Source: a virus. Taken from it: DNA of 64,000 bases. Positions 1 to 64,000 of the stretch are shown piece by piece; the stretch's first letter is position 1, and every line of letters starts with the position of its first letter. The stretch spans positions 50,951 through 114,950 of IMG/VR virus record IMGVR_UViG_3300007775_000001; one strand, given 5' to 3'. A program made the translations under genes and the position numbers. The notes under the pieces are model-generated. The model was not told the origin of the DNA. It saw only the letters and a program-made list of their open reading frames with translations, and did no database searches.

Positions 1-1
1 G

Positions 2-301
2 GCATACGGTCATTCCGATGTGTCGGTCGAAGAGGTGCCACGGGCAATTTTCGCTGCAACAGCGAGCACAACACGCCACTTTGGTCATATCGGTATCAGC
101 ATTCATCCGGAGAGTGGAAGAGCCTTTGTCCGGATCACGCTGAGATGGTATGCTCGATGGAATTGGATCGTGTTGAGATGGCTTCTGAAGCGAAAGAGAG
201 AGCGTTGGTTGAACCGGGCTGAAACACGATGCAGGATGGTTGTACCTAACGGAATCCGTTTGGTCGTGTACTATGGCAAGCGTAAAATCGAAGACGAGTA
301 A
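2..301 (+). CDS. Hypothetical protein, 5' end outside window
   Basis: The reading frame is open from the left edge of the window, so the gene probably begins upstream; an internal GTG at 20 is the first start inside. The visible part is strongly basic, with clusters of Arg, Lys and Trp in the middle (two RW-rich stretches around residues 45-60). I recognise no family. The next gene begins just after or slightly inside its end, the usual phage packing. Confidence 0.55.
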   Translation, partial: AYGHSDVSVEEVPRAIFAATASTTRHFGHIGISIHPESGRAFVRITLRWYARWNWIVLRWLLKRKRERWLNRAETRCRMVVPNGIRLVVYYGKRKIEDE

Positions 302-314
302 TTTGTTTCTTCAG

Positions 315-650
315 ATGCTCGTAACTATCAGGAAGGATCGTACCTACTTCCCGAAGGTCATTGATCAGTTCTGGGAACTGAACCATGAGCATCGCATCGC
401 CCTGGTCAGGTATCTGATGGATCAGGTAGGCAAGGAATCGTGGAAAGAATGGGCCGCCGATCCGACTCAGCATGTAGAGATCATCAAAGCGTTGTTGATG
501 GCATACACGGGTCGCAAGGAACTCGATGAGCCGTCGCGCATTGATTTGGCAAAGCTGATCGGTGGCTATACTCAGACCAAGGAGTATCGCGAGATTGAGA
601 TATCGCTTTCTTCTTCTGTGAACGTCACAGAAGCTTTGGAGAACTTGTGA
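315..650 (+). CDS. Hypothetical protein (111 aa)
   Basis: Mostly helical-looking protein of about 111 residues with several Trp and acidic residues; no family recognised. The start is uncertain: ATG 315 avoids overlap with the upstream gene, TTG 303 has a GACGAG purine run about 4 nt upstream, and ATG 273 would give a 29-nt overlap. No strong Shine-Dalgarno sequence decides. The stop TGA (648-650) overlaps the next ATG (650), so translation is probably coupled. Confidence 0.6.
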   Translation: MLVTIRKDRTYFPKVIDQFWELNHEHRIALVRYLMDQVGKESWKEWAADPTQHVEIIKALLMAYTGRKELDEPSRIDLAKLIGGYTQTKEYREIEISLSSSVNVTEALENL

Positions 651-868
651 TGACCGTGCTTGAACTATTGAAGATCGGGAAAGACCCGGTCAATTTCGCT
701 CTGGAACTGACAGAAACCGAGACCCAGAATTCTGTGTCTGTCAACGTGGCCGTCTTTGGCGGGAGCTACGATACGATCCTCCGTAGTTTGACCACGGCTG
801 TTCGACAGGGTCTTGCTCAAATGGGGATCACAGAAGAGACCATCGATGGACAACGAGCAGAAGGGTAG
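650..868 (+). CDS. Hypothetical protein (72 aa)
   Basis: Small acidic protein starting at ATG 650, overlapping the preceding stop by one base (TGATG). It has a central Thr/Glu-rich stretch followed by a predicted amphipathic helix. No motif or family recognised. It overlaps the following gene by 23 nt in another frame. Confidence 0.6.
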   Translation: MTVLELLKIGKDPVNFALELTETETQNSVSVNVAVFGGSYDTILRSLTTAVRQGLAQMGITEETIDGQRAEG

Positions 869-1019
869 GGAGTTCAGACAGGAGGAGACTCAGAATCTCC
901 AGAAGTCAGAGAGACCTGATGCGAAGTATATGCAGGATCGTCATCTCTGTACTGTCTGTCACGGTGTAGCTCGTGTGTGCGAGCGTGGGGATTGTCCCCA
1001 AAGGGGTATTGGAGGTTGA
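846..1019 (+). CDS. Small Cys-rich protein, possible zinc binder (57 aa)
   Basis: Starts at ATG 846 with an AGAAGAGA ribosome binding site inside the previous gene. The N-terminal half is charged and probably disordered. The C-terminal third has Cys pairs (LCTVC then VCERGDC) that could form a small zinc ribbon. The GGAGG that overlaps its stop codon is the ribosome binding site of the next gene. Function unknown. Confidence 0.55.
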   Translation: MDNEQKGREFRQEETQNLQKSERPDAKYMQDRHLCTVCHGVARVCERGDCPQRGIGG

Positions 1020-1020
1020 C

Positions 1021-1506
1021 ATGTCTGGCGGATTGACCAATCGTCGTACTCCCTCGAAGAAGAAGCCCGGCGTGCGTCAACGCATGCGTGGGCTTCAAGG
1101 TATCGCTCAGCACAACGCCAGTCTCGCTCAAGCGAATGGCAAGAAACTTTCAGAGGCTTCTCATTGGATTGCTGCCCTGGCTGTGACAATTCATGGACTG
1201 AAGGAGAGATTCCCCGGTCTGGAAGAAGAAGTCGTTTGGAAGTGGGCGGATTGGTTTGTCAATGCTGGCAACTACACCAAAGAGCAGATTGAGGAGCTTC
1301 AGGGTGTGGTGGCAAAGCTGCCCATCGACAAACTCAGAGTGGTGGAGAAACCAAAGCCGGAAGTTACGCCAGAGTCAAAGCCAAGGGCTCGATTCACAAG
1401 GAACCGGGATGGCAACAATCAGAACGTGCAAGGTGGCGGACTACCTCAGATTGGATCAGGTGGTCATCCATCCGGAGAACACAGAGCTTCGAAGGATCAG
1501 TCCTGA
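1021..1506 (+). CDS. Hypothetical protein upstream of ParB-like gene (161 aa)
   Basis: Strong GGAGGTTGAC-ATG start at 1021. The basic N-terminus is followed by a helical region containing a WxWADWF patch; the last 35 or so residues are low-complexity and overlap the next gene by 98 nt. The overlap leaves the extreme C-terminus poorly constrained. By position it may act with the ParB-like protein and methyltransferase that follow, but it shows no recognisable domain. Confidence 0.6.
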   Translation: MSGGLTNRRTPSKKKPGVRQRMRGLQGIAQHNASLAQANGKKLSEASHWIAALAVTIHGLKERFPGLEEEVVWKWADWFVNAGNYTKEQIEELQGVVAKLPIDKLRVVEKPKPEVTPESKPRARFTRNRDGNNQNVQGGGLPQIGSGGHPSGEHRASKDQS

Positions 1507-2131
1507 GAAGTGGGAGTCTCTGAAGAAGTCGATCCTTGAGCATGGTGTCTATCGTCCCATCCATGTGTGGGAACAAGAACGATGGGCTTTGTCTGGCAAC
1601 CATCTCCTGAAGGCGATTCGGGAGTTGGTGCAAGAGGGTCACACTCTTGAATCGCCTTCAGGTCGTGGTTTTGTGCCGGTGATCTTCCATGATGTAGGGG
1701 AGAAAGAAGCCAAGGCGATCTTCTTCCAGACCAACAATACGTTCGCAGATTGGGTGGAAGACAATCTGAGCAACGCGATCAAGCGATACAACGAGATCGG
1801 TGGGGATGTGTATGGCCTTGGTTTTCCTCAAGGGGAAATCGAAGCGATCATGGGTGTGGTTGATCAGGCGATCAAAGAGACTGCACCCATCATGGAGAAG
1901 GTCGAGGAGTTGAACGAGCAGGTTATCCAAGATGCTGTCAACGATCCGCCTGTCGAGGCTCAACGGACTTTGACACTGAGCGAGGGTGTGTACGATCAGC
2001 TTGAGGGTGTGCTGATCGACATTGCAAAGCGGCTCAATCCAGATTGGAAGAAGGGCGACTCCTTCAATGAGGCGGTTGCTGCTCTGGTTCAGATTTGGCG
2101 AGAACGACAACTGTCTTCACAGGTCGCATGA
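1409..2131 (+). CDS. ParB-like nuclease-fold protein (240 aa)
   Basis: The N-terminal 100 residues have the ParB/sulfiredoxin-fold pattern: a strand with an HPEN-like turn, then SLKKSILEHGVYRPIHVW, and a WALSGNHLLKA block corresponding to the conserved G-H/R-R segment that binds nucleotide. The C-terminal half is helical and unassigned. The start ATG 1409 has AAGGA 7 nt upstream and is needed to include the first strand. The stop overlaps the methyltransferase start (ATGA at 2128). Phage ParB-fold proteins next to DNA methyltransferases are common, so a joint role in DNA modification or target selection is likely; this is inference. A plasmid-type partition role is not supported, since there is no ParA and no HTH centre. 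Confidence 0.75.
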   Translation: MATIRTCKVADYLRLDQVVIHPENTELRRISPEKWESLKKSILEHGVYRPIHVWEQERWALSGNHLLKAIRELVQEGHTLESPSGRGFVPVIFHDVGEKEAKAIFFQTNNTFADWVEDNLSNAIKRYNEIGGDVYGLGFPQGEIEAIMGVVDQAIKETAPIMEKVEELNEQVIQDAVNDPPVEAQRTLTLSEGVYDQLEGVLIDIAKRLNPDWKKGDSFNEAVAALVQIWRERQLSSQVA

Positions 2132-2856
2132 TCAAGGTCGAGGAGTGGGACGGTCTTCAGACCAATGTGGTCATCCACGGTGCTTTCGAAGAGGTCTACA
2201 AGAAGGCACAGATCAGGGCTGATCTTCTGGTTACGAGTCCGCCCTATCCAACGTCTACCACGAGATACATCCCCTCACTTGGCGGGAATGTGAATGACCG
2301 TACGGTGACGCGGAACAGGTTGTACAGCAAGAGTCATGCGAAGGTTGGGGAGTCCGACTATCTCAGATGGGCTCAGCTATGCATCGGTTTCGCTCCTCTG
2401 GTGTTCTTCAATATTCCTGCTCGTGTGCTTGATTACGATCTTGGTGCAAAGCCGTTTAACCATGTCGTGTGGGTGAAGACCAATGGAGCGGTGCCATTTG
2501 CTCACAAAGGGGTGGTACGTTTCCATGAGTTTATATTGCTTTTCGGTGATCACAAGCGGTTGAACAAGCCGATGCGCTCAGTTTGGGAGATGGCTTCACA
2601 ACGAGGGTCAGATCATCCAGCACCGTTCCCGATCAATCTTCCGGCGAGAGCTATTCATTATGGTAGCAAGCCTGGAGACCTTGTGTTCGATCCGTTTGGA
2701 GGAAGCGGGACTACTGCGGCGGTAGCCAAAGCCATGAATAGGCGTTGGCTCACATGCGACACAGAACAGGAGTTCTGCGAGATGATGGATGATCGAATTG
2801 CGAGGGTGAGAACTTCAGGCGACGGGAGCCAACTTGGGGGAAGGGAGGGAAACTGA
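2128..2856 (+). CDS. DNA methyltransferase, amino-group (N4-C/N6-A) type (242 aa)
   Basis: S-adenosylmethionine-dependent DNA methylase. The catalytic TSPPY motif (motif IV) is at residues 36-40 and the SAM-binding FDPFGGSGTT (motif I) at about 187-196, the catalytic-then-SAM order of the beta class. The length is on the short side for a free-standing enzyme, leaving little room for a target-recognition domain. The adjacent ParB-like protein is coupled by an ATGA overlap. Most likely it modifies phage DNA against host restriction; an orphan regulatory role is possible. Its target sequence cannot be read from the gene. Confidence 0.9.
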   Translation: MIKVEEWDGLQTNVVIHGAFEEVYKKAQIRADLLVTSPPYPTSTTRYIPSLGGNVNDRTVTRNRLYSKSHAKVGESDYLRWAQLCIGFAPLVFFNIPARVLDYDLGAKPFNHVVWVKTNGAVPFAHKGVVRFHEFILLFGDHKRLNKPMRSVWEMASQRGSDHPAPFPINLPARAIHYGSKPGDLVFDPFGGSGTTAAVAKAMNRRWLTCDTEQEFCEMMDDRIARVRTSGDGSQLGGREGN

Positions 2857-2902
2857 CCCCCGTCGCCTTCGGTGCCGGTAAGCATGGTCAGATTCGCATG
2901 CG

Positions 2903-2943
2903 ATTTTTCCAAAGTCAAGAACTATTTTTGGTATTGGAAAAAT
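2903..2943 (+). other. Inverted repeat upstream of ncRNA promoter
   Basis: ATTTTTCCAA (2903-2912) and TTGGAAAAAT (2934-2943) form a perfect 10-bp inverted repeat with a 21-nt loop, ending 3 bp before the -35 box of the ncRNA promoter. It could be a weak terminator for the methyltransferase transcript or an operator or upstream element for the promoter. There is no U-run directly after it. Confidence 0.5.
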
Positions 2944-2946
2944 TTC

Positions 2947-2975
2947 TTGCGTTCTCGAAGGTGTTCTGTTAGGAT
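2947..2975 (+). promoter_or_regulatory. Promoter of the large ncRNA
   Basis: TTGCGT (2947-2952), exactly 17 bp, then TAGGAT (2970-2975). The predicted start is near 2982. It sits in the non-coding gap after the methyltransferase and points into the structured RNA. Confidence 0.7.
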
Positions 2976-2981
2976 GATGAT

Positions 2982-3582
2982 CACGATGACACGGGCCTAG
3001 CATGGTGGTGGACGTGTCGGGTCAGTCTGTGGTGCAGGGCAAGGCTCTGCACTTCGCTCAAGATGAAGAAGTGCAACACGTGATGACACAGATCAGTCAT
3101 GCCTAACTGATCTTTGGGAAAGCGGGGAGACCGCTGACTCTAACGTGCCGGGTAGGGACGATGCGCTGATTCGCATTTGAGACTGGCGATAAGCGTTCCC
3201 GAGTCCCAGAAAGGAGGTGAGTCCCATGCTTAGTAATTGATAAACACTGCGCACTTGCGCGACCTTGAGTCTATTGAGGGGCCTAGACGGATATGAGTCT
3301 ATCACTATTACGATGTGTTTAGACCATCGGTCTGTGACAGCGTGGAGGCAGATAGAAGATCATTTGGGGTCTTCTCGCAGTAGCCTTTGAAGCGTACCGC
3401 CCGTTGAAGCCAAACACATGCGATGAGAAGTATACGAGGAAAGCCCCGCTATTGGATGCAATAGGATGGGGAAATACTGATGGGAAGGTACTGCGTAGTA
3501 GTGTCGTTTATGGATCGCCCCGAAGAGGAAAGGGCGTGGGAGCCCTGCCATTGAAGACATTCGTTGGCAGGGTTTCTTTTTT
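2982..3582 (+). ncRNA. Large structured non-coding RNA, about 600 nt
   Basis: No credible ORF covers this stretch. It is bounded by its own promoter and an intrinsic terminator. Many perfect hairpins can be read by eye: GTGCAG/CTGCAC (3032-3052), AGATCAGT/ACTGATCT (3090-3113), AGCGG/CCGCT (3121-3135), ATGCG/CGCAT (3161-3176), GCGC-ACTT-GCGC (3249-3260), GTCTA/TAGAC (3269-3288), AGACC/GGTCT (3321-3333), and a nested AGTAT-CCCC-CTATTG / CAATAG-GGGG-ATACT element (3429-3478). Size, phage setting and nearby tRNA island recall the GOLLD and ROOL classes of ornate large RNAs, but I cannot assign it to either. Function unknown. Confidence 0.75.
3541..3582 (+). terminator. Intrinsic terminator of the large ncRNA
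   Basis: GCCCTGCCA and TGGCAGGGT form a stem (3542-3573) with a 14-nt loop, followed by TTTCTTTTTT. It closes the ncRNA unit and separates it from the DUF3310 gene, whose ribosome binding site begins 8 nt later. Confidence 0.85.
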
Positions 3583-3599
3583 CCGGACAGGGAGTCGAG

Positions 3600-3830
3600 A
3601 TGGCAGAACAGGTTGATCGTCCCACCCATTACGGGGGAACAGATTGCATCGAAGCAATGGAGAAGATGCTGTCCAGAGAAGAGTTCATTGGTTTCCTTCG
3701 AGGAACCATCTTCCGATATCAATGGAGATGGCGTCAGAAGAACGGCGAGCAGGATTTGGAAAAGGCTCGTTGGTACGATAGGTATCTCAAGGAGTACATG
3801 CAGAGATGCTCTGAACCAGTTTCTACGTAG
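3600..3830 (+). CDS. DUF3310 family protein (76 aa)
   Basis: Small protein with the DUF3310 pattern seen in many phages: a start HY motif (PTHYGG), an IEAMEKM helix, and GFLRGTIFRYQWRWRQKNG followed by DLEKARWYDRYL. The role of the family is unsettled; it usually sits among nucleotide or DNA metabolism genes. Start ATG 3600 has AGGGAG upstream. The last codons and the TAG stop lie inside palindrome copy 1, giving the ending VST, as in two other genes of this window. Confidence 0.85.
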   Translation: MAEQVDRPTHYGGTDCIEAMEKMLSREEFIGFLRGTIFRYQWRWRQKNGEQDLEKARWYDRYLKEYMQRCSEPVST

Positions 3831-3834
3831 AAAC
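3819..3834. repeat. Palindrome copy 1 (GTTTCTACGTAGAAAC)
   Basis: Perfect 16-bp palindrome. It contains the stop codon of the DUF3310 gene and ends 2 bp before the next ATG, leaving no room for a normal Shine-Dalgarno sequence between the palindrome and that gene. Confidence 0.95.
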
Positions 3835-3836
3835 CC

Positions 3837-4706
3837 ATGGCTGCCAAGTTTGTTCGCACGACATCCAAGCCAGAGGGCAAGAAACCCTTCGATGTGAAGT
3901 CTCTTCGCTCGAATCGACCAGTGTTCAAGCGTCGGTCTTCTGTTGCGTTGGCGACCTCTCCGGTTCCCAAGCATGGCCCGAAGATTGCTCGCATCGAAGA
4001 CCTGGATGCACTCATGGTTGAGCGTGGTGTTTTGTTTCCGCACGCTTCGATTCGCGATTACCTCATCAATGTGAAGGGGTATTCAGAGAGTCAGTACCAT
4101 ATCTTCATGAAGTTCGCTCCAGCAATGGATTGGGACGAGCGCAAGCGTCTTCTTCAAGACCAGATCACACAGCAACTCGTGGCACGGCACATCGATGGAA
4201 TTGCCGAAGCCCATGATATGTTTCTGAAGGCGTCCAAGCTGGGTATTGGGCGTGCTCTTGAAATGCTTGCTAGGCTTCAGGTGAGCGATGTTCCTGTCGA
4301 GGTGGAAGTTCCCGACTTGAAGAACCCTGGCAAGACCAAGGTGGTGAAGAAGTTCTCCTTGCGGAGCGTTGATCTTCTCAACATCTTGTCTGCTTTGAAG
4401 AGTGCTCAGGAAATCTACCGCAAGGCCATGGGGATTAACGACGAGGAAGACAGCATGGTAAACCTCATGGAGCGGTTCCGACAGACCGTTGGTGCGCAAT
4501 CACGGTTGAACATCACTCAAGTCAACGTCAACTCTGGTGGTGAGTCGAAATCGGTATCTGTCGAGGGTGTTGATTACGATGACGTGAAGCTCATCCTTGA
4601 GGCGTTGCGTCAGGCCAAAACAGAGTCCAAGGATGAAGATGAGGAAGAAGTAGCGGGAGAACTCATCATCCATGGTGATCCTGTCGTGACCAAGGTTGTG
4701 AACTGA
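3837..4706 (+). CDS. Hypothetical protein, possible terminase small subunit (289 aa)
   Basis: Basic, disordered N-terminus (about 45 residues), then a helical region with a possible DNA-binding segment (FPHASIRDYLINVKGYSES) and a long helical middle. The C-terminus carries an acidic run (DEDEEE). The architecture of basic DNA-binding part, helices and acidic tail fits a small terminase, but no family signature is clear and the large subunit is 24 kb away. The start lies 2 bp after palindrome copy 1 and lacks a visible ribosome binding site, which is unusual here. A strong terminator follows. Confidence 0.65.
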   Translation: MAAKFVRTTSKPEGKKPFDVKSLRSNRPVFKRRSSVALATSPVPKHGPKIARIEDLDALMVERGVLFPHASIRDYLINVKGYSESQYHIFMKFAPAMDWDERKRLLQDQITQQLVARHIDGIAEAHDMFLKASKLGIGRALEMLARLQVSDVPVEVEVPDLKNPGKTKVVKKFSLRSVDLLNILSALKSAQEIYRKAMGINDEEDSMVNLMERFRQTVGAQSRLNITQVNVNSGGESKSVSVEGVDYDDVKLILEALRQAKTESKDEDEEEVAGELIIHGDPVVTKVVN

Positions 4707-4720
4707 CTGTCGCCCCCCCT

Positions 4721-4762
4721 CCCCTTGCGTCAGTCCGTGCAACTGACGCAAGGGGTCTTTTT
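4721..4762 (+). terminator. Strong intrinsic terminator
   Basis: CCCCTTGCGTCAGT (4721-4734) pairs perfectly with ACTGACGCAAGGGG (4742-4755) around a 7-nt loop, followed by TCTTTTTG. It ends the transcript of the 3837-4706 gene. Confidence 0.95.
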
Positions 4763-4779
4763 GACTCCTCGTTTTCTTG

Positions 4780-4808
4780 TTGACTTCCGCTGTACTCCCT
4801 GTCATACT
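4780..4808 (+). promoter_or_regulatory. Promoter for the 4.85-5.74 kb operon
   Basis: TTGACT (4780-4785), 17 bp, CATACT (4803-4808). The following leader (GAGAACTCTGAATGGAGAG) is a diverged version of the leader shared by the promoters at 5807, 13504 and 24721. Confidence 0.75.
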
Positions 4809-4852
4809 GTAGTCGTGGGAAGGAAGTGAGAACTCTGAATGGAGAGAGGGTC

Positions 4853-5125
4853 ATGAACAGCGCACTGCATGAAGAAAATCACGAGGAGTTTCGAGCGAAA
4901 CTCCAGAGTGAGCGTGACCGGCTCCTTCCTATCTTCAACCGGGTCGCGAATCCGGATGACTGGAAGGCTCCGATCAGCGCATGGGTGGATGCTGCCGAAG
5001 TGGACAACGTCGTGCAAGCAATCGGGTACTTCACGGCAACGGTGGCGAAGGTCGCTTGGGGTCTGAAACCGGGCAAGGCATACGTGACTTCGGTCGGCTA
5101 CAGGGTTGGCCCGGCTGGGCCATAA
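4853..5125 (+). CDS. Hypothetical protein (90 aa)
   Basis: First gene after the promoter at 4780. ATG 4853 follows GGAGAGAGGG. It has a charged N-terminal helix (EENHEEFRAKLQSERDRLL) followed by a short domain with aromatic and Gly residues. No family recognised. First of three genes in a short operon closed by the terminator at 5767. Confidence 0.65.
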   Translation: MNSALHEENHEEFRAKLQSERDRLLPIFNRVANPDDWKAPISAWVDAAEVDNVVQAIGYFTATVAKVAWGLKPGKAYVTSVGYRVGPAGP

Positions 5126-5147
5126 CACGGGAAAAGAGGAGACTCCC

Positions 5148-5330
5148 ATGAAGAATTGTACATGCAAGGGGACGGGAAGACAGAGGGTCTACAACGGGAA
5201 GACCAATTTCACCATTCCTTGCACAACCTGCAAGGGTTTAGGCAAGCTCCCGGTGCGACTGGAGACGGGCAATCTCCAATCGCCGTTGGCGAACGTGCGC
5301 GTCTTCGAGGAAGGAACACAAGTCGGTTGA
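5148..5330 (+). CDS. Small DnaJ-type zinc-finger protein (60 aa)
   Basis: Two CxCxGxG / CxxCxGxG repeats (CTCKGTG near the N-terminus and CTTCKGLGK about 25 residues later) match the cysteine-rich knuckles of the DnaJ central zinc domain. There is no J-domain, so this is a free-standing zinc knuckle, as seen in many phages. The ribosome binding site is AGAGGAGACTCCC before ATG 5148. It probably mediates protein-protein or nucleic-acid contacts; the specific role is unknown. Confidence 0.7.
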   Translation: MKNCTCKGTGRQRVYNGKTNFTIPCTTCKGLGKLPVRLETGNLQSPLANVRVFEEGTQVG

Positions 5331-5342
5331 CAAAGGAGAAAC

Positions 5343-5744
5343 ATGACTGAACCACTGTTCACCGAAGCGGATGTGATCTACGCGGTCAATCTGCGAGACG
5401 TGGTGGAAGACGGCTGGCTGGATGGCAATGCTGGAACGCTTGCACCAATCAGCCGCAAGTTCTTCAAGCATCCGGTGTGGGCTTCTCCGGGTGTGTACAC
5501 GGTGATGGAGAAGGCGGTACAGGAAGATTCGAAGTTCTATACTTTCGAGTCGCTGTGGGCGTACTTCCTATTCCGTACCGTTCGCTTCGCGGAAGACGTG
5601 AATGAATCAACTCGTAAGTTCACGTTCCAGCGTAGGACTGATGGGATGCATCATCGTCCGGTTGAGATCATGGTCTGTGTCCAGGCGTGGGCGGTCGATG
5701 ACCCCAAGCCTGTTGTGACGCTCTATCTCCCGGAGGAAGACTAG
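5343..5744 (+). CDS. Hypothetical protein (133 aa)
   Basis: Third gene of the 4.85-5.74 kb operon, ATG 5343 after AAAGGAGAAAC. A mixed alpha/beta protein rich in aromatic residues (FKHPVWASPGVY, FESLWAYFLF). No recognisable motif. A textbook terminator follows 22 nt after the stop. Confidence 0.65.
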   Translation: MTEPLFTEADVIYAVNLRDVVEDGWLDGNAGTLAPISRKFFKHPVWASPGVYTVMEKAVQEDSKFYTFESLWAYFLFRTVRFAEDVNESTRKFTFQRRTDGMHHRPVEIMVCVQAWAVDDPKPVVTLYLPEED

Positions 5745-5766
5745 GGGCTCTCTCTCCCCTGCCACG

Positions 5767-5803
5767 AGAGCACTCAGGAGAAATTCTGAGTGCTCTTTTT
5801 TTT
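5767..5803 (+). terminator. Intrinsic terminator
   Basis: AGAGCACTCAG pairs perfectly with CTGAGTGCTCT across an 8-nt loop and runs into a tract of eight T. The next promoter begins 3 bp later, cleanly separating two operons. Confidence 0.95.
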
Positions 5804-5806
5804 GCC

Positions 5807-5835
5807 TTGACATCATGTAGTACATGTAGTACACT
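5807..5835 (+). promoter_or_regulatory. Promoter with repeated operator-like spacer
   Basis: TTGACA (5807-5812), 17 bp, TACACT (5830-5835). The spacer holds a direct repeat of ATGTAGTAC, and the core (GTAGYACATGTARTAC) recurs in the promoters at 13504, 19734 and 24721. The transcript starts with the shared leader TGTGGCTGAGAGAGAAACCC (5841-5860). Confidence 0.85.
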
Positions 5836-5879
5836 GTAACTGTGGCTGAGAGAGAAACCCTGAATAGAGGAAAGAACCC

Positions 5880-6092
5880 ATGGAACATTATTCACATCTC
5901 ATGAGTGGATGCGCTGCGAAGTTTCCTTTCTGTTACGGTGACTGTGGAGACGATGTGAAGAAAAACGAGAAGACCGGTCGGTGGTATATCACGATGGGTC
6001 ATCCGGGCTTCAATAGCACGGCCAACAACGGTAACGGGTATTCGACCGAAGCCAAGGCTCGCAGTGAACTGAAACGCTACGCACGAGCGTAG
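5880..6092 (+). CDS. Hypothetical protein (70 aa)
   Basis: First gene under the promoter at 5807, with AGAGGAAAG before ATG 5880. The Cys pattern (CAAKFPFCYGDC) in the first third could bind metal; a Gly/Asn/Ser-rich middle and a basic helical C-terminus follow. No family recognised. Confidence 0.6.
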   Translation: MEHYSHLMSGCAAKFPFCYGDCGDDVKKNEKTGRWYITMGHPGFNSTANNGNGYSTEAKARSELKRYARA

Positions 6093-6114
6093 CGTTCTGG
6101 TCGAGAGAGAGATC

Positions 6115-6411
6115 ATGTCAACAACCGTGGCGCAGACGATTCTGAAGCAGTTGGGTGGTGGTCGCTTTGCACTGATGACGGGTGCCAAGGGCTTTACGAG
6201 TACCGGCAACGGAGTGTTCTTCCGGATCGGTCGCAATCATCGAAGCATCAACAAGGTGTCGGTCGATCTGATGGGCGATGACACCTACACCATGAAGTTT
6301 TGTCGTGTGCGCAAGAGCGTGGCAACGGTGGCGAAAGAAGTCAAAGGGCTGTACTTCGATCAGTTGCAAGAGGTCTTCACACGGGAAACTGGGATGTACA
6401 CTCACTTGTAG
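6115..6411 (+). CDS. Conserved phage protein with QLGGGRFALMTGAK motif (98 aa)
   Basis: The opening ILKQLGGGRFALMTGAKGF and the later DTYTMKFCRVRK / GLYFDQLQEVFTRETG pattern belong to a small protein found in very many phages and mobile elements. Its biochemical role is not established as far as I know. The ribosome binding site GAGAGAGATC precedes ATG 6115. It lies in one operon with the DUF262 protein that follows. Confidence 0.75.
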   Translation: MSTTVAQTILKQLGGGRFALMTGAKGFTSTGNGVFFRIGRNHRSINKVSVDLMGDDTYTMKFCRVRKSVATVAKEVKGLYFDQLQEVFTRETGMYTHL

Positions 6412-6420
6412 GGAAACGAG

Positions 6421-6960
6421 ATGACCAAATATACGAGGTTCCAAGACATCCCTCAGATGGTCGAAGCCGGGAGTTACGAGGTAGACATCCCGTGGGACTA
6501 TTTGGAAAAAGGGCTGGCAGGCTACCTGGAGCAAGGTTTGGTGCTTGAGCCGGACTTCCAGCGTGGTCATGTGTGGAGTGATGAGAAGCGCACGGCATAC
6601 GTGGAGTTCTGTCTTCGCGGTGGTCGTGGAAATCGTACGATCTTCTTCAACTGTCCTGGCTGGCATTCGGTGCGTCGATTGACTGCGGGGAGTTTTGTGC
6701 TCGTAGATGGTTTGCAGCGGTTGACCGCCGTGCGGATGTTCATGAGGGATGAACTGAGAGCATTCGGTTCTTTCTTCAGCGAGTACACGGATCGGATGTG
6801 GTTGTTCGGTCTGTCCGCTTCATTCCGTTTCAACGTCAATCGGTTGGAAACGCGGGCCGAAGTGCTCCGGTGGTATCTGGACATGAACACAGGCGGCGTG
6901 GTGCATGCGGAGAGCGAGCTTGACCGTGTGCGTGAACTGCTCAGCAAGGAGACGGTATGA
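6421..6960 (+). CDS. DUF262 (GmrSD-N/ParB-like fold) protein (179 aa)
   Basis: Contains the two DUF262 signatures: DFQRGHVW at residues 45-52 and a DGLQRLTAV block near 96-104. This domain has a ParB-related NTP-binding fold and forms the N-terminal part of the GmrS/GmrD modification-dependent restriction proteins. Here it stands alone at 179 residues without the HNH partner domain. It could be a phage NTPase or an inhibitor of a host DUF262 system; that is inference. The stop overlaps a short ORF (ATGA at 6957). Confidence 0.8.
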   Translation: MTKYTRFQDIPQMVEAGSYEVDIPWDYLEKGLAGYLEQGLVLEPDFQRGHVWSDEKRTAYVEFCLRGGRGNRTIFFNCPGWHSVRRLTAGSFVLVDGLQRLTAVRMFMRDELRAFGSFFSEYTDRMWLFGLSASFRFNVNRLETRAEVLRWYLDMNTGGVVHAESELDRVRELLSKETV

Positions 6961-7132
6961 AAGTCAAAGGGCATTTGTTCACGATCAATCAGAACGTCAC
7001 GCAAGGTGATCTGAACCGGCAAGTATATTGAATGTCGGGGTCTGGGTTGCGGCTGAAGCTCAAGGGGAATTCCGTCTTGCAAGAACTGGCTTCTCTGTAG
7101 TGGACATTTTTCGCGCAACGTGGTAGGCTGAA
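6957..7132 (+). pseudogene. Short ORF, probably frameshifted (broken) gene
   Basis: ATG 6957 overlaps the DUF262 stop and encodes 24 residues to a TGA at 7029. In the -1 frame directly after that point, an open stretch of about 33 residues (LNVGVWVAAEAQGEFRLART onwards) continues to a stop at about 7132 and looks protein-like. One inserted base near 7028 would join them into a protein of about 58 residues. Either the gene is mutated, there is a sequence error, or a frameshift is used. A 22-residue ORF at 7032-7100 is another reading. Confidence 0.35.
7101..7129 (+). promoter_or_regulatory. Promoter for the 7.15-8.07 kb genes
   Basis: TGGACA (7101-7106), 17 bp, TAGGCT (7124-7129), 25 nt before ATG 7154. 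The -10 box resembles the TAGGAT boxes at 2970 and 26002. Confidence 0.65.
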
Positions 7133-7153
7133 TCACAAAACGGGAGATTCCAC

Positions 7154-7708
7154 ATGAAGCAAGAATTGACATTGCGACACTATTTGAAGAGTGTCTCTCA
7201 GCTTGAGAAAGACGAGGAGGTACTTCAAGCTTTGGCCGATGCGGTTATGGGTCTGGAGGCCCATCAGTTTCTTGTCTTCATGGCGCGAGTGAAGGATACC
7301 GTCAAGACGGATGCAGGATACCGCGAATTTATCTCGTCGCTCTTCGGGGGCAAGCGCAAGGTCAATCCGCGCGACGTGACCATCTATATCAAAATAGATG
7401 GTGCGCATGAGACCACTCATAACAAGATCAGTGCGATAAAGCATTGTCGTGCAGTGACGTATGGCGAGAACATGGGTTTGGTCTGTGATCCTGACAGGAT
7501 GGGTCTAAGGGAGGCCAAAGACCTCGTGGAAGCGTCGAAGATGGGTGAGGTCAAGGTCGTTCGGCTTTCTGGCAAGGGAGCCAAAGAGGCTTCCGTCCAG
7601 TTTGCGAACAATATCATGGCGTGTGGATATGACGTTCGCGTCGAGGGTGGGGACGAGGAGTATGAGAGCGAAGTCGATGACTTCATTGCGGAGCTAAAGG
7701 CACTCTGA
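7154..7708 (+). CDS. Protein with ribosomal L7/L12 C-terminal-like domain (184 aa)
   Basis: Residues from about 96 to 172 follow the bL12 C-terminal domain: a KISAIKHCRAVT strand/helix, then MGLREAKDLVEASK, which is very close to the conserved LGLKEAKDLVE helix, and a final helix-strand (AKEASVQFANNIMACGYDVRVE). In ribosomes this domain recruits translation factors. An insertion of about 15 residues separates the first two parts. The N-terminal 70 residues are helical and unassigned. The protein ends in the DFIAELKAL tail shared with four neighbours. The ribosome binding site GGGAGATTCC precedes ATG 7154. A role in translation control by the phage is plausible but unproven. Confidence 0.7.
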   Translation: MKQELTLRHYLKSVSQLEKDEEVLQALADAVMGLEAHQFLVFMARVKDTVKTDAGYREFISSLFGGKRKVNPRDVTIYIKIDGAHETTHNKISAIKHCRAVTYGENMGLVCDPDRMGLREAKDLVEASKMGEVKVVRLSGKGAKEASVQFANNIMACGYDVRVEGGDEEYESEVDDFIAELKAL

Positions 7709-8067
7709 TGACACGAGAAGAAAACGACAAGCGGGAACGCCAGATCAGATGTGTACGTAAGATGCTGGTCACCCTAGACCAGTTGTTGACTAGGAATACG
7801 TTCGATCAGGCTGAGAAGCATTACTATGGCCGCAAGAATGAGATTGTTGGCGGTGGCAACAACAGTATTTTTACGGGTTTGCGCAACGCTGCGTTTAGTG
7901 GTCAGCCATTCTACAAGTTCTCAGACGGTCAGACTGAGGTGGCTTATGACTATCTGGATGAACGATTGGTGCTCGTGAATCCCAGCAAGCCTGACATGGA
8001 AGAGCGTCTGAAGAGAGACGGGGCCATGTTCGTTCCGCTCGTGGAACTGATCAAGAAGTCGAGCTAG
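7708..8067 (+). CDS. Hypothetical protein (119 aa)
   Basis: ATG 7708 overlaps the preceding stop (TGATG). Basic N-terminus, helical middle, and an HYYGRKNE / GGGNNSIFTG segment. No family recognised. The TAG stop at 8065-8067 abuts palindrome copy 2. It is likely cotranscribed with the L7/L12-like gene. Confidence 0.6.
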   Translation: MTREENDKRERQIRCVRKMLVTLDQLLTRNTFDQAEKHYYGRKNEIVGGGNNSIFTGLRNAAFSGQPFYKFSDGQTEVAYDYLDERLVLVNPSKPDMEERLKRDGAMFVPLVELIKKSS

Positions 8068-8082
8068 TTTCTACGTAGAAAC
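8067..8082. repeat. Palindrome copy 2 (GTTTCTACGTAGAAAC)
   Basis: Perfect 16-bp palindrome, extended to 18 bp by flanking A/T (8066-8083). It overlaps the end of the upstream stop codon by one base and ends 2 bp before the next ATG, the same geometry as copy 1. Confidence 0.95.
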
Positions 8083-8084
8083 TC

Positions 8085-9083
8085 ATGAGCAAGAAACAAC
8101 CACGTATGGGCAAGAGCCTGAAAGAAGCCCTGGACAAGAAGGTGCGTGACCAAGCTATGATCGCCGTCATGGATCATGACTTGGGTGGCGATATGTCGGA
8201 TGCTTTTCGGTATTTGCTCAAGCCCATGATAGAGATTCCGGAGAAGAAACCCAAGGAGAATAAGCCTGTTCCTCCTCTTGTTCCTATTGTGGTCGTGGCT
8301 GTGATGATGGAAGAGATGCCCATTGACAATCACGGTGGGCATGCGTGGGGCTTCAGGTCGGTTGTGCGTCATTTTGGTCAGGGGAGCAATAACGCTCGTA
8401 CATACGCTGAAGACGATCTGTCGTTGGTGTGGAGAATCGAAGGTGAGGTTTATTATCAATCGTGGGAGTACCATCAAGCTCTTGGCTACGCGATGAACTA
8501 CGTAGCTCAGAAGTTTGGTGCAAAGCGATACGAGCTACGAGTTGTGGGGCCGATGAAGTCCATGGAAAGTCTTTATCCATATCTGCATTGGGACTCTCTC
8601 CCCGTGTCTGCCAAGAGTTTCACATTGAACTGTTCTGGGATCGGTGACTGGCCTGCATTCAATAACTTCGCCATGAAGGAGTTGGGTTGGAAGAAGCATG
8701 AGGTCAGTGACTTCGTGACCAATCCACCACGGTTTCCTGTGGCTTTGTTGACCACGAGAACCCTTGATTCTGCATTTGTCTATGCTGCGAAGCTATTGAA
8801 GGTCAAGGGCACTGCCCATCTGATGACCGATCAGGTTGCTTCTCGTCTGCCTGGACATCCGCAATCGGAGCGTGACAAGTACACCTACCAGGAAGGCGGA
8901 ATTACAGACGAGAAGGGAATCCGTCAAGCCGTCGTGTTACGGAGACAGTGGTCGGTTTGGCGTCGTGAGTTGGCGTCTGGCAAAGTGACTCTGAAGGAGA
9001 TCGAGAAGATCATCGAAATCAACAATGGGATCGATGACCGCGAGACAGAGACCGATATGCTCAAAGAGCTAGGGAGTCTGTGA
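8085..9083 (+). CDS. Hypothetical protein with shared C-terminal tail (332 aa)
   Basis: ATG 8085 lies 2 bp after palindrome copy 2, without a visible Shine-Dalgarno sequence. Basic N-terminus, a Pro/Val-rich hydrophobic stretch (VPPLVPIVVVAVMM, residues 63-76), then a large unassigned domain. A beta-alpha-beta-like segment (FPVALLTTRTLDSAFVYAAK) near residue 223 resembles a segment of the 12108 gene product. It ends with DMLKELGSL, the tail shared by five proteins in this region. Function unknown. Confidence 0.65.
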   Translation: MSKKQPRMGKSLKEALDKKVRDQAMIAVMDHDLGGDMSDAFRYLLKPMIEIPEKKPKENKPVPPLVPIVVVAVMMEEMPIDNHGGHAWGFRSVVRHFGQGSNNARTYAEDDLSLVWRIEGEVYYQSWEYHQALGYAMNYVAQKFGAKRYELRVVGPMKSMESLYPYLHWDSLPVSAKSFTLNCSGIGDWPAFNNFAMKELGWKKHEVSDFVTNPPRFPVALLTTRTLDSAFVYAAKLLKVKGTAHLMTDQVASRLPGHPQSERDKYTYQEGGITDEKGIRQAVVLRRQWSVWRRELASGKVTLKEIEKIIEINNGIDDRETETDMLKELGSL

Positions 9084-9084
9084 C

Positions 9085-9396
9085 ATGGTCTTTGGAATGA
9101 GAGACGCGGTTGAAAAGGAAACGAGAGACATGGCTGCTCATGAGCCGATCTTGATGAGTTCTTACATCGTGCGTCTCATTGAGGCGTATAGTGATCATCC
9201 GGCGGCGGCTGCCCAAACCATAAGCGATTTGAGATGTGCATTGGATGCTCAGTTGGCTATGGAGCTTTGGTTATTACGAGATGGATACGATTCGGCAACC
9301 GGAATCAAGCTCGATCTGAAAACGGGCAAGCCGGTCGCTGCACCAAGAAGAGGGCCAACAGCAATTGACATCCTAGCGGAGCTTGATCAGCTATGA
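9085..9396 (+). CDS. Hypothetical protein with shared C-terminal tail (103 aa)
   Basis: ATG 9085 is one base after the preceding stop. Helical protein with an Ala-rich centre (HPAAAAQTI), a short basic linker (APRRGP) and the C-terminal tail DILAELDQL. The linker-plus-tail layout suggests the tail is a separate docking peptide. No family recognised. Confidence 0.6.
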   Translation: MVFGMRDAVEKETRDMAAHEPILMSSYIVRLIEAYSDHPAAAAQTISDLRCALDAQLAMELWLLRDGYDSATGIKLDLKTGKPVAAPRRGPTAIDILAELDQL

Positions 9397-9908
9397 GCAT
9401 GAGAATCTATGACCACTACGAGTGGAAGAGGAATCTGAACTCTCTGTTTGCCTTCTGTATCGAGCTACGCAAGAAGGAGCATGCTCGTCTGAAGGCTGAG
9501 TTCATGAAGATGACCAAGGAGCAACGCGGCAAGCTGTACGATGAAACCCATGATCGAAGGAATTTCATGCAGCGTGGGTCGTGGGAGTTCGATACGAGCA
9601 TCATGATCTACCCGTATGGGCAGCGACTGTTCTTCGGGTTGTTCGGCTTCAACTACAGCAATCCGATCCTGGAGACAGTGCAGCAAGATTCGCGGGTGGT
9701 GGACTTCCATTATCAGAATCAGTCAGATCGTCCAGACCATATCTCTCCGCAAGAGTGGCGTGCGCGTCGAAGGGTGTGGGACAAGATCGGTGAGCGAAGT
9801 CATGTTTTCGCTGAGATGGGCTTGTCCTTCCAGGTCACAAGTCTGGACACGGCAACGATCATGCTCATCATGTGTGCCCACGAGGAGAACCAATGCAACG
9901 AGAACTGA
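9393..9908 (+). CDS. Hypothetical protein (171 aa)
   Basis: ATGA overlap with the previous gene. Strongly basic first 60 residues (many Lys/Arg/Glu) and an aromatic stretch (YGQRLFFGLFGFNYSNP). No motif recognised. It overlaps the next gene by 16 nt. Confidence 0.6.
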   Translation: MSMRIYDHYEWKRNLNSLFAFCIELRKKEHARLKAEFMKMTKEQRGKLYDETHDRRNFMQRGSWEFDTSIMIYPYGQRLFFGLFGFNYSNPILETVQQDSRVVDFHYQNQSDRPDHISPQEWRARRRVWDKIGERSHVFAEMGLSFQVTSLDTATIMLIMCAHEENQCNEN

Positions 9909-10159
9909 CCATCCGGTATCACATCAATCAGGATGGGCTCGATGTGATGTTCGAGTTGGAAGATCGGATCATCGCTGCAATCGAGCCGTACGGTTGCAAG
10001 ATGGTGAGTGCAGGTACGATGGTGGTGGGTCGTTGGAACCGGGGTTTTCAGGTACGCGGTGACGGTGTAGAATTGGCACTCGCGAAGATCACGGAAATCA
10101 TGAAGACCGCGCGTGTTGAATTCGGTCACGAGTGGCGAGACATTCAAGAGGGGTCATGA
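9893..10159 (+). CDS. Hypothetical protein (88 aa)
   Basis: ATG 9893 after GAGGAGAACC, inside the end of the previous gene. Alternating strands and a helix (ELEDRIIAAIEPYGCKM, then strands around MVVGRWNRGFQV, then ALAKITEIMK) suggest a small ferredoxin-like alpha/beta fold. No specific family recognised. Confidence 0.6.
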   Translation: MQRELTIRYHINQDGLDVMFELEDRIIAAIEPYGCKMVSAGTMVVGRWNRGFQVRGDGVELALAKITEIMKTARVEFGHEWRDIQEGS

Positions 10160-10380
10160 ATAACAAGGAATTGTGGGTCGAGGTCGGAAAGACAGTGTGG
10201 TGGTTTATCATGGTTATTCCCGCTCTGCTCTTGTTGTTCGCTGTGGCTGCTCTGGCTGATGTGGTTGAGAAGTGGGTCAACACCAACAGTGTGTGCAGGC
10301 TATACAGGGTGATCATCCCATTCCCTGGGTGGATGAAACGAGACATGAGGCGGTATGTTGATCGGAATCGTGGGAAGTAG
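10156..10380 (+). CDS. Small single-span membrane protein (74 aa)
   Basis: ATGA overlap with the previous gene. One clear transmembrane segment (WWFIMVIPALLLLFAVAAL, about residues 14-32), then a basic C-terminal tail probably facing the cytoplasm. It overlaps the SLOG gene by 26 nt. Function unknown. Confidence 0.6.
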   Translation: MNNKELWVEVGKTVWWFIMVIPALLLLFAVAALADVVEKWVNTNSVCRLYRVIIPFPGWMKRDMRRYVDRNRGK

Positions 10381-10756
10381 ATCGATCACTGACTACACGC
10401 TCTTCAAAGAAGAGCTTGAGAAGGTCATGGTGCCAGACCCCAAGCAGGACATGATTGTGTCTGGTGGGGCAAATGGGATAGACTCGCTGGCAGAGCAGTA
10501 TGCACGAGCGCACGGAATCCAACCGGTGATTCTGCCCGCCTTGTGGGACAACTTCGGCAAGGGGGCGGGAAAGATCAGGAACAGTAACGTGGTGAAGGTG
10601 GCACACATCATCATCGCATTCTGGGATCAGGAGTCACCGGGAACCAAGGACACGATTGATAAGGCTAAAGCCAATGGGAACCTTTTCGAAGTCATCCGAC
10701 TCAGACCAGGGCAAACAAGCGAGAACTCGATTGCGTGTGGTGAGTTCTTCGAGTAG
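10355..10756 (+). CDS. SLOG-superfamily protein (DUF2493/DprA-like nucleotide-binding fold) (133 aa)
   Basis: N-terminal MLIGIVGSRSITDY is the typical SLOG/DUF2493 opening strand and phosphate loop, followed by IVSGGANGIDSLAEQYA, the conserved GGA-GID helix that binds nucleotide-like ligands. Proteins of this superfamily bind or process nucleotide-derived molecules, and some act in antiviral signalling. A phage copy could bind such a signal; that is inference. Length is normal for the family. Confidence 0.85.
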   Translation: MLIGIVGSRSITDYTLFKEELEKVMVPDPKQDMIVSGGANGIDSLAEQYARAHGIQPVILPALWDNFGKGAGKIRNSNVVKVAHIIIAFWDQESPGTKDTIDKAKANGNLFEVIRLRPGQTSENSIACGEFFE

Positions 10757-11003
10757 ATTGCTCAAGATCAACTGGTGGTTCAGGCTGAAGAGCTGGGTCG
10801 GGTTCTGGATCGGTGAGCTAATCGCTCTGGTGCTGATCGTTGTTATCTTCTTCGGTAGTGTGGTTGCAGCGGTGGCGATAGCTCTATGGATGTTGCTGGC
10901 GATGGCTCTATGGATGTTGCTGGCGTTCCTGTTCGCGAATCCAAGGGGTATAGCATTCATGATCATCGCTCTGGCAATCGCCTACTGGATCATCACGCAC
11001 TGA
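10740..11003 (+). CDS. Small multi-span membrane protein (87 aa)
   Basis: Likely starts at GTG 10740 (or GTG 10737) inside the end of the SLOG gene. Three hydrophobic stretches cover most of residues 20-87. A 24-nt direct repeat (10881-10928) encodes ALWMLLAM then ALWMLLAF in tandem. Membrane protein of unknown role; holin-like size, but no charge pattern or lysis neighbours support that. Confidence 0.5.
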   Translation: MSSSSRLLKINWWFRLKSWVGFWIGELIALVLIVVIFFGSVVAAVAIALWMLLAMALWMLLAFLFANPRGIAFMIIALAIAYWIITH

Positions 11004-11012
11004 GTGTGAATC

Positions 11013-11876
11013 ATGGCGATGCATAACGATTTTCGAGACGATTTTCGAGACGAGGAGCGCAAGGCCAAGGAAGACAAGGTCAGCACTCTTGCCAGAGATG
11101 CACTGGATAAGGCGCACGAGATCATTGCCAAAACGGCAGCGATCACGGACGAGAAATTCCAGGAGGAGATCAAAAAACTGGCGAAAAAGAAAGCTCTGAA
11201 ACGTTTGAAATTCAAGTTGAAGCCGCATGGCAACTACGGTGTATTGGGGGGTGTGCTCTATCCAAACCAGGATGGTAGTGGTCAGGAGTCACACTTCAAG
11301 TTTTTCGATTCGCATCTGAGTAGGCTGATCGGGAAGATGATGGCGGCGATCACTTACGATTGGTATCCATCCTTTGTGAGTGACAAGGAGATACCGGATC
11401 ATCATCACTTCACACTATATCCAATCGAGATCGACACAAGCGAGTTGGAAGGCAGACTGTGCAACGTGGTAGTGTATAGGTTTGGTCTGGAGCGAGTGAA
11501 TGGCAAGCATGACGAGTTTGTGTCGAATGCGCTGGATGGAACCTATACCAAAGAGAACAGCCAGATCGTGCGGTTCAATGGGTACTCACGGCATCGGGTG
11601 ATCAACAGACAGGCGTTACTCGATCACATTCGGGAAGAAGAGCGTGAGCAAATCCTGAATGTGAAGCGGTACTATCAAAGCCTTGACGCGCGGAACGGTT
11701 GGTCGTTGCATCACAATGTACCGTATAGCAAGAGCTTGGCGCGTTATGTAGAGCAACTGAGACGGTTGTGTGAGGAGGGGGATATCGAGATCGTATTCAA
11801 CTCTGCATTGGCGCCTAGCACGGAACCAGAGTCCGAAAAGGGGCCTGACTTCATCGAGGAGTTGAGCAAGCTGTGA
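11013..11876 (+). CDS. Hypothetical protein with shared C-terminal tail (287 aa)
   Basis: Starts at ATG 11013; a 12-nt direct repeat near the start gives the tandem DFRDDFRD. The N-terminal 75 residues are highly charged, basic and helical. The middle has His-rich DHHHFTLYPIEI. It ends in DFIEELSKL, one of the five shared tails. The next gene starts at GTG 11873, overlapping the stop. No family recognised. Confidence 0.6.
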   Translation: MAMHNDFRDDFRDEERKAKEDKVSTLARDALDKAHEIIAKTAAITDEKFQEEIKKLAKKKALKRLKFKLKPHGNYGVLGGVLYPNQDGSGQESHFKFFDSHLSRLIGKMMAAITYDWYPSFVSDKEIPDHHHFTLYPIEIDTSELEGRLCNVVVYRFGLERVNGKHDEFVSNALDGTYTKENSQIVRFNGYSRHRVINRQALLDHIREEEREQILNVKRYYQSLDARNGWSLHHNVPYSKSLARYVEQLRRLCEEGDIEIVFNSALAPSTEPESEKGPDFIEELSKL

Positions 11877-12130
11877 AAGTGCGTGGTCATTGCTATCGAT
11901 GCGACAAACCCATCAATGGATCGACCCAGATGATAGAACCAAAAGATTGCTGGGAATGCCAAGTCCGAATGAAATGGTGGTGGTGGCTCCTGGAGCTTGT
12001 TTGGGTTCTGCTAGTGTTGGGTACTTGTACCTATATAGTCTTTTGGTTAGGCCATAGTGGGTTGTGGTATCTTTTTGCCCTTCTTTTGTGTGGATCGTCC
12101 CACGACCATGAGAAACAACAGCACTGCTGA
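11873..12130 (+). CDS. Zinc-ribbon plus transmembrane protein (85 aa)
   Basis: GTG start 11873 overlaps the preceding stop (GTGA). The N-terminus has CYRCDKP and, about 18 residues later, CWECQVR: two CxxC knuckles typical of a small zinc ribbon. A Trp-rich membrane stretch (MKWWWWLLELVWVLLVLG and beyond) follows. The combination suggests a membrane-anchored zinc protein. It overlaps the next gene by 23 nt. Confidence 0.6.
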   Translation: MKVRGHCYRCDKPINGSTQMIEPKDCWECQVRMKWWWWLLELVWVLLVLGTCTYIVFWLGHSGLWYLFALLLCGSSHDHEKQQHC

Positions 12131-13295
12131 AGAAGCCAAGTTCAAGCAGTACCAGGATGAGAACTTCGGTGAGGTTGCATCCTGGGTGATGCGATCACGG
12201 ATCGATGGTGCTACGGAGATGTTCTTAACGGACATCTATGGCAACAAGAAGGAGATCATCACGCTACCCGATGGCAAGAAGATCATTCGACAAACAGAGT
12301 ATGTGAAGATGGAATCGATTACTCAGAAGTCAGCCAAAGTAGCCAAGAAGCGCAATCAGAAAGAGGCACCTAAGTTCTCTTCATCAGAGTTCAAGCGTGC
12401 TGTCTTGCCTACGATCAAGCCACGGAAGGATAAAATCTTCCCGTTGACCAAGAATGATAAGTGGGAAGCGGTAGCGTACTCTCCTGATTCGCCTGAAGCG
12501 ATCCAAGATGAGCGTCAAAACAGTCGCAAGGATTTGAAAGCTCGCATTCAAGCGATGGATCGTGTCATCAAGAAGCAGATCGTGGAGAGAGACAAGCTTG
12601 CGCAAGAGCTACATGACGTGGGCAAAAACGAAGAGGGTGTCAATGCTCAGTTGTCGAAACTGCTGGGCAATGCTCGCGTGTCTCAACTGACGGTGGGGGC
12701 GGCACATCCTTATGTTGACCCGCCAAGCGACATGAACACGGATGATAAGCTTCCGTGTCCCATGATGTTCTTTCATGCCGATGATCAGGTTTCGGTGTAT
12801 GCTCACTCGTTGGAGAGTGCGTATGGTTTGGCTGTGATGGTGGCACTGGTTAACGAGTTCAGTGAAGGTGAAGTGGTTGAAGATAAGGAAGACCTGTCTA
12901 ATTGGGATCAGGTGAATGCGCGGGCTGCTATCTCGCTTGCTAATACGGGGCTGAAGAAGTTGGCTGAGATGTCTGTCGCGGTATACGTGTGGGGCGTCCA
13001 ATGCTCTCATGGGATGTTCATTCCGATCATTCAGAAGTGTTTCGGTGACCTGGATGACTTCGATCAGATGTACTACAGAAATACATTGGAGCACCAAAAG
13101 TTTCCCGTGGTCGTTTATCGGGGGGCTTTGACTTCTCGTGTGCTTAAGGCTCGTGTGGTGATGGCGTCCTTTGGGATCGATGCGGAGATTCTGTTGTCTG
13201 GTCATGAGCGTCGTTCCTACCCCGATCCTGTGAAACGAAAGGAGTACAAGCGGGTCGAAGAAGGCGACATCATGAGGGAGTTGAACGAGCTATGA
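12108..13295 (+). CDS. Hypothetical protein with coiled coil and shared C-terminal tail (395 aa)
   Basis: ATG 12108 is preferred over an in-frame upstream ATG because it is the first start outside a hydrophobic out-of-place leader; no strong ribosome binding site is visible. Basic N-terminal third, a coiled coil near residues 145-185 (DLKARIQAMDRVIKKQIVER), then a globular part with FPVVVYRGALTSRVLKA, similar to a segment of the 8085 product. It ends in DIMRELNEL, the fifth copy of the shared tail. Function unknown. Confidence 0.65.
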   Translation: MRNNSTAEEAKFKQYQDENFGEVASWVMRSRIDGATEMFLTDIYGNKKEIITLPDGKKIIRQTEYVKMESITQKSAKVAKKRNQKEAPKFSSSEFKRAVLPTIKPRKDKIFPLTKNDKWEAVAYSPDSPEAIQDERQNSRKDLKARIQAMDRVIKKQIVERDKLAQELHDVGKNEEGVNAQLSKLLGNARVSQLTVGAAHPYVDPPSDMNTDDKLPCPMMFFHADDQVSVYAHSLESAYGLAVMVALVNEFSEGEVVEDKEDLSNWDQVNARAAISLANTGLKKLAEMSVAVYVWGVQCSHGMFIPIIQKCFGDLDDFDQMYYRNTLEHQKFPVVVYRGALTSRVLKARVVMASFGIDAEILLSGHERRSYPDPVKRKEYKRVEEGDIMRELNEL

Positions 13296-13503
13296 TAAGG
13301 GGTCTAAAGGGGTCTAAAACGCACACCAAGCCCTTTTCTGCGTAGGGTGTGGGCGAGGGGATTCAGATAGCTCGTATCGACTTGATTCTGGCTACACGAT
13401 GGCTATTGTTTGGGCCTGAAATCCTCGTCTTCTGTCCTTGGCACCATAAAGCCTACTACTACCCATACTTCCGCAATGGGGTGGACAATTCCAACCTTGA
13501 GCC
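13296..13503 (+). other. Intergenic region without a gene
   Basis: About 200 nt with no credible ORF. It opens with a tandem GGGGTCTAAA repeat (13299-13318) and has a GCACACC/GGGTGTG inverted repeat around 13321-13350 that might act as a weak terminator. I see nothing else before the promoter at 13504. Confidence 0.6.
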
Positions 13504-13532
13504 TTGACATTGTGTAGCACATGTAATACACT
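13504..13532 (+). promoter_or_regulatory. Promoter with operator-like spacer (second of four)
   Basis: TTGACA (13504-13509), 17 bp, TACACT (13527-13532). The spacer carries GTAGCACATGTAATAC, and the transcript begins with the same TGTGGCTGAGAGAGAAACCC leader (13538-13557) as at 5841. Confidence 0.85.
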
Positions 13533-13573
13533 ATAACTGTGGCTGAGAGAGAAACCCTGAACGGAGAACGGTC

Positions 13574-13894
13574 ATGGGATGGGAAGCGGATGTGGAAAAG
13601 TGGAAACAGCGCGAAGAGCGCATGCGGGAAGAAGACGCGGTTGCCAAGGGCAAGGGTGAACTGGTCGGGCGGTACATCAGTGAGCATGTGGCTGATGGGT
13701 ACGCCTACTATGTGGTCGCCAAGGTCGATGGCAATACGGTAACTCTAGATCACGTGGATACCTTCGATGGTTATGCGATCCTGGCGGTCGAGGCCATGAA
13801 CCGAAGGGTTCCTCTGACTATGGTCAAGGCGTACATCTCTGTCCGCGAGAAGTGGGAAAACCTCCTGGATGCTGTCGCTACGGGGGTAGCGTAA
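13574..13894 (+). CDS. Hypothetical protein (106 aa)
   Basis: First gene after the promoter at 13504, ATG 13574 after GGAGAACGGTC. Charged N-terminal helix followed by a beta-rich part (ADGYAYYVVAKVDGNTVTLD). No family recognised. The stop overlaps the next ATG (TAATG). Confidence 0.6.
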   Translation: MGWEADVEKWKQREERMREEDAVAKGKGELVGRYISEHVADGYAYYVVAKVDGNTVTLDHVDTFDGYAILAVEAMNRRVPLTMVKAYISVREKWENLLDAVATGVA

Positions 13895-14145
13895 TGGCAA
13901 TCGTCGGCAATCTGGTGAGAGAGAAATCCCGTGCGGATGCGTATGAGGCTACACACCAAGAGGAAGTCTTGGCGTGGCGTAATGCGGCGCGGGTGGCTGG
14001 CGAGCAATCGATCAAGGAACGGGAAGAGCGTTACCCTGTTCTGAATGCTGAGAACGCTGCTGAAGCAATCGAGTTTCAACAGCGTCGGTTCGCTGAGATC
14101 GTGAAGGAGCGCAAGCAGGCTCGTCAACTGAAGAGAAAGTCATGA
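13894..14145 (+). CDS. Hypothetical helical protein (83 aa)
   Basis: ATG 13894 overlaps the preceding stop. Almost entirely helical and highly charged; ends ARQLKRKS. The following gene starts within its stop (ATGA). No domain recognised. Confidence 0.55.
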   Translation: MAIVGNLVREKSRADAYEATHQEEVLAWRNAARVAGEQSIKEREERYPVLNAENAAEAIEFQQRRFAEIVKERKQARQLKRKS

Positions 14146-14429
14146 ACGAGAGAAAGCCCAGTGCTGCCGCGATGCGGCTGGCTCAAGATATTCAAACGTT
14201 GCAGCAATGCCATGTGGCTCTAGGGCGGCAATGGGTAGGAGCCTGCACTGAACTCCCGCCCATTGCCCACGTCATTGACGACAGAGGGCTGGCAGATGCA
14301 ATCGAGGTAATCAAGAGACTGATGACGATTGCCCAACGGCCGTCGGTTGGTTCGCCCGGCGAGAGATACATCAACAGCATACTCGATGCCGCGTTGGCTA
14401 CTCTTGTCAAGCTAGAGGGAGACCAATGA
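14142..14429 (+). CDS. Hypothetical protein, KPSAAA N-terminus (95 aa)
   Basis: ATGA start. N-terminal KPSAAAMRLAQDIQ is shared in outline with the next gene (KPSAAAIWTCKEAV), suggesting that the two starts come from a local duplication or share an N-terminal signal. This opening, with small-residue runs ahead of a helix, is common in phage accessory genes. Function unknown. Confidence 0.55.
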   Translation: MNERKPSAAAMRLAQDIQTLQQCHVALGRQWVGACTELPPIAHVIDDRGLADAIEVIKRLMTIAQRPSVGSPGERYINSILDAALATLVKLEGDQ

Positions 14430-14716
14430 CCACCAACCCCAAACCCAGCGCCGCCGCGATATGGACATGCAAGGAAGCTGTCCAGCACATTGAGCCCAAT
14501 GCGCTGTGTGTGAAGAAGGATGGGTTGTTCTTTGTCTTCGAGAGCGATATCCACGAGTTCATGGGAGCCGGGATGGCTATCGGGGAGGGCGAATCGCCGG
14601 TTGGTGCATGGACAAGAGCCCTGGAGCATTTGATTCCTGGGCGGGTTCACCGCGAAGTCTTTCGGATGTTGCGTGGGTCGCGGCTCGGCGCGGTTCTTCA
14701 AGAGGGTGTCAAGTGA
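14426..14716 (+). CDS. Hypothetical protein, KPSAAA N-terminus (96 aa)
   Basis: ATGA overlap with the previous gene, whose N-terminal motif it repeats. The rest is a small alpha/beta domain (KKDGLFFVFESDIHEFMGAG). A 12-codon ORF (GTG 14713 to TGA 14751, ending RKLMRKS) overlaps its stop and the next start. Confidence 0.55.
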   Translation: MTTNPKPSAAAIWTCKEAVQHIEPNALCVKKDGLFFVFESDIHEFMGAGMAIGEGESPVGAWTRALEHLIPGRVHREVFRMLRGSRLGAVLQEGVK

Positions 14717-14747
14717 ACGAGCAGGCCCGGAAACTAATGAGGAAGTC

Positions 14748-15170
14748 ATGAGCGAGAGTCATCCGGACATTATGAGCTTTGTGGCCAATGCCGATCCTGA
14801 CGCGCTCCGCGCAGAAGGAGCCAAAATCATGAATCTAATCCTAATCGCGCTCGCTGCTGTGTGGGTCGCTGGAGCTATCTTCGGATTTGGGGCAACCAAT
14901 GCTTTTTTTCTCAAAAGATATGCGCACTTGTACTATTGGGGGGCGGCACAAACCGCGTACCCAAACTTGTACTTCAGTGGATGGGATTCGAGAGAGCCGG
15001 GGCTTCTGTTCAAGGCCCCTATAGTCGCCCTCTCCTGCGTCGTGGCCATATCGAGTCCATTCAGTCTCCTGGTTCTGATTACCGGATGGCGCTGGCGGCA
15101 TGGTCTTAAGTTCCGCTGGTGGAGGCCGGAGCCGTATCTACCGGAACTGAAGATGAAACACAGCAAGTAG
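14748..15170 (+). CDS. Membrane protein with two spans (140 aa)
   Basis: ATG 14748 follows GAGGAAGTC. Soluble N-terminal 25 residues, a first transmembrane segment (LILIALAAVWVAGAIFGFGA), a loop of about 45 residues with several Tyr/Trp, a second segment (APIVALSCVVAISSPFSLLV) and a basic C-terminus. No family recognised. Confidence 0.6.
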   Translation: MSESHPDIMSFVANADPDALRAEGAKIMNLILIALAAVWVAGAIFGFGATNAFFLKRYAHLYYWGAAQTAYPNLYFSGWDSREPGLLFKAPIVALSCVVAISSPFSLLVLITGWRWRHGLKFRWWRPEPYLPELKMKHSK

Positions 15171-15219
15171 CGTGCCAACAGGAGGAGTAAGTCACAAGCG
15201 AACATACGGATGGTGAACC

Positions 15220-15453
15220 ATGCTCAATCTCAAGTACATCGTGTACTGGAACGGGATCAGTGAAGTGATGGTGATGTTCGATCCGTCGTTGCGTCATGTG
15301 GATGTGACAGTTGGTCTTCGCGCTGCCGGTCAGGTTCGCGGCGCAGGCTTGGTGGACTTGGAAACGCGGCGATGCTTCGGGGATTCTTACACGCTGATGG
15401 TGGCAAGCCGTCCCGAAGATACAGAGCTTCTGAAGTGTTACTTTGGGGATTGA
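15220..15453 (+). CDS. Hypothetical protein (77 aa)
   Basis: ATG 15220 without a strong ribosome binding site. Small beta-rich protein. About 40 nt upstream an unused AGGAGGAG and a sequence resembling the start of the 14748 gene with ATG changed to ACA suggest a decayed start of another gene. No family recognised. Confidence 0.5.
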   Translation: MLNLKYIVYWNGISEVMVMFDPSLRHVDVTVGLRAAGQVRGAGLVDLETRRCFGDSYTLMVASRPEDTELLKCYFGD

Positions 15454-15456
15454 CAC

Positions 15457-15804
15457 ATGTCTGGAAAGATAGCTAAACGCACGTCACAGCGGGTCGAGTA
15501 TTGGGCCTTTGTGAAGTATCCGAATCACTTTTGCTTGCCTGAAGAGGCTCGCACGCTGAGCACGCCAACCATGTTCTCAGTGGAGATCAGTCATGTGAAT
15601 CTGTATAAGCGGGAAGTGACTGTACGCACAGGTGATGTGTATGAGTTGGGTCAACCGTCTGACGAGTACGCGAAATGGCTCGTCGAGTATAGCGCGAAAT
15701 TTCGGTCGTGGTCTTTTCAGCTTAAGGAGTGGATCGAAGAGGCAAAGAGTGATGTGTTGGCAGAGATCGAATCTTTGGGAGAGACCGAAGAACCGCCATT
15801 TTGA
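15457..15804 (+). CDS. Hypothetical protein (115 aa)
   Basis: ATG 15457 three bases after the preceding stop. Mixed strand region followed by a long acidic helix (WIEEAKSDVLAEIESLGETE). No motif recognised. Confidence 0.55.
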   Translation: MSGKIAKRTSQRVEYWAFVKYPNHFCLPEEARTLSTPTMFSVEISHVNLYKREVTVRTGDVYELGQPSDEYAKWLVEYSAKFRSWSFQLKEWIEEAKSDVLAEIESLGETEEPPF

Positions 15805-15977
15805 TGCTCAGGTAGGAATGCTATCCCATCCGGTGTGACCAGGATTGGTAGAGCGTCCAAAGAGGCCGCAAAGGCAAGAAAGCAGTCCACGGAAGGGCAG
15901 AGTACCGGGTTGCCATGAATCGGGCAGTATTGCATGTTTAGACCTCTTGTGAGAGCCTTTTCGGAAGGAGATTGACT
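15805..15977 (+). other. Intergenic region without a clear gene
   Basis: About 170 nt without a plausible + strand gene. A 72-codon antisense ORF crosses it (see rejected items). Only the AAGGAG ribosome binding site of the next gene is evident. Confidence 0.5.
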
Positions 15978-16259
15978 ATGGGACTGCTTAACCGGCTAGA
16001 GGCGAAGCAAGAGCCTACTCAAGCGCAAATCGACCACTTCAATAGTCTGTCGGTCGAGACTCTGAAGAAGATGATGCGCAAGCGGTATCTGGCTTGGAAT
16101 GCTTTGATGGAAGACTTCGACTGCGGAGGCAGTCTGGCCGCTCATATTAGCCCACGGGTGTATGAGGCGGCACACGTCTGCAACAATATCGCGCGTCGGC
16201 TCAAGGAGATTGATCCGACCTTTCCGAAGACATGGGTGTCATTGCCAGAGGGAATATGA
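15978..16259 (+). CDS. Hypothetical protein (93 aa)
   Basis: ATG 15978 after AAGGAGATTGACT, the GGAGATTGAC-type start signal that recurs at 21708 and 26028. Helical protein, with Cys residues in the middle (DFDCGG, HVCNN). No family recognised. Confidence 0.6.
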   Translation: MGLLNRLEAKQEPTQAQIDHFNSLSVETLKKMMRKRYLAWNALMEDFDCGGSLAAHISPRVYEAAHVCNNIARRLKEIDPTFPKTWVSLPEGI

Positions 16260-16426
16260 ACGTCGATCCGTTTGTGAATATCCCGTTTGGGGGGATGACC
16301 AATGGCCGGTATGGCGTACTTGCATACGTTTACACGTTTGGTCAGTTGCGTCTGAAGATCACGGATTCAGAGGTGTCGGATTCAGACGCACCAATTGGAC
16401 ACGGGGCAATCGTGCGAGAGGCTTGA
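16256..16426 (+). CDS. Hypothetical protein (56 aa)
   Basis: ATGA overlap with the previous gene. Small beta-rich protein (VLAYVYTFGQLRLKITDSEV). Nothing recognisable. Confidence 0.5.
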   Translation: MNVDPFVNIPFGGMTNGRYGVLAYVYTFGQLRLKITDSEVSDSDAPIGHGAIVREA

Positions 16427-16435
16427 ACATACGAT

Positions 16436-16567
16436 ATGACAAGACTGCTGGATGCAGTCGTGAAGATCATGCGCGCCGAAGACCCGATTGCCGAATACGA
16501 GTCGTGGCGAAAACCTGGAGTGAACGACAATCATGGTCGTATCCGTCTCGATCATCAAGGAGATTGA
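16436..16567 (+). CDS. Short hypothetical protein (43 aa)
   Basis: ATG 16436, weak GAGAGG upstream. Helical N-terminus and a basic, polar C-terminus. Its 3' end contains the -35 box of the tRNA-island promoter. Plausible by position and spacing only. Confidence 0.4.
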   Translation: MTRLLDAVVKIMRAEDPIAEYESWRKPGVNDNHGRIRLDHQGD

Positions 16568-16592
16568 CATAGAGGGAAGCTTTTGATACGGT
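16564..16592 (+). promoter_or_regulatory. Promoter of the tRNA island
   Basis: TTGACA (16564-16569), 17 bp, TACGGT (16587-16592). Predicted start near 16599, 6 nt before the first tRNA. Confidence 0.75.
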
Positions 16593-16604
16593 TGTTGCCT
16601 TGCT

Positions 16605-16675
16605 CCTCCTATAGCCAAGAGGAAAGGCGACTGGCTGCAACCCAGTGATCACTGGTTCGAATCCAGTTGGGAGGT
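16605..16675 (+). tRNA. tRNA-Cys(GCA)
   Basis: Acceptor CCTCCTA/TGGGAGG, anticodon loop CTGCAAC in an ACTGG/CCAGT stem, T-loop TTCGAAT. No encoded CCA, as for all tRNAs here. Its 3' GGGAGG lies 4 nt before the next ATG and can serve as that gene's Shine-Dalgarno sequence. Confidence 0.92.
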
Positions 16676-16678
16676 CTG

Positions 16679-16915
16679 ATGAAAGACGTGCCAAGATTCA
16701 AGCCTGTGGCTTGGGTCGTGAACAGCGAGAGCCAAAAGCTATCGCTAACTCATCTGATGCACGAGGGGAGAATCCTGTGTACGGTCAAACTTCCTACCGA
16801 TCCTACTGTGCAGATTGTGACGCGCGGTCGGGTGGATTGCTTCAACTGTGTGAAGCGGGGTCGGAGTCTGCAAGGAAGAAACGTCGAGACAGGTAAACCC
16901 TATGATGCCCCGTAA
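16679..16915 (+). CDS. Hypothetical protein with CFNC motif (78 aa)
   Basis: ATG 16679 lies 4 nt after tRNA-Cys, and the only ribosome binding site (GGGAGG) is the tRNA acceptor strand itself. A CFNC pair near residue 57 could bind metal, with a basic C-terminus. The last codons overlap the start of tRNA-Lys. Translation would need an unprocessed or differently cut transcript. Function unknown. Confidence 0.5.
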   Translation: MKDVPRFKPVAWVVNSESQKLSLTHLMHEGRILCTVKLPTDPTVQIVTRGRVDCFNCVKRGRSLQGRNVETGKPYDAP

Positions 16916-16978
16916 CTCAACTGGTAGAGTACCCGGCTCTTAACCGGGAGGTTGCAGGTTCGAAGCCTGTCGGGGCAA
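16906..16978 (+). tRNA. tRNA-Lys(CTT)
   Basis: Acceptor TGCCCCG/CGGGGCA, anticodon loop CTCTTAA, T-loop TTCGAAG. Its 5' end overlaps the last codons of the upstream gene. Confidence 0.92.
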
Positions 16979-16987
16979 TCAGTTCAT

Positions 16988-17058
16988 TGCTCCGTAGCTC
17001 ATCGGTCGAGCGTCCGGCTTTTAACCGGAAGGCTGGGGTTCAACTCCCCACGGGGCAA
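16988..17058 (+). tRNA. tRNA-Lys(TTT)
   Basis: Acceptor TGCTCCG/CGGGGCA with one wobble pair, anticodon loop CTTTTAA, T-loop TTCAACT. Second Lys acceptor, reading AAA. Confidence 0.92.
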
Positions 17059-17064
17059 CTATAT

Positions 17065-17140
17065 ACCGGGATGGACTGGAGTGGTTCCAGCGCGAGACTC
17101 ATAATCTCGACCGACGTGGGTTCGAATCCCACTCCCGGCA
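17065..17140 (+). tRNA. tRNA-Met(CAT), atypical
   Basis: Anticodon loop CTCATAA in a CGAGA/TCTCG stem, T-arm GTGGG/CCCAC. The acceptor ACCGGGA/TCCCGGC leaves an A-C mismatch at position 1:72, and the D-arm (CTGG/CCAG) is displaced. An unpaired 1:72 is an initiator hallmark, but the anticodon stem lacks the three G-C pairs of bacterial initiators. It could be elongator Met, initiator-like, or Ile2. Confidence 0.8.
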
Positions 17141-17144
17141 CTAC

Positions 17145-17227
17145 GGAAGGATGGCCGAGAGGCTGAAGGCTCCTGTTTTGAAAACAGGCGTGCGAGAGCA
17201 CCGGGGGTTCGAATCCCTCTCCTTCCG
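17145..17227 (+). tRNA. tRNA-Ser(TGA)
   Basis: Acceptor GGAAGGA/TCCTTCC, long variable arm, anticodon loop TTTGAAA, discriminator G. First of four Ser tRNAs clustered here. Confidence 0.93.
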
Positions 17228-17232
17228 CTTAC

Positions 17233-17307
17233 ACACCGGTAGCTCAGTCTGGATAGAGCGGGGGCCTTCGAAGCCCATGGTCGCGGGTTCGAATCCTGCC
17301 CGGTGTG
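17233..17307 (+). tRNA. tRNA-Arg(TCG)
   Basis: Acceptor ACACCGG/CCGGTGT, anticodon loop CTTCGAA, T-loop TTCGAAT; the outermost anticodon-stem pair is mismatched (G-A). Confidence 0.9.
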
Positions 17308-17342
17308 CTGACCGCACCAAGAACCAACAGAGGAGATTGATC

Positions 17343-17405
17343 ATGTTGCGTGATACTGGCGCGGTGTTGTGGTGGGTCGTAGTGGGTGTATGGAAGCGTG
17401 GCTGA
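17343..17405 (+). CDS. Possible 20-residue hydrophobic peptide
   Basis: ATG 17343 preceded by GAGGAGATTGATC, a start signal like that of confirmed genes here. Encodes a short Val/Trp-rich peptide (AVLWWVVVGVW) that could insert in a membrane. The end overlaps tRNA-Ser(CGA). Supported only by the ribosome binding site. Confidence 0.35.
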   Translation: MLRDTGAVLWWVVVGVWKRG

Positions 17406-17474
17406 GCGGACAAAAGCACCTGTTTCGAAAACAGGCGGACGCAAGTCCCGAAGGTTCGAATCCTTCCGCTTCCG
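17392..17474 (+). tRNA. tRNA-Ser(CGA)
   Basis: Acceptor GGAAGCG/CGCTTCC, long variable arm, anticodon loop TTCGAAA. Confidence 0.93.
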
Positions 17475-17479
17475 TTACC

Positions 17480-17562
17480 GGGGAGTTGGCTGAGTGGTCT
17501 AAAGCACTGCGTTGGAATCGCAGCGGACGTAAGTCCCGTAGGTTCGAATCCTACACTCTCCG
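17480..17562 (+). tRNA. tRNA-Ser(GGA)
   Basis: Acceptor GGGGAGT/ACTCTCC with one wobble pair, long variable arm, anticodon loop TTGGAAT in CTGCG/CGCAG. Confidence 0.93.
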
Positions 17563-17565
17563 CTT

Positions 17566-17648
17566 GGAAGGATGGCTGAGTGGCCGAAAGCACCGCATTG
17601 CTAACGCGGCGGACGCAAGTCCCGTGAGTTCGAATCTCACTCCTTCCG
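17566..17648 (+). tRNA. tRNA-Ser(GCT)
   Basis: Acceptor GGAAGGA/TCCTTCC, identical to tRNA-Ser(TGA); anticodon loop TTGCTAA, long variable arm. Palindrome copy 3 starts 4 nt after it. Confidence 0.92.
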
Positions 17649-17652
17649 CCAA

Positions 17653-17666
17653 TTTCTACGTAGAAA
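17653..17666. repeat. Palindrome copy 3 (TTTCTACGTAGAAA core)
   Basis: The 14-bp core is perfect; the next left base is A instead of G, so the palindrome stops there. Located between tRNA-Ser(GCT) and the acyl-carrier-like gene, 18 bp before its ATG. Confidence 0.95.
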
Positions 17667-17684
17667 CTGATTGAGAGGTTGACT

Positions 17685-18194
17685 ATGCATGTTCGCAATG
17701 CAGTATGTAACGCGATTCAAGATTGTGTCGATCACAAGGAAGGCAAGTTCAGTGAGTCTGCGAATCTGAGAGATGATCTTGGTGTGGATTCACTTGATAT
17801 CGTGGAGATCGTGATGCAGGTTGAAGAGGAATTGGGTATCATGATCGAAGATGACCAGTTCAGCAACCTGATGACTGTAGGAGAGTTGATGCGTGTCGTT
17901 GAGAAGGCGACAGGCTATCGGAAGAGGGGTGTGAGCGATACGATTGAAGTCCTTGTGGTTGGACATGCAAGTTTGGTGGCACGCGAAGCTTCTCGTCGCA
18001 AGATTCCCTTTGTGTTCTTGCGCGAGATTCGCGGAAAGGTGAATGGTCTCGAAGGCCCAACTGTGCATACGGTTGGGAAGGTCAATCAGGTTTTCCGTGA
18101 CGATGTTGAAAAGTGGGAGAAGGAGAGTTGTCAGACATGGGCCGGGATTCATATCCCTGGGTCATTGGTGCAGATCAGTAACAAGCCCTTGTAG
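17685..18194 (+). CDS. Acyl-carrier-protein domain fused to unknown domain (169 aa)
   Basis: Residues 1-75 match an acyl carrier protein: helix I, an acidic ANLRDDLGVDSLDIVEIVMQ segment with the phosphopantetheine-accepting Ser at residue 36 (DSLD), and a helix III/IV region (DDQFSNLMTVGELMRVVE). In cells ACP carries acyl chains for fatty-acid or related synthesis. The remaining 90 residues (VLVVGHASLVAREASRRK onwards) form an unrecognised domain. GAGAGGTTGACT precedes ATG 17685. The stop codon lies inside tRNA-Thr. Possible roles: phage lipid or tRNA/peptide modification, or a decoy of host ACP. Function is inference. Confidence 0.8.
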   Translation: MHVRNAVCNAIQDCVDHKEGKFSESANLRDDLGVDSLDIVEIVMQVEEELGIMIEDDQFSNLMTVGELMRVVEKATGYRKRGVSDTIEVLVVGHASLVAREASRRKIPFVFLREIRGKVNGLEGPTVHTVGKVNQVFRDDVEKWEKESCQTWAGIHIPGSLVQISNKPL

Positions 18195-18258
18195 CTCAGC
18201 TAGGCAGAGCGGCTGTTTTGTAAACAGCGGGTCGGCGGTTCGATTCCGTCCAGGGGCT
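18185..18258 (+). tRNA. tRNA-Thr(TGT)
   Basis: Acceptor GCCCTTG/CAGGGGC, anticodon loop TTTGTAA in GCTGT/ACAGC. The first bases encode the stop of the upstream ACP-like gene. Confidence 0.92.
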
Positions 18259-18259
18259 C

Positions 18260-18330
18260 TTAGGGATCGTCTAGTGGTAGGACGCTGGGCTCTGAACTCA
18301 GAAACCTTGGTTCGAATCCAAGTCCCTAAA
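18260..18330 (+). tRNA. tRNA-Gln(CTG)
   Basis: Acceptor TTAGGGA/TCCCTAA with the U1-A72 pair typical of Gln; anticodon loop CTCTGAA. Confidence 0.92.
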
Positions 18331-18331
18331 C

Positions 18332-18405
18332 CTGGGTGTAGCTCTTAACGGTAGAGCGCGTGCTTTGGGAGCATGAGGCTGCTGGTTCGAATCCAGTCAC
18401 CCAGA
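18332..18405 (+). tRNA. tRNA-Pro(TGG)
   Basis: Acceptor CTGGGTG/CACCCAG, anticodon loop TTTGGGA, T-loop TTCGAAT. Confidence 0.92.
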
Positions 18406-18411
18406 CTACAT

Positions 18412-18485
18412 GGCGTGGGTAGCCAAGCGGTTAAGGCAGAAGGCTGTGAACCTTCCATGCATGGGTTCGAATCCCATCCCTCGCC
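18412..18485 (+). tRNA. tRNA-His(GTG)
   Basis: Encoded extra G at -1 opposite C73, the His identity element; acceptor GCGTGGG/CCCTCGC with one T-T mismatch; anticodon loop CTGTGAA. Confidence 0.92.
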
Positions 18486-18499
18486 CTGGAGGCACACCA

Positions 18500-18691
18500 A
18501 TGATCAGTTTGATGTTACCGAATGCTTCGCGTTCAGAAGTGATTGCGGTGAGTCGAATGGTTGCGCGCATGAAGGTCGGAATGCATGTCACACGGGCGAG
18601 AGACGCAGTGTGCGATCATTCGCAATGGAGTTGGGATACCCATGGTCGGGTGTGTGACTGTGGGGCGTTCATGGTTGATTTCGGAGATTGA
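18500..18691 (+). CDS. Hypothetical Cys-containing protein (63 aa)
   Basis: ATG 18500 with GGAGG 9 nt upstream, immediately after tRNA-His. Basic N-terminal part; C-terminal CDHSQWSWDTHGRVCDCG has Cys and His spaced like a small zinc site. No family recognised. Confidence 0.55.
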   Translation: MISLMLPNASRSEVIAVSRMVARMKVGMHVTRARDAVCDHSQWSWDTHGRVCDCGAFMVDFGD

Positions 18692-18693
18692 CG

Positions 18694-19062
18694 ATGGGCC
18701 ACAAAGAGAAGCTGATCAAAGTGAACGCTCTGATTGACGAGGGCGTTATCCCGCTTGTGGAAGCATTGAATGAGCTTCCCCGCGTGGTGACTTACAATAG
18801 CTGCGAGCAGTACAACGGTAAGGCAGAGGTGATGTTTCATATCATCGAGCCTGAGCGTGGAGAAGAGCCACGATTCGTGCGTGATCTGTCGAAGCAAATT
18901 GCTCGCATCAACGGAGATTTTGCTGTATGCTTGAGTCTTGAATGGTTTGCTGGAGGTGATGCGTCGATGTGGCTTCGTGTCCCTACTGAGCAAGTCGAGG
19001 TGGTAGCGAGCGCGATCAGACTGATTGCTACGGAGAGAAAAAGGAATGCCTCTCAAGAATAA
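18694..19062 (+). CDS. Hypothetical protein (122 aa)
   Basis: ATG 18694. Contains a helix leading to LPRVVTYNSCEQYNGKAEVMF, then strands and helices that look like a complete alpha/beta domain. A single Cys in a YNSCEQY context could be functional. No family assigned. It overlaps the next gene by 17 nt. Confidence 0.6.
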   Translation: MGHKEKLIKVNALIDEGVIPLVEALNELPRVVTYNSCEQYNGKAEVMFHIIEPERGEEPRFVRDLSKQIARINGDFAVCLSLEWFAGGDASMWLRVPTEQVEVVASAIRLIATERKRNASQE

Positions 19063-19429
19063 GACCCAACCGATCTATCTAACACCGGATTGGAGATTCT
19101 ACCAGGACGGTAACAACTTTGTGCTTGAGCACAAGGAGCGGGTCAGGAAGAAGGATGGTATCAACATGGCCGAGCGATGGTCGCAATTTTTTTACTCGTC
19201 GCTCGAAGCTGCTGTGCCAGGGCTGCTTAGTCGTGATATCATGGCTGGCAGAACTCTGGAGGAAATGAAGACTCGTCTTGAGGAGACGGCTCAACGGATC
19301 ATCTCTGTTCTTCGGGGTGCTCCTAATTTTGGTGTAGCACAGCGGTTGGCAGATGTGGGTGAGTCAGACCCGAATGTCACGGCTGTACCTCGAAGGCGGT
19401 TTTTTCGGCGCAACCGCCAAGCAACCTAA
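19046..19429 (+). CDS. Hypothetical protein (127 aa)
   Basis: ATG 19046 preceded by AAAAAGGA. N-terminal strands with aromatic residues, a helical middle (TLEEMKTRLEETAQRIISVL) and an Arg-rich C-terminus (PRRRFFRRNRQ) suggesting nucleic-acid contact. No family recognised. Confidence 0.55.
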   Translation: MPLKNKTQPIYLTPDWRFYQDGNNFVLEHKERVRKKDGINMAERWSQFFYSSLEAAVPGLLSRDIMAGRTLEEMKTRLEETAQRIISVLRGAPNFGVAQRLADVGESDPNVTAVPRRRFFRRNRQAT

Positions 19430-19466
19430 CCAAAGCGTCGATTCTCTCTGTCGGAGTTAGAACCCG

Positions 19467-19622
19467 ATGAGTAACACACAGCAAGTCAACATGAAGGATC
19501 ACGTCGAATCGCTGATCAAGAAGGCAGCAACGGCGGCAAGAGCGGACGAGGCGATGAAGTTCTCGCAAGCTGCAACCAATGCCGCGAATGCGATGTGTGC
19601 ATTGCGAGAGGCGATGAAATAG
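19467..19622 (+). CDS. Small conserved-type phage protein, Ala-rich helix (51 aa)
   Basis: ATG 19467. The sequence is an amphipathic Ala-rich helix pair (VESLIKKAATAARADEAMKF then SQAATNAANAM). Short ORFs with this KFSQAATNAANA-like pattern occur in many phages; their function is unknown to me. A GC-rich hairpin follows directly. Confidence 0.65.
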   Translation: MSNTQQVNMKDHVESLIKKAATAARADEAMKFSQAATNAANAMCALREAMK

Positions 19623-19629
19623 AACGGTG

Positions 19630-19656
19630 GCGGGCGGGATGAGTCTCGCCCGCTTT
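19630..19656 (+). terminator. GC-rich hairpin, possible terminator
   Basis: GCGGGCG (19630-19636) pairs with CGCCCGC (19647-19653), with inner pairs leaving a tetraloop, followed by only TTT. It lies between the 51-residue gene and tRNA-Phe and could end the transcript or mark a processing site. Confidence 0.5.
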
Positions 19657-19659
19657 CAT

Positions 19660-19732
19660 GTTGCGATAGCTCAGTCCGGTAGAGCGGTGGGTTGAAGCCC
19701 CATATGCAGAGGTTCGATTCCTCTTCGCAACA
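19660..19732 (+). tRNA. tRNA-Phe(GAA)
   Basis: Acceptor GTTGCGA/TCGCAAC, anticodon loop TTGAAGC, T-loop TTCGATT. Confidence 0.92.
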
Positions 19733-19733
19733 C

Positions 19734-19762
19734 TTGACAAACGGTAGCACATGTAGTACAGT
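19734..19762 (+). promoter_or_regulatory. Promoter with operator-like spacer (third of four)
   Basis: TTGACA (19734-19739), 17 bp containing GTAGCACATGTAG, then TACAGT (19757-19762). It starts 2 nt after tRNA-Phe and would drive tRNA-Tyr and the NADAR gene. It lacks the GGCTGAGAGAGAAACCC leader of the other three. Confidence 0.8.
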
Positions 19763-19798
19763 ACAAGAGCGGTGGATATCTTGTGGAGGAAGTGATTC

Positions 19799-19886
19799 GG
19801 GGATGTGCGTCAAGTGGCGAAGACAGCGGACTGTAAATCCGTGACCCATGCGGTAAACATCGAAGGTTCGACTCCTTCCGTCCCCA
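19799..19886 (+). tRNA. tRNA-Tyr(GTA)
   Basis: Acceptor GGGGATG/CGTCCCC, long variable arm as in bacterial Tyr, anticodon loop CTGTAAA. Confidence 0.9.
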
Positions 19887-19907
19887 CTGACAACGTGATG
19901 AGCTATC

Positions 19908-20339
19908 ATGCCGATTAAGATCGGGCGGTTCCAGGGTGAGTACAGGTTCCTGAGCAATTTTTGGCCTGCTCGTGTGAACTACGGAGGGATAGACTTCCCC
20001 ACCGTAGAACATGCCTATCAGGCTGCCAAAACGGACGATCAGAAGGCTCGTTTGGAGATTGCCAAGGCCCGTACTCCTGGGGTGGCAAAACGCCTTGGGA
20101 AGCGTGTTACGATGCGTCATAATTGGGATAGCATCAAGCTCAAGGTGATGAGTGTTCTGGTGACACAGAAGTTCACGAGCAATCCGCTTCTGAAGAAGCT
20201 TTTGCTTGACACCGGAGATGCGGAACTGATAGAAGGGAACGATTGGAATGACACCTTCTGGGGTATCTGTCGTGGGAAGGGTAGCAACCATCTGGGCAAG
20301 ATTTTGATGAGTGTTCGCGAATCGCTCAGATTGGTATGA
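19908..20339 (+). CDS. NADAR-family protein (YbiA-like N-glycosidase) (143 aa)
   Basis: Full-length NADAR domain: FQGEYRFLSNFWPARVNYGG, PTVEHAYQAAKTDD, the GKRVTMRHNWDSIKLKVM helix, and a C-terminal NDTFWG...GSNHLGKILM. Family members hydrolyse N-glycosidic bonds, such as those in riboflavin-pathway intermediates, and some remove ADP-ribose from nucleobases. In phages, NADAR may counter ADP-ribosylation-based defence or act on NAD-derived metabolites; that is inference. Embedded between tRNA-Tyr and tRNA-Gly. Confidence 0.9.
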   Translation: MPIKIGRFQGEYRFLSNFWPARVNYGGIDFPTVEHAYQAAKTDDQKARLEIAKARTPGVAKRLGKRVTMRHNWDSIKLKVMSVLVTQKFTSNPLLKKLLLDTGDAELIEGNDWNDTFWGICRGKGSNHLGKILMSVRESLRLV

Positions 20340-20340
20340 T

Positions 20341-20413
20341 GTGGGTCTAACTCAACTGGTAGAGTGTCGGCCTTCCAAGCCGGATGTTGCGGGTTCGACT
20401 CCCGTGGCCCACT
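20341..20413 (+). tRNA. tRNA-Gly(TCC)
   Basis: Acceptor GTGGGTC/GGCCCAC, anticodon loop CTTCCAA, T-loop TTCGACT. Begins 2 nt after the NADAR stop. Confidence 0.92.
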
Positions 20414-20414
20414 T

Positions 20415-20478
20415 AGGCAGATTGCGAGACTGGTGTGATTCGCTCCATTGTGACTGAGAGTGTCACCGTGATCTGCCT
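20415..20478 (+). ncRNA. tRNA-like three-way-junction element, 64 nt
   Basis: Closed by AGGCAGAT (20415-20422) and ATCTGCCT (20471-20478). Inside are a D-arm-like hairpin GCGA/TCGC and a second hairpin GTGAC/GTCAC with a 7-nt loop (TGAGAGT). There is no T-arm with TTC, and no usable anticodon since the loop lacks U33. It sits 1 nt after tRNA-Gly and 4 nt before tRNA-Ala, so it is probably released with them by tRNA processing. It may be a decayed tRNA or a deliberate tRNA mimic. Confidence 0.5.
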
Positions 20479-20482
20479 TCAT

Positions 20483-20557
20483 GGGGTATGGGACTGCTAG
20501 GGGTGGTCATCTGCCTTGCAAGCAGAACACAGCCCGGTTCGAATCCGGGATACTCCA
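20483..20557 (+). tRNA. tRNA-Ala(TGC)
   Basis: Acceptor GGGGTAT/ATACTCC, anticodon loop CTTGCAA in TCTGC/GCAGA, T-arm CCCGG/CCGGG. Confidence 0.93.
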
Positions 20558-20560
20558 TTG

Positions 20561-20645
20561 GCCCGTTTGTGCTAGGTAGAGACAACGAGATCAGCTAACC
20601 ACTGATCAAGCGGCTTGCCAAGGTGGTTCCTTGGTGCTGGCGGGC
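20561..20645 (+). ncRNA. tRNA-like element, about 85 nt
   Basis: GCCCG (20561-20565) pairs with CGGGC (20641-20645). Inside are a D-arm-like TGT/ACA hairpin with a GCTAGGTAGAG loop, a perfect GATCAG/CTGATC stem with a 7-nt CTAACCA loop (anticodon-arm geometry, U33 present), and CCAAGG/CCTTGG with a 5-nt loop instead of a normal T-arm. Flanked by tRNA-Ala and tRNA-Leu. Possibly a degenerate tRNA or a tRNA mimic. Confidence 0.45.
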
Positions 20646-20653
20646 ATTGTAAT

Positions 20654-20733
20654 GCCGATGTGGTGAAACTGGCAGACACGTCACCTTGAGGGGGTGATGC
20701 TTCGGCGTACAGGTTCGAGTCCTGTCATCGGCA
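20654..20733 (+). tRNA. tRNA-Leu(GAG)
   Basis: Acceptor GCCGATG/CATCGGC, long variable arm, anticodon loop TTGAGGG in TCACC/GGTGA. Confidence 0.92.
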
Positions 20734-20937
20734 CTGTAGGGAGTAGGGCACGGGGAGTTGTCTACGCTGTGAAAGCTGGTGATCGATCAATCGCCGGTGA
20801 GGGTTGAATGGTTAAGACCGGAAACCCAAGTAGCAGCTATCGAGGCGTACCCCACGGTTAGGCCTAGTAACTGCGCGAAGCGACCAGAATGCCGAGCATG
20901 AACGGGGGTTCGGGACTTCTCGTTTCCTACTTCTGAC
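20734..20937 (+). ncRNA. Structured non-coding RNA, about 200 nt
   Basis: No ORF. A closing helix AGTAGG near the 5' side pairs with CCTACT near the 3' end. Nested inside are ACGGGG and ACGC pairing with GCGT and CCCC, a GGTGAT/ATCGCC hairpin, a GGGTT/AACCC arm and a CGC-GAA-GCG hairpin. It lies directly between tRNA-Leu and the next gene. The sequence does not resemble tmRNA or RNase P RNA as I know them. Class and function unknown. Confidence 0.55.
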
Positions 20938-21279
20938 ATGGAACACAAAGAGCTATTCAACGCGATTAAGGCTCTGTATAGTGAAGAGCCATACGTGACT
21001 CAGCATGAGATTGCGGTAGCTCTGAATCAAATGAAGGTACGGCCAATTGGTGCGAGACAATGGACAGCGTCAACCGTATCGTTGTTCATGGTGCATCATG
21101 GGTGCGTGAGACGGAAGCTGCACAGGGCTTTCGAATGGCGGCGGCCTTCACAGATCGGTTGTAGACAATGCATTGAGCAGGGCGTAGAGTACGATACCAA
21201 ACAACTTGCTCCATGGATCAGAATCGCCATAGAGCGCGGGAAATTGAGGTTGAGAGATGAGAATCCATACACGGCGTGA
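20938..21279 (+). CDS. Hypothetical DNA-binding protein, recombinase-type HTH (113 aa)
   Basis: Residues 18-50 (PYVTQHEIAVALNQMKVRPI then WTASTVSLFMVHHG) resemble the helix-turn-helix seen in large serine recombinases and related DNA-binding proteins, where ARQWTASTV is a typical phrase. The C-terminal half is basic with two Cys (GCRQC). There is no catalytic recombinase domain. Possibly a transcription or packaging factor. Confidence 0.55.
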   Translation: MEHKELFNAIKALYSEEPYVTQHEIAVALNQMKVRPIGARQWTASTVSLFMVHHGCVRRKLHRAFEWRRPSQIGCRQCIEQGVEYDTKQLAPWIRIAIERGKLRLRDENPYTA

Positions 21280-21302
21280 AGAGATGGAGAGCGAGGAGAT
21301 GC

Positions 21303-21375
21303 GCTCCCATCGTCTAGTGGTCTAGGATATCAGACTTTCAATCTGATGACACGGGTTCGAATCCCGTTGGGAGTA
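21303..21375 (+). tRNA. tRNA-Glu(TTC)
   Basis: Acceptor GCTCCCA/TGGGAGT, anticodon loop CTTTCAA, T-loop TTCGAAT. The 3' GGGAG is correctly placed as Shine-Dalgarno for the short ORF at 21380. Confidence 0.92.
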
Positions 21376-21379
21376 CCAC

Positions 21380-21460
21380 ATGTTCAAGAAGCACGATTGG
21401 GTTCTGGTGGTTGTTGTTGGAGCATTGTGTGCTGCTGTCATGTGGGTGTGGTTGTTCTAG
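21380..21460 (+). CDS. Possible 26-residue membrane peptide
   Basis: ATG 21380 lies 4 nt after tRNA-Glu, and the only ribosome binding site is that tRNA's GGGAG acceptor strand. Short polar N-terminus then a single hydrophobic segment (VLVVVVGALCAAVMWVWLF). The stop is followed immediately by tRNA-Leu. Supported by position and composition only. Confidence 0.4.
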   Translation: MFKKHDWVLVVVVGALCAAVMWVWLF

Positions 21461-21462
21461 CT

Positions 21463-21538
21463 ACCCTTGTGGCGGAACTGGTAGACGCGCTACGTTCAGA
21501 CCGTAGTTGTATTGGGAGTTCGAGTCTCCCCAAGGGTA
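21463..21538 (+). tRNA. tRNA-Leu(CAG)
   Basis: Acceptor ACCCTTG/CAAGGGT, anticodon loop TTCAGAC in CTACG/CGTAG, T-loop TTCGAGT. Confidence 0.92.
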
Positions 21539-21541
21539 TTT

Positions 21542-21617
21542 GCCTCTGTGGCCTAGTCTGGTTCAGGGCAACAGGTTGTCAACCTGGAGATCACGGGTTC
21601 GAATCCCGTCAGGGGCG
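21542..21617 (+). tRNA. tRNA-Asp(GTC)
   Basis: Acceptor GCCTCTG/CAGGGGC, anticodon loop TTGTCAA; the outermost anticodon-stem pair is mismatched (A-G). Confidence 0.92.
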
Positions 21618-21622
21618 TACAC

Positions 21623-21696
21623 AGGTCGGTAGCTCAGCTAGGTAGAGCGGCGGCTTCCAAACCCGCTGGTCGAGGGTTCGAATCCTTCCCGGCCTG
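21623..21696 (+). tRNA. tRNA-Trp(CCA)
   Basis: Acceptor AGGTCGG/CCGGCCT, anticodon loop TTCCAAA, discriminator G. The base pair closing the anticodon loop is a C-C mismatch. Confidence 0.88.
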
Positions 21697-21716
21697 CTTT
21701 CAAAAGGAGATTGACC

Positions 21717-21929
21717 ATGAAAATCAGTGTTGATGCATTCGAAGATGCTGTGACCCGATGGAAGCAGAGTGGCGCACGAGACGGAACGCATCAACGCCTG
21801 GGTCAATACTTGATGAACGTCTTCTTTGCTCATCAGCCGGGGATTTCTGTTCCTGGAATTTTCTACGAGGAAGACTGGAAGAAGGCGTACGCAATGTTCA
21901 GGGAGCGGTTTGTCGATAACCAACTCTGA
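21717..21929 (+). CDS. Hypothetical protein (70 aa)
   Basis: ATG 21717 after AAAAGGAGATTGACC. Helical protein ending FVDNQL. Beyond its TGA the same frame stays open for 23 codons with a coiled-coil-like sequence (LPLQEQLQDLKEKLIEEMK) up to a TAG inside tRNA-Val. The TGA may therefore have truncated a longer protein, or be read through. Confidence 0.6.
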   Translation: MKISVDAFEDAVTRWKQSGARDGTHQRLGQYLMNVFFAHQPGISVPGIFYEEDWKKAYAMFRERFVDNQL

Positions 21930-21991
21930 CTTCCTCTTCAGGAACAGTTGCAAGACTTGAAAGAGAAGCTGATAGAGGAGATGAAGATCAT

Positions 21992-22063
21992 TGCTCCGTA
22001 GCTCAGGGGTAGAGCGGTGGTTTTACAAGCCGCTGGTCGTAGGTTCGAATCCTACCGGGGCAA
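21992..22063 (+). tRNA. tRNA-Val(TAC)
   Basis: Acceptor TGCTCCG/CGGGGCA, the same acceptor as tRNA-Lys(TTT); anticodon loop TTTACAA. Confidence 0.92.
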
Positions 22064-22079
22064 CTAGGTTGTGCAATCA

Positions 22080-22153
22080 GGGCTGGTAGCTCAATCGGTC
22101 AGAGCGGCTGACTCATAATCAGAAGGCTGCTGGTTCGAGTCCAGCCCAGCCCA
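22080..22153 (+). tRNA. tRNA-Met(CAT), elongator type
   Basis: Acceptor GGGCTGG/CCAGCCC, anticodon loop CTCATAA, regular D- and T-arms. More orthodox than the CAT tRNA at 17065; Ile2 cannot be excluded without modification data. Confidence 0.88.
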
Positions 22154-22156
22154 TAT

Positions 22157-22230
22157 TGGACAGTAGCTCAGTCGGTTAGAGCGCGATCCTGATACGGTCG
22201 AGGTCGAAGGTTCGATTCCTTCCTGTCCAA
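22157..22230 (+). tRNA. tRNA-Ile(GAT)
   Basis: Acceptor TGGACAG/CTGTCCA, anticodon loop CTGATAC in CGATC/GGTCG. Confidence 0.92.
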
Positions 22231-22248
22231 CTGACGATCCGATTTGGT

Positions 22249-22431
22249 AGCGTTGATGCTCCATAGACGTTCTGGGTCGAGATCAGTTGTACTTTAATAT
22301 GGAGCATGATGGTGGCGTATCAACGCATGCGGTGAAGCCGTGCGAGTAACTGTTGGCGCGCATGACAGGAATCGACGGAAGAAACTGCCGTGGCGAGTCC
22401 CCGGAGTGATAACCGGGCGTCACCATCATCT
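22249..22431 (+). ncRNA. Structured non-coding RNA, about 180 nt
   Basis: Two domains between tRNA-Ile and tRNA-Gly with no ORF. First, a perfect 10-bp hairpin ATGCTCCATA (22256-22265) with TATGGAGCAT (22298-22307). Second, a domain closed by GATGGTGGCG (22308-22317) with CGTCACCATC (22418-22427), enclosing ACGG/CCGT and CCCGG/CCGGG hairpins. The long-range helices are strong evidence for a folded RNA. Probably released by tRNA processing. Class unknown. Confidence 0.6.
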
Positions 22432-22504
22432 GTGGATGTAGCTCAATCGGCAGAGCGTCACGTTGCCAACGTGAAGGTTGTGGGATCGTTGCCCATCATC
22501 CACT
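22432..22504 (+). tRNA. tRNA-Gly(GCC) with unusual T-loop
   Basis: Acceptor GTGGATG/CATCCAC, anticodon loop TTGCCAA in TCACG/CGTGA. The T-loop reads ATCGTTG, so position 54 is A and 58 is T, replacing the near-universal T54-A58 pair by its reverse. Second Gly tRNA of the island. Confidence 0.85.
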
Positions 22505-22509
22505 TGCAC

Positions 22510-22582
22510 TGTCCTGTAGCTTAGTCGGTAGAGCGAGTGCCTGTTAAGCACTTTGTCGTTGGTTCGAGCCCAACCAGGACAG
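22510..22582 (+). tRNA. tRNA-Asn(GTT)
   Basis: Acceptor TGTCCTG/CAGGACA, anticodon loop CTGTTAA in AGTGC/GCACT, discriminator G. Confidence 0.92.
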
Positions 22583-22604
22583 CTAAATCTAAAAGAGACC
22601 AACC

Positions 22605-23276
22605 ATGACCATGCGGGACTGTGACATTCATGCGGCAATCGAAGCCGGTGAGCTTTCAATTGATCCGTACGATCCGGATTCCGTAGGGCCTGCATCAATC
22701 GATCTGACTCTGAGTGTTTATTTCATGAGGGTGGATGGTCAGGGTACGGGTGGGGTGATCAGAATGGATCAACCCATCGAGTACGAGAAGTTTACTCGCC
22801 AGCGTGTGATTATCCCTCCGAAGTCCTTCATTCTTGCTAGTACCATCGAGCGTGTTACTCTTCCCGCTGATATCTGTGCAAAGGTCGAGGGTCGATCATC
22901 TATCGGTCGTATGGGTCTGTTTGTACAGAATGCTGGATGGGTTGATCCTGGTTGGGATGGGTGTCTGACTCTGGAACTGTACAACGCCAACGAGTTCCCC
23001 ATCGAGATCGTTGCTGGTCGCCGGATTTGTCAATTGGTGTTGGATCGTATGACCGGCCCGGTTGACAAGCCCTATGCTGGAAAGTACAAGGGCGATGGAT
23101 CGGTAGCAGGTAGTCGTATCTACAAGGATTGGGAAGCGTTGCTTGATGACTGCGAAATCTGCAATGGAGAGTTAGGCGGGGTCAAGGGAAATGAGAACGT
23201 CATTCATGGCAAGAAGGTCTGTGACTACTGTTATGCGAAGATGATGCGAGGAGAGATTCTGTACCCCGAAGGTTGA
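22605..23276 (+). CDS. dCTP deaminase-like protein with C-terminal zinc-finger extension (223 aa)
   Basis: The trimeric dUTPase/dCTP-deaminase fold is clear: SVGPASIDLTLS near residue 30, KVEGRSSIGRMGLFVQNAGW near 90, and GCLTLELYN further on. These motifs bind deoxynucleotide, and the RSSIGR segment is closest to Dcd. It would make dUMP/dUTP for thymidylate synthesis or clear dCTP. After the catalytic domain a tail of about 45 residues carries CEIC and CDYC pairs, a zinc ribbon absent from ordinary Dcd. Start ATG 22605 after AAAGAGACC. Confidence 0.85.
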   Translation: MTMRDCDIHAAIEAGELSIDPYDPDSVGPASIDLTLSVYFMRVDGQGTGGVIRMDQPIEYEKFTRQRVIIPPKSFILASTIERVTLPADICAKVEGRSSIGRMGLFVQNAGWVDPGWDGCLTLELYNANEFPIEIVAGRRICQLVLDRMTGPVDKPYAGKYKGDGSVAGSRIYKDWEALLDDCEICNGELGGVKGNENVIHGKKVCDYCYAKMMRGEILYPEG

Positions 23277-23283
23277 CAAATCT

Positions 23284-23364
23284 GCCCGCGTGGTGGAATC
23301 TGGTAGACACAACAGGCTCAAACCCTGTGGCTTCGGCGTCCCGGTTCGAATCCGGGCGCGGGTA
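23284..23364 (+). tRNA. tRNA-Leu(CAA)
   Basis: Acceptor GCCCGCG/CGCGGGT, long variable arm, anticodon loop CTCAAAC. A run of seven T follows directly (23365-23371), so the tRNA's GC-rich 3' half may double as the terminator of the island. Confidence 0.92.
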
Positions 23365-23444
23365 TTTTTTTGGCTTGAGTTGAGAGAATTGTCCGTCAAT
23401 GTCAGAGAACGTTGATACATCAGGATACACCAAGAGGAATCACG

Positions 23445-23957
23445 ATGATCAAATATGATTTTAAGATTGGTTGGTTTGAAAGCGAGTCGGAAGAGTATCC
23501 GTCTGACAACTTTGTGACCGGTGTACTATTCAAGAGAGGCGGAAAAGCTTTGATTTCTCATATCATCGATCTTCGGACAGAATGGCCTATCTGTAATCCG
23601 CCGAAGATGAGCAAGAAGACATGGAATAGACCACCGAAAACAGAGATTGTGAAACTCTTTTCTGAAGTTAATTTTGGTGTGAGTACCTTTCATTTGGATT
23701 GCATGGTTTGTTTTGACATGTATGCCAAGACACTGACAGACAAGAAAAGTTCTGCACTGGCTGTGTACAACATAAGGAAGGAAATGATGGATCACAATGA
23801 TCCTCTTTCCAAGGCTGGTTATGATGACTGCGTCATCATCAAGGAAAATAGTCTTGTCAAAGCCAAGGTTTCTGAATTCATTGAAAGAGGAATTAAAGAG
23901 AGGGGGGAAAGGAGGGGTGATCGAAATACTCACTCTGGAAAACGAAAAGCAAAATAG
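23445..23957 (+). CDS. Hypothetical protein (170 aa)
   Basis: ATG 23445 after AGAGGAATCACG. Beta-rich N-terminal half, two Cys in LDCMVCFD, and a highly basic C-terminal tail rich in Lys/Arg. Its A/T-rich codon use in the second half differs slightly from its neighbours. No family recognised. Confidence 0.6.
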   Translation: MIKYDFKIGWFESESEEYPSDNFVTGVLFKRGGKALISHIIDLRTEWPICNPPKMSKKTWNRPPKTEIVKLFSEVNFGVSTFHLDCMVCFDMYAKTLTDKKSSALAVYNIRKEMMDHNDPLSKAGYDDCVIIKENSLVKAKVSEFIERGIKERGERRGDRNTHSGKRKAK

Positions 23958-23974
23958 AAAACCAAAGGAGAGAC

Positions 23975-24478
23975 ATGACCAGCATGTATATCTTGGAAGA
24001 CGGAAAGCCAAAGCTGGTGACTGATGAATTGGAATGGGGTCACTGGTTCGAGGCGAACAATCACAAGCGGATTGTAGCGCGAACGTACTACTCCGCGATT
24101 CTGGATGGAGAGCATTTTGTCTCAACCGTGTTTTTGGCTCTGGATCATGGGTGGCGCGACGATGGGGGCGATCCTGTCTTGTGGGAAACCCTGGACTTCC
24201 CTGGCTATGATGTGATGCGGCGATACACCTCAAAAGAAGACGCGATCAAAGGTCATTGGGATGTGGTCAAGCTCTTCCCGCTGAAGGTGTATCGGTTGAA
24301 GATCACGACGTATAACCGTGCGGTCTATTACCGTAACGTGTCTGGGATCAGCATAAGTGAGGCAATCCAGATCATCAAGTCTGAGGCATGGCCGTTTGGT
24401 GTGGAGTTCATCGAAGTCGAGGAAGAAGTCAAGTACGGTTGGAAGATGCACAAGTTGGTCTACCAAAATGAGGATTAG
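23975..24478 (+). CDS. Conserved phage protein, FET-type (167 aa)
   Basis: The first 95 residues follow a pattern common in many phages: MYILEDGKPKL, WFEANNHKRIVARTYYS, VSTVFLALDHGWRDDGGDP, LWETLDFPGYDVMRRYTSKEDAIKGHWDVV. The biochemical role of this family is not known to me. The C-terminal 70 residues are variable. ATG 23975 follows AAGGAGAGAC. Confidence 0.7.
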   Translation: MTSMYILEDGKPKLVTDELEWGHWFEANNHKRIVARTYYSAILDGEHFVSTVFLALDHGWRDDGGDPVLWETLDFPGYDVMRRYTSKEDAIKGHWDVVKLFPLKVYRLKITTYNRAVYYRNVSGISISEAIQIIKSEAWPFGVEFIEVEEEVKYGWKMHKLVYQNED

Positions 24479-24510
24479 CCTTTTAGGATTGAATTCTTGG
24501 AGGTTCTGAT

Positions 24511-24717
24511 ATGGTTTTTGTCGTTCAGGTGTATCGAGGAAACAGGGTTTCTGGTAGATGGGAAGATGTTAAAGATAGGCGTAATTTCGAGCTTGCTAGG
24601 GGCGATGCCTGGGCTCTTTCTCAAAAAAAGTCTGAAGGGTCGTATGGTGCCCTTACAAGAGTGATCATACGGTCAGAGGCAGTATTGTGCAGGTTCGGTC
24701 AGTTGGATCGAAAATGA
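24511..24717 (+). CDS. Hypothetical protein (68 aa)
   Basis: ATG 24511 with GGAGG upstream. Small basic protein with beta strands followed by a helix. Nothing recognisable. A promoter begins 4 nt after its stop. Confidence 0.55.
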   Translation: MVFVVQVYRGNRVSGRWEDVKDRRNFELARGDAWALSQKKSEGSYGALTRVIIRSEAVLCRFGQLDRK

Positions 24718-24720
24718 GCC

Positions 24721-24749
24721 TTGACTTTCCGTCATACATGTAGTACATT
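24721..24749 (+). promoter_or_regulatory. Promoter with operator-like spacer (fourth of four)
   Basis: TTGACT (24721-24726), 17 bp ending in TACATGTAG, TACATT (24744-24749). The leader GTGGCTGAGAGAGAAACCC (24756-24774) is the same as at 5842 and 13539. Confidence 0.85.
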
Positions 24750-24808
24750 AGAATCGTGGCTGAGAGAGAAACCCCGGCGGAACCGGGAACCTAGACCGAG
24801 GGTGGATC

Positions 24809-25033
24809 ATGAAAACAGTGCTGAGCGACTGCCGCGTCCACACGCTGGAGGAGGCAATAACGGCTTTGCAGGACATCGCCAAGGCATATGCTGGGGATGA
24901 ACGCTCCAGCAGCCCCGCAGAGATTCACCTCGCACATTCTGGACGGTTCGGTGGGGATGGCTGGCAGTTGTATCTCCATGAGGAATCGCTATCCGATGGA
25001 TCGGTGGTGCTCAGTCTGCTAGTCGCCGCCTGA
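24809..25033 (+). CDS. Hypothetical protein (74 aa)
   Basis: First gene after the promoter at 24721, ATG 24809 after GAGGGTGGATC. Helical N-terminal half, beta C-terminal half. No family recognised. Confidence 0.55.
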   Translation: MKTVLSDCRVHTLEEAITALQDIAKAYAGDERSSSPAEIHLAHSGRFGGDGWQLYLHEESLSDGSVVLSLLVAA

Positions 25034-25110
25034 CGCCAGCAAGAGGCTCCACGCTACACAGCACGGGCCTGGACGCTACCAGGAACCTTGAAATCTGAGG
25101 CAGAACAACA

Positions 25111-25452
25111 ATGGACGCCAAGATCATTGCAATCTGGAATCAATCTTGCCTGCGGGCGGGGGAGCAATGCCGCGCCTGTGAAGACCGGAAACTGTCGCAG
25201 TCATACCCATTGTACGACGTGACCTTGTATCTGTACACGGAGCCGCGCCAAGTCGTGAGCTATGCTCGTGCTCTGTTCCGGCGCTCCCGCAAGAGCGAGC
25301 ATCGCGACAACGGCGTCTATCTGCGGGCCGTCGCCCGGAACCTGATACGTGGCCTCGACTTTCCCGACGATCTTGACGGCCTGGAAACCGTCAATCTTTA
25401 TGGGTCTCCCGTACCTATCACGCCGGACGATTGTGTGCGGTTGGATCGCTAA
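25111..25452 (+). CDS. Hypothetical protein (113 aa)
   Basis: ATG 25111. Cys pairs near the N-terminus (CLRAGEQCRAC) may bind metal; the rest is alpha/beta with many Arg. Codon use is more GC-rich than the neighbouring genes, hinting at separate acquisition. Palindrome copy 4 follows 20 nt after the stop. Confidence 0.5.
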   Translation: MDAKIIAIWNQSCLRAGEQCRACEDRKLSQSYPLYDVTLYLYTEPRQVVSYARALFRRSRKSEHRDNGVYLRAVARNLIRGLDFPDDLDGLETVNLYGSPVPITPDDCVRLDR

Positions 25453-25472
25453 CCCCAGCGGAGCGGGAGTCG

Positions 25473-25488
25473 GTTTCTACGTAGAAAC
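25473..25488. repeat. Palindrome copy 4 (GTTTCTACGTAGAAAC)
   Basis: Perfect 16-bp palindrome in the gap between two genes, 24 bp upstream of a promoter -35 box. The only copy whose next gene begins more than 50 bp away (74 bp). Confidence 0.95.
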
Positions 25489-25511
25489 TGGCGAAACCTT
25501 CATTCTGAGGG

Positions 25512-25540
25512 TTTACTTTCCGAAAATTTGGGTGTAAGCT
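25512..25540 (+). promoter_or_regulatory. Promoter
   Basis: TTTACT (25512-25517), 17 bp, TAAGCT (25535-25540), 22 nt before ATG 25562. Confidence 0.6.
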
Positions 25541-25561
25541 GCCCCATAGTCTGAGGCTGTG

Positions 25562-25822
25562 ATGGAGCCACTTCAACTGAACGAGAACATCGATCCAGGT
25601 CTGGTGCGTGAGAAGGATGGTGCGCTGGGCTTGTATCTGGATAGGCACAAGGCTTTCGGGTTCGCAATTGTGATTCGCAATGCGGTCGAGATGCCGGATA
25701 GTCCAATGTGTTTGCGGGGCTTGCTAACAGTGGTAGAAGAACTGCTTGCTCCGTATGATGATCAACAAGTGGCTCTCGCGGTCTACAACGGGGTGAAGAG
25801 GTTGTTGGATGACCTAACGTGA
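25562..25822 (+). CDS. Hypothetical protein (86 aa)
   Basis: ATG 25562 (GTG 25559 directly before it is an alternative). Small alpha/beta protein; the second half is helical (LRGLLTVVEELLAPYDDQQV). No family recognised. Confidence 0.55.
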   Translation: MEPLQLNENIDPGLVREKDGALGLYLDRHKAFGFAIVIRNAVEMPDSPMCLRGLLTVVEELLAPYDDQQVALAVYNGVKRLLDDLT

Positions 25823-25836
25823 CCATGGAGGTTGAC

Positions 25837-25995
25837 GTGTCAACACCAATCGTGATGACCAAGAGAGAGTTTGCCGAAGCCCAAGAAGCAGCGCGGAAGT
25901 ATCGTCATACCAGTAGCAGGATGACGATGCGACTGATGCAGGCGATCAAGCAACGGCACCCAAGGGCAGACAAGCGGCTTGCCAATTCAGCCTAG
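25837..25995 (+). CDS. Small basic protein (52 aa)
   Basis: GTG 25837 with GGAGG 5 nt upstream; ATG 25825 in the same frame is the alternative. Helical and rich in Arg/Lys/Met (KYRHTSSRMTMRLMQAIKQR), possibly nucleic-acid binding. Its end contains the promoter of the next gene. Confidence 0.5.
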   Translation: MSTPIVMTKREFAEAQEAARKYRHTSSRMTMRLMQAIKQRHPRADKRLANSA

Positions 25996-26007
25996 CGGTG
26001 TTAGGAT
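25979..26007 (+). promoter_or_regulatory. Promoter for the 26.0-27.3 kb genes
   Basis: TTGCCA (25979-25984), 17 bp, TAGGAT (26002-26007), the same -10 box as the large ncRNA promoter. Confidence 0.65.
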
Positions 26008-26037
26008 AGTCTACCCCAAAAAAACAGGAGATTGACC

Positions 26038-26739
26038 ATGGGCGTCTACCAACGGTTGTTGGAGAAGGTCGAAGAAATTCCGTTTCTGCGTGATCCTCGA
26101 TTCGACAAATACGAATTCGAGTTCAAGCTGAGTAGACCGGATTTCTCTTCCTTTATCACTGAAGGTGGAACCGATGTGGTTCCTGGGAACGGGTACGCCA
26201 CCTTCTACTGGAAGGAAGGCCGCACGTTCAAGGTGTTGCCGTACGATCATGATCAAGCCGATGCTCCCATTGGGATGCTAACCACGGCTCCCGAAGAGCT
26301 TCTGAAGCAGGCGATAGAGGGCACGGAATACGAGGCTATGGCTCTCGATCCGCGTACGGGGCAATACTACGACGTGAAGAAGGGGTCGCCCAAACCTGAA
26401 AGTTGTGAGATGGGCAAGTGGTCGCCGGAACATCTGGACGCCACTCTCACGCATCATTACATGAGCCTGTCGGAGCACGAACGTTTCAAGGTCACTCGTG
26501 ACCTGATGAACATGCTCTACATGATGATGACGGATCGTTCGCTGATGGCGGTGGGGTATCTGAACAACAATCCCACCTTGGTTGATCTGATCCATATCCA
26601 CAAGCATCTGATGATCCATGCGGACAAGGAGATGAAGGACATCCTGTCCGGTGCTCTGAAGAAGCTTGGGATCGATGTGGGAGACTCCAAGCCTGACACG
26701 CCTGAAAAGCCTGAGAACGACGGCAAGGTTTTGAACTAG
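26038..26739 (+). CDS. Hypothetical protein (233 aa)
   Basis: ATG 26038 after ACAGGAGATTGACC. N-terminal beta-rich domain, then a helical middle with repeated Met (MNMLYMMMTDRSLMAVGYL) and a disordered, Pro/Asp-rich C-terminus. No family recognised. Followed 34 nt later by the 3D-domain gene. Confidence 0.6.
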   Translation: MGVYQRLLEKVEEIPFLRDPRFDKYEFEFKLSRPDFSSFITEGGTDVVPGNGYATFYWKEGRTFKVLPYDHDQADAPIGMLTTAPEELLKQAIEGTEYEAMALDPRTGQYYDVKKGSPKPESCEMGKWSPEHLDATLTHHYMSLSEHERFKVTRDLMNMLYMMMTDRSLMAVGYLNNNPTLVDLIHIHKHLMIHADKEMKDILSGALKKLGIDVGDSKPDTPEKPENDGKVLN

Positions 26740-26773
26740 AGCCGTCCGCTTTCAATCAGACGAGTAACCTGTC

Positions 26774-27292
26774 ATGAAAAAGTGGCTAGGGAGGCTGGTT
26801 TTCTTTTCCGTGTGCTATGTGGCGAGCGTGGCGACGGTTGTGTTCGGTCTGTCCGATCACATCATCGATAACGCGGTGAGTCTGAAGATGCTGGCTTCCC
26901 GCGTGAACACTCTGGAAGAGACAGTCAGTCTGAAGCATGTGCAAAAGCTGACCGTCACAGCATACTCTCCCAGACGAGTCGAAACGGATGATGATCCGTT
27001 TATCAACGCTTCGATGACTCCCGTGAGCGAGGGGCAGATTGCGGTATCTCGTGATCTGTTCAACGATGGATGGGTCTTCTATCGGTATGTATACATCAAG
27101 GGGTATGGAATCTTTGAGATTCGCGATCTGATGAACGTCCGGTACAAGAAGAGAATCGATGTGTTCTTTAACGACACTCGAAAAGCCCGTCAATGGGGTG
27201 TGAAGCGGCTTACGGTGGCACTGCTTGCGAACACTGAAAATAGGCTGCTACGGGGCACCAAAGGGCTTGCAAGTCCACCGATCATACAGTAG
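26774..27292 (+). CDS. Membrane-anchored 3D-domain protein (RlpA-like barrel) (172 aa)
   Basis: The N-terminus has two Lys then a transmembrane anchor (LVFFSVCYVASVATVVFGL, residues 8-26). After a short coiled coil, LTVTAYSPRRVETDDDP begins a 3D domain, which continues through GYGIFEIRDLMN and ends DVFFNDTRKARQWGVKRLTV, the conserved DVYF-x-KAxxWG ending. These double-psi barrels occur in lytic transglycosylases and other wall enzymes. It probably acts in the periplasm or cell wall, for DNA entry or lysis. Its end holds the promoter of the downstream ncRNA. Confidence 0.85.
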   Translation: MKKWLGRLVFFSVCYVASVATVVFGLSDHIIDNAVSLKMLASRVNTLEETVSLKHVQKLTVTAYSPRRVETDDDPFINASMTPVSEGQIAVSRDLFNDGWVFYRYVYIKGYGIFEIRDLMNVRYKKRIDVFFNDTRKARQWGVKRLTVALLANTENRLLRGTKGLASPPIIQ

Positions 27293-27295
27293 AGT
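27267..27295 (+). promoter_or_regulatory. Promoter of the 27.3 kb structured RNA
   Basis: TTGCAA (27267-27272), 17 bp, TAGAGT (27290-27295), overlapping the end of the 3D-domain gene. Predicted start near 27302, just before the closing helix of the RNA. Confidence 0.65.
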
Positions 27296-27301
27296 AGAGA
27301 T

Positions 27302-27486
27302 AGCCTCTGGCCATCACAGGAGCGCGGGTTTTTCCTCCTTTTTTCCCGTGCTCATTGGCCTTGTTTGTCCGTTGCCCGAAACAACCAGACAGGGCGATGG
27401 TCAGAGGTTCCTTCGAATAGACTCGCTCCTTCCCGTTGCGAGTCTTGTGAGCCGGAAGAGGTAACCCCCACCTCTTCCGGTTTTCT
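27302..27486 (+). ncRNA. Structured non-coding RNA, about 185 nt
   Basis: CCTCTGGCCATC (27304-27315) pairs along all 12 bases with GATGGTCAGAGG (27396-27407), one G-U pair included. It encloses a GAGCGCGGG/CCCGTGCTC stem (27320-27353) with a U-rich loop and a TTGTTT/AAACAA stem (27361-27384). An AGACTCGC/GCGAGTCT hairpin (27419-27445) and the terminator follow. No ORF fits. With its own promoter and terminator this is a free-standing small RNA gene. It resembles no family I know. Confidence 0.75.
27452..27486 (+). terminator. Intrinsic terminator of the 27.3 kb RNA
   Basis: CCGGAAGAGGT pairs perfectly with ACCTCTTCCGG around a 7-nt loop, then TTTTCTC. Confidence 0.9.
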
Positions 27487-27500
27487 CAATAGGTGAGTCC

Positions 27501-27884
27501 ATGGAAGCCCGAATCCCTATCGTGCGGGTGACTGCAAAGGACTGCCGTTGGGATTACTTCAGGGCTTCCGGAGCCGGTGGTCAGAAGCGCAACAAGACAT
27601 CTTCAGCCGTTCGCTGTACCCATGACCCTAGCGGTGCGGATGGGACAGCGTCAGATACCCGTTCGCAATCCAAAAACAGAGAGCTTGCTTTCTACAGGAT
27701 GGCAAGTTCAGACGAGTTCAACAAATGGCTGCGTTTGGAGACAGCAAGGCAGACGGGTGAGCAGGAACGTATCGAGAAGCGTGTTGAAACGCAAATGCAG
27801 CCCGAAAACCTGAAGGTAGAGGGTCGGGTCAACGGTAAGTGGAAACCCCTGGAGATTGACGATGACGGAAGCACAACAAGTTGA
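27501..27884 (+). CDS. GGQ release-factor-domain protein (RF-1/ArfB-like) (127 aa)
   Basis: Residues 15-60 carry the class-I release factor catalytic core: DYFRASGAGGQKRNKTSSAV with the GGQ triplet that triggers peptidyl-tRNA hydrolysis in the 50S centre, then TRSQSKNRELAF. There is no codon-recognition domain, so it resembles ArfB/PrfH-type stand-alone factors. The C-terminal 50 residues are helical and charged; ArfB-like factors insert such a tail in the mRNA channel. It could rescue stalled ribosomes during infection. It overlaps the next gene by 23 nt. Confidence 0.85.
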   Translation: MEARIPIVRVTAKDCRWDYFRASGAGGQKRNKTSSAVRCTHDPSGADGTASDTRSQSKNRELAFYRMASSDEFNKWLRLETARQTGEQERIEKRVETQMQPENLKVEGRVNGKWKPLEIDDDGSTTS

Positions 27885-28251
27885 GAAGCCGGATTGGGGT
27901 CTGTGGCGGTATCGTGAAGACCTGAAGGGTGGGAAATACCTTGTTCTCAGACGGGATGGTACGGTGTTCACAGAGCCCAACTTTGTGTTGGGGCCGAATG
28001 ATCGTGCATCGTACCACGCCATGCTGGCGTATGCGGACAAGTGCGAAGAGTTCATGAATGCTGGTGATACCAACTACAATCCTGAGTACATCGCTGACTG
28101 TCGCCGGTTGGCTGATGATATGCTCAATCTCAGGATGAATACAGGTGTCAATGGCGATCCTGGGAAGGGCAGACATCGGAAGGATCATCCCAAGATCATC
28201 GAACAGATGCTCAATCCGGACAAAAGGGTGCTGGCACCACTGGAGGAGTGA
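27862..28251 (+). CDS. Hypothetical protein (129 aa)
   Basis: ATG 27862 with GGAG upstream, inside the end of the release-factor gene. Contains DWGLWRYREDLKGGKYLVLRR and a NPEYIADCRRLADDML helix. The residue pattern looks like a small globular domain with a basic tail. No family recognised. TGATG link to the next gene. Confidence 0.6.
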   Translation: MTEAQQVEKPDWGLWRYREDLKGGKYLVLRRDGTVFTEPNFVLGPNDRASYHAMLAYADKCEEFMNAGDTNYNPEYIADCRRLADDMLNLRMNTGVNGDPGKGRHRKDHPKIIEQMLNPDKRVLAPLEE

Positions 28252-28547
28252 TGTTTCAGAGGCTCGCGAACAAGTTTGTGATGTGGGCTCTTCAATTCGA
28301 TGGAGCCAAGACCGTCATTCTCAGACCGGGTGAAACCCTGGTCATTCAGCCAGCGCGAGCGATTCCAGAACACGATCTTGAGGTCTTCCGGAAAGCTTTC
28401 GCTGGTCGCAACATGCCTGTTGTGATCCTTCCGCACGATGCGAGCACGACCAAGGTTGACTTCAGGCTGACAGGAGGTCGCAGATGGCGAGGAAGAGGCA
28501 ACACCAGAAGCCGGGAAAAGAAGGCCGAGCGTACAAGAAGTGGTTGA
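28251..28547 (+). CDS. Hypothetical protein with basic tail (98 aa)
   Basis: TGATG overlap. First 70 residues form a beta/alpha domain (VILRPGETLVIQPARAIPEH; AGRNMPVVILPHD); the last 25 are Arg/Lys-rich and overlap the next gene by 64 nt. No family recognised. Confidence 0.55.
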   Translation: MFQRLANKFVMWALQFDGAKTVILRPGETLVIQPARAIPEHDLEVFRKAFAGRNMPVVILPHDASTTKVDFRLTGGRRWRGRGNTRSREKKAERTRSG

Positions 28548-28750
28548 CTTGTCTACATTCCTGGGATGCTCATGGGGTCGATGTTCGAAACCTCCGTCCC
28601 GATGATCCGAAGCTTCTGGCACAAGAATGCATCAACTGTGGTGTGACCATTAAGCAGCATATTGAGTGGTCAAATCAACGCACTGGCTTGGACATGAGCG
28701 CCTTTGACGGCAGTGTGTTTTTCGATCAGCGGACTGCGCCTGGGTCGTGA
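28484..28750 (+). CDS. Small zinc-type protein (88 aa)
   Basis: ATG 28484 after CAGGAGGTCGCAG. Basic N-terminus, then CLHSWDAHG and, about 25 residues later, CINCGVTIKQH: Cys and His spaced as in a zinc ribbon. Last gene before the terminase transcript. Confidence 0.6.
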   Translation: MARKRQHQKPGKEGRAYKKWLTCLHSWDAHGVDVRNLRPDDPKLLAQECINCGVTIKQHIEWSNQRTGLDMSAFDGSVFFDQRTAPGS

Positions 28751-28768
28751 CATTTGAGAAAAATGTCA
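28748..28768. promoter_or_regulatory. Inverted repeat upstream of terminase promoter
   Basis: TGACATTT and AAATGTCA form a perfect 8-bp inverted repeat with a 5-nt spacer, 16 bp before the -35 box. It overlaps the upstream stop codon. Possible operator for the virion genes or a weak hairpin terminator without U-run. Confidence 0.5.
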
Positions 28769-28784
28769 TAACTCATTGTTTTGC

Positions 28785-28813
28785 TTGACTTTGGTGCAAA
28801 ACAGGGGTTATCG
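28785..28813 (+). promoter_or_regulatory. Promoter of the virion module
   Basis: TTGACT (28785-28790) with TTATCG at 17 bp, or TATCGT at 18 bp. The leader contains a GTGGG...CCCAC / GAGT...ACTC fold (28815-28856) just before ATG 28859, which lacks a clear Shine-Dalgarno sequence and may be translationally controlled. Confidence 0.65.
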
Positions 28814-28858
28814 TGTGGGTCACTATGAGTTTTTGCTTTCACTCACGGTGGCCCACGG

Positions 28859-30337
28859 ATGGTTGCTGCTCTTACCACTGCTCAGGTAGACTCTCTACTC
28901 CGTAGTCCGGAAGTAGAAGAACTCTTGCTCAGGAACGACTTGGCGTATTTCGCTGAGAAGATTCTTGGCATGGAAGTTGTTGCTCATCACAGGAAGTGGT
29001 CAGAGCTTACCGCGAAGTACAATCGTCTCTGCATCAACTGTGCTCGTGACCATGGGAAGAGCTTCTTTTTTTCTCATGCGTATGTGATCTGGAGAGCCTA
29101 TTTCAAATGGCTGCCGGACTATGGTGACAGCAAGTCTCTTCCGAAGTTCCCCATTGGCTACATCTGGTCGAACACAGAACAACAGGCAATTGACCATCTC
29201 ACGCTGGTTCAGCAAGAGATTCTGAGTAATCCAAAGCTTCGCTTCCTTGTCCCTCCTGGCAAGGGTGTTGGCGGCATGCCCGCTGGGTGGAGTAAGAAGC
29301 GGATGCGGTTGTCCAACGGTGTGAGCATCCGTGCAATCGGTTGGGGTGGTAGAGTCCGTGGGGCTCATCCTGTCTGGGCGGTCTTCGATGACATCCTGAA
29401 CGACGAGACGATCTACTCTGAGTTGGTGCGGCGCAAGCAGATCGACTACTTCTACTCAGCCGCGACACCGTCCGTGGTTCCAGGTGGTCAGATCATCGTT
29501 GTGGGTACACCGTTTCATCAAGAAGACCTGTATGCAGAACTGAAGAAGAACCCGGAGTATGTCTTCGCTCGTTACCCATCACTCAGCGAAGATGGCAACG
29601 AGAAGCCTCTTTGGCCTACGCGGTACAGCAAGGAAATCCTCCTCAGAAAGCGTCGTGAAGTTGGACAGGTTCGGTTCGCTCGCGAATATATGTGCGTTCC
29701 GATTTCGGATGAGTCCAGCTTGTTCCCGGAGCGCATCATTGTGCCGTGCTTCGAGGAGTCATTCCGAATGCCTACGCATCTGACGGCCGAAGACTTGTCT
29801 GAGCTTCAGGTGTATACGGGGGTTGACCTTGCAATGTCTGCTAATGTGGGAGCGGACTGGACTGTAATCATTACGATTGGGATTGACCGCTACAAGAATA
29901 TCTGGGTTCTGAACATTCGAAGATTCAAGGGCAAAGGTCTGACTGAGCAGTTGAAGGCTATCCAGGATGTGTACAACAGCTTCAAGCCCCGCAAGATTTG
30001 GATCGAAGACAATAACTTCCAGCGCATCTTCAAGGATGAGTTGGTCAAGAATACCGATCTGCCGGTACAGGGGTATACAACACATGCTCGCAAGAAGAAC
30101 TCGATGGAAGAGGGTGTTCCGTCGATGCAAATCTTGTTTGAGAATCGGAAGTTTGTTATTGCTCGTGCCACGGCTTATGACCGTGAGATCACGGATCAAC
30201 TGATCGGTGAGTTGAAATCTTTCTCGTGGATGGACGGTAAGCTTCAGGGTGTTGGGTCGCATGATGATATGGTAATGGCTCTTTGGATTGCGCTGGAGGC
30301 GTCCAGGGAAGGGGAGTTTCAATTTTCATTTGCGTGA
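28859..30337 (+). CDS. terL: Terminase large subunit (492 aa)
   Basis: DNA-packaging motor. The ATPase has a deviant Walker A (ARDHGKS, near residues 62-68) and a Walker B strand ending in FDD (near 176-178). The RNase H-like nuclease has YTGVDLAMS with the first catalytic Asp near residue 322 and HDDMVMALW near 467. Length is typical. It packages DNA into the prohead through the portal encoded 7 kb downstream. First gene of the late transcript. Confidence 0.95.
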   Translation: MVAALTTAQVDSLLRSPEVEELLLRNDLAYFAEKILGMEVVAHHRKWSELTAKYNRLCINCARDHGKSFFFSHAYVIWRAYFKWLPDYGDSKSLPKFPIGYIWSNTEQQAIDHLTLVQQEILSNPKLRFLVPPGKGVGGMPAGWSKKRMRLSNGVSIRAIGWGGRVRGAHPVWAVFDDILNDETIYSELVRRKQIDYFYSAATPSVVPGGQIIVVGTPFHQEDLYAELKKNPEYVFARYPSLSEDGNEKPLWPTRYSKEILLRKRREVGQVRFAREYMCVPISDESSLFPERIIVPCFEESFRMPTHLTAEDLSELQVYTGVDLAMSANVGADWTVIITIGIDRYKNIWVLNIRRFKGKGLTEQLKAIQDVYNSFKPRKIWIEDNNFQRIFKDELVKNTDLPVQGYTTHARKKNSMEEGVPSMQILFENRKFVIARATAYDREITDQLIGELKSFSWMDGKLQGVGSHDDMVMALWIALEASREGEFQFSFA

Positions 30338-30340
30338 GCT

Positions 30341-30787
30341 ATGTCTTCCTATCTTCCTCCTGCGAGAGAACGGTTGCGGAATCTTGTGGCAACGTGTGTA
30401 AGGCATGGTGACTTCACACTGAGAAGTGGTCAGAAGAGCGATACGTTCATTGATCTTGAGGAGGTGTCTAGCACTTCATTGTTCATGATTCTCTTTCTGG
30501 ATGTGCTCAGGGAGATCGTGCGAGGCGATGTGTATGACACCTTCATTGGCCCGTCGAAGGGTGCTGATCCTCTCGTCTATGTTGGACGAGAGGGTATCAG
30601 GAACAGGCGGGGGACAAGAGCGATTGTGTTGGAAGACGTGTTGACAACGGGTGGATCGGTGCTTCGTTGTATCGAAGAGTCCGGAATGACCCCTGTGCGG
30701 ATTGTTTCAGTTGTGGACAGAGGGTGTTCGGTTGAGCTACCCGCTCCCTATACCCCAATCCTGTCTATTGGCGAAATTTCTACGTAG
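30341..30787 (+). CDS. Orotate phosphoribosyltransferase-like protein (148 aa)
   Basis: Type-I phosphoribosyltransferase: the N-terminal GDFTLRSGQKSDTFIDLEEV is the PyrE signature, FIGPSKGADPLVYV the dinucleotide-like strand, and AIVLEDVLTTGGSVLRCIE the PRPP loop with the acidic pair. It is somewhat shorter than bacterial PyrE. It may feed pyrimidine nucleotide synthesis or act on another base. Its last residues (IST) and stop are encoded by palindrome copy 5. Confidence 0.85.
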   Translation: MSSYLPPARERLRNLVATCVRHGDFTLRSGQKSDTFIDLEEVSSTSLFMILFLDVLREIVRGDVYDTFIGPSKGADPLVYVGREGIRNRRGTRAIVLEDVLTTGGSVLRCIEESGMTPVRIVSVVDRGCSVELPAPYTPILSIGEIST

Positions 30788-30790
30788 AAA
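30777..30790. repeat. Palindrome copy 5 (TTTCTACGTAGAAA core)
   Basis: Perfect 14-bp core. The stop codon of the PyrE-like gene is inside it, and the cold-shock gene begins 16 bp after it. Confidence 0.95.
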
Positions 30791-30805
30791 CCGGAGTCTT
30801 GTAAA

Positions 30806-31060
30806 ATGGCGCGCGGGAATGTGGTCTGGTTCGATATCCAGAAGGGTTTTGGATTCATCACAGACGAGGCTCAAGGGGACGATGTATTTGTCCACTACTC
30901 GAAGATCGAGGGGCCAGAAGGTGAGTTCAAATATCTCGATGCTGGAGACCTTGTGGAGTTCGAGCGGTTTGAGGTGGACAGAGGTAATGGCCTGAAGAAA
31001 CCTCAAGCGAAGAACGTAAAGCTTGTCAGCCGCCGCGAAACCACAAAGGGCGACAAGTGA
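30806..31060 (+). CDS. Cold-shock domain protein (84 aa)
   Basis: CspA-type fold: [16 protein letters not shown] contains the RNP1-like KGFGFI, and [10 protein letters not shown] the RNP2-like VFVH. Binds single-stranded nucleic acid. It ends with a basic tail of about 15 residues. CCGGAG precedes ATG 30806. It is coupled to the sigma factor gene by a GTGA overlap, so both are likely regulators of phage expression. Confidence 0.92.
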
Positions 31061-31752
31061 GATCAGAGATCGTGAAGTGGATTCGGATTGTTGTTTTCAG
31101 GACGGTGAAGGGAAAGGGGTTGATCAATCTTGACATTGACAACCTCATCTCCGCCGGATATCTGGGTTACGCTCAGGCGTTGAAGAACTACGATGAGCGT
31201 AAGAAGGTCAAGTTCAAGACCTTTGCTGAGTATCGCATCAAAGGCGCGGTACTTGACGAGGTTCGACGTGTGATCGGTGACGAGCGGTGTAAGACGGAAA
31301 GGCCAGTTAGGGTCAATGATGTCGATTTCGAGATGATCATTGATCCTCGTGACTATGGTTGTGAGTTCGAGATCGATTTCGAGAAGTTCATGGATGCGTT
31401 GCCGATGACTGTCCGTGAGAAGAACATTCTCCGATCACGCATTCAGGGTATGAGCCTGAAGGAGATCGGACAGCAGTTTAGGTTCAGCGAATCCCGTGCT
31501 TCTCAGATTCTCTATAGCATCCGTGTGAAGGCTGCACCAACGTTCGAGCGATTTTTTGGAATCAAGGTGGTGGTTGCACCAAGATTTCGCAAGTATCGGC
31601 GTACCTCGTCCGATAATGGAGTGAGGAGATTCCCGTGGAATCTGGCGTTTGCCGATATGTGTCGGCGCAACAGGGTGGGGCGAATCATTTCAATTCGGTC
31701 GCACCAATTCCCAATCCAACCTCTCCCTTGGCTTAGAGCGAGCGGTCAATGA
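31057..31752 (+). CDS. Sigma-70 family sigma factor, FliA/SigF-like (231 aa)
   Basis: Region 2: [20 protein letters not shown] then [20 protein letters not shown], very close to the region 2 of FliA/SigF-group sigmas. Region 4 helix-turn-helix: [20 protein letters not shown] near residues 128-147. A C-terminal extension of about 60 residues, basic and unlike sigma region 4 tails, follows. GTG start 31057 overlaps the CspA-like stop. It likely redirects host RNA polymerase to phage promoters. Its recognition sequence cannot be inferred. Confidence 0.9.
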
Positions 31753-33617
31753 AGCTGACCTTGGACGATTACGCCGCTGTGTTGGATGACGTTGTCAAAG
31801 CGGCTTCCAAGAGTTCGGGACGCAAGACATTCGAAGATTTTGAAGAAGAGATCGGTAAGTCTCTAACCTTCAATCCGCTTGCTCCCACAGAGATGACTCC
31901 TGAAGTTGTTGCGAGAGAGGGTATTTACTCTCCCTATGCACAGGCTCCAGAAGGCGGGTTTGTACCGCATACCGCTGAGCACTGGATGGGGATGGGCAAA
32001 GACCCCGATGACTATCGCAACGTTCACCAGATTTATGAGGAAGCTGGTGCCAAACAGCCTTCTCTCGATAGCCTGAGACACATGTTCGTGCAAGCTATCG
32101 AAGACACTGATCGCGCTGGCCGAAGTTTCTCGTTCCTGTCGCGTTCTATCAAGCCGACTGAATGTGAAATGATCGTGAAGGGTATTCCTATGCCGTCCAA
32201 GGGTGGCGGCATGAAGGATATGGGGATGCCTGTGGGAACGATTCATCGGTTCAGTGATGGTAAGCAGTATCGGAAAGAAGCTCCTGGCAAGTGGGTTCCG
32301 GTGTCAGCCGGTGCGAAGCCGGGTGGAAAGGAAGACGCTACTCAGTCAGGACACGTTGAGATCGAGCGACATGCGATGATCACTCGTATTCGACAGGAGA
32401 TGGATCGTCGTACCAAAGCGGCTGCTGACCAGAAGCAGTTGGAAGGTCGTATGAAGCAGACGGCCAAGAAGTATGCGACCAAACAGACTGAAGCGGCTGG
32501 GATCAAGTCCCCGGTAGATCAGCTACCGAAAGACAAGGACAAGCCTGGAAACTTCGATCTGTTGGAAGGAGCGGACGCGGCGAAGAAGATTTACTTCATC
32601 GAGGGCTCGAAGGTCAAGATGGATCACGTTCAACAGTTCTTGAAGGAGTTCAGTCAGGACTTCAAGGACATCGATTCGAACGGTCAGAATTCGAAGTTCC
32701 GTGAAGACATGATGAGCAATGGGGCGTTGTATTATACATCCCGGCTCAAGGGGCCTGATTCTCTACTGAAGAAGATGCAGAGCAAGTATCTCGACCGCTC
32801 TCTTAACACGGTGACTGACGCGATTGGTGCGAGAGCGTTGGCAGGTAGTCTGGAAGATCAGAAGCGGCTCTTCACGTTCTTCAAGTCTCAGCATGAGTTG
32901 GTCGAAGAGGAAGACTTCGCTGAGCAGGGGCGTCCCGATGGATATCGGGCGATCCATTGTCTGTTCCGGACAAGTTCCGGAAAGATCGGTGAGTTTCAGT
33001 TCAAGACGATCAATCAACAGCTTTACTCTGGGTATTTCCATGACACGGTTTACAAGGGTAGTAAAGCTATTCAGGACGATCCAGAGGTAGCGAAATTTCA
33101 GAGAGATGTGTCGGACTATCTGCACAGGCTTGATTCTGGTCAGGAACAGTTCGATATCAATCGCGCTCCAAAGGCTCCAAAGCAACTTGTGGCTGCGAAG
33201 TACAAGGACGAGAAGGGTAAGGAGCAGACGGCTGGAGAGTTTCCTTGGGAAAACGTTCGGACTAAGAATGTGGGTGACTATCTGTACAAGGCAGATGACG
33301 AGTCTCAGAGTGTGAAGTATTTTCTGGTGTTGCGCGATAAGAAAGGCAACACGGTTGGAACCAAGAGCTACAACAGCCTGGAGGCTGCGCAGAAAGAACA
33401 GACACGTCTTCTCAATCAGAAGAACTATGGCGATCTTCCTATTGCTCAGGCTACGAGCGAGAAGGAGTTGTTCGCCACCTTCCATGAGTACAGACCACGG
33501 GTCGGCTCACAGGTTGACGATCAGAGCAAAGACAAAAGCCCTGCCAAGTACACAAGGGGTTCAAAAACGACCCCTCAGAAGCGGAAATTTGGGAGAGACC
33601 AAAATGGCTCACGATGA
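31749..33617 (+). CDS. RelA/SpoT-domain protein in head region (622 aa)
   Basis: ATGA overlap with the sigma gene. Residues 1-290: helical/disordered, with LDDVVKA near the start and a GTIHRFSDGKQYRKEAPGKW motif shared with the 33604 product. Residues about 295-440 form a RelA/SpoT synthetase domain: TSRLKGPDSLLKKM, VTDAIGARAL, GRPDGYRAIHCLF (near 393) and GEFQFKTINQQLYSGYFHD (near 414), keeping the Asp, Arg, Tyr and Glu typical of (p)ppGpp synthetases and related pyrophosphate-transfer toxins. The C-terminal 150 residues are lysine-rich. Its position among capsid genes suggests packaged cargo; that is inference. Confidence 0.8.
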   Translation: MKLTLDDYAAVLDDVVKAASKSSGRKTFEDFEEEIGKSLTFNPLAPTEMTPEVVAREGIYSPYAQAPEGGFVPHTAEHWMGMGKDPDDYRNVHQIYEEAGAKQPSLDSLRHMFVQAIEDTDRAGRSFSFLSRSIKPTECEMIVKGIPMPSKGGGMKDMGMPVGTIHRFSDGKQYRKEAPGKWVPVSAGAKPGGKEDATQSGHVEIERHAMITRIRQEMDRRTKAAADQKQLEGRMKQTAKKYATKQTEAAGIKSPVDQLPKDKDKPGNFDLLEGADAAKKIYFIEGSKVKMDHVQQFLKEFSQDFKDIDSNGQNSKFREDMMSNGALYYTSRLKGPDSLLKKMQSKYLDRSLNTVTDAIGARALAGSLEDQKRLFTFFKSQHELVEEEDFAEQGRPDGYRAIHCLFRTSSGKIGEFQFKTINQQLYSGYFHDTVYKGSKAIQDDPEVAKFQRDVSDYLHRLDSGQEQFDINRAPKAPKQLVAAKYKDEKGKEQTAGEFPWENVRTKNVGDYLYKADDESQSVKYFLVLRDKKGNTVGTKSYNSLEAAQKEQTRLLNQKNYGDLPIAQATSEKELFATFHEYRPRVGSQVDDQSKDKSPAKYTRGSKTTPQKRKFGRDQNGSR

Positions 33618-36600
33618 CCTGTTGGCGAAAGCTGGCATTCGGGTCGGCAATCCAGCGGAGCGGCGTTTGATCAACGATGAGCCTTCTCATCGATTTGTGG
33701 TCAAGGGCTTCAAGAATAGAGGAAGCGTCTCTCGTGCTGGTTCTCAGTCCAGCCCCCGCGAGAATTTGCTTCGAAGTCTGGGCATTCCGGACGAGGGTGC
33801 TCTTGAGAAGGCTACTCTGTACGGGAACGATGGTGATCTGGAGTACGTTCCTGATACGTACACGGGTCAGGATGTGTATCATCAAGACCCGTACAACGAG
33901 GTTCAGGTGACACGTCAGGAAGTGCTCGATACGCATGGTGAGCATTTTCACAGCGATATCGATCCAGATGTGGAGCGCATTTTGAGTGAAGTTACCGAAG
34001 CGGGAACACACTTCGACTACACTCGTCAGTTCGGTCGTTCGATGGGTGCCTTCGATGGTGACGATGATGGTGATGACAACACAGAAGGTAAAGAGGAAGA
34101 AGAGAAGTCGAAGCTCAAGGCCAAGGATGTCAAGAAAGCTAGAAGAAGTGGCCCTGGTTCCCGTGGTGGAAGGGTAATTGGTCATACTCGTTCTGGCAAA
34201 CCGATCTATGACAACAGTGCGAAAAATCACAGTGGATTCACAAAAGAAGATCATGCCGATGCTCGTGATCTTCATACCTCTATCCATGAAAAGATGCTCG
34301 AAAGAGTGATGCATGGTGGAGAGTTTCCATCTGATTCGGCCATACTGAGCACAAAGGCCAAAGATTATCATGCTCGTTTGGCAAAATCTGAATCAGACGA
34401 TGAAGAAGAAAGCGACGAGGAGCCAGATGATGATGAAGACGATCAGGAGAAGTCTCTGTCTGGCATTTTGGATGATCTGATCAAGGGAGAGGGTGAAGGT
34501 TCTCGTGGTGGCAAAGTGATTGGTCATACATCGAGTGGGAAACCAATCTATATCCACGAGCCGAATTTGGGTACTTCTAGTGCTGGTGGTATCCATGGAA
34601 AGAATTATAAGGGGTGGAATTGGAAAGATCATGAAGAAGCGTATGCTGCGCATTCTGCCGCTGCTAATTCTCTCGTACAGAAGCATGGTGGGTATCCAAA
34701 AGGTGATGATGCAAAGACTTATGTGCAGCATGCTCACAACAAGGATGCACATTACTTTTGGGCAAAAAAGACTGGTCATCCTGAATTGAACAAAAGCCTG
34801 GGAAAGTCTAGTGCCGGGGAGGGTTCCAAGGGTGGTCAGGTGATCGGCCATACCCGCTCTGGCAAGCCGATCTATGCTCACGATTCAGCGATCTATGCCC
34901 ATGGCACAGGCGCTTTCAGTGGGTACAGCAAGGGTGATCACTTTGATGCCTACACGCGCCATTCAAACGATCTGAAGTACAAACGTGGTCGTAGTGGGAA
35001 GAAGAACTTCTTGTCCGCGATGAAGCTCCATTCGCAGGCTTACTACGCTGCGAAGAGCGAGCGTGATCCAGACCTTCCAGACTTTTTGAAGTCGAAGAGT
35101 GGCGAGGGCTCTCGTGGTGGCAAGGTGATTGGTCACACACGGTCTGGCAAGCCGGTCTATGAGGGTAAGGCGGCGTCTAAGTATTCTGATTTTTCACGTC
35201 AGGATCACAAAGATGCTGCTGCCCAACACATGCGTCATTGGCATGATGATGACTCAGAGAGTGCGGACGGGAGTGATCAAATTTCGGTCGATCATGATCG
35301 ATTGTCTTTGACTCCAGAGCAGTTGAAGAATCGTGATGCCAAGCGCCGTGGTGTTCTTGGCAAAAAGTCTGTTTCTGTTCTGGACGATTTGGTCAAAGCT
35401 GTAACTGGCGAGGGCTCCCGTGGTGGTGTGGTTGTGGGTCATACATCGAGTGGCAAACCCATCTATCAAGGTGAGACTCATTCGACACGGATTCACACTA
35501 CGACTGGCGAAGAGACTTCCCATGTGAATTCGTACATCCAGCATGCGGGTGATGAGAAACCGTATGGTGGTGAGAACTACCACGTTTTCTATCAACGCAA
35601 GGGTGCTCAAACCCAAGGCGACAATGAGACTGATGCGGATCGGGATTACGTTGGGTATGTGATCCGCCACAAAGACGAGGGCATATGGTCTGGTCACCCT
35701 GAGATCACGAGCATGAGTGCTTACAAGCAGGCGAAGAACTTCAAGACCAGAGGCGAAGCTGAACACCATATCCTGAGCACCTATAAACGGTATCAGGAAG
35801 CGTCGAAGCCGAAAGATCAAAAAGCCGCTAGCGTCCAGGAGGCGAACGATCTGTACAAGGCTTTGATGGATATCTCGTTGAACAAAGCCACCGATGCCCA
35901 AGAAGACAAGGTGCATCAGGTGATGCGCGAATTCAAAGAAGGCACGCTTCGTTCGGGGAGCAAGACTGGCCCGAAGGTCAAGAACCGGAAGCAGGCGATT
36001 GCCATTGCCATGAATCAGTCTGGGCAGTCGAACAAGTCTGACGATGAGGCGAGCGATCTTCTCAAGAGCAGAATCTTCCCCATCGGTACAGTTCATACGT
36101 TCAGTGATGGCAAGCAGTACAAGAAGGTCGCTAACAACGAGTGGCACCCTGTTAAGGGAGAAGGCCCACGTCGATATGACTACGCCGCTGCTGTTGACCA
36201 CAACAGCAAGATCGAGGTTGGTCAACATGTCCGTGTAAATTGGACGGCTGGGAGTTTCGGTCACTACACGGGCAAGGGCACCGTGACCAAAGTCAATGCC
36301 AAATCTGTAGCGGTGGCATTGGATGAACCCGTTGCTGATCAAAGTGGCCTTGGCGGAAGTGGCTATCCCGCTGGTCGTCGAATTGTTGTTCCACGGGCTG
36401 ACATGTTCAGTGGTGCAAACTCCAAATGGGCATGGCACAACGGAGTTTTCCCGGTTCATGGTGAGGGCAAGAAGTCGAGTATCGATGAATTGCTCGATCT
36501 TGTGAAAGCTGGCTCATCGAAAGAAGTTGCGCCAACTTCTACACCAACAAGAAGGACTGTTCCTTCCGCGCGCAACTCGTTCATCAAAGCGGCTGGCCCT

Positions 36601-37089
36601 GGAGGAGTCCTGTTCGATTTTGGTCATCTGACCGGGAACCTTGCTGCCGACAGATATTCCGAGCTTGCCAATCAGCATGCGGAGCCGCAACAGGCTGCAA
36701 TTCTGAAGTCTCAGAAAGCTGAGTACGATCAGGCTCTCGTGGAGTATGTCACTACTGGTCGTACGAGAGAACAGGATGTTTCTCCACAACAGGGTGCAGA
36801 TGTTCAGAAGTCAGATGAGCAACATGGTGCTCAAACGGCCGATGTGTCAAAGCCGGTCTTCATGGGCGATTTTCGGACTCAGTTCGAGAGCAAACAGGCT
36901 CGTGTTGGTAGTGAGGTCGTGAAGGCTCAGTCTGAGACCGACCAAGCTGTGATCGAGATGTTTGGTAAGAACCTGGGTGATGCTCCAACCGATATGACCA
37001 TGGCTGGGAAGACCCCGGTTGTTCTCGATCTGGCTTCGGGAGCGGCAATCGACATGCAGAGCGGCGAGCAGATTCAACCTGCTGAGTAA
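33604..37089 (+). CDS. Giant modular head-region protein with GSRGG repeats (1161 aa)
   Basis: ATG 33604 after GGGAGAGACC; overlaps the RelA-like gene by 14 nt. Between residues about 180 and 620 it has five copies of a module opening GSRGGKVIGHTRSGKPIY, usually followed by an FxxxDHxDA helix with His residues. Acidic spacers (runs of D/E) and LDDLVKA-type tetrapeptide borders separate the modules. Further on are KEGTLRSGSKTGPKVKNRKQ (DUF6496-like), GTVHTFSDGKQYKKV, and a strand-rich segment around VRVNWTAGSFGHYTGKGTV. Likely capsid-associated and possibly cleaved by the prohead protease. Function unknown. Confidence 0.75.
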   Translation: MAHDDLLAKAGIRVGNPAERRLINDEPSHRFVVKGFKNRGSVSRAGSQSSPRENLLRSLGIPDEGALEKATLYGNDGDLEYVPDTYTGQDVYHQDPYNEVQVTRQEVLDTHGEHFHSDIDPDVERILSEVTEAGTHFDYTRQFGRSMGAFDGDDDGDDNTEGKEEEEKSKLKAKDVKKARRSGPGSRGGRVIGHTRSGKPIYDNSAKNHSGFTKEDHADARDLHTSIHEKMLERVMHGGEFPSDSAILSTKAKDYHARLAKSESDDEEESDEEPDDDEDDQEKSLSGILDDLIKGEGEGSRGGKVIGHTSSGKPIYIHEPNLGTSSAGGIHGKNYKGWNWKDHEEAYAAHSAAANSLVQKHGGYPKGDDAKTYVQHAHNKDAHYFWAKKTGHPELNKSLGKSSAGEGSKGGQVIGHTRSGKPIYAHDSAIYAHGTGAFSGYSKGDHFDAYTRHSNDLKYKRGRSGKKNFLSAMKLHSQAYYAAKSERDPDLPDFLKSKSGEGSRGGKVIGHTRSGKPVYEGKAASKYSDFSRQDHKDAAAQHMRHWHDDDSESADGSDQISVDHDRLSLTPEQLKNRDAKRRGVLGKKSVSVLDDLVKAVTGEGSRGGVVVGHTSSGKPIYQGETHSTRIHTTTGEETSHVNSYIQHAGDEKPYGGENYHVFYQRKGAQTQGDNETDADRDYVGYVIRHKDEGIWSGHPEITSMSAYKQAKNFKTRGEAEHHILSTYKRYQEASKPKDQKAASVQEANDLYKALMDISLNKATDAQEDKVHQVMREFKEGTLRSGSKTGPKVKNRKQAIAIAMNQSGQSNKSDDEASDLLKSRIFPIGTVHTFSDGKQYKKVANNEWHPVKGEGPRRYDYAAAVDHNSKIEVGQHVRVNWTAGSFGHYTGKGTVTKVNAKSVAVALDEPVADQSGLGGSGYPAGRRIVVPRADMFSGANSKWAWHNGVFPVHGEGKKSSIDELLDLVKAGSSKEVAPTSTPTRRTVPSARNSFIKAAGPGGVLFDFGHLTGNLAADRYSELANQHAEPQQAAILKSQKAEYDQALVEYVTTGRTREQDVSPQQGADVQKSDEQHGAQTADVSKPVFMGDFRTQFESKQARVGSEVVKAQSETDQAVIEMFGKNLGDAPTDMTMAGKTPVVLDLASGAAIDMQSGEQIQPAE

Positions 37090-37091
37090 CC

Positions 37092-38849
37092 ATGGGAATC
37101 ATTCAGAAAGCTGGTCGATATATCCTGGGCGAAATCGCTGGGATGAGACCCGATATGGTCAAGGCGGGTCTCATGTCTCCGGATTCGTCTGCCTACGATC
37201 CAAAGACATCCCTTGTCGATCCTCTCTCGTTTCAATCGCTCAGTGCATTTGGGTATCGAGAGAAGTTCAGTCTTCTGGATTACTCCCGGTTGCGGGCGAT
37301 CAGCTTGAATGATTCGGTGGTTGCTGCTGTGATTCAAACCCGGTTGAATCAGGTGGCTGGGTTTGCCACGTTGCAGGCCGACAAGCATACGGGTGGTTTC
37401 ACGATCCGTATGCGAGACAGGGACAAGAAGCCAAACTCTGCTGCTCAAAAGCGTATTAAGGAATTCCAGGAGTTCATGATCAACTGTGGTGTGCCTGAGC
37501 AGTTCGAAGACACACCGGAGCGTAAGCGTCGTGACAATTTCGACACCTTCTTGCGCAAGTTGACACGGGATTCTTTGACGTATGATCAAGCCAACTTTGA
37601 GATAACGCCAAGAAGGAATGGGATGCCGTACGAGTTCGGTGCGGTAGATGCCTCTACTATTCGGCTCATCCCGGACAAGAAGGAATTGATCGATCAGTTC
37701 AACAACGAGCGTGCAGCACAGTATGCTCTTCAGACGATGAAGGATACGATCAAGGTTGCTGAGAATTCTGGCAAGGTCTTCAAGCCCCGTCATCCGAAGT
37801 ATGTCCAGGTGATCAATGGGATCATCAAGCACGACTACGATGAATGGGAGATGGCGTTTGGTGTACGCAACCCCCGGACAGATGTAATGTCGTATGGGTA
37901 TGGATTCAGTGAGATCGAAATGCTGGTGACGATCATCACTGCACACATGAATGCGGAGACCTACAACCGGAAGTTCTTCACACAGGGGACAAACGCCAAG
38001 GGAATTCTCCACTTCGAGGGTCAGGTTCCGCGTGATCAACTTCAGGAGTTCCGGCACCAATTCCACATGCAGGCGGCTGGAATCGCCAACTCCTTTAAGA
38101 CCCCGATCATTGCGACGGCAAAGGAAACTAAGCTTCAGTGGATGGACTTCCAGAAGTCAAACCGCGAGATGGAATTTGGGCGGTGGTTGGAATACTGCAT
38201 CAAGGTTGTCTGCTCTGTTTACCAGATCGATCCGATTGAAATCGGATTCGACATCTCTCGAATGGGTTCGGGTGCATCACAGGGCGGTGGGTATGGGATG
38301 GGTGCCAGTGCTGGTGACCCGACTTCCAAAATTTCGAGTTCTCAGGACAAGGGACTCAAACCATTGCTGCGCTTCCTCCAATCGCTGATCAATGACTACA
38401 TCGTTTACCGATTGGATGCGGACTTCGAGTTCGAATTTGTTGGTCTCAACGCGGACTCTGATAGCGAAGCTCTGGACAAGATTGGCAAAGAGGTCAAGAC
38501 ATTCAAAACGATCAACGAGGTCAGGGCGGAGCAGGATAGACCTGCTTTGCCTCCTCTTGATCAGATTGAGTCTCCTGGTGATCTGCTTCTCGATAGCACT
38601 CTTCTTACTATTTGGGGACAAGAGAGACAGGCAAAACAACAGCAAGACATGATGGCTCAGCAAGGGCAGGACGGTGGTGATGGGAATCCCGTTGGCGAAG
38701 ATGAGCAGCCTGATTACCAGAACATGAGTGATGAAGACCTTCAGCAACAGTACAAGAAGTTGCAGGAAGGCGGCGGTGGTGGTGGAAGCCTTTCCCAAGG
38801 TGGCGTCAACAAATCGATGCCCCGGTTGACTCGCACACTGAGACTGTGA
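37092..38849 (+). CDS. Portal protein (585 aa)
   Basis: Typical portal outline: N-terminal wing, a helical region (LNDSVVAAVIQTRLNQVAGF), stem-like strands (SYGYGFSEIEMLVTIITAHM), the FFTQGTNAKGILHFEG segment and the C-terminal crown. This is close to large portal proteins of myoviruses of the PBSX/MuF type. The dodecameric ring forms the DNA gate and terminase docking site. The C-terminus is low-complexity (Gln-rich, then a Gly run) and ends NKSMPRLTRTLRL. Confidence 0.9.
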   Translation: MGIIQKAGRYILGEIAGMRPDMVKAGLMSPDSSAYDPKTSLVDPLSFQSLSAFGYREKFSLLDYSRLRAISLNDSVVAAVIQTRLNQVAGFATLQADKHTGGFTIRMRDRDKKPNSAAQKRIKEFQEFMINCGVPEQFEDTPERKRRDNFDTFLRKLTRDSLTYDQANFEITPRRNGMPYEFGAVDASTIRLIPDKKELIDQFNNERAAQYALQTMKDTIKVAENSGKVFKPRHPKYVQVINGIIKHDYDEWEMAFGVRNPRTDVMSYGYGFSEIEMLVTIITAHMNAETYNRKFFTQGTNAKGILHFEGQVPRDQLQEFRHQFHMQAAGIANSFKTPIIATAKETKLQWMDFQKSNREMEFGRWLEYCIKVVCSVYQIDPIEIGFDISRMGSGASQGGGYGMGASAGDPTSKISSSQDKGLKPLLRFLQSLINDYIVYRLDADFEFEFVGLNADSDSEALDKIGKEVKTFKTINEVRAEQDRPALPPLDQIESPGDLLLDSTLLTIWGQERQAKQQQDMMAQQGQDGGDGNPVGEDEQPDYQNMSDEDLQQQYKKLQEGGGGGGSLSQGGVNKSMPRLTRTLRL

Positions 38850-39415
38850 TGAAGAAAATCATTCGCGATGCATTCTCGTATGTTGAGTACAAGGGGAAGA
38901 CTGCGCCGCAAGAGCGATGCAGTACTTGCTTCTATGGGACGTTTCCAGGAAGTAAGTGCTCGTTGTACGAGGCTATCAATGGGTTGATGCCCGAAGCATG
39001 GAATCTCGAAGATACCGTGAATCCAAACGGAGCATGCAACGCTTTTACTGACAAGGAAGTGACAAAGGCAGTGATTAGACGTGATCCGATTTTTGTGCTG
39101 AAGGCTGGTGGCGAGGGTTCTCGTGGTGGCAAGGTGATTGGTCACACATCGAGTGGAAAGCCGATTTATGGAGATAGTCATTTGAGAGGTACGCGGGAAT
39201 GGTCTGAGCGTGACCATTTTGAAGCGTATCACGTTCATGGTAAGGCGGATAGACCGGGTTCTTCGCTTGAAGACGCTAGACTCCATTCTGCCGCAAGGTC
39301 TTATCATCTTAGTGAGGGTAGTAAGGTTGGTGGAATCAAGAATGATGGGCCACATAAAAGACATCCTTGGTTCACATCAAGCGGTCAACGGAAACGGTTT
39401 ATGAGCAGATCATGA
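38849..39415 (+). CDS. HiPIP-like Cys-rich protein with one GSRGG module (188 aa)
   Basis: TGATG start. The first 75 residues have four Cys (ERCSTCFYG, SKCSLYEA, GACNAF) in the spacing of high-potential iron-sulfur-like domains often found near phage portal genes. FVLKA then leads into GEGSRGGKVIGHTSSGKPIY and the DHFEAYHVH helix, the same module as in the 33604 product. The end is basic. Confidence 0.7.
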   Translation: MKKIIRDAFSYVEYKGKTAPQERCSTCFYGTFPGSKCSLYEAINGLMPEAWNLEDTVNPNGACNAFTDKEVTKAVIRRDPIFVLKAGGEGSRGGKVIGHTSSGKPIYGDSHLRGTREWSERDHFEAYHVHGKADRPGSSLEDARLHSAARSYHLSEGSKVGGIKNDGPHKRHPWFTSSGQRKRFMSRS

Positions 39416-39639
39416 TCGAAGTCAAGATCAGTGCGGATACTCAAGAGGAGTTCGATGCCAAACGTGCCGATCTTGCCAAGGCTGTTATCGGCCCGAAGGC
39501 TATCACCCCTCGAAAGGCTTATCATCGGTATCAGAACGACTTGCTGGACTATGTGAACGCACTATACCTCAAGCGTATAGCGCAAATGAAGCGAGAGATC
39601 GATGTTGTGATCCGGCGCGCCCAGGCGCGAATCCAATGA
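39412..39639 (+). CDS. Hypothetical helical protein (75 aa)
   Basis: ATGA overlap. Short N-terminal strand then two charged helices; basic C-terminus (VVIRRAQARIQ). No family recognised. Confidence 0.55.
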   Translation: MIEVKISADTQEEFDAKRADLAKAVIGPKAITPRKAYHRYQNDLLDYVNALYLKRIAQMKREIDVVIRRAQARIQ

Positions 39640-39869
39640 AGATTCTGCTGATGATCACTGTGGTGGCGATGTCGGGTGTCAAAGCTCCTGCAATCAGCTT
39701 CAAGAGCATGTGTGATGCGATTGATCCTGAAGCTATCACGCTCATCACAATTCGGCCTTTCAGGGACGCACAGAATGGGACTGTTATTCCAGGCGTTGTC
39801 TACCAGTGTGTGCGGATCACGGAAGGTGAAGAGAAGGGCACCAAACCTCAAAGGAAGCAGAAGGCATGA
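39636..39869 (+). CDS. Hypothetical protein with signal-like N-terminus (77 aa)
   Basis: ATGA overlap on both sides. The first 20 residues are hydrophobic (MKILLMITVVAMSGVKAPA), like a signal peptide or an internal strand; two Cys and a basic tail follow. Unassigned. Confidence 0.5.
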   Translation: MKILLMITVVAMSGVKAPAISFKSMCDAIDPEAITLITIRPFRDAQNGTVIPGVVYQCVRITEGEEKGTKPQRKQKA

Positions 39870-42800
39870 GCAGTTTCTACGTAGAAACTGAATCTGTTTC
39901 CAAGGGTGGTCGAGAGGTTGCTTCCGTTGCGGTGATGAGCGGGTCGAATCTCTTGATGGGCCGCCGCAAGGATTCTGGCGAGTGGACTTTGCCGGGCGGT
40001 GGATTGGAACCGGGCGAGAAGCCCGAAGAAGGGGCCAAGAGGGAGCTTTTTGAGGAGGCAGGGGTCAGGGTAGGGCAGCTCCGATATCTGGGCTCCAGGC
40101 GCGTTAAGGGCGTTCCTGATAACGATCTGATCACGGTGCATGCCTTCCTGGTGCATCAACATGGGAAGGCAACTGTCCGAAACGATCCTGACAAGGAAGT
40201 GAGCCGGTGGTCATGGATCGATGTGAGCAACGGTCTTCCGAAAGCGATTGAAGATGAACTTCACTCCCCACGGAACGTGGTTCTCATGATGATGGGTATT
40301 CAGAAAGAGCCAAAACCGTCCCTGGTGATTCGATCTGACCTGGGGCCTATCGACCTATCCAAGATGTATGGAGGAGGGGTTGGAGAGGCTTCTGACAGCG
40401 AATTTGGTACCTATTCTGGCGGTGGTGGGAAAAAGCCGGGTGGCCCTGGTTCTCGCGGTGGAAAGGTGATCGGACGTACACGGTCTGGGAAACCGATCTA
40501 CGAGAGCGCATCCCATTATGGTCACAACAGCTTCTTTGCGGAAGAGCATCTTCAGGCTGCTGAAGCGCACAAGCATCATGCAGGGAGTTTGCTTGAACAC
40601 ATGAAGGGCAACCTTCATGGGAATACTTCGAATTTCAAGACGCTGATGGGCAAGATTGAAGCCCACATGACTGAGGCCGATGAGCATCGGAAGAAAGCTG
40701 GAACCGCTCCAAAAGCTCCCCGCAAGAAGGCCGAGCCGGCCAAGAAGGAGTATCGCTATGCAGCTTCCGTATTCGATGATTCGGATATCATCAAGAGTCT
40801 GGAGGCCATAGTTAAGCATGTCGAAAAGCCCGGTTCTCGTGGTGGTCATATCATCGCCTGGAGAGATGGCGAACCGATTTATGGAAAGGAGCAGCCAAAA
40901 GTTAAACGTAAGGTGGCTAGTGCTACAGTCAAATACACAACAGCATTGAGTCCTAGTGGGAAGAAAGAAAACGTGGCTGTTCATTTGAATCCATCCGCTG
41001 ATGATTTGGCTGAACATATTCCAGCCGGTGCAAGAGCGTGGCTTCTGCCGGGTGGAAATTTGTATGTCATGGACAACAAGAATATTTTGCATCTTTCTGC
41101 TATCGAGTCTGTGATGAATTCTGGATTCATCACCAAGCAGCAATTCAGAGATATCATCCCGCCAAAGAGTTTCTTGAGTGATACCGATCCTTCTGAGGGT
41201 ATCATGTTGGAGAGAGTTGGTAATTCCAATATGTTTGTGTTGGGTGAATCTTATGAAGGCGGTGTTCCGGAGGGTGATGAGCTATCTGACATCAAGGATT
41301 CGATCAGAGCTTTCAAGAAAAATTCAAAAGGCGTGATCATCCGGCCAAGTAGTATTAGAGATTTCAATGTCGAAGACTACTTGCATATGAGCTTCGATCA
41401 AGAAGAATTTGATCTGTGGAAGGCGGATGATAAGATGATTTCCACTCCCCAGAAGGGGATGGTTAAAAAGCATGAACATCTTGTCCGCGTCCCGAAGACA
41501 CCAAGCCATATGAGCTTTTTTGTGAAGGCTGCTCCAGGAGAAGTCCGCCCTGGTCACAAGTATTTGCGACGGTACAGACGGAATGATCAGTGGGTATACG
41601 TCTATCGCGAGCCAGAAGGTGATACCCGTGAATTGAACGAGGAGGCTATGTCGCTTCTTCACCATCTTGCGGCGCGTGGTGACGAAGATGCCACGTATCT
41701 TCTGAACAACCTGAAAGAGAAAGCGGCTGACGAGGTTCTTGATCGTGAGTTGAATGGCACGGAACGTCATGATGTTGTGCAGATGATTCGGAACAGTCTC
41801 GATCAGAATGTGTTCCGATATTTGAATCAGTATACTACGAGCCCGTTCCATCAAACGCTCACACGGAATCGTGTGACGTTGGATTCCGTGATGTCTCAGG
41901 TTCAGGGACAGACATTGCGCGGTCTGCTGACAAGTTATCACAACGCCCTGCGAGATGTGGATCGGGCTCATTCGACATTGCAGATCACGAGTTCTCAGAA
42001 CACTGATGCTCGCGGTGCGGGTGGTTATGCAAATCTTGCGTACAACAGAGCCTTGCAGGCGTTGGAGACTCGTACTGCGTTCTTGCCAGCGCGCTATTCC
42101 GAAGTCCATCGGAGAGGTACACGGAGCGGTTCGAATGATCTTGAACCGTTTGTGAACACTCAAGAGATACGAGAAGCCGCTGAGCGCCAAGAGCGAGAGC
42201 GTCAAGCTGCCGAAGCTGAACGCGAACGACAAGCCGCTGAAGAACGCGAGCAGATCATGGGTGAGTATCGCACCAAGATGACCGGTGCGATCATCGATCA
42301 TCTTGATCCTAGCGTTCATGTTTCTCCTGACAAGATTGCGACCATCCATCGTGCTCTGAAGAACATGTTCGGTGGCAATGTTCCTACACGGGAACAGTGG
42401 CCTTACGACTTTTCACAGTATGGGTACAGGGTCAAGATTTCTGATGTGGCCGCTGACAACAATACCATCTCGTTCGCACTGAGCGCGACCAACGCTTCTG
42501 GAGAGCAAGTCACTCGTTCATGGCGTCGGAATTGGCGGAACAACGGTGGTCATCCAGCGATCTACAACGCGCTCCTGGAGACCTATCCATCCGCTCGTGG
42601 GACTGGCCCTGAGATTGGCGAGTTGATCAACAAGGCTCAGAACAAGTTGATGCATGAGACCGATCCTGACCATGGTGTGATTGGAGTCTTCGCTGCAATG
42701 ACAGTGGGTGGCTACAATTGGGCCAATCAGGGCTTCAGATTTGATCGGGCAAGTGGTGATCGTGGTGTGGTTTTGATGCAGTTTAGGAACTTCCTGGCTG

Positions 42801-43735
42801 AGCATGGGATCAGATTGACAGACGAGGAACTGAGTCACTTCAAGGAGCCATGCCATTTTGCCGCTTTCCATGATGGCAAGTTCTACGAGGTGCATACTTC
42901 GGACGATCTCGCACTGAAGCCCGATCAGGTTGCTCATGGAACATTGGACGGGAAACCTGGAGGTAGACCGCTTACTCCTTCTGAGATTAGCGCAGGTCGC
43001 ACCAATCGAATGCTTGTTCACCTTGGCAAGATGTTTCTCTTGGGCAAGTCATGGCACGGTATCTCTAGGGCTTCGGAGCAGAATGACCGCAACGAGGCGT
43101 GGCGGTTCTTCCAGATTTATCGTCGCATGAAGGTGGATTCCTGGAAGGTACTCAATGACCGATACAAGGCTGCTGTTGAAGCTGTACAGCAGGGCCAGCG
43201 CACTATGACTTCAGAGCAGCGAGCGGCTGCGATTTCAAGCTACAACCCGTACGTGCGGAGAGGAAGTAGGCGTCGAAGATCGTCAACTATTCGAAGACCG
43301 AATCGATTCAGGGATTGGACTCCAACCCAACAGAGAACTTGGATTGATCGGAATCGCGGTCAGTTGTCGGATGCTCAATACAATTCGGCATGGGAAGTGA
43401 TGAGAAGTGCGAGACATCGTGTTGACATGGCGAGTCGTGCTCTTCAGACGTTTGTGAATGATGGTATTGTGACCGCGCCTTCGGCACCTCTCAATGAGAT
43501 GAACGAGACAGACCTTCGACACTTTTTCCATGGTGAGTATAATTACTCAACGCGGACACAGGTTTCGCAAGGTGTCATGAATGAGCTTCGAGCGCATTAT
43601 GGTGAAGGCGATACAGCAATCTACAATCGCCATTTCCGGGAACTCAGGTTCTATCAGGACGATTTGATCAATGCTCGTCGTGCTCGTATTGCCGCTGAAG
43701 CGCGGCCAGCCGGACAACAAAGAGCAACAGGATAA
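39866..43735 (+). CDS. Nudix hydrolase fused to giant head-region protein (1289 aa)
   Basis: ATG 39866 with AGAAGG upstream; palindrome copy 6 encodes residues 3-8 (SFYVET). Residues 15-150 are a Nudix domain; the box (residues 45-67) keeps GX5EX7REUXEEXGU as GGLEPGE...RELFEEAGV. Then come a GSRGGKVIGRTRSGKPIY module with His-rich helices (about 190-275), a second partial module (GSRGGHIIAWRDGEPIY), SFFVKAAPGEVRPGHKYLRR, a coiled coil of E/R/A (near 770-800) and about 480 unassigned C-terminal residues. Nudix enzymes cleave nucleoside-diphosphate linkages. Likely capsid cargo; the substrate is unknown. Confidence 0.8.
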   Translation: MSSFYVETESVSKGGREVASVAVMSGSNLLMGRRKDSGEWTLPGGGLEPGEKPEEGAKRELFEEAGVRVGQLRYLGSRRVKGVPDNDLITVHAFLVHQHGKATVRNDPDKEVSRWSWIDVSNGLPKAIEDELHSPRNVVLMMMGIQKEPKPSLVIRSDLGPIDLSKMYGGGVGEASDSEFGTYSGGGGKKPGGPGSRGGKVIGRTRSGKPIYESASHYGHNSFFAEEHLQAAEAHKHHAGSLLEHMKGNLHGNTSNFKTLMGKIEAHMTEADEHRKKAGTAPKAPRKKAEPAKKEYRYAASVFDDSDIIKSLEAIVKHVEKPGSRGGHIIAWRDGEPIYGKEQPKVKRKVASATVKYTTALSPSGKKENVAVHLNPSADDLAEHIPAGARAWLLPGGNLYVMDNKNILHLSAIESVMNSGFITKQQFRDIIPPKSFLSDTDPSEGIMLERVGNSNMFVLGESYEGGVPEGDELSDIKDSIRAFKKNSKGVIIRPSSIRDFNVEDYLHMSFDQEEFDLWKADDKMISTPQKGMVKKHEHLVRVPKTPSHMSFFVKAAPGEVRPGHKYLRRYRRNDQWVYVYREPEGDTRELNEEAMSLLHHLAARGDEDATYLLNNLKEKAADEVLDRELNGTERHDVVQMIRNSLDQNVFRYLNQYTTSPFHQTLTRNRVTLDSVMSQVQGQTLRGLLTSYHNALRDVDRAHSTLQITSSQNTDARGAGGYANLAYNRALQALETRTAFLPARYSEVHRRGTRSGSNDLEPFVNTQEIREAAERQERERQAAEAERERQAAEEREQIMGEYRTKMTGAIIDHLDPSVHVSPDKIATIHRALKNMFGGNVPTREQWPYDFSQYGYRVKISDVAADNNTISFALSATNASGEQVTRSWRRNWRNNGGHPAIYNALLETYPSARGTGPEIGELINKAQNKLMHETDPDHGVIGVFAAMTVGGYNWANQGFRFDRASGDRGVVLMQFRNFLAEHGIRLTDEELSHFKEPCHFAAFHDGKFYEVHTSDDLALKPDQVAHGTLDGKPGGRPLTPSEISAGRTNRMLVHLGKMFLLGKSWHGISRASEQNDRNEAWRFFQIYRRMKVDSWKVLNDRYKAAVEAVQQGQRTMTSEQRAAAISSYNPYVRRGSRRRRSSTIRRPNRFRDWTPTQQRTWIDRNRGQLSDAQYNSAWEVMRSARHRVDMASRALQTFVNDGIVTAPSAPLNEMNETDLRHFFHGEYNYSTRTQVSQGVMNELRAHYGEGDTAIYNRHFRELRFYQDDLINARRARIAAEARPAGQQRATG
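39871..39890. repeat. Palindrome copy 6 (20 bp, CAGTTTCTACGTAGAAACTG)
   Basis: Longest form of the palindrome, 20 bp perfect. The only copy lying fully within a coding sequence (the start of the Nudix fusion). Confidence 0.95.
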
Positions 43736-43737
43736 TC

Positions 43738-43941
43738 ATGCCAAAAGACATCAAGCCAATCGAGTCGGTCAAAGACCGACTCGTTGATGTGAATGACATT
43801 GACAGCGAGCTTGACATCGATCCGTATTTCGGTGAACAGGTCGCTGACGCGGCGCGGGAATCGTTCAAGGAGTCCAATCCTGGTCTGTATGCTGTACTGA
43901 CCAAATACCGGAATCATGGCACTGACAGCAAGGGAACTTGA
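43738..43941 (+). CDS. Hypothetical small acidic protein (67 aa)
   Basis: ATG 43738 three bases after the previous stop. Acidic protein, predicted helical. A 10-bp perfect inverted repeat near its start (CGAGTCGGTC, AAA, GACCGACTCG; 43761-43783) would form a very stable mRNA hairpin. It overlaps the MuF gene by 26 nt. Confidence 0.55.
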   Translation: MPKDIKPIESVKDRLVDVNDIDSELDIDPYFGEQVADAARESFKESNPGLYAVLTKYRNHGTDSKGT

Positions 43942-44953
43942 GGAGATTCGCGATATCGTCCGTAGGCATTATCTTGCTCTGACGCATGATGCCACGGGTA
44001 ACATTTCGCTGACTCCAGCGGAACTTGCTGAGCTTCGCCGTGCTGGTCTGATCACTGGTCGTGAACCGGTGGTTATGCAGAATGCGTACGAGTTCGGCAA
44101 GGTGGCCGTTGCTGTGGGGCCGATTGCGGCCAGAGCCATGACGGTTGAACAAGTGCGTCTGGCGATTTCGAAAATGAAGCCTCTGACTGAAGTCGAGAGG
44201 GCCTCATTGGATTTCGCTCGTGCAAGTGCTGGGCAGTACATCAAGGGCATTATGGACATGACCCTGAAGGATGCCACTACTTCTGCAATGCGTGCTTCTG
44301 GTGCGGCATTGAGGGCTGTTCAGGAGGGTGTTTCAGAGGCAGTGGCAGACCGCAAGACGATCAGCGAGCTTCGCACTGAATTGTTTAACACCATCGACAA
44401 CCGGTCTCGTGACTGGACACGTATCGCTCACACAGAACTGACCAACGCGATCCAGAACGGTATCTACAATGAGATCAGGGATACCTCTCCGGCGGGGGCC
44501 GATCAGGTGGTGTTCAAGAGTCCGAATCCAGATGCCTGCAAATACTGCAAGGCACTCTATCTAAAGCCTGATGGAATTACACCACGGGTATTCAAGCTGA
44601 GAGACCTGGAGCCGTCAAACTTCGGCAGACGAGCGCGTGATTGGAAGCCTGTTGTTGGTGCAACTCATCCATGGTGCAACTGCCAGATTCACATCGTTCC
44701 GGATGGGTACGACTTTGTCACGAGGCCAGTGGTTCAAGAACAGTTTGACGAGGGCGGGAAGACGTACAAGCAGGGTCAACGATTGAGCGAGACAGAGTAT
44801 CGTACACTTCGGTCTTCGCATGCCGACAAGATAGGGAAAGGAGCGATTCTTGAGTTCACTGGTACGACGGCTGCACCAGAGATCATGAGAAGCATGTTGG
44901 ACAGTATCCCTATCCATTCGGTTGACGAGGAAGAACCGATCTGCGAGTGCTGA
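43916..44953 (+). CDS. MuF-like head morphogenesis protein (345 aa)
   Basis: The second half holds the phage Mu gpF / SPP1 gp7-type minor head domain: RIAHTELTNAIQNGIYNEIR, then PDACKYCKAL and HPWCNCQIH, with the conserved Cys/His pattern. The N-terminal half is helical. Such proteins bind the portal inside the head and may be ejected with DNA. There is no toxin domain at its C-terminus. It ends in an acidic CxC. Confidence 0.88.
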   Translation: MALTARELEEIRDIVRRHYLALTHDATGNISLTPAELAELRRAGLITGREPVVMQNAYEFGKVAVAVGPIAARAMTVEQVRLAISKMKPLTEVERASLDFARASAGQYIKGIMDMTLKDATTSAMRASGAALRAVQEGVSEAVADRKTISELRTELFNTIDNRSRDWTRIAHTELTNAIQNGIYNEIRDTSPAGADQVVFKSPNPDACKYCKALYLKPDGITPRVFKLRDLEPSNFGRRARDWKPVVGATHPWCNCQIHIVPDGYDFVTRPVVQEQFDEGGKTYKQGQRLSETEYRTLRSSHADKIGKGAILEFTGTTAAPEIMRSMLDSIPIHSVDEEEPICEC

Positions 44954-44954
44954 G

Positions 44955-47240
44955 ATGCCAAGAGGAACCCACAAGTACATTCGACGCGAAGGCACTTCGG
45001 GCAACTATCGCTACTTCTATTCCGATGCTCAAGGTCGGGAGAAGCCAGCGACGGACGAGAAGCATCGGAATGCTGTTCGCGATCACATTCGCCGTCTGAT
45101 CATTCATTTTCTTGGTCAAGGCGCACGGCCAAACTCAGAGGTGATGCAGCAAATTGCGAACGAGGTGGGCGTTTCTGTCCGTACGGTCTGGGACAATCTT
45201 TCCAATATGCGTCAACGTGGTTCGCGGCGTGTGCGTAGGAATGAAGTGTCTGCGGCTGGTCAAGACTTGGCTGCATGGGGTCACGATTACGATACGCATC
45301 ATATCAGTGAGGCGGGATCGAGTGTTGGTTCTGCGATGAATCAAGAAGCTGTTGATCGTGCTCGTGGAGTTGAACGGGCTTCTTCCAGACCAACACCAGA
45401 AAGGGTGCGTGCAAACAGGGTAGCTTCCCAGCAGCCCGGTTGGTCTCAGGTCAATGATCTTGCTACGTTTCGCACCAAGGCCAGTACGAGACCCGGTTTG
45501 CGTTTCGGTTTTTTGAACGAGCACGGCGATCCGTCTCTATATCAGGTGACGGGTGTCGTGCCCACTGGTATTTCCGTCAGCATCGTTCAGAATCCAGTCG
45601 ATCCAAGTCGTGTTGGACACGTAGGGGATATCCACAACAATTACCTGAGCACGGTGATTTCAGAGGGTCGGCTTGGTATTCCCGATACTCAAGAAACACC
45701 ATCAACACCTCCTCAGATTGAAAGGGAAGCGCAAGAAGCTGAACCTTCTGATGAGGGTTCTCCCGCTCCACATGTGACGGGCCTGACACAAACTCTGTCT
45801 TATTGGCTCAATCTTGATCGTAGGGCGAGAAGCACATCGGCTGTAACGAGTGCTCATGAATGGAGTCGGTTGGCTCGTAACTATGAGCTTGAACTCAACT
45901 ATGCGGCTGATGTTTTGAAGGATAATAACATCTCTCGTTGGAGAGATGTTCGGGCAACGGCTGGGATCATTGGCTCGTTGATGAGTGGTAGTCATTCGGT
46001 CGGTGACAAGGCGGCTGCACTCAACAATGCTCGCGTGCAGTTGAGATGGGCTTCTGGTGCTGTCTATGCAATCCGTTCTGCTCGTGGCGAGCGGGGCAAT
46101 GATCGGAGTCTTCGCAGTTTGACGGGTAAATCTGTGGAAGTTGTGCGGCCTGCTCTTCGAGACAATGATCTTGTGGTTCTGCCGAGTGGCGTTGTCGCTG
46201 AGATTCAGAACCATGATGACAGGGGTTTCACGGTTCGCACTCAATACGATCCGGGTGGCGCTCTTCCTCAGACGATTGAAGTTCGTGGAAGTTTGGTTGA
46301 GCAGATCGCGTCTGGTTCGTATCTCCATGTGAAATCATCGCGTGAACCAATTCCTGTTGTTGAAGCAGAGAGCAGGCGGACGCGCCGACCAAATCTTGCT
46401 CTGGGTAACAGAGTGAGAACACGGACGGGTCAGACCGGAACTGTTGTATCCATGCATCGCAATAACGAGAATACGGGGTGGGGTGGTGCCCACGTGGCAT
46501 GGGACTCTTCTCCCGATAATCCCGTGTATGTGAATGCCTCTGGATTGCGACGGATGGAGCATAGCAGACCGTCTTCAACTGATCCGCGACCCGAAACTCC
46601 TGAGCTTCAGAGCACTTTCGAGCAGAGAATCCGTGGCTCTCATGGTCGAAGCGAGAACACTTTCCAACTAGACACGAGTCGAATGGAAGGTGCAAGACAT
46701 GGTGGTTTGCACACTGGAACCTATCAAGTGTTGTATGTTCATGGAGGAACAGTAACGCTTGGTATTCCTAATGGTGGACAGCATTCCATTCCGATCACGG
46801 AACTTGACAGGATGAGAAGGTCTGGTGCGACTTTCAGATTCGCACCGGTTAGAGGTCAACACGACTACTTTACAAGTGCATACAATCCGGTTCCATTGCA
46901 GCGTGTGGGTGCTGAGCCGCCCCCAAGACATGCACCAACTGCTGACCCACATCCTGCACATCGTCCTGAGAATGCAGCGGGCGAGGTTGCTGCTTCTCCG
47001 ATTGCCGGAACGCCTGCTGAGATTAGAGAAAGGTTGCGACGTGAACACGGGATCGATCTTGATCGTGTGACACGACATCGCTTCGGAATCAATCGCTCGT
47101 TCATTGTCGAGGAGAAACAAACTCTTCGGAAGGGACGTGTGCTGTTGGTCGTTGACAAGGATGCCGAAGAGGCTGATGGATTTCAAAGTCTGATTCACGA
47201 GAGAACTCATGACTTGCGATCTTACGTGTCGGTGCGGTAA
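44955..47240 (+). CDS. Large head-region protein with HKYIRR motif and HTH (761 aa)
   Basis: Begins PRGTHKYIRREGTSGNYRYFY, a motif also present as GHKYLRRYRRNDQWVYVY in the Nudix fusion and known at the N-terminus of phage head-associated proteins. A helix-turn-helix-like segment (VMQQIANEVGVSVRTVWDNL) is near residue 60. Long polar middle. The C-terminal HERTH (residues 748-752) fits the HExxH zinc-protease pattern but lies 9 residues from the end. ATG 44955 has only a weak ribosome binding site. Confidence 0.65.
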   Translation: MPRGTHKYIRREGTSGNYRYFYSDAQGREKPATDEKHRNAVRDHIRRLIIHFLGQGARPNSEVMQQIANEVGVSVRTVWDNLSNMRQRGSRRVRRNEVSAAGQDLAAWGHDYDTHHISEAGSSVGSAMNQEAVDRARGVERASSRPTPERVRANRVASQQPGWSQVNDLATFRTKASTRPGLRFGFLNEHGDPSLYQVTGVVPTGISVSIVQNPVDPSRVGHVGDIHNNYLSTVISEGRLGIPDTQETPSTPPQIEREAQEAEPSDEGSPAPHVTGLTQTLSYWLNLDRRARSTSAVTSAHEWSRLARNYELELNYAADVLKDNNISRWRDVRATAGIIGSLMSGSHSVGDKAAALNNARVQLRWASGAVYAIRSARGERGNDRSLRSLTGKSVEVVRPALRDNDLVVLPSGVVAEIQNHDDRGFTVRTQYDPGGALPQTIEVRGSLVEQIASGSYLHVKSSREPIPVVEAESRRTRRPNLALGNRVRTRTGQTGTVVSMHRNNENTGWGGAHVAWDSSPDNPVYVNASGLRRMEHSRPSSTDPRPETPELQSTFEQRIRGSHGRSENTFQLDTSRMEGARHGGLHTGTYQVLYVHGGTVTLGIPNGGQHSIPITELDRMRRSGATFRFAPVRGQHDYFTSAYNPVPLQRVGAEPPPRHAPTADPHPAHRPENAAGEVAASPIAGTPAEIRERLRREHGIDLDRVTRHRFGINRSFIVEEKQTLRKGRVLLVVDKDAEEADGFQSLIHERTHDLRSYVSVR

Positions 47241-47427
47241 CAAGCTGGCGAAGTCTCAGAACGGTGAGGTCAAACTTCGCGTCAAGCTCGTGAAGTGGAA
47301 CCGCAACGGGATGTTCGCTGTATGCAAGTCGTGCGGTGACGATGTTTCCGTGGATGTCGAATTCTTGAAGGGGCTGGAGTCTAGCTTTGCCTATGAGGTG
47401 GAAGCTCACTCTTCAGTTTCTACGTAG
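47209..47427 (+). CDS. Zinc-ribbon protein (72 aa)
   Basis: ATG 47209 after GAGAGAAC, overlapping the previous gene by 32 nt. CRCGNKLA and VCKSCGDD form a four-Cys zinc ribbon about 30 residues apart. The last residues (VST) and the TAG stop come from palindrome copy 7, as in the DUF3310 and PyrE-like genes. Confidence 0.65.
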   Translation: MTCDLTCRCGNKLAKSQNGEVKLRVKLVKWNRNGMFAVCKSCGDDVSVDVEFLKGLESSFAYEVEAHSSVST

Positions 47428-47431
47428 AAAC
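47416..47431. repeat. Palindrome copy 7 (GTTTCTACGTAGAAAC)
   Basis: Perfect 16-bp palindrome containing the stop of the zinc-ribbon gene; 46 bp before the next ATG. Confidence 0.95.
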
Positions 47432-47477
47432 CCGATAAGGCTGTCAAGAGCAATCAAAACTTCGAGGAGTCAGAACC

Positions 47478-47927
47478 ATGGCGTACAGAAATAGCGTATT
47501 GCGAGACCTTTTTCCGGAACAGGACAAGTTTCTTCAGGCTCTTGCTGAGATACGTGATGATCCGTATCAGCATGTGTTCGAATTTCCTGGTGTGGCTTCA
47601 AACAACAACGAGTGGGCTCCTGGTCGCAAGATCGAGATCGTTGGCCTTCGGGTAGCGAATGGCGCGGTTGCACAGGCGGCTTCGACCAACACGACAGCCA
47701 TTGGTCTTGACACCTACAACAACGATCCAACTACACCGGCCAAGACACACGACCCGGCGGACAAAGCTGCTGCGACAGCTATCCCCGCTCATGGTTGGAT
47801 CAGTCTTCCTGTTCCTACCGATGGTTCTCAGTTTGTCGAAGCGACAGAATCTCTGTTCGCATCGAGAACCATTGCGGGTACTCAAGCGGAATGCGCTCTC
47901 ATCGTGGATTACGTGTATCGCGACTAG
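47478..47927 (+). CDS. Hypothetical virion-region protein (149 aa)
   Basis: ATG 47478 after GAGGAGTCAGAACC. Beta-rich with Thr/Asn/Asp-rich loops. Position upstream of the protease and capsid genes suggests a head decoration or minor head protein, but no signature supports it. Confidence 0.55.
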   Translation: MAYRNSVLRDLFPEQDKFLQALAEIRDDPYQHVFEFPGVASNNNEWAPGRKIEIVGLRVANGAVAQAASTNTTAIGLDTYNNDPTTPAKTHDPADKAAATAIPAHGWISLPVPTDGSQFVEATESLFASRTIAGTQAECALIVDYVYRD

Positions 47928-47930
47928 GGG

Positions 47931-47959
47931 TTGACATTCTGAAAGTTCAGTTGTAGGGT
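47931..47959 (+). promoter_or_regulatory. Promoter of the capsid genes
   Basis: TTGACA (47931-47936), 17 bp, TAGGGT (47954-47959). The spacer contains CTGAAAGTTCAG, an imperfect palindrome. It would give strong independent transcription of protease, scaffold and capsid genes. Confidence 0.75.
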
Positions 47960-48035
47960 AATCAAAATCCTACCTCGCAAGAGACTCGCGTTTGACGGAG
48001 TGGCGGGGGATGCAGGCGAAACAGGGTCTCTTGCT

Positions 48036-48902
48036 ATGCATGCCTCAGATTTCTTCATTGGCGAAGAAGCTTTCCGTGTGATCGTTCCTGAAGTAGCTTT
48101 CTTTGAGAAGGCTGATCAGGAAGAATTCAACAGTCGTCAAATCGCTGGCGTCATGTCCAGCGAGCGCACGGATCGTCAGGATGAGATTGTCATTGCCAAG
48201 GGTCTCGACTTCGAAGATTTCCTGAAGTCGGGTCACTTCAATGACAATCACAGTCAAGAGACCTCTGCAATCGTTGGCTACCCCGAAGAAGTCAAGCACC
48301 ATGAAGACCTTGGTTCGGTCAACAAGGCTCTCGAAGGTGCTCCTGGATGGACGTGCCGTGGCTATGTGCTGAAAGGCACCAAGCGTGCGGATGCAATCTG
48401 GGAACTTGCCAAGTCTCTTGCCGGAAACCCCAAGAAGAAGCTGGGCTTTTCTATCGAGGGGAAGATCATCCGTCGTTCTGATCATCGTATCGAGAAAGCG
48501 AGAATTCGGAACGTGGCAATCACAAACTGTCCTGTCAACACAGATGCAACCTGGAGTGTGTTGACCAAGTCCTTCTTGGACAGTGACTTTGCTATCAAGT
48601 CTTTGTCGGCTGGATACGCTACCAGTCCTGGTGTGCAATCTGGTGGTGGTGCTCTTCGCACTGAAGACCTCGATTCAGACGAGAAAGACGTGATGGAGGA
48701 GCGGAAGCGGAAAGAAGCCGCCAAGCTCAAAAGGGCGATGGACGCTCTTGCGAACGAGATCGGGTTCGACAATCTGCTGAAGGCAATGCAGGTGGTGATG
48801 GAGGAGCGGCCAGAATTCACAGAAGAGGCAGCCGCCTGCCTCGTGGTACGGAAATTCTTTGCCAAAGGAGCAAGCCATGAGCATTCAGTACGGGCGGCTT
48901 GA
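48036..48902 (+). CDS. Prohead maturation protease (288 aa)
   Basis: U35/HK97-type prohead protease: RQIAGVMSSERTDRQDEIVI, then GLDFEDFLKSGHFNDNHSQ with the probable catalytic His, and KKKLGFSIEGKI with the probable nucleophilic Ser. From residue 188 it carries KSLSAGYAT and a GGALR element, matching residues 34-54 of the major capsid protein, so this is likely a self-cleavage region. The helical C-terminus may be a fused scaffold-like part. The start is uncertain: ATG 48036 (chosen) or GTG 48000. Confidence 0.85.
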   Translation: MHASDFFIGEEAFRVIVPEVAFFEKADQEEFNSRQIAGVMSSERTDRQDEIVIAKGLDFEDFLKSGHFNDNHSQETSAIVGYPEEVKHHEDLGSVNKALEGAPGWTCRGYVLKGTKRADAIWELAKSLAGNPKKKLGFSIEGKIIRRSDHRIEKARIRNVAITNCPVNTDATWSVLTKSFLDSDFAIKSLSAGYATSPGVQSGGGALRTEDLDSDEKDVMEERKRKEAAKLKRAMDALANEIGFDNLLKAMQVVMEERPEFTEEAAACLVVRKFFAKGASHEHSVRAA

Positions 48903-49101
48903 GTCCGCCAGTCAGAAGGTGATCAACGATACACCTTCTGTGAAAGTGGCCGCGATGCTGAGCAAGCAAGATGAGATCATCGATACGCTTGCCTCCCTGA
49001 CTGCGAAGATGGATGCGGACTTCGCTGATGTGGCCAATGCATCTGTGAACTATGCGGCGTCGATTACGGATGGTCTGACCAAGATCGACATCATTGACTA
49101 G
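48877..49101 (+). CDS. Hypothetical small head protein (74 aa)
   Basis: ATG 48877 after AAAGGAGCAAGCC, overlapping the protease by 26 nt. Helical with heptad-like leucines and isoleucines (SKQDEIIDTLASLTAKMDAD). Position suggests an assembly factor. Confidence 0.55.
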   Translation: MSIQYGRLESASQKVINDTPSVKVAAMLSKQDEIIDTLASLTAKMDADFADVANASVNYAASITDGLTKIDIID

Positions 49102-49116
49102 ACCTGGAGAGTGATC

Positions 49117-49956
49117 ATGCCAAAGGAAATCAGTCGTGACGATGTCCTGAAGGCTTTGGGAGAGCTTGAGGGTCATCTTCTTGGTCTCGATGGTGACGAT
49201 CTGGAAGATGATGTAACCAAGGCTTCCGAAGACGATCTGGATCAACCAGAAGGCGGGGACATGGGTTGGGGTGCTAACGGTAATCCCAAACTGTCCGATG
49301 AAGCGAATGATGACAACGGAGCCGGTGGGGCCAAGAAGAAGTCGCCCAAGAGCGGTTCTGTCAAGTCGGTGACCGGCAACAACAACAAGGTGAACGCCAT
49401 GGGCGACGATCTGTTGGACAAGTCCCACAAGGACTTCATGGATGACGAGGTGACAACCAAGATTGACGTGTCTGACTTCCTGAAGTCCATGGTTGAGGGC
49501 ACCGGGAAGTACATGGACAATCTTCGGGATGCTCTCGTGAAGTCGAGCGAGATCAATGAGGCGCGGTTCGATGATCTGATGACGGCTCATCAGGAAGTCG
49601 TTCAGAATCAAGCCAAATTGGGCGTGGTTCTGAAGGCGATCTGCGAGCGCATTGGTATGATCGAGAACTCGCCTGCTCATTCGGCCAAGTCCGACACGGT
49701 TGCCAAAGCTGGTGACGGTGCCCCAGCAGAGCGTCAGTTCCATCAAGGTCAAGAGCAGGAAGGCAATCAGCCCATCCTGAAGGGACTGAACAGCAATCCT
49801 ATGATTGCGAAGTCTCAGATTGCCGATACCCTGATCGGTCTCGTCAAGAAGGGTGAGGCGGAAGAAATGGACGTTGTCCAGTTCGATACGAACGGAATGA
49901 TCCGTCCAGAACTCATGCCCAAGCTTCAAGAGAAGTTTGGGATGCAGGCCAACTAG
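49117..49956 (+). CDS. Scaffold / head assembly protein candidate (279 aa)
   Basis: ATG 49117 after GGAGAGTGATC. Acidic N-terminal 60 residues, low-complexity Gly/Ser/Asn linker, helical coiled-coil-like centre (FLKSMVEGTGKYMDNLRDAL), Gln-rich linker and a helical C-terminus that ends just before the capsid gene. Composition and position fit an internal scaffold. DFLKS, DALVKS and ILKG resemble the border tetrapeptides in other head proteins. Confidence 0.65.
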   Translation: MPKEISRDDVLKALGELEGHLLGLDGDDLEDDVTKASEDDLDQPEGGDMGWGANGNPKLSDEANDDNGAGGAKKKSPKSGSVKSVTGNNNKVNAMGDDLLDKSHKDFMDDEVTTKIDVSDFLKSMVEGTGKYMDNLRDALVKSSEINEARFDDLMTAHQEVVQNQAKLGVVLKAICERIGMIENSPAHSAKSDTVAKAGDGAPAERQFHQGQEQEGNQPILKGLNSNPMIAKSQIADTLIGLVKKGEAEEMDVVQFDTNGMIRPELMPKLQEKFGMQAN

Positions 49957-49992
49957 AACGGCTGGATTCATTAAGGTGCAAGGAGAACAACG

Positions 49993-51468
49993 ATGAATGT
50001 TCCAATCATCGATCCGCGCCAGTATGAATCTCTTGGCAGAGATTTCAATGGATTTGGTGAATCCAGCCAAGAGATCGTCGCTGATCTGAACAAGGCTCTG
50101 TCGGCTGGCTACGCTACCGATCCGGCTTCTCAGTCGGCTGGCGGTGCGCTGCGCGTGGAGTCGTTGGATGCGACGTTGAAGATCGTGTCCTTCATGATGA
50201 AGCACATCCGGCTCTACAACGATGTGCCGAAGTCCAAGGCGTACAACACGGTGGAGGAGTACAACCTGCTCAGCAAGTATGGTGGGCGGGGGAGCTACTT
50301 CATCTCCGAAGGTGGTCTTCCTCGAACAGAGGATTCGACCTACCAACGCAAGGTGCAATTCGTGAAGTACATGGGCACCACAAGAGAGGTGACCCATCCG
50401 ATGCTTCTCGTCCGCCCTGCCCACGGAAACGTGGTTGCGTTGGAGACCAAGAATGGTTCGATGTGGATGCTGCAACGGATGGAAGAGGCTTTGTTCAAGG
50501 CCAACTCCGCTTCCGTGCCGCTGGCCTTCGATGGTCTGGATACTCAGTTGAAGGCTGGGTATGCAGATGCCGATACTGCTGGCGACGGCATTGCCGACAC
50601 TTCGGCCGTACATGTGCTCGACCTTCGGGGCGATCCACTGACGGAAGCTGTCTTCGAAGAAGCGGCGAAAGTCCTGCTCGACAACTATATGTTTCCAACG
50701 CACATGTACTTGCCGAATCAGGCGCACAGCGACTTCAACAAGATGTTCTTCAGCAAGGGTCGCTACAACATCCCGGTCGGTCAGGACATGGCGGTTGGTT
50801 TCAATACCGAAGCTGTGAAGACTTCCGGCGGCGCGGTGCAACTGCGGCCCGATGTGTTCCTGAGAACGGATCAGCAACCACCCACGACGGCGGACAACTC
50901 TTCCGCTCCGACCGCTCCTGCTTCGGCAACGGTTGCGGTGCAAGCGAAATCCACATCTCGTGGCTTCAAGACTGCTGAGTTCGGAACCTATGCCTACAAA
51001 GTGACTGCGATTTCGCAGTCTGGCGAATCGGCTCCGACTGCTGGTTCCGGGAACGCGGTGGTTGCTGCTCTGGGTGCTTCGGACGAGGTGAAGATTACCA
51101 TCGGTCGGGGTGCTCAGTCTGGCAACGATCTGACCACTGGTTACCGCATTTACCGCACGCGGTTGGAAGACGGCGCACCGGGAACGACTTGGTACTTTGT
51201 GACCGAGATTGCTTCTTCGGGTGCATCCACGATCTACCTGGACGGCAACGAGTTCTTGCCCGGTTTGGGTACTGCCTACATGGGGCAGATGGATGAGACA
51301 GTGTTGACCCTGAGAGAACTGAGCCCGATGCTCAAGTTCCCCCTGGCGACCATCGCATCCAGCATTCGGTGGATGCAACTGTACTACAACACGCCGATTA
51401 TCTTCCGCCCGCGTGGATGGGTGATCGTCAAGAACATCGGGCGCACTGGCGTACCGACTCTTGGCTAG
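49993..51468 (+). CDS. Major capsid protein with Ig/FN3-like insertion (491 aa)
   Basis: Position, length and high, even codon use fit the major capsid protein. Residues 34-54 (KALSAGYAT then GGALR) match the protease and probably mark the end of a removed N-terminal delta region. The HK97-fold part is seen in VTHPMLLVRPAHGNVVALET and HMYLPNQAHSDFNKMFF. Residues about 315-420 (YAYKVTAISQSGESAPTAGS, TTGYRIYRTRLEDG) have the FN3/Ig pattern, an inserted surface domain. The C-terminus returns to capsid fold. AAGGAGAAC precedes ATG 49993. Confidence 0.88.
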   Translation: MNVPIIDPRQYESLGRDFNGFGESSQEIVADLNKALSAGYATDPASQSAGGALRVESLDATLKIVSFMMKHIRLYNDVPKSKAYNTVEEYNLLSKYGGRGSYFISEGGLPRTEDSTYQRKVQFVKYMGTTREVTHPMLLVRPAHGNVVALETKNGSMWMLQRMEEALFKANSASVPLAFDGLDTQLKAGYADADTAGDGIADTSAVHVLDLRGDPLTEAVFEEAAKVLLDNYMFPTHMYLPNQAHSDFNKMFFSKGRYNIPVGQDMAVGFNTEAVKTSGGAVQLRPDVFLRTDQQPPTTADNSSAPTAPASATVAVQAKSTSRGFKTAEFGTYAYKVTAISQSGESAPTAGSGNAVVAALGASDEVKITIGRGAQSGNDLTTGYRIYRTRLEDGAPGTTWYFVTEIASSGASTIYLDGNEFLPGLGTAYMGQMDETVLTLRELSPMLKFPLATIASSIRWMQLYYNTPIIFRPRGWVIVKNIGRTGVPTLG

Positions 51469-51477
51469 ATTGAACTG

Positions 51478-51505
51478 AGCCTCTAGGGATAACACCCTAG
51501 AGGCT
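51478..51505 (+). other. Stable hairpin after the capsid gene
   Basis: AGCCTCTAGGG pairs perfectly with CCCTAGAGGCT around ATAACA. There is no U-run, so it is more likely an mRNA-stabilising or processing element, or a partial terminator that sets the high capsid-to-connector ratio. Confidence 0.7.
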
Positions 51506-51527
51506 TCACCACGATTGGGAGATGATC

Positions 51528-51902
51528 ATGAAGTTTTTCATGGGCGAAGCACGCATCGGTCAGGTCTTTTGTGCTCCCGGCCCGAAAGATTACACGGTCG
51601 ATGAGCGCGGGATCATGGAAGTGAAGGACAAGAAGCACGTCGAGCATTTCACTGCCGCTGGTTTCGCTACTTACGATCCGGACAATCCGATTCATCAGGT
51701 TGGCGGGAACACTCCTCAAATTGAAGAAGAGGAGCCGAAAGAAGAGACAGACGATGAACCTTCGAAAGAAGAGAAGGACACCGACTCTGAAAAGAAGCCC
51801 GAAGGCAAGGTTGACTCAACAGAAGCAGCCAAGCCAACGGAAGAAGTGAACAAGGCCGAAGGCGGCGATGGCAAGAATCCGAAGTGGACACGAGGTAAAT
51901 AG
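51528..51902 (+). CDS. Hypothetical head protein with acidic tail (124 aa)
   Basis: ATG 51528 chosen because GGGAG is 5 nt upstream; ATG 51522 overlaps that site. The first 65 residues form a small beta domain; the remainder is a highly acidic E/D/K-rich disordered tail. Possibly a decoration or connector accessory. Confidence 0.6.
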   Translation: MKFFMGEARIGQVFCAPGPKDYTVDERGIMEVKDKKHVEHFTAAGFATYDPDNPIHQVGGNTPQIEEEEPKEETDDEPSKEEKDTDSEKKPEGKVDSTEAAKPTEEVNKAEGGDGKNPKWTRGK

Positions 51903-51907
51903 TCGCC

Positions 51908-52249
51908 ATGACAACTGAACTCAAGAATCGGGTCACTCCGTATTTGGATGTGGTGGATGTTGTCCGCTTCAAGCCGGACAAGACTACTACTCCGGTGCGG
52001 AACACTGCGCCTATCGTAACCGTGAATGGTGCGGTGAAGATCAAGCCTCGAACGAGGTATTTGCTGATCGTTGACACGACCGCGATTCGGTTCAAGTTGT
52101 CGGTTGCTGGGACGGGTGCGGCGGCTGCTACGGATACATTGTGGCCGCCAAACACGCCATTGGTGTTTGACTCTGAGACCTTCGACACGTTCCATGCGAA
52201 CGGTACGACTGGCACTTTGACGGAGCTTGGAACGTCAAACAATGCATAG
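51908..52249 (+). CDS. Hypothetical virion protein (113 aa)
   Basis: ATG 51908. All-beta sequence with Thr/Val/Ala-rich strands (RYLLIVDTTAIRFKLSVAG). Likely a structural protein by position; no family assigned. Confidence 0.55.
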   Translation: MTTELKNRVTPYLDVVDVVRFKPDKTTTPVRNTAPIVTVNGAVKIKPRTRYLLIVDTTAIRFKLSVAGTGAAAATDTLWPPNTPLVFDSETFDTFHANGTTGTLTELGTSNNA

Positions 52250-52258
52250 GTTGACCCC

Positions 52259-52480
52259 GTGTTCTCGACGCTGAATTACTTGTTCGCTTCCTATCTTCAG
52301 ACTCGCGAAGGTGGCAGTCACAAGATAGAGAAGGTTGAAAAGCTTCGGGTCGGCAAGGCTCGATTCTTTTTTGACCTCTCTAGCGAGGAGGCCACTCAAC
52401 TCCAGTTGGCATTTCACAATTCTGCCGCTCATGAGTTCGAGACGATCAGAAAGAAAACGATCAATCTGGCCTACAAGTGA
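52259..52480 (+). CDS. DUF5659-like protein (73 aa)
   Basis: GTG 52259 start with weak AGG upstream. The sequence pattern FSTLNYLFASYLQTREG, GKARFFFDLSSEEATQLQLA, HEFETIRKKTINLAY resembles the DUF5659 family seen in phages and bacteria. Role unknown. Confidence 0.65.
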   Translation: MFSTLNYLFASYLQTREGGSHKIEKVEKLRVGKARFFFDLSSEEATQLQLAFHNSAAHEFETIRKKTINLAYK

Positions 52481-52483
52481 CCC

Positions 52484-53266
52484 ATGCCAAATGCTCACAA
52501 CATCCGGACTCTGAATGATGTAGATGTCATTACCGCAACAGAACTGAGAGCACTGTATCTGTTCGGCGTGACATTGAAGGATGGAGACGGCAATGATATG
52601 CCGGACTCTACGTTGACTCACTACATCAAGTCTGCGATGCGGTGGCTCGAAGCGGAAATCCCTGGTCTGATTTTCAATGAGAGTGTAGTTATCACTGATG
52701 AGGTGCATGATTATTACTTCTCAGACTATACAAACTTCGGTGCGATTCAGACGAGGCATTTCCCTGTACTCTCGATTGAGAAGTATGCTGTTCAGTTCCC
52801 GCTTAACACGACTCTTATTGAGTTCAGTACGGATTGGTTGAAGGTCTCCAATATCAGTGGTCACATCAATCTGATTCCGACTCAGGGGACGTTGAGTAGC
52901 ATTCTGATTGGTCAGGGTGGCTCGTTCTTGCCACTGGTTTATAGTGGTCAGGGACATGTTCCATTCTTGATCCATGTGAATTATACAGCCGGGTTTGCGG
53001 CTGGCAAAATTCCAGAGATCATCAAAGACCTCGTTGGTCAGAAGGCAGCCATTGGTGTTCTGCACATCATGGGTGACTTGATTGCTGGTGCTGGTATTGC
53101 TAACAAGTCAATCTCATTGGATGGTGTGAGTCAGTCTATCGGGACAACTTCTTCTGCGACCAATGCTGGCTATGGTGCCAGAATCATCAACTATGAGAAG
53201 CAGATCAAGGAAGCCCTAGAGCAACTGAGGAACTATTATGTTGGCATTAACATGGTGGTGGCCTGA
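52484..53266 (+). CDS. Head-tail connector protein candidate (260 aa)
   Basis: ATG 52484. Begins with a polar helix (ITATELRALYLFGV), then TLTHYIKSAMRWLEAEIPGL, similar to connector proteins where this helix packs on the portal ring, and a long mixed domain. First of four genes in the usual connector-to-tail order. Overlaps the next by one base. Confidence 0.65.
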   Translation: MPNAHNIRTLNDVDVITATELRALYLFGVTLKDGDGNDMPDSTLTHYIKSAMRWLEAEIPGLIFNESVVITDEVHDYYFSDYTNFGAIQTRHFPVLSIEKYAVQFPLNTTLIEFSTDWLKVSNISGHINLIPTQGTLSSILIGQGGSFLPLVYSGQGHVPFLIHVNYTAGFAAGKIPEIIKDLVGQKAAIGVLHIMGDLIAGAGIANKSISLDGVSQSIGTTSSATNAGYGARIINYEKQIKEALEQLRNYYVGINMVVA

Positions 53267-54000
53267 TGCCAACGAGACCAAAAAGACTACCCGCTCTTCC
53301 TGAACGTGTTGATCTGAACATCGAGGAAATTGACAACCTCGTTGAAGATCAGGGCGTTTATTTGTTGGTCACACCTTCAATCCAATGTCCGAATCGAAGT
53401 GATATCACGAGCAACAACCATGTGCTTGATTGCCCGTTGTGCAATGGGAATCAGTCTCTTGATATCACGGCACAGGCGTTCAACGCATGGGGCGTGATTC
53501 AGAGCATCAACCTGAAGGCGGATTACGCGGTTCAGGGTAGGTTCGATATCAAAGATGCTCTGCTTACAACCAAATCTGGGATTCGGTTGTGGTATTGGTA
53601 CAAGATCGAGATTCTTGATCACACCTCTATCTTCAATGAGTTGGTGCAGCGATCTGGAGCTACCGACAAGCTCAGATATGTTGAGAAGACGAACATCAAT
53701 AATGACCCGGTCTATCTGATCGGTGCGGATGGGACTGCATACGTCAAGGGGACAGATTTCACGATTGCTGGTCAGGTGCTTACCTGGGTGACAGCGGGGC
53801 CAGTCGAAGGGTCTGTCTACTCCATCTCATATCCGATCTTGCCGACGTTTAGAGTGGTGGAATTCCTGAAGGAGAATCGGTACTACTACACAGACTTTCA
53901 TGCTGCTGTGAAGACACCGGTTCAACTTCCAATGCATTCAGTCCTGAGATGGGACTATCTTGCATTCGAGAGTGGTCAGAATGAGCCTGTTTCACAATAG
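53266..54000 (+). CDS. Head closure / neck protein candidate (244 aa)
   Basis: TGATG start. The CPNRSD...CPLCNG pattern near residue 45-65 gives three Cys that may bind metal. The remainder is beta-rich. By gene order this is the stopper or neck position. Confidence 0.6.
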   Translation: MPTRPKRLPALPERVDLNIEEIDNLVEDQGVYLLVTPSIQCPNRSDITSNNHVLDCPLCNGNQSLDITAQAFNAWGVIQSINLKADYAVQGRFDIKDALLTTKSGIRLWYWYKIEILDHTSIFNELVQRSGATDKLRYVEKTNINNDPVYLIGADGTAYVKGTDFTIAGQVLTWVTAGPVEGSVYSISYPILPTFRVVEFLKENRYYYTDFHAAVKTPVQLPMHSVLRWDYLAFESGQNEPVSQ

Positions 54001-54006
54001 GTGGTC

Positions 54007-54807
54007 ATGGGTTTGGTCTCTGTACAAGCGAAGCTTGATGACAAGGGAATTGACCTTGATCTGTGGGATTCTGCAACGGTAGAGGGGTTCCATCGTGGTA
54101 TCGCTGGGATTGCTCAGGGAGCCCATGCAGAATGGATGAGAATTGCACAGAACAGATTGCGTACCTCTCGCGCGATCTACATCAACGGTCTGCAACAGGC
54201 TGAATCATTCACGACGCAAGTGGTCGGAACGACTTCGGTCTTCGAGATCACGTTGGTAGGTCGCATGCCGAATGCCTTTGAGTTTGGCATGCCAGCATTC
54301 GATATGAAAGAAGTGCGTCCAGGGTGGTTGGGTGGACGTAGAGCGAAGACAGCATCGGATGGTCACAAGTACATTGTGATTCCGTTCAGACACTCTCTCA
54401 CGAGTGGGGCTTCGTTGGCCTATTCTGGGAAGGCTCGACGGGAAGATGTCATTTCGAATCTGAAAGATGTGGTCAGGAAATATGGGTTGAACAAGATGGT
54501 ACGCGGCCCCGGTGGTAGGGTGCTAACAGGCCCGGTCAAACGGCTCCCTCCTGGACAACCGAATGTGCATCGTTTCCTTGAAGGATTGACTCGCGTACAG
54601 GATCGGGTTGCTGGACGCACACCGTCTGGAAAGGAAAAGGGTTCTGGTCAACTGATGACGTGGCGGGTGATGTCGGACAAAAGTCCGCCCGGTTCCTGGG
54701 TTCATCCAGGATTGACAGCGGCGAACATCATGCCAGAGGTTGAAACCTGGATTGATGGTCAGTTGGGCAAGATCATTAACGAGATGTTTACAGCGGGAGT
54801 GCTCTGA
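54007..54807 (+). CDS. Neck / tail completion protein candidate (266 aa)
   Basis: ATG 54007 (GTG 54001 alternative). N-terminal helical part (GIAGIAQGAHAEWMRIAQNR), a central strand region (FEITLVGRMPNAFEFGMPAF) resembling HK97 gp10-type neck proteins, and a C-terminal WVHPGLTAANIMPEVETWID segment. TGATG link to the next gene. Confidence 0.65.
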   Translation: MGLVSVQAKLDDKGIDLDLWDSATVEGFHRGIAGIAQGAHAEWMRIAQNRLRTSRAIYINGLQQAESFTTQVVGTTSVFEITLVGRMPNAFEFGMPAFDMKEVRPGWLGGRRAKTASDGHKYIVIPFRHSLTSGASLAYSGKARREDVISNLKDVVRKYGLNKMVRGPGGRVLTGPVKRLPPGQPNVHRFLEGLTRVQDRVAGRTPSGKEKGSGQLMTWRVMSDKSPPGSWVHPGLTAANIMPEVETWIDGQLGKIINEMFTAGVL

Positions 54808-55517
54808 TGGCTCAGGTTCAAGAAACACCTCCTACATATGGTGTCTATCCTGTTGACTTCATCCTGGAGTCTGTTCTTAACACTGGTCTTGCATGGTTTC
54901 GTACAGACGCCACGGCGAAAAACAAGGTGTTCGGTCATCTTCTTGATTCGATCCTTGTAGCTGGTCGGTATGGACAGACAAAGATCGATGAGATTGGTGC
55001 GTACATCAACAACAATAGGATCAGGGTTGTGCAGCATTGGGGTCAGGTCGCACAGAACACGCCATGCTTCTCAATCCAGTTGCTTGATGGGAGGGAAGAT
55101 CAGCGATACGTGGGCATGGCTGATCACGATGACGATCTGGACACCATTGATGATGTGACAAACGAGGTGGTTGCCAGAGAGGGAATCCTATACTCTCCAA
55201 TTTCGGATCAGATTCAGATCGGCATTCATTCGCATGACACACCAGACCTCGCGAAATACCTGTACTATCTTGCTGTCTACATCCTGGAAATCTACAAGCC
55301 AACACTGGAAGCTGGTGGTCTCGAATTGACCACATTCCAGGCGACTGACCTCTCACGGATCAACGAGTACCTTCCCGAAAATATCTTCTCCAGGTTCATC
55401 AACTATTCGATCCTGACGTTTCCAAAATTCAGTGGGTCTGCCGATACGATTATCACAGCCATTGAAGCGTATTCAGCTTCCGAAGGCGGCGGTATCTCAT
55501 TTGACACTGGAGGCTGA
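54807..55517 (+). CDS. Tail terminator candidate (236 aa)
   Basis: TGATG start. Alpha/beta sequence with YPVDFILESVLNTGLAWF and a large central domain. Gene order (between neck and sheath) fits the tail terminator or tail completion protein; no specific motif. Confidence 0.6.
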   Translation: MAQVQETPPTYGVYPVDFILESVLNTGLAWFRTDATAKNKVFGHLLDSILVAGRYGQTKIDEIGAYINNNRIRVVQHWGQVAQNTPCFSIQLLDGREDQRYVGMADHDDDLDTIDDVTNEVVAREGILYSPISDQIQIGIHSHDTPDLAKYLYYLAVYILEIYKPTLEAGGLELTTFQATDLSRINEYLPENIFSRFINYSILTFPKFSGSADTIITAIEAYSASEGGGISFDTGG

Positions 55518-55879
55518 TGATGGCACGCGGACAATTTTCGAGGAAAGACAAGTCGCCTGACCAGACTTCCGATAAGGGGACTGAAGGGGTTCAAGCTCAA
55601 GACGCGGAGAAACCCGTGAGCGAAGAGAAAGTTTTCTCTGTGGAAGAGAAGATCAAGGCGATCAAGAAGTCTGAAATGCCGGAAGAACAGAAGCGTGAGT
55701 ACATTGCTACTCTGACCAACGCTGGTTCTCCTCCGAAGGATGCGGTTCCCCTGAACGTCTACTTCAGGTTGAGGAGAATTGTCCCAGCATTTCATGATTC
55801 GATGCGGGCATATAAGAACGCCAAGGGTGTATCCGTGGCTACACCGGCCCAATGGGACGAGATTTTCAAGGGCTTCTAA
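55517..55879 (+). CDS. Hypothetical protein upstream of sheath (120 aa)
   Basis: ATG 55517 overlaps the preceding stop (a second ATG follows at 55520). Disordered charged N-terminal half, helical C-terminal half ending AQWDEIFKGF. Ends 15 nt before the sheath gene. Confidence 0.55.
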   Translation: MMARGQFSRKDKSPDQTSDKGTEGVQAQDAEKPVSEEKVFSVEEKIKAIKKSEMPEEQKREYIATLTNAGSPPKDAVPLNVYFRLRRIVPAFHDSMRAYKNAKGVSVATPAQWDEIFKGF

Positions 55880-55894
55880 CGAGGAGAGCCGTAG

Positions 55895-58030
55895 ATGTCG
55901 ATCAAGATCACGTTCAATGGTGCCACGATCATCCATCCTGGTGCCTACTCCAAGACAGTTGTGGAGAACCTGACTGGCTTTCCTCTCCAGGCTACCGGTA
56001 TCGTAGGTGTCATCGGTGAAGCTCCTGGTGGAGAGCCCCGCGTTCTCGATATTTTGACGAGAGATCAGATTCAAGCGGCGAAGTCGCGCTACAAGTCAGG
56101 TGCGATTGCTGATTGTCTTGATCTGCTTGCCGCTCCTGGCAACGACGTTCGAGTTCCGAATGGGGCCAGTCAGATCGTCGTATACAAGACCAATCTGAGC
56201 ACAAAGTCTCAAGCTTTTCTTCAGAATGCTGTGCCTGCGAATGTGCTTCAGATTGATTCTGTCAATTGGGGAGTGGATGAGAACAATACAAATCTGTTGG
56301 TATCTGCTGGTCAGGTGGCGGATGCGGACGCGGTGATCGAGGGTACGATTGCTGGCCCATTCACATTGTCTGGCGGTGAGACTCTGATTTTGGATATCAA
56401 CGGGGTGACGTATACCTTCACCAATACGCTCACTGGCGCGACTGTTGTTGCGGACATGGTGACGGAACTGAACACAGATGCGCGGTGGTCTCCTGCTACC
56501 GCTCCGGTGACAGCGGCACTCAACACGCTGGGGACGGGTGTCAAGATCACTATCGATCCGGTTGTGGTGACAGGTGGAGAACTGGACTACGGATATATCA
56601 GTGTCGATGCCACATCGACTATTGACACGATTCTGGGTATCACGGGAACCAATCGTGGTGTGAAGGGCTCTCGTCTGATCACTGTGACCAGGGGTACAAC
56701 TGTCGAAGATATCCCAGAGGTCGGCAATCGTGAATCGATGACCGTGAAGTATGTTGGTGCAGGCACAAGCTGCTTGCTCGATATCCAGGATATCGCTGGT
56801 GAACGGCGACTTCAAACCACTGTGACCGGTGTGGGTGCAGATGATTTGGATTTGTTGCTCGTGGACAGTCAGGGTGTGAACCAGTTCACAGTGCAAGAGC
56901 TTGTTGACCAGATCAATGCTCTTGCAGCGTACGAGGCGACAGTCCTTGACACCAATCCGGATCGGAACGTTGGCGAGCTTGACTACTACAACAATCTGGA
57001 AGTCATCGATGTGGCTGGTGTGATTTACAGTGACATTGCTGACACAATCGAACAGGTCAATCTCATTAGTCAACTGGTCACAGCGACGGCAATTTCGAAC
57101 GCTGTCCGGGCGATTGCAACCTTCTCGACAGTCAAATTCTTGACGGGTGCGGTAGATGGCTCTTCGGTGAACTCCGATTGGGTGACCGGTCTGGCTGCGT
57201 TCGAACAGATTCGGATCAACAGTATCGTGCCCCTGATCAGTGCTGACAAGGGCTCTCTGACTATCGATTCGATCAATGCTGCTGTGAAGACCCACGTCAC
57301 AAAGATGTGGGGAACTCTCGGTCGCTCTGAGCGTCAAGCTTTTCTTTCCAAGCTTGGCACCAAGACGGAACTCAAAGATGCGGCCAAGACACAGAACAGT
57401 GCCTATTGTTCGATGTTCGGGCAACAGGTGCGGGTGTTTGATCGGTTCGGTGACCTGCAATGGAAAGACCCGTGGGCGTTGGCTTGCATTGCAGCCGGTG
57501 TTCGCTCCGGTACAGATGTGGGCGAGCCGCTGACATACAAGGTCATCAACGTCAACGATGTTCGAGTCAATGACTCGTCCTGGAATCCGAAGACTGATTT
57601 TGTCGAGATGTTGGATTCCGGAGTCACCATCGTTGAACCTCTGGATACGGGCGGTTTCAGAATCGTGCTCGACAACACAACGTACGGTGTTGATGCCAAC
57701 TTTGTCTGGAACCGTGGCTCTGTGGTTGAGGCTGGTGGCTATGTGGCCTACGATCTACGGTACAACCTGGAGCTTGTGTTCACTGGCACAAAGGCGAGAA
57801 CAGGAACCGCCGAAGCGATCAGGAATTTCATCATTGCTCGCATGACCATCTACCTGAACGCGGACATCATCGTTGGAGATGATTTGAACGATGGTCTTGG
57901 CTTCAAGAACCTGTCGGTGAGCATCAACGGGAGCACGGCGACGATCAATATGGCGATCACGCCGGTTCAGGGTATCGACTTCTTGTTGCCCACCCTGTAT
58001 CTCCAGAACATCCAGCAAACCGCTGCGTAA
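55895..58030 (+). CDS. Tail sheath protein (711 aa)
   Basis: Contractile tail sheath: the N-terminal strand arm (HPGAYSKTVVENLTGFPLQA) and VGVIGEAPGGEP opening, and the C-terminal conserved domain (TGTAEAIRNFIIARMTIYLN through FLLPTLYLQ) are typical. An insertion of roughly 250 residues rich in V/T/D (residues about 125-370), probably surface-exposed subdomains, makes it longer than minimal sheaths. Defines the phage as a myovirus. GAGGAGAGCC precedes the ATG. Confidence 0.93.
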   Translation: MSIKITFNGATIIHPGAYSKTVVENLTGFPLQATGIVGVIGEAPGGEPRVLDILTRDQIQAAKSRYKSGAIADCLDLLAAPGNDVRVPNGASQIVVYKTNLSTKSQAFLQNAVPANVLQIDSVNWGVDENNTNLLVSAGQVADADAVIEGTIAGPFTLSGGETLILDINGVTYTFTNTLTGATVVADMVTELNTDARWSPATAPVTAALNTLGTGVKITIDPVVVTGGELDYGYISVDATSTIDTILGITGTNRGVKGSRLITVTRGTTVEDIPEVGNRESMTVKYVGAGTSCLLDIQDIAGERRLQTTVTGVGADDLDLLLVDSQGVNQFTVQELVDQINALAAYEATVLDTNPDRNVGELDYYNNLEVIDVAGVIYSDIADTIEQVNLISQLVTATAISNAVRAIATFSTVKFLTGAVDGSSVNSDWVTGLAAFEQIRINSIVPLISADKGSLTIDSINAAVKTHVTKMWGTLGRSERQAFLSKLGTKTELKDAAKTQNSAYCSMFGQQVRVFDRFGDLQWKDPWALACIAAGVRSGTDVGEPLTYKVINVNDVRVNDSSWNPKTDFVEMLDSGVTIVEPLDTGGFRIVLDNTTYGVDANFVWNRGSVVEAGGYVAYDLRYNLELVFTGTKARTGTAEAIRNFIIARMTIYLNADIIVGDDLNDGLGFKNLSVSINGSTATINMAITPVQGIDFLLPTLYLQNIQQTAA

Positions 58031-58043
58031 CGAGTGAGGTGAC

Positions 58044-58457
58044 ATGTCCAGGGTGATGACAGGTGCGAGAGCCATTTTCCGTATTAATGGAACCAAGGTC
58101 GCTCTCGCCAGCCAATGCACGTACAACGAGGCTATCCAACTGGAGCCCGTGAACGTGCTGGATCAACTCGAAGTCGAAGAGTACGCTGAAGTTGGGTACA
58201 CCGTCGATCTTCAGTGCCAAGCGTTTCGCGTTCAGAATCAGTCCGTGAAACAGCTTGGGATCATGCCCAAGCTCAACGCGATTCTCACATCTGGCGAGAT
58301 GACGGCTGAGATCATCGACCGTGTTACCAATTCCGTCATCCTTTTGATGGAAGGTGTGAAGATGGAGAGCCGTCAGAGCACGGTGGATGCTCGTGGTGTG
58401 ATGACCGAAACATGGACTTTCAGAGGTATCAAGTCTTCCGACGAGGCGGGTGCGTAG
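58044..58457 (+). CDS. Tail tube protein (137 aa)
   Basis: Size and position directly after the sheath, with beta-rich sequence (ARAIFRINGTKVALASQCTY; EVGYTVDLQCQAFRVQ), fit the myovirus tube. Followed by palindrome copy 8. Confidence 0.85.
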   Translation: MSRVMTGARAIFRINGTKVALASQCTYNEAIQLEPVNVLDQLEVEEYAEVGYTVDLQCQAFRVQNQSVKQLGIMPKLNAILTSGEMTAEIIDRVTNSVILLMEGVKMESRQSTVDARGVMTETWTFRGIKSSDEAGA

Positions 58458-58479
58458 AGCGGGTGATTGATAGATTGAC

Positions 58480-58499
58480 CAGTTTCTACGTAGAAACTG
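58480..58499. repeat. Palindrome copy 8 (20 bp, CAGTTTCTACGTAGAAACTG)
   Basis: 20-bp perfect palindrome, identical to copy 6, in the gap between tube and chaperone genes, 25 bp before ATG 58525. A TTGAC sequence lies 3 bp to its left. Confidence 0.95.
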
Positions 58500-58524
58500 A
58501 CATCTCTAGATTGAAAGAGGCTCT

Positions 58525-58971
58525 ATGGCAGCATCGAGGGTACTTCCTTCCAGCCAGCACCGGTTTCACATCTCTGTGACAGGAGAGGAAACCGGCATTC
58601 CCTTCGAGGGCGATTTTGTATTTCATCGCCCTAGCATTGGCGAAAGATCACAGATCGATGTCACACGGGCGCGTTTGTGTGGCGACATGAGCAATCTTGA
58701 TCCGTTGGTGGCGGATCAGAACTACATGCTCGCGTTCTTGCGCGTGACCATCAGTGAATTCCCTTCATGGTGGCGTGATGCGGACATGGGCATGGGTCTG
58801 TTCGATCTGAACGTGGTCATGGCTGTATATGACCAATGCCTCAACTTCGAGAAGGAATGGCGGGAGAAGGTTTATGGAAGCAATGACCCTGGCAAGCCGA
58901 AGTTTGTTCGGAATCGACAGGGAAATCAGGGAAGCGATCAAGAAGAAGCACCAAGAGATCGGGAAGATTGA
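58525..58971 (+). CDS. Tail assembly chaperone candidate (148 aa)
   Basis: Between tube and tape measure, the place of the gpG-type chaperone. The FHRPSIGERSQIDVTRARLC part is typical of myovirus tail chaperone-like proteins. The last 33 codons overlap the next gene in the +1 frame. Confidence 0.75.
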   Translation: MAASRVLPSSQHRFHISVTGEETGIPFEGDFVFHRPSIGERSQIDVTRARLCGDMSNLDPLVADQNYMLAFLRVTISEFPSWWRDADMGMGLFDLNVVMAVYDQCLNFEKEWREKVYGSNDPGKPKFVRNRQGNQGSDQEEAPRDRED

Positions 58972-59383
58972 GTTCAATGATGCGGAGATGCATCGTCTTG
59001 CTATCGATGCTCTGAACAATTCTCTGGTCTATCTTGAGACGTGGTGGCGTGACAGGTATCGCGTCCCTGGCAAGCCGTTCGAAGATCACTCCTTTGAGGA
59101 GTTGTATCTTGAACGGCTGATTAGTTTCTACTACGAGCATCCTGACGAGATCAAAAAGACTCTTCAGAATCTTGTATACGATGATGATGATTGGGACGGT
59201 GAACTTTCTGATGAAGAGGAAGATCGTGTCCAGGCGTGGGCAAGCAGGCGTAAGGTCGATCTGAGCAAGTACCAATCCGATGAAGAGGTGACAGAAGAAG
59301 AGGAAGAACGCATCATCCGGAGCCTTGGCACCAACTCTCCCGGTGAAGACCCACACGAGTTTGAAGAGAACTTCGAGGAGTAA
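58874..59383 (+). CDS. Second tail assembly chaperone candidate (169 aa)
   Basis: ATG 58874 follows GGGAGAAGG, so it can start on its own; it overlaps the first chaperone gene by 98 nt in the +1 frame. Helical, with an acidic C-terminal half (EEVTEEEEERIIRS). Many phages make this product by frameshifting from the first; no obvious slippery site is seen here. Confidence 0.7.
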   Translation: MEAMTLASRSLFGIDREIREAIKKKHQEIGKIEFNDAEMHRLAIDALNNSLVYLETWWRDRYRVPGKPFEDHSFEELYLERLISFYYEHPDEIKKTLQNLVYDDDDWDGELSDEEEDRVQAWASRRKVDLSKYQSDEEVTEEEEERIIRSLGTNSPGEDPHEFEENFEE

Positions 59384-61389
59384 TGGCGGCTGGGAACAGG
59401 GTTGCTAAGATTACGCTGTCTGCGGACACGCAAGAGCTTACTCGTAAGGTCAATGAGACCAAGAAGCTTTTTCAATCGCTTGGACAAGTTGATGTTTCTC
59501 GCGCTACTCGTCGTGACATCCATAGTTCACAGATCGGACAACTAAACGAGCTTGCTGGTAGAGTCAAGAATAGGCTCGAAGAGGTGAAGTCTGAGCTTGT
59601 GAAGATCGGCAAAGCGTCGAGTGATGCTTTCGATCCAACTAAGCTTCGCACACTGTTGATGGAGGCGAGCCGTCTGAAGGCGGCATACAGCGATATTGGT
59701 CGGATAAGTGGAGGAGGTGGTGTTGGCGGTAGAGGAGGTGGTGTTGGCGGTAGAGGAGGTGGTGTTGGCGGTGGGGGTGGAACAGTTTCTCAGATTGCTA
59801 GTGCTCTTTCGAAAAATCAGATTGTGAGACTGGTCGGTGGAGCTTTTGCTATTGGTACAGGGATTGCTCTGTTTCGTAGGCAGCTTGGAATTTCTCGCCA
59901 GTTTCAGGACATCCGTGGATTGACCGGGATTGGTGGTCTCCCCGATGCACTTACCGGTGCTGGTGGTTCTCTTGGTTTCGCGACTGATGAGAGACGGCAG
60001 CGTGCCATTGGTCTTGCTTCTGCTCTTGGTCGTGATGTGAGTTCCAATGAACTTACGAGTCTGGTAAATAAAGGTGAGGTATTGCAACGTGCCTATGGTG
60101 TGAGTCAACAGGGTGTATCTGGTCTCCTTGGTGCAGGTAGAAGAGCGGGCATGGGGACTGAGGTGTTGTCTCAGACTGTTGGTCAAGCTCGCGCGGCTGG
60201 TTTGAGAGGCAGCAGGGTTGAAGAATATCTTGACTCGATTGCTCAGGGAATCTCTTCCATGTCTCAGGGGATCAACATCAATCGTGACTCATTCACTGGC
60301 ATGATGGGGTGGATGCTATCGATGCCGTTCTTCAAGAACGATCCGCAACGTGGTCTTGCGGCTGCTCAGTCGCTCAATCAGGCATTCACAAGTGGTGACA
60401 GATTCCAACAAGCGATGGCTGCTCGTGCTATTCAGCTTGCCGCTGGCTCTCCTATTAGACCGGCGGGTGTTGAGACCAGACGGCGTATGGGCCTTTTCGG
60501 TGGCTTTAAGAAGAGCGAACTTGACGATCTCAAAAATCTCGATGAAGAAACAAAACAAGCACTAGGAGTTAGTGGTTCGAGCATCATCGCTAAGATATTC
60601 AGTAACGTTATGGGCGCTACTGAGGGCTTGCCGCAGATCAGTAGACTGAATGCGTTTTTGAATGCGACAACCCTTCAACCCGGCCCTGGAGTTAGCATCT
60701 TCAATCGTCTCTTGCAGAACGGTGGTCAGATCGATGAGAAGGAATTCAACAAGATGGTCAACGCTGGCAGTGATGGCAATCCCGCTGAGCTTGCCAGACA
60801 ACGTTTGGAGACTGAGAGGAATCTTCTGCAAACCAATGTGAAGTTGTCTGAATCTATGGATCAGCTTTCCGGTTTGTTCGGCGGCGCGGGTGGCAAAATA
60901 CTTAATGATTTGACAGGCTCTCTACGTGATTTTCTAAAAGGATTCGACATCCAGACGGTCACAAAACAAGCAACAGACATGTGGGATGGCGCGAAGACCG
61001 TCTTTATAGAACTCAAGGACGCGGTTATTGAACTGAAGGATACGCTTCAGAACTCATGGTTGTTTAGAGGGATTAAGTCTCAGCCTGCTCCTGGGACATC
61101 CCCTCAAGAGATGGAAGAGTTTCGGAATATGAAGAATCCGATTGGCCAGGGTCTTAAATGGCTTTGGGACAGATTGCAACAGAGTGGTGATTCTTCTCTA
61201 TTCAAAGGGAACTCTCCAATGACGTTGGGGATGTCATACGCTCCTGGTGTGGAGTCAGATTCGAATGCTCGTTTGGTGGCTGTGCTTGAATCACTGGTCA
61301 CAGCGATCACGCAGAACAGTGATACGGTGCGGGGTTCTTCGCGCATGCATCGACGGAACATGACGATTGGCAAACAGAGCTATGCGTGA
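59383..61389 (+). CDS. Tape measure protein (668 aa)
   Basis: TAATG overlap start. Long helical protein: N-terminal coiled coil (residues about 15-100), a Gly-rich hinge made of 21-nt DNA tandem repeats, a hydrophobic segment (IVRLVGGAFAIGTGIALF, about 145-162), then further helices. It sets tail length and likely enters the membrane on ejection. The length is modest, suggesting a short tail. Confidence 0.88.
   Translation: MAAGNRVAKITLSADTQELTRKVNETKKLFQSLGQVDVSRATRRDIHSSQIGQLNELAGRVKNRLEEVKSELVKIGKASSDAFDPTKLRTLLMEASRLKAAYSDIGRISGGGGVGGRGGGVGGRGGGVGGGGGTVSQIASALSKNQIVRLVGGAFAIGTGIALFRRQLGISRQFQDIRGLTGIGGLPDALTGAGGSLGFATDERRQRAIGLASALGRDVSSNELTSLVNKGEVLQRAYGVSQQGVSGLLGAGRRAGMGTEVLSQTVGQARAAGLRGSRVEEYLDSIAQGISSMSQGININRDSFTGMMGWMLSMPFFKNDPQRGLAAAQSLNQAFTSGDRFQQAMAARAIQLAAGSPIRPAGVETRRRMGLFGGFKKSELDDLKNLDEETKQALGVSGSSIIAKIFSNVMGATEGLPQISRLNAFLNATTLQPGPGVSIFNRLLQNGGQIDEKEFNKMVNAGSDGNPAELARQRLETERNLLQTNVKLSESMDQLSGLFGGAGGKILNDLTGSLRDFLKGFDIQTVTKQATDMWDGAKTVFIELKDAVIELKDTLQNSWLFRGIKSQPAPGTSPQEMEEFRNMKNPIGQGLKWLWDRLQQSGDSSLFKGNSPMTLGMSYAPGVESDSNARLVAVLESLVTAITQNSDTVRGSSRMHRRNMTIGKQSYA
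59713..59772 (+). repeat. 21-nt tandem repeats in tape measure gene
   Basis: The unit GGAGGTGGTGTTGGCGGTAG plus A occurs about 2.9 times in a row and encodes repeated GGGVGGR. Copy number may vary among isolates. Confidence 0.9.
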
Positions 61390-63074
61390 TGGCTACTGCG
61401 ACCTCATTTGACAAGCGGTTGAATGCCCCGTATGCGAAGTTTCCACTTCAGCAACGGTCACCTTCTTCTCGTGCGACGTTCTGTCGGATTACTGTGTATC
61501 GGTATCTGATGCAGAACTTCAACGAGCCGTCAAATATCCGCGATCCAGTTGCAACTGGAGACCTGATGGAGACGGACTCGTTCAACATCACGAGTGCTAT
61601 TGCTGGTGTGACGGTGAACAAGAACATCAACGCACCATCCAGCACTTTTGAATTTTCGCTTCATCCGTCTGAGAACTGGAAGTCGCGAATCTCTCCTGGT
61701 GATTGGGTTGCGATCTATCTGTACAGCACGTCACGAGCTTTCGATGAGGGGGAAAACGATCTTCGATACCTTGTATCGTTCGGGAATGTTGATCGTGTGT
61801 CTCGTGTGATCGAGAAGGACGAGATCACGGACAAAACCACATTGCGATACAAGATCAGTGGGCGGGGCTTTGGGAAAGTGTTTGAGACCACCGATCTGTG
61901 GTTTGATCCGTATCTTCTTCAGAAGGAGACGCTTGATGTTGCTTTGAGAACATCTGGCTTACTCATGAGTGGCACAGTTAACGATCATTTGGAAACTGTG
62001 CTTCGTGTGTTCTTGGGTCAGGGTGCAGATTTTCCGACCATTGGTCGTACGTCTCCTCTTGATCAGTGGATTATCCCGGAATCGCTTGCGGTTCTCTTCG
62101 GGATAGAAGATGCGGCTGGTCTCACAGATGAAGGCTTTCCAAGATTGTATGGCATTCTGAGGCGTCAGTTCTTTGAGAACATGCCCGGTGCCAAGGTGAT
62201 GACGGCTGTTGGGCTGGATAGCAACGGAAGCGTGTGGGACTTGATCACACGGGTCTCAAATCAGCCCATCAACGAGGTTTTCTTGGAAGAGGTGAGGGAT
62301 GGGTCGGGATACGCATTTCCGACGATTGTAGTGCGTCCTAGACCCCTTAACACCACTTTTTTGAGGAACAACCTGGGCAACAAGGCAGATGAACTGATCA
62401 GTACACTTAATGGTGCGGTTACGATTTTCCAAGAATTCGCTAGACAGAGCTACTTGGAGATTTCTCAGGCTGAAGTCATGTATGAAGACCTGGGTCGTGA
62501 CGATCATTCGCGGCTAAACATGTTCATGCTTCAGAACAAGGAACTACTTGCATCCTATCTTCATCCGTCTACCAATATAAATCCTAACAACAAGGGATTG
62601 GGTTGGCCTCTTGTTAGTAGAGAATCGATCAAAAGACATGGTCTTAGAAGATATGATACTTTTGAGGAGTTTCTGTATACGCGCACAGATGTCAAAGAAA
62701 ACGTTCCTTTGAGTAATTTGATGTTGGCTTTTTTGGGACAGATTTACGATCAGAATTTTGCGAACACGTTGTACGAGTCTGGAACAATTGAGTGTACCGG
62801 TGTGCTCGAAGCTGAGCTTGGAAAGGTATTGCGTGTAATTTCTCAAGACGATTCACCAGATAAATTTTTCTATATCGAAGGATATGAGCATCAGTGGACG
62901 TACCCCCAAACATGGAGAACGACATTCACTCTGACTCATGGTCAATTCGATACTCTTGGTCAATCTGGTGGGAATCCTTTTATTGACTCTTCGTTTGAAG
63001 ATGGTGGAAGACCAGACCTTTCTTTTACATCTGTTTATATCGCGAAGACCGATGCGAAGAGGTCAGATAGATGA
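61389..63074 (+). CDS. Baseplate hub protein, gp27/gpD-like (561 aa)
   Basis: TGATG start. Long beta-rich protein between tape measure and spike, the position of the tail hub (T4 gp27, P2 gpD). Segments such as FEFSLHPSENWKSRISPGDWVAIY and RYKISGRGFGKVFE are typical of hub domains. It forms the ring on which the spike sits. Confidence 0.8.
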   Translation: MATATSFDKRLNAPYAKFPLQQRSPSSRATFCRITVYRYLMQNFNEPSNIRDPVATGDLMETDSFNITSAIAGVTVNKNINAPSSTFEFSLHPSENWKSRISPGDWVAIYLYSTSRAFDEGENDLRYLVSFGNVDRVSRVIEKDEITDKTTLRYKISGRGFGKVFETTDLWFDPYLLQKETLDVALRTSGLLMSGTVNDHLETVLRVFLGQGADFPTIGRTSPLDQWIIPESLAVLFGIEDAAGLTDEGFPRLYGILRRQFFENMPGAKVMTAVGLDSNGSVWDLITRVSNQPINEVFLEEVRDGSGYAFPTIVVRPRPLNTTFLRNNLGNKADELISTLNGAVTIFQEFARQSYLEISQAEVMYEDLGRDDHSRLNMFMLQNKELLASYLHPSTNINPNNKGLGWPLVSRESIKRHGLRRYDTFEEFLYTRTDVKENVPLSNLMLAFLGQIYDQNFANTLYESGTIECTGVLEAELGKVLRVISQDDSPDKFFYIEGYEHQWTYPQTWRTTFTLTHGQFDTLGQSGGNPFIDSSFEDGGRPDLSFTSVYIAKTDAKRSDR

Positions 63075-63943
63075 TCACTCCTGACGGTGCTGTTGTATCG
63101 AATAAGCTTCCTGTGTCTGAGAAGCGTGGTGCTTCTCAGTTCAACAAGCTTGGTCTGTTTCGTGGTGTTGTTCTTGGCCCGATCTATACCGATGATCTGA
63201 TCAACAACAACGGTGAACAGATTCGATACAAGATCAGGGTCAGAGGACAGGTTTACATCAATGCGATTGACGGACGGGCGACGGGTGGAATCTTTGACTA
63301 CGATGAATACGTCTTCAAAGGCCCGGAAGTAGCTCAGCAAAGAAGGAGTCTTGACGATCACGTATATGATGCTCTGACGGACGGTGAACATGTCCTGGTC
63401 GGATTCATCGAAGGGAACGCGGAAGTACCCGTCATCATCTGTGGGCTTCCTCATCCACGTTCGGGGACGTACAAACCAAACCCGGTGCGTGCTGATGGTC
63501 GATACAGGAAGTCTGAATTCAACGGTGTTGAGGTTACCTTCGACAAAGACGGTGGTTATACGATCAAGATCGTTGGAAAGAAGAACCCTCAAGGTGCCGT
63601 GCTCAACGGCGGCGCGGTTGGAGCAGAGGTATCAATCAACGGACAGACGGGTGATGCACAAGTCAAAGACTCGCATGGTAATGTCATCACGCTTTCGGAT
63701 GGAAATGTTACCGTAACTGCGAATGGTGATGTGGTTGTCAATGCGGGTGGTGACGCCAACGTGATTGCCGGTGGTGCTGCGAATGTTCAGGCCGGAGGGA
63801 ATGCCAAAGTGAAGGGTTCTCAAGTTCAACTTGAATCTGGTTCAAATAGCATCAATGGTGGAGTTGTGACCAACAACGCCGTGAACAACGATCCGATCAC
63901 GGGAATCCCACTGACCCCTTGTGGTGGGGTTGTGACTCAGTAA
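63071..63943 (+). CDS. Baseplate spike protein, gp5/VgrG-like (290 aa)
   Basis: ATGA start. N-terminal OB-fold part (FRGVVLGPIYTDD, KIRVRGQVYINAIDG), then a beta-helix made of short repeats (VTVTANGDVVVNAGGDANVI, GGAANVQAGGNAKVKG) as in VgrG and gp5 spikes. No lysozyme domain. The tip punctures the outer cell surface. Confidence 0.85.
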   Translation: MITPDGAVVSNKLPVSEKRGASQFNKLGLFRGVVLGPIYTDDLINNNGEQIRYKIRVRGQVYINAIDGRATGGIFDYDEYVFKGPEVAQQRRSLDDHVYDALTDGEHVLVGFIEGNAEVPVIICGLPHPRSGTYKPNPVRADGRYRKSEFNGVEVTFDKDGGYTIKIVGKKNPQGAVLNGGAVGAEVSINGQTGDAQVKDSHGNVITLSDGNVTVTANGDVVVNAGGDANVIAGGAANVQAGGNAKVKGSQVQLESGSNSINGGVVTNNAVNNDPITGIPLTPCGGVVTQ

Positions 63944-63946
63944 CAT

Positions 63947-64000
63947 ATGGCTCTGTCGATCACTACCTATGCGGCACTCATCAAATCCAACATCCAGTCA
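63947..64000 (+). CDS. Partial gene at window end
   Basis: ATG 63947, 3 nt after the spike stop, open to the window edge (18 codons: MALSITTYAALIKS...). By gene order a baseplate assembly protein; too short to identify. Confidence 0.5.
   Translation, partial: MALSITTYAALIKSNIQS

Follow-up and report, generated by a model that had tools for sequence, protein, structure and literature searches.

A predicted three-armed RNA with an anti-Shine-Dalgarno loop next to a release-factor-like gene of an environmental phage

The DNA analysed is a 64-kb window, positions 50951-114950 of a 114,950-base phage record that comes from environmental DNA; all coordinates below are those of the window. A 208-nt intergenic gap (27292 to 27501) contains an RNA element of ~185-190 nt with a predicted three-armed fold, and the features of the locus are as follows.

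26774-27292, + strand: upstream gene, 172 aa; no Pfam match; weak PHROG matches, mostly of unknown function
27267-27295, + strand: proposed promoter TTGCAA-17-TAGAGT, matching the consensus at 8 of 12 positions; it overlaps the 3' end of the upstream ORF
27297-27486, + strand: whole predicted structured RNA, between the ORF end at 27292 and the start of the RF-1-domain ORF at 27501
27302-27409, + strand: three-way-junction domain, closed by helix P1
27302-27315/27396-27409, + strand: P1, 14 bp with 2 G-U pairs and no mismatch
27317-27357, + strand: arm P2, a 9-bp helix (27320-27328/27345-27353) with 3 outer bp (27317-27319/27355-27357) and a 16-nt loop
27329-27344, + strand: P2 loop, UUUUUCCUCCUUUUUU, anti-Shine-Dalgarno or antisense to a ribosome-binding site
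27358-27395, + strand: arm P3, a 10-bp helix (27358-27367/27386-27395) with a weak 3-bp apical stem
27419-27445, + strand: 8-bp hairpin (27419-27426/27438-27445), loop UCCUUCCCGUU
27452-27486, + strand: intrinsic terminator, CCGGAAGAGGT-AACCCCC-ACCTCTTCCGG followed by TTTTCT; 11-bp core 27452-27462/27470-27480
27501-27884, + strand: release-factor-like gene with an RF-1 (GGQ) domain, 127 aa; Pfam RF-1 E = 3.9e-19, phrog_3122 E = 7.6e-28

The initial annotation had called the upstream gene a 3D-domain gene, a name for which Pfam returned no match. The RF-1-like ORF starts 14 nt past the U-tract of the terminator and carries its own ribosome-binding site (AGGTGAG, 27491-27497). Genes around the element are all on the + strand with small gaps, and small ORFs lie between the RF-1-like gene and the large terminase gene terL (28859-30337; Terminase_6C and phrog_38 matches), which is 1.4 kb downstream of the RNA. 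Three neighbouring genes downstream of terL (30806-33617 in all) encode a cold-shock protein (30806), a phage sigma factor (31057) and a 622-aa RelA/SpoT-domain protein. Immediately before terL, several hairpins at 28741-28858 form the second-best fold of the + strand (z -4.9 for 28741-28880) and include a promoter-like TTGACT-18-TATCGT at 28785-28814; this stretch may serve as a leader of terL or mark a transcription boundary. Upstream of the RNA, an array of 28 tRNA genes occupies 16.6-23.4 kb (16605-23365); ORFs lie between the tRNA genes, and those at 19908-20339 and 22605-23276 encode a NADAR-domain protein and a dCTP deaminase, respectively. The phage seems to invest heavily in translation. 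Its genes use Shine-Dalgarno sites (median -6.3 kcal/mol vs a background of -3.0 kcal/mol).

The minimum free energy computed for 27297-27486 (+) was -95.1 to -95.4 kcal/mol, against -57 ± 4 for shuffled sequences (z ~ -9.0); none of 200 and none of 1000 shuffles reached it, and among all 190-nt steps along the + strand of the window this segment had the lowest fold for its GC content. Its modules were also extreme when folded singly (three-way-junction domain, 27302-27409, z -7.4; 8-bp hairpin, z -5.1; terminator, z -6.2), and the flanking genes, used as controls, gave z -0.8 and -0.1. One dominant fold was obtained at all transcript lengths tested from 27410 onward. A 12-bp helix (27304-27315/27396-27407) enclosing two stems and followed by an 8-bp hairpin had been proposed at this locus, and the whole arrangement was recovered: the helix extends to 14 bp when two outer pairs are counted, and the enclosed stems are P2 (9 bp) and P3 (10 bp). 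A P1-like helix (at least 14 bp, at most 2 G-U, 60-120 nt spacing) occurs once in the window; of 20 dinucleotide-shuffled versions of the whole window, 6 contain one and 14 do not. P1 by itself is mildly unusual; the combination of modules is decisive. By these folding models the predicted structure is far beyond chance and the structure is real. The three main helices have five interior non-Watson-Crick pairs; read on the + strand, every one of them is G-U and A-C does not occur, a bias that leans towards selection as a + strand RNA, with the qualification that the folding program itself favours G-U pairs.

Members of known families and diverged relatives were then sought. At the gathering cut-off Rfam 15 reported tRNAs alone in the window, in agreement with the earlier remark that no matching family was known; the best sub-threshold matches in the region were Termite-leu (21.5 vs 51 bits, on the terminator) and rsmX (15.1 vs 56 bits). 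A tRNA or tmRNA was rejected since neither ARAGORN nor Rfam made such a call on the element, as were 6S RNA and pRNA, for which Rfam gave no match. Two coding readings were likewise set aside: a leader peptide (MVRGSFE, a 7-codon ATG frame from ~27397 with a weak AGGG before the start) and a 79-aa TTG frame across the element, which found no support. Against phage and plasmid records, blastn matched only short pieces of the terminator stem or the loop, at the level of chance. With terL, the RF-1-like protein or the upstream protein as query, a single IMG/VR contig of 11,407 bases was found each time; it is 100% identical to the window, base for base, and so comes from the same virus and offers no comparison. 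The same gene order was found nowhere else with these three proteins, nor with a portal scan. The next terL relatives have ~60% identity or less (one partial match, 64%), and the RNA was absent from those searched. A single-sequence covariance model run on the collected loci and, apart from the window's own record, on 53 whole records gave nothing above chance, a weak negative in view of the little reach of such a model. The helix-pattern scan of IMG/VR matched 87 stretches, about half of which are one region that has a 102-nt spacing and no such fold; pattern scans for the P3 loop and the second hairpin gave chance matches, and the 115-kb record holds no other copy. The recurring 102-nt stretch (CTGGCCATC...GATGGTCAG) is ungapped across ~40 contigs (L066, L069 and L071 among them); it is probably conserved phage coding sequence with no relation to the RNA element. 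That the collections searched hold no diverged relative is a limit of the data and not evidence against the structure.

An isolated locus of this kind, with a long near-perfect helix that would suit an inverted repeat too, might also be a structure at the DNA level or an accident: the remnant of a mobile-element inverted repeat, a site for packaging or replication, or pairing by chance. We consider this improbable against a z of -9 spread over three independent modules, a + strand that folds better than its complement through G-U pairs (-95 vs -77 kcal/mol), a terminator on the + strand only and the lack of another copy in the record.

The element had been described as a free-standing structured RNA with a promoter and a perfect terminator, and this description holds in part. 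The compact fold does end in an intrinsic terminator, one of six strong terminator-like sites that the whole record has, all of them on the + strand, and its stem is perfect; its U-tract is just UUUUCU. The promoter is at chance level: sites with 8 of 12 consensus matches number 77 on the + strand of the window, or one per 831 nt. A promoter of the RNA's own is possible but unsupported, and read-through from the upstream genes is equally possible. Better promoters were seen elsewhere in the window, TTGACA-17-TACACT (5807, 13504) and TTGACA-17-TACAGT (19734), which by their sequences suggest a set of host-sigma-type promoters; the first of them, close to consensus, directly follows a strong terminator (14-bp stem and T-run) within 5766-5835.

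These transcription signals bear on the main rival to a small RNA, a cis-acting leaky terminator or processing element within a long co-directional transcript, in which the fold would protect or set the upstream mRNA's 3' end and the leaky terminator would set the amount of transcription of the RF-1-like gene and the genes beyond it. The co-directional, closely spaced genes fit such an element, as do a U-tract short enough for a leaky terminator and the chance-level promoter of the RNA itself; the space between the U-tract and the RF-1-like ORF (27501) is too short for a promoter, so this ORF needs read-through. The 110-nt junction domain, however, exceeds what a terminator or a 3' stabiliser needs, and in relatives (L004 and L010, for example) the terminator ahead of terL is a plain hairpin. 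A riboswitch or attenuator was rejected, and the cis element loses some ground with it, because no alternative antiterminator pairing formed when the 3' arm of the terminator was blocked or not yet made; switch-like attenuation is thus disfavoured, and the folding model points to a rigid scaffold and not a switch. Taken together the cis element is doubtful but quite possible, and a cis role and a small-RNA role can coexist.

The loop of P2, UUUUUCCUCCUUUUUU, contains CCUCCUU, seven nucleotides of the 3' end of 16S rRNA (ACCUCCUUA), and its computed probability of being unpaired is 1.0. A match of this grade was found in 0.5% of loop shuffles and in 0.2% of pieces drawn at random from the window, figures to be read with the fact that the motif was noticed post hoc; CCUCC in a pyrimidine-rich 16-nt loop could be meaningless. 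The loop of the 8-bp hairpin, UCCUUCCCGUU, holds a second, shorter match (UCCUU, or CUCCUU with the closing C) that is weak by itself, being equalled by 26% of shuffles and 5% of window pieces. In the 115-kb record CCTCCTT occurs once on the + strand, in the P2 loop, and eight times on the other strand. Within the 64-kb window the count over both strands is three; none of 100 shuffles gave a lower one (mean 8.9), and this low count fits avoidance of anti-Shine-Dalgarno sequence in transcripts.

The exact complement of the loop (AAAAAAGGAGGAAAAA) is commonly a viral ribosome-binding site. Among the matches listed, it precedes an ATG that opens a frame in 71 of 114 distinct places on viral contigs, a site being scored when ATG lay 5-14 nt after GGAGG and opened a frame of at least 30 codons; for AAGGAGG, the control, such a start was found at 34 of 123 places in an independent set of viral loci (28%), and permutations gave a mean of 14%. 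The P2 loop is in this respect an accessible seed complementary to a plausible class of targets, the start-proximal ribosome-binding sites. Most of the best loop-complementary sites in the phage lie outside start regions, and no specific target was found among them. One of the better of these sites, at 3203-3235 (AAAGGAGGTGAGTCCCATG), has in common with the RF-1-like gene (27492-27503) the leader GGTGAGTCC(C)ATG and opens a frame of 4 codons. The leader that matches the P2 loop is AAAAAAGGAGGAAAAAUG. Cofolding with an E. coli-like ribosome-binding site brought no net gain, and an ideal site gained solely by opening the stem, in a secondary-structure model that omits pairing of a loop inside an intact hairpin.

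A U/C-rich single-stranded loop might equally serve as a binding site for a protein or a larger assembly, such as the phage's cold-shock protein or its sigma factor, the ribosome, RNA polymerase or the packaging machinery. Cold-shock proteins favour U-rich single strands, the phage encodes such a protein (30806) as well as a sigma factor (31057), and terL is 1.4 kb downstream. No partner, however, has positive evidence behind it, and packaging of the phi29 type is excluded by a large terminase with an RNaseH-like domain, with Rfam finding neither pRNA nor 6S RNA; we therefore regard a protein-binding RNA as unlikely.

The explanation that we favour, tentatively and with a probability of about 0.4, is a small RNA specific to this phage lineage that would block ribosome-binding sites. 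A stable small RNA would be made from the element, either by transcription from the weak promoter (27267-27295) or by cutting or terminating transcripts that read through from the upstream gene, with a 3' end at the terminator (~27486). The rigid three-way junction would project the P2 arm outward and so keep its 16-nt pyrimidine loop unpaired; the loop would be antisense to ribosome-binding sites, and the second hairpin would present a shorter copy of the anti-Shine-Dalgarno sequence. Pairing with the Shine-Dalgarno regions of mRNAs, of the host, the phage or both, would then keep the 30S ribosome off. The analysis shows the fold, the open loop, its match to the anti-Shine-Dalgarno sequence and the frequent viral use of its complement as a ribosome-binding site; a discrete transcript, pairing within the cell, a set of targets and a benefit to the phage are inferred. 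A broader version of this mechanism, in which the phage RNA bears an imitation of the ribosomal anti-Shine-Dalgarno sequence on a rigid three-armed scaffold, competes widely for mRNA leaders with 16S rRNA and shuts off host translation, appears remote.

Little is known of phage small RNAs, most of which are found by their match to catalogued families; the RNA described here matches no family, yet its loop suggests an immediate test. If the favoured explanation is true, a phage RNA that blocks ribosome-binding sites adjoins a release-factor-like gene and lies downstream of a 28-tRNA array.

Both phage small RNAs and anti-Shine-Dalgarno small RNAs are known kinds; an anti-ribosome-binding-site loop on a phage three-way junction was not found in the literature searched, which was limited in extent. 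The pRNA of phi29 is a phage three-way junction of ~110 nt with two loops and resembles the RNA here, which also has a terminase gene 1.4 kb away; that gene, in contrast, encodes a large terminase (Terminase_6C, phrog_38) and not a packaging ATPase of the phi29 type. The cyanophage S-CREM1, with 24 tRNA genes and structured RNAs that match the Rfam families abiF, wcaG, manA and glnA (PMC9964418), is likewise a tRNA-rich environmental phage with structured RNAs, but those RNAs belong to Rfam families and the present one matches none. AsxR and AgvB are phage-encoded small RNAs that act as sponges against host small RNAs (PMC12559287); they share with our proposal an origin in phage DNA and action by base pairing, and differ from the present RNA, which has no known target and no known sequence relation to them, in being small-RNA sponges.

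The closest parallel is with the Caulobacter small RNAs alphaR8/SisA-D, which repress mRNAs via a single-stranded 5'-UUUCCUCCCU-3' termed an 'anti-Shine-Dalgarno signature' (PMC12559287). The single-stranded core is UUUCCUCCCU in alphaR8/SisA-D/MmgR and UUUCCUCCUU here, identical at 9 of 10 nucleotides and so not exact, and a Rho-independent terminator forms the 3' end in both. In the bacterial alphaR8/SisA-D RNAs, which act with Hfq, the core belongs to a stretch that follows a weak hairpin (PMC12559287), whereas in the phage RNA it is the apical 16-nt loop of a 9-bp arm in a three-way junction; the alphaR8 family belongs to the Alphaproteobacteria, whereas the present RNA is on a phage contig, and no sequence relation between them has been shown. 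Because the core is inexact and its structural context differs, the RNA was not filed in the alphaR8 family; by analogy, it likely works as alphaR8/SisA-D do.
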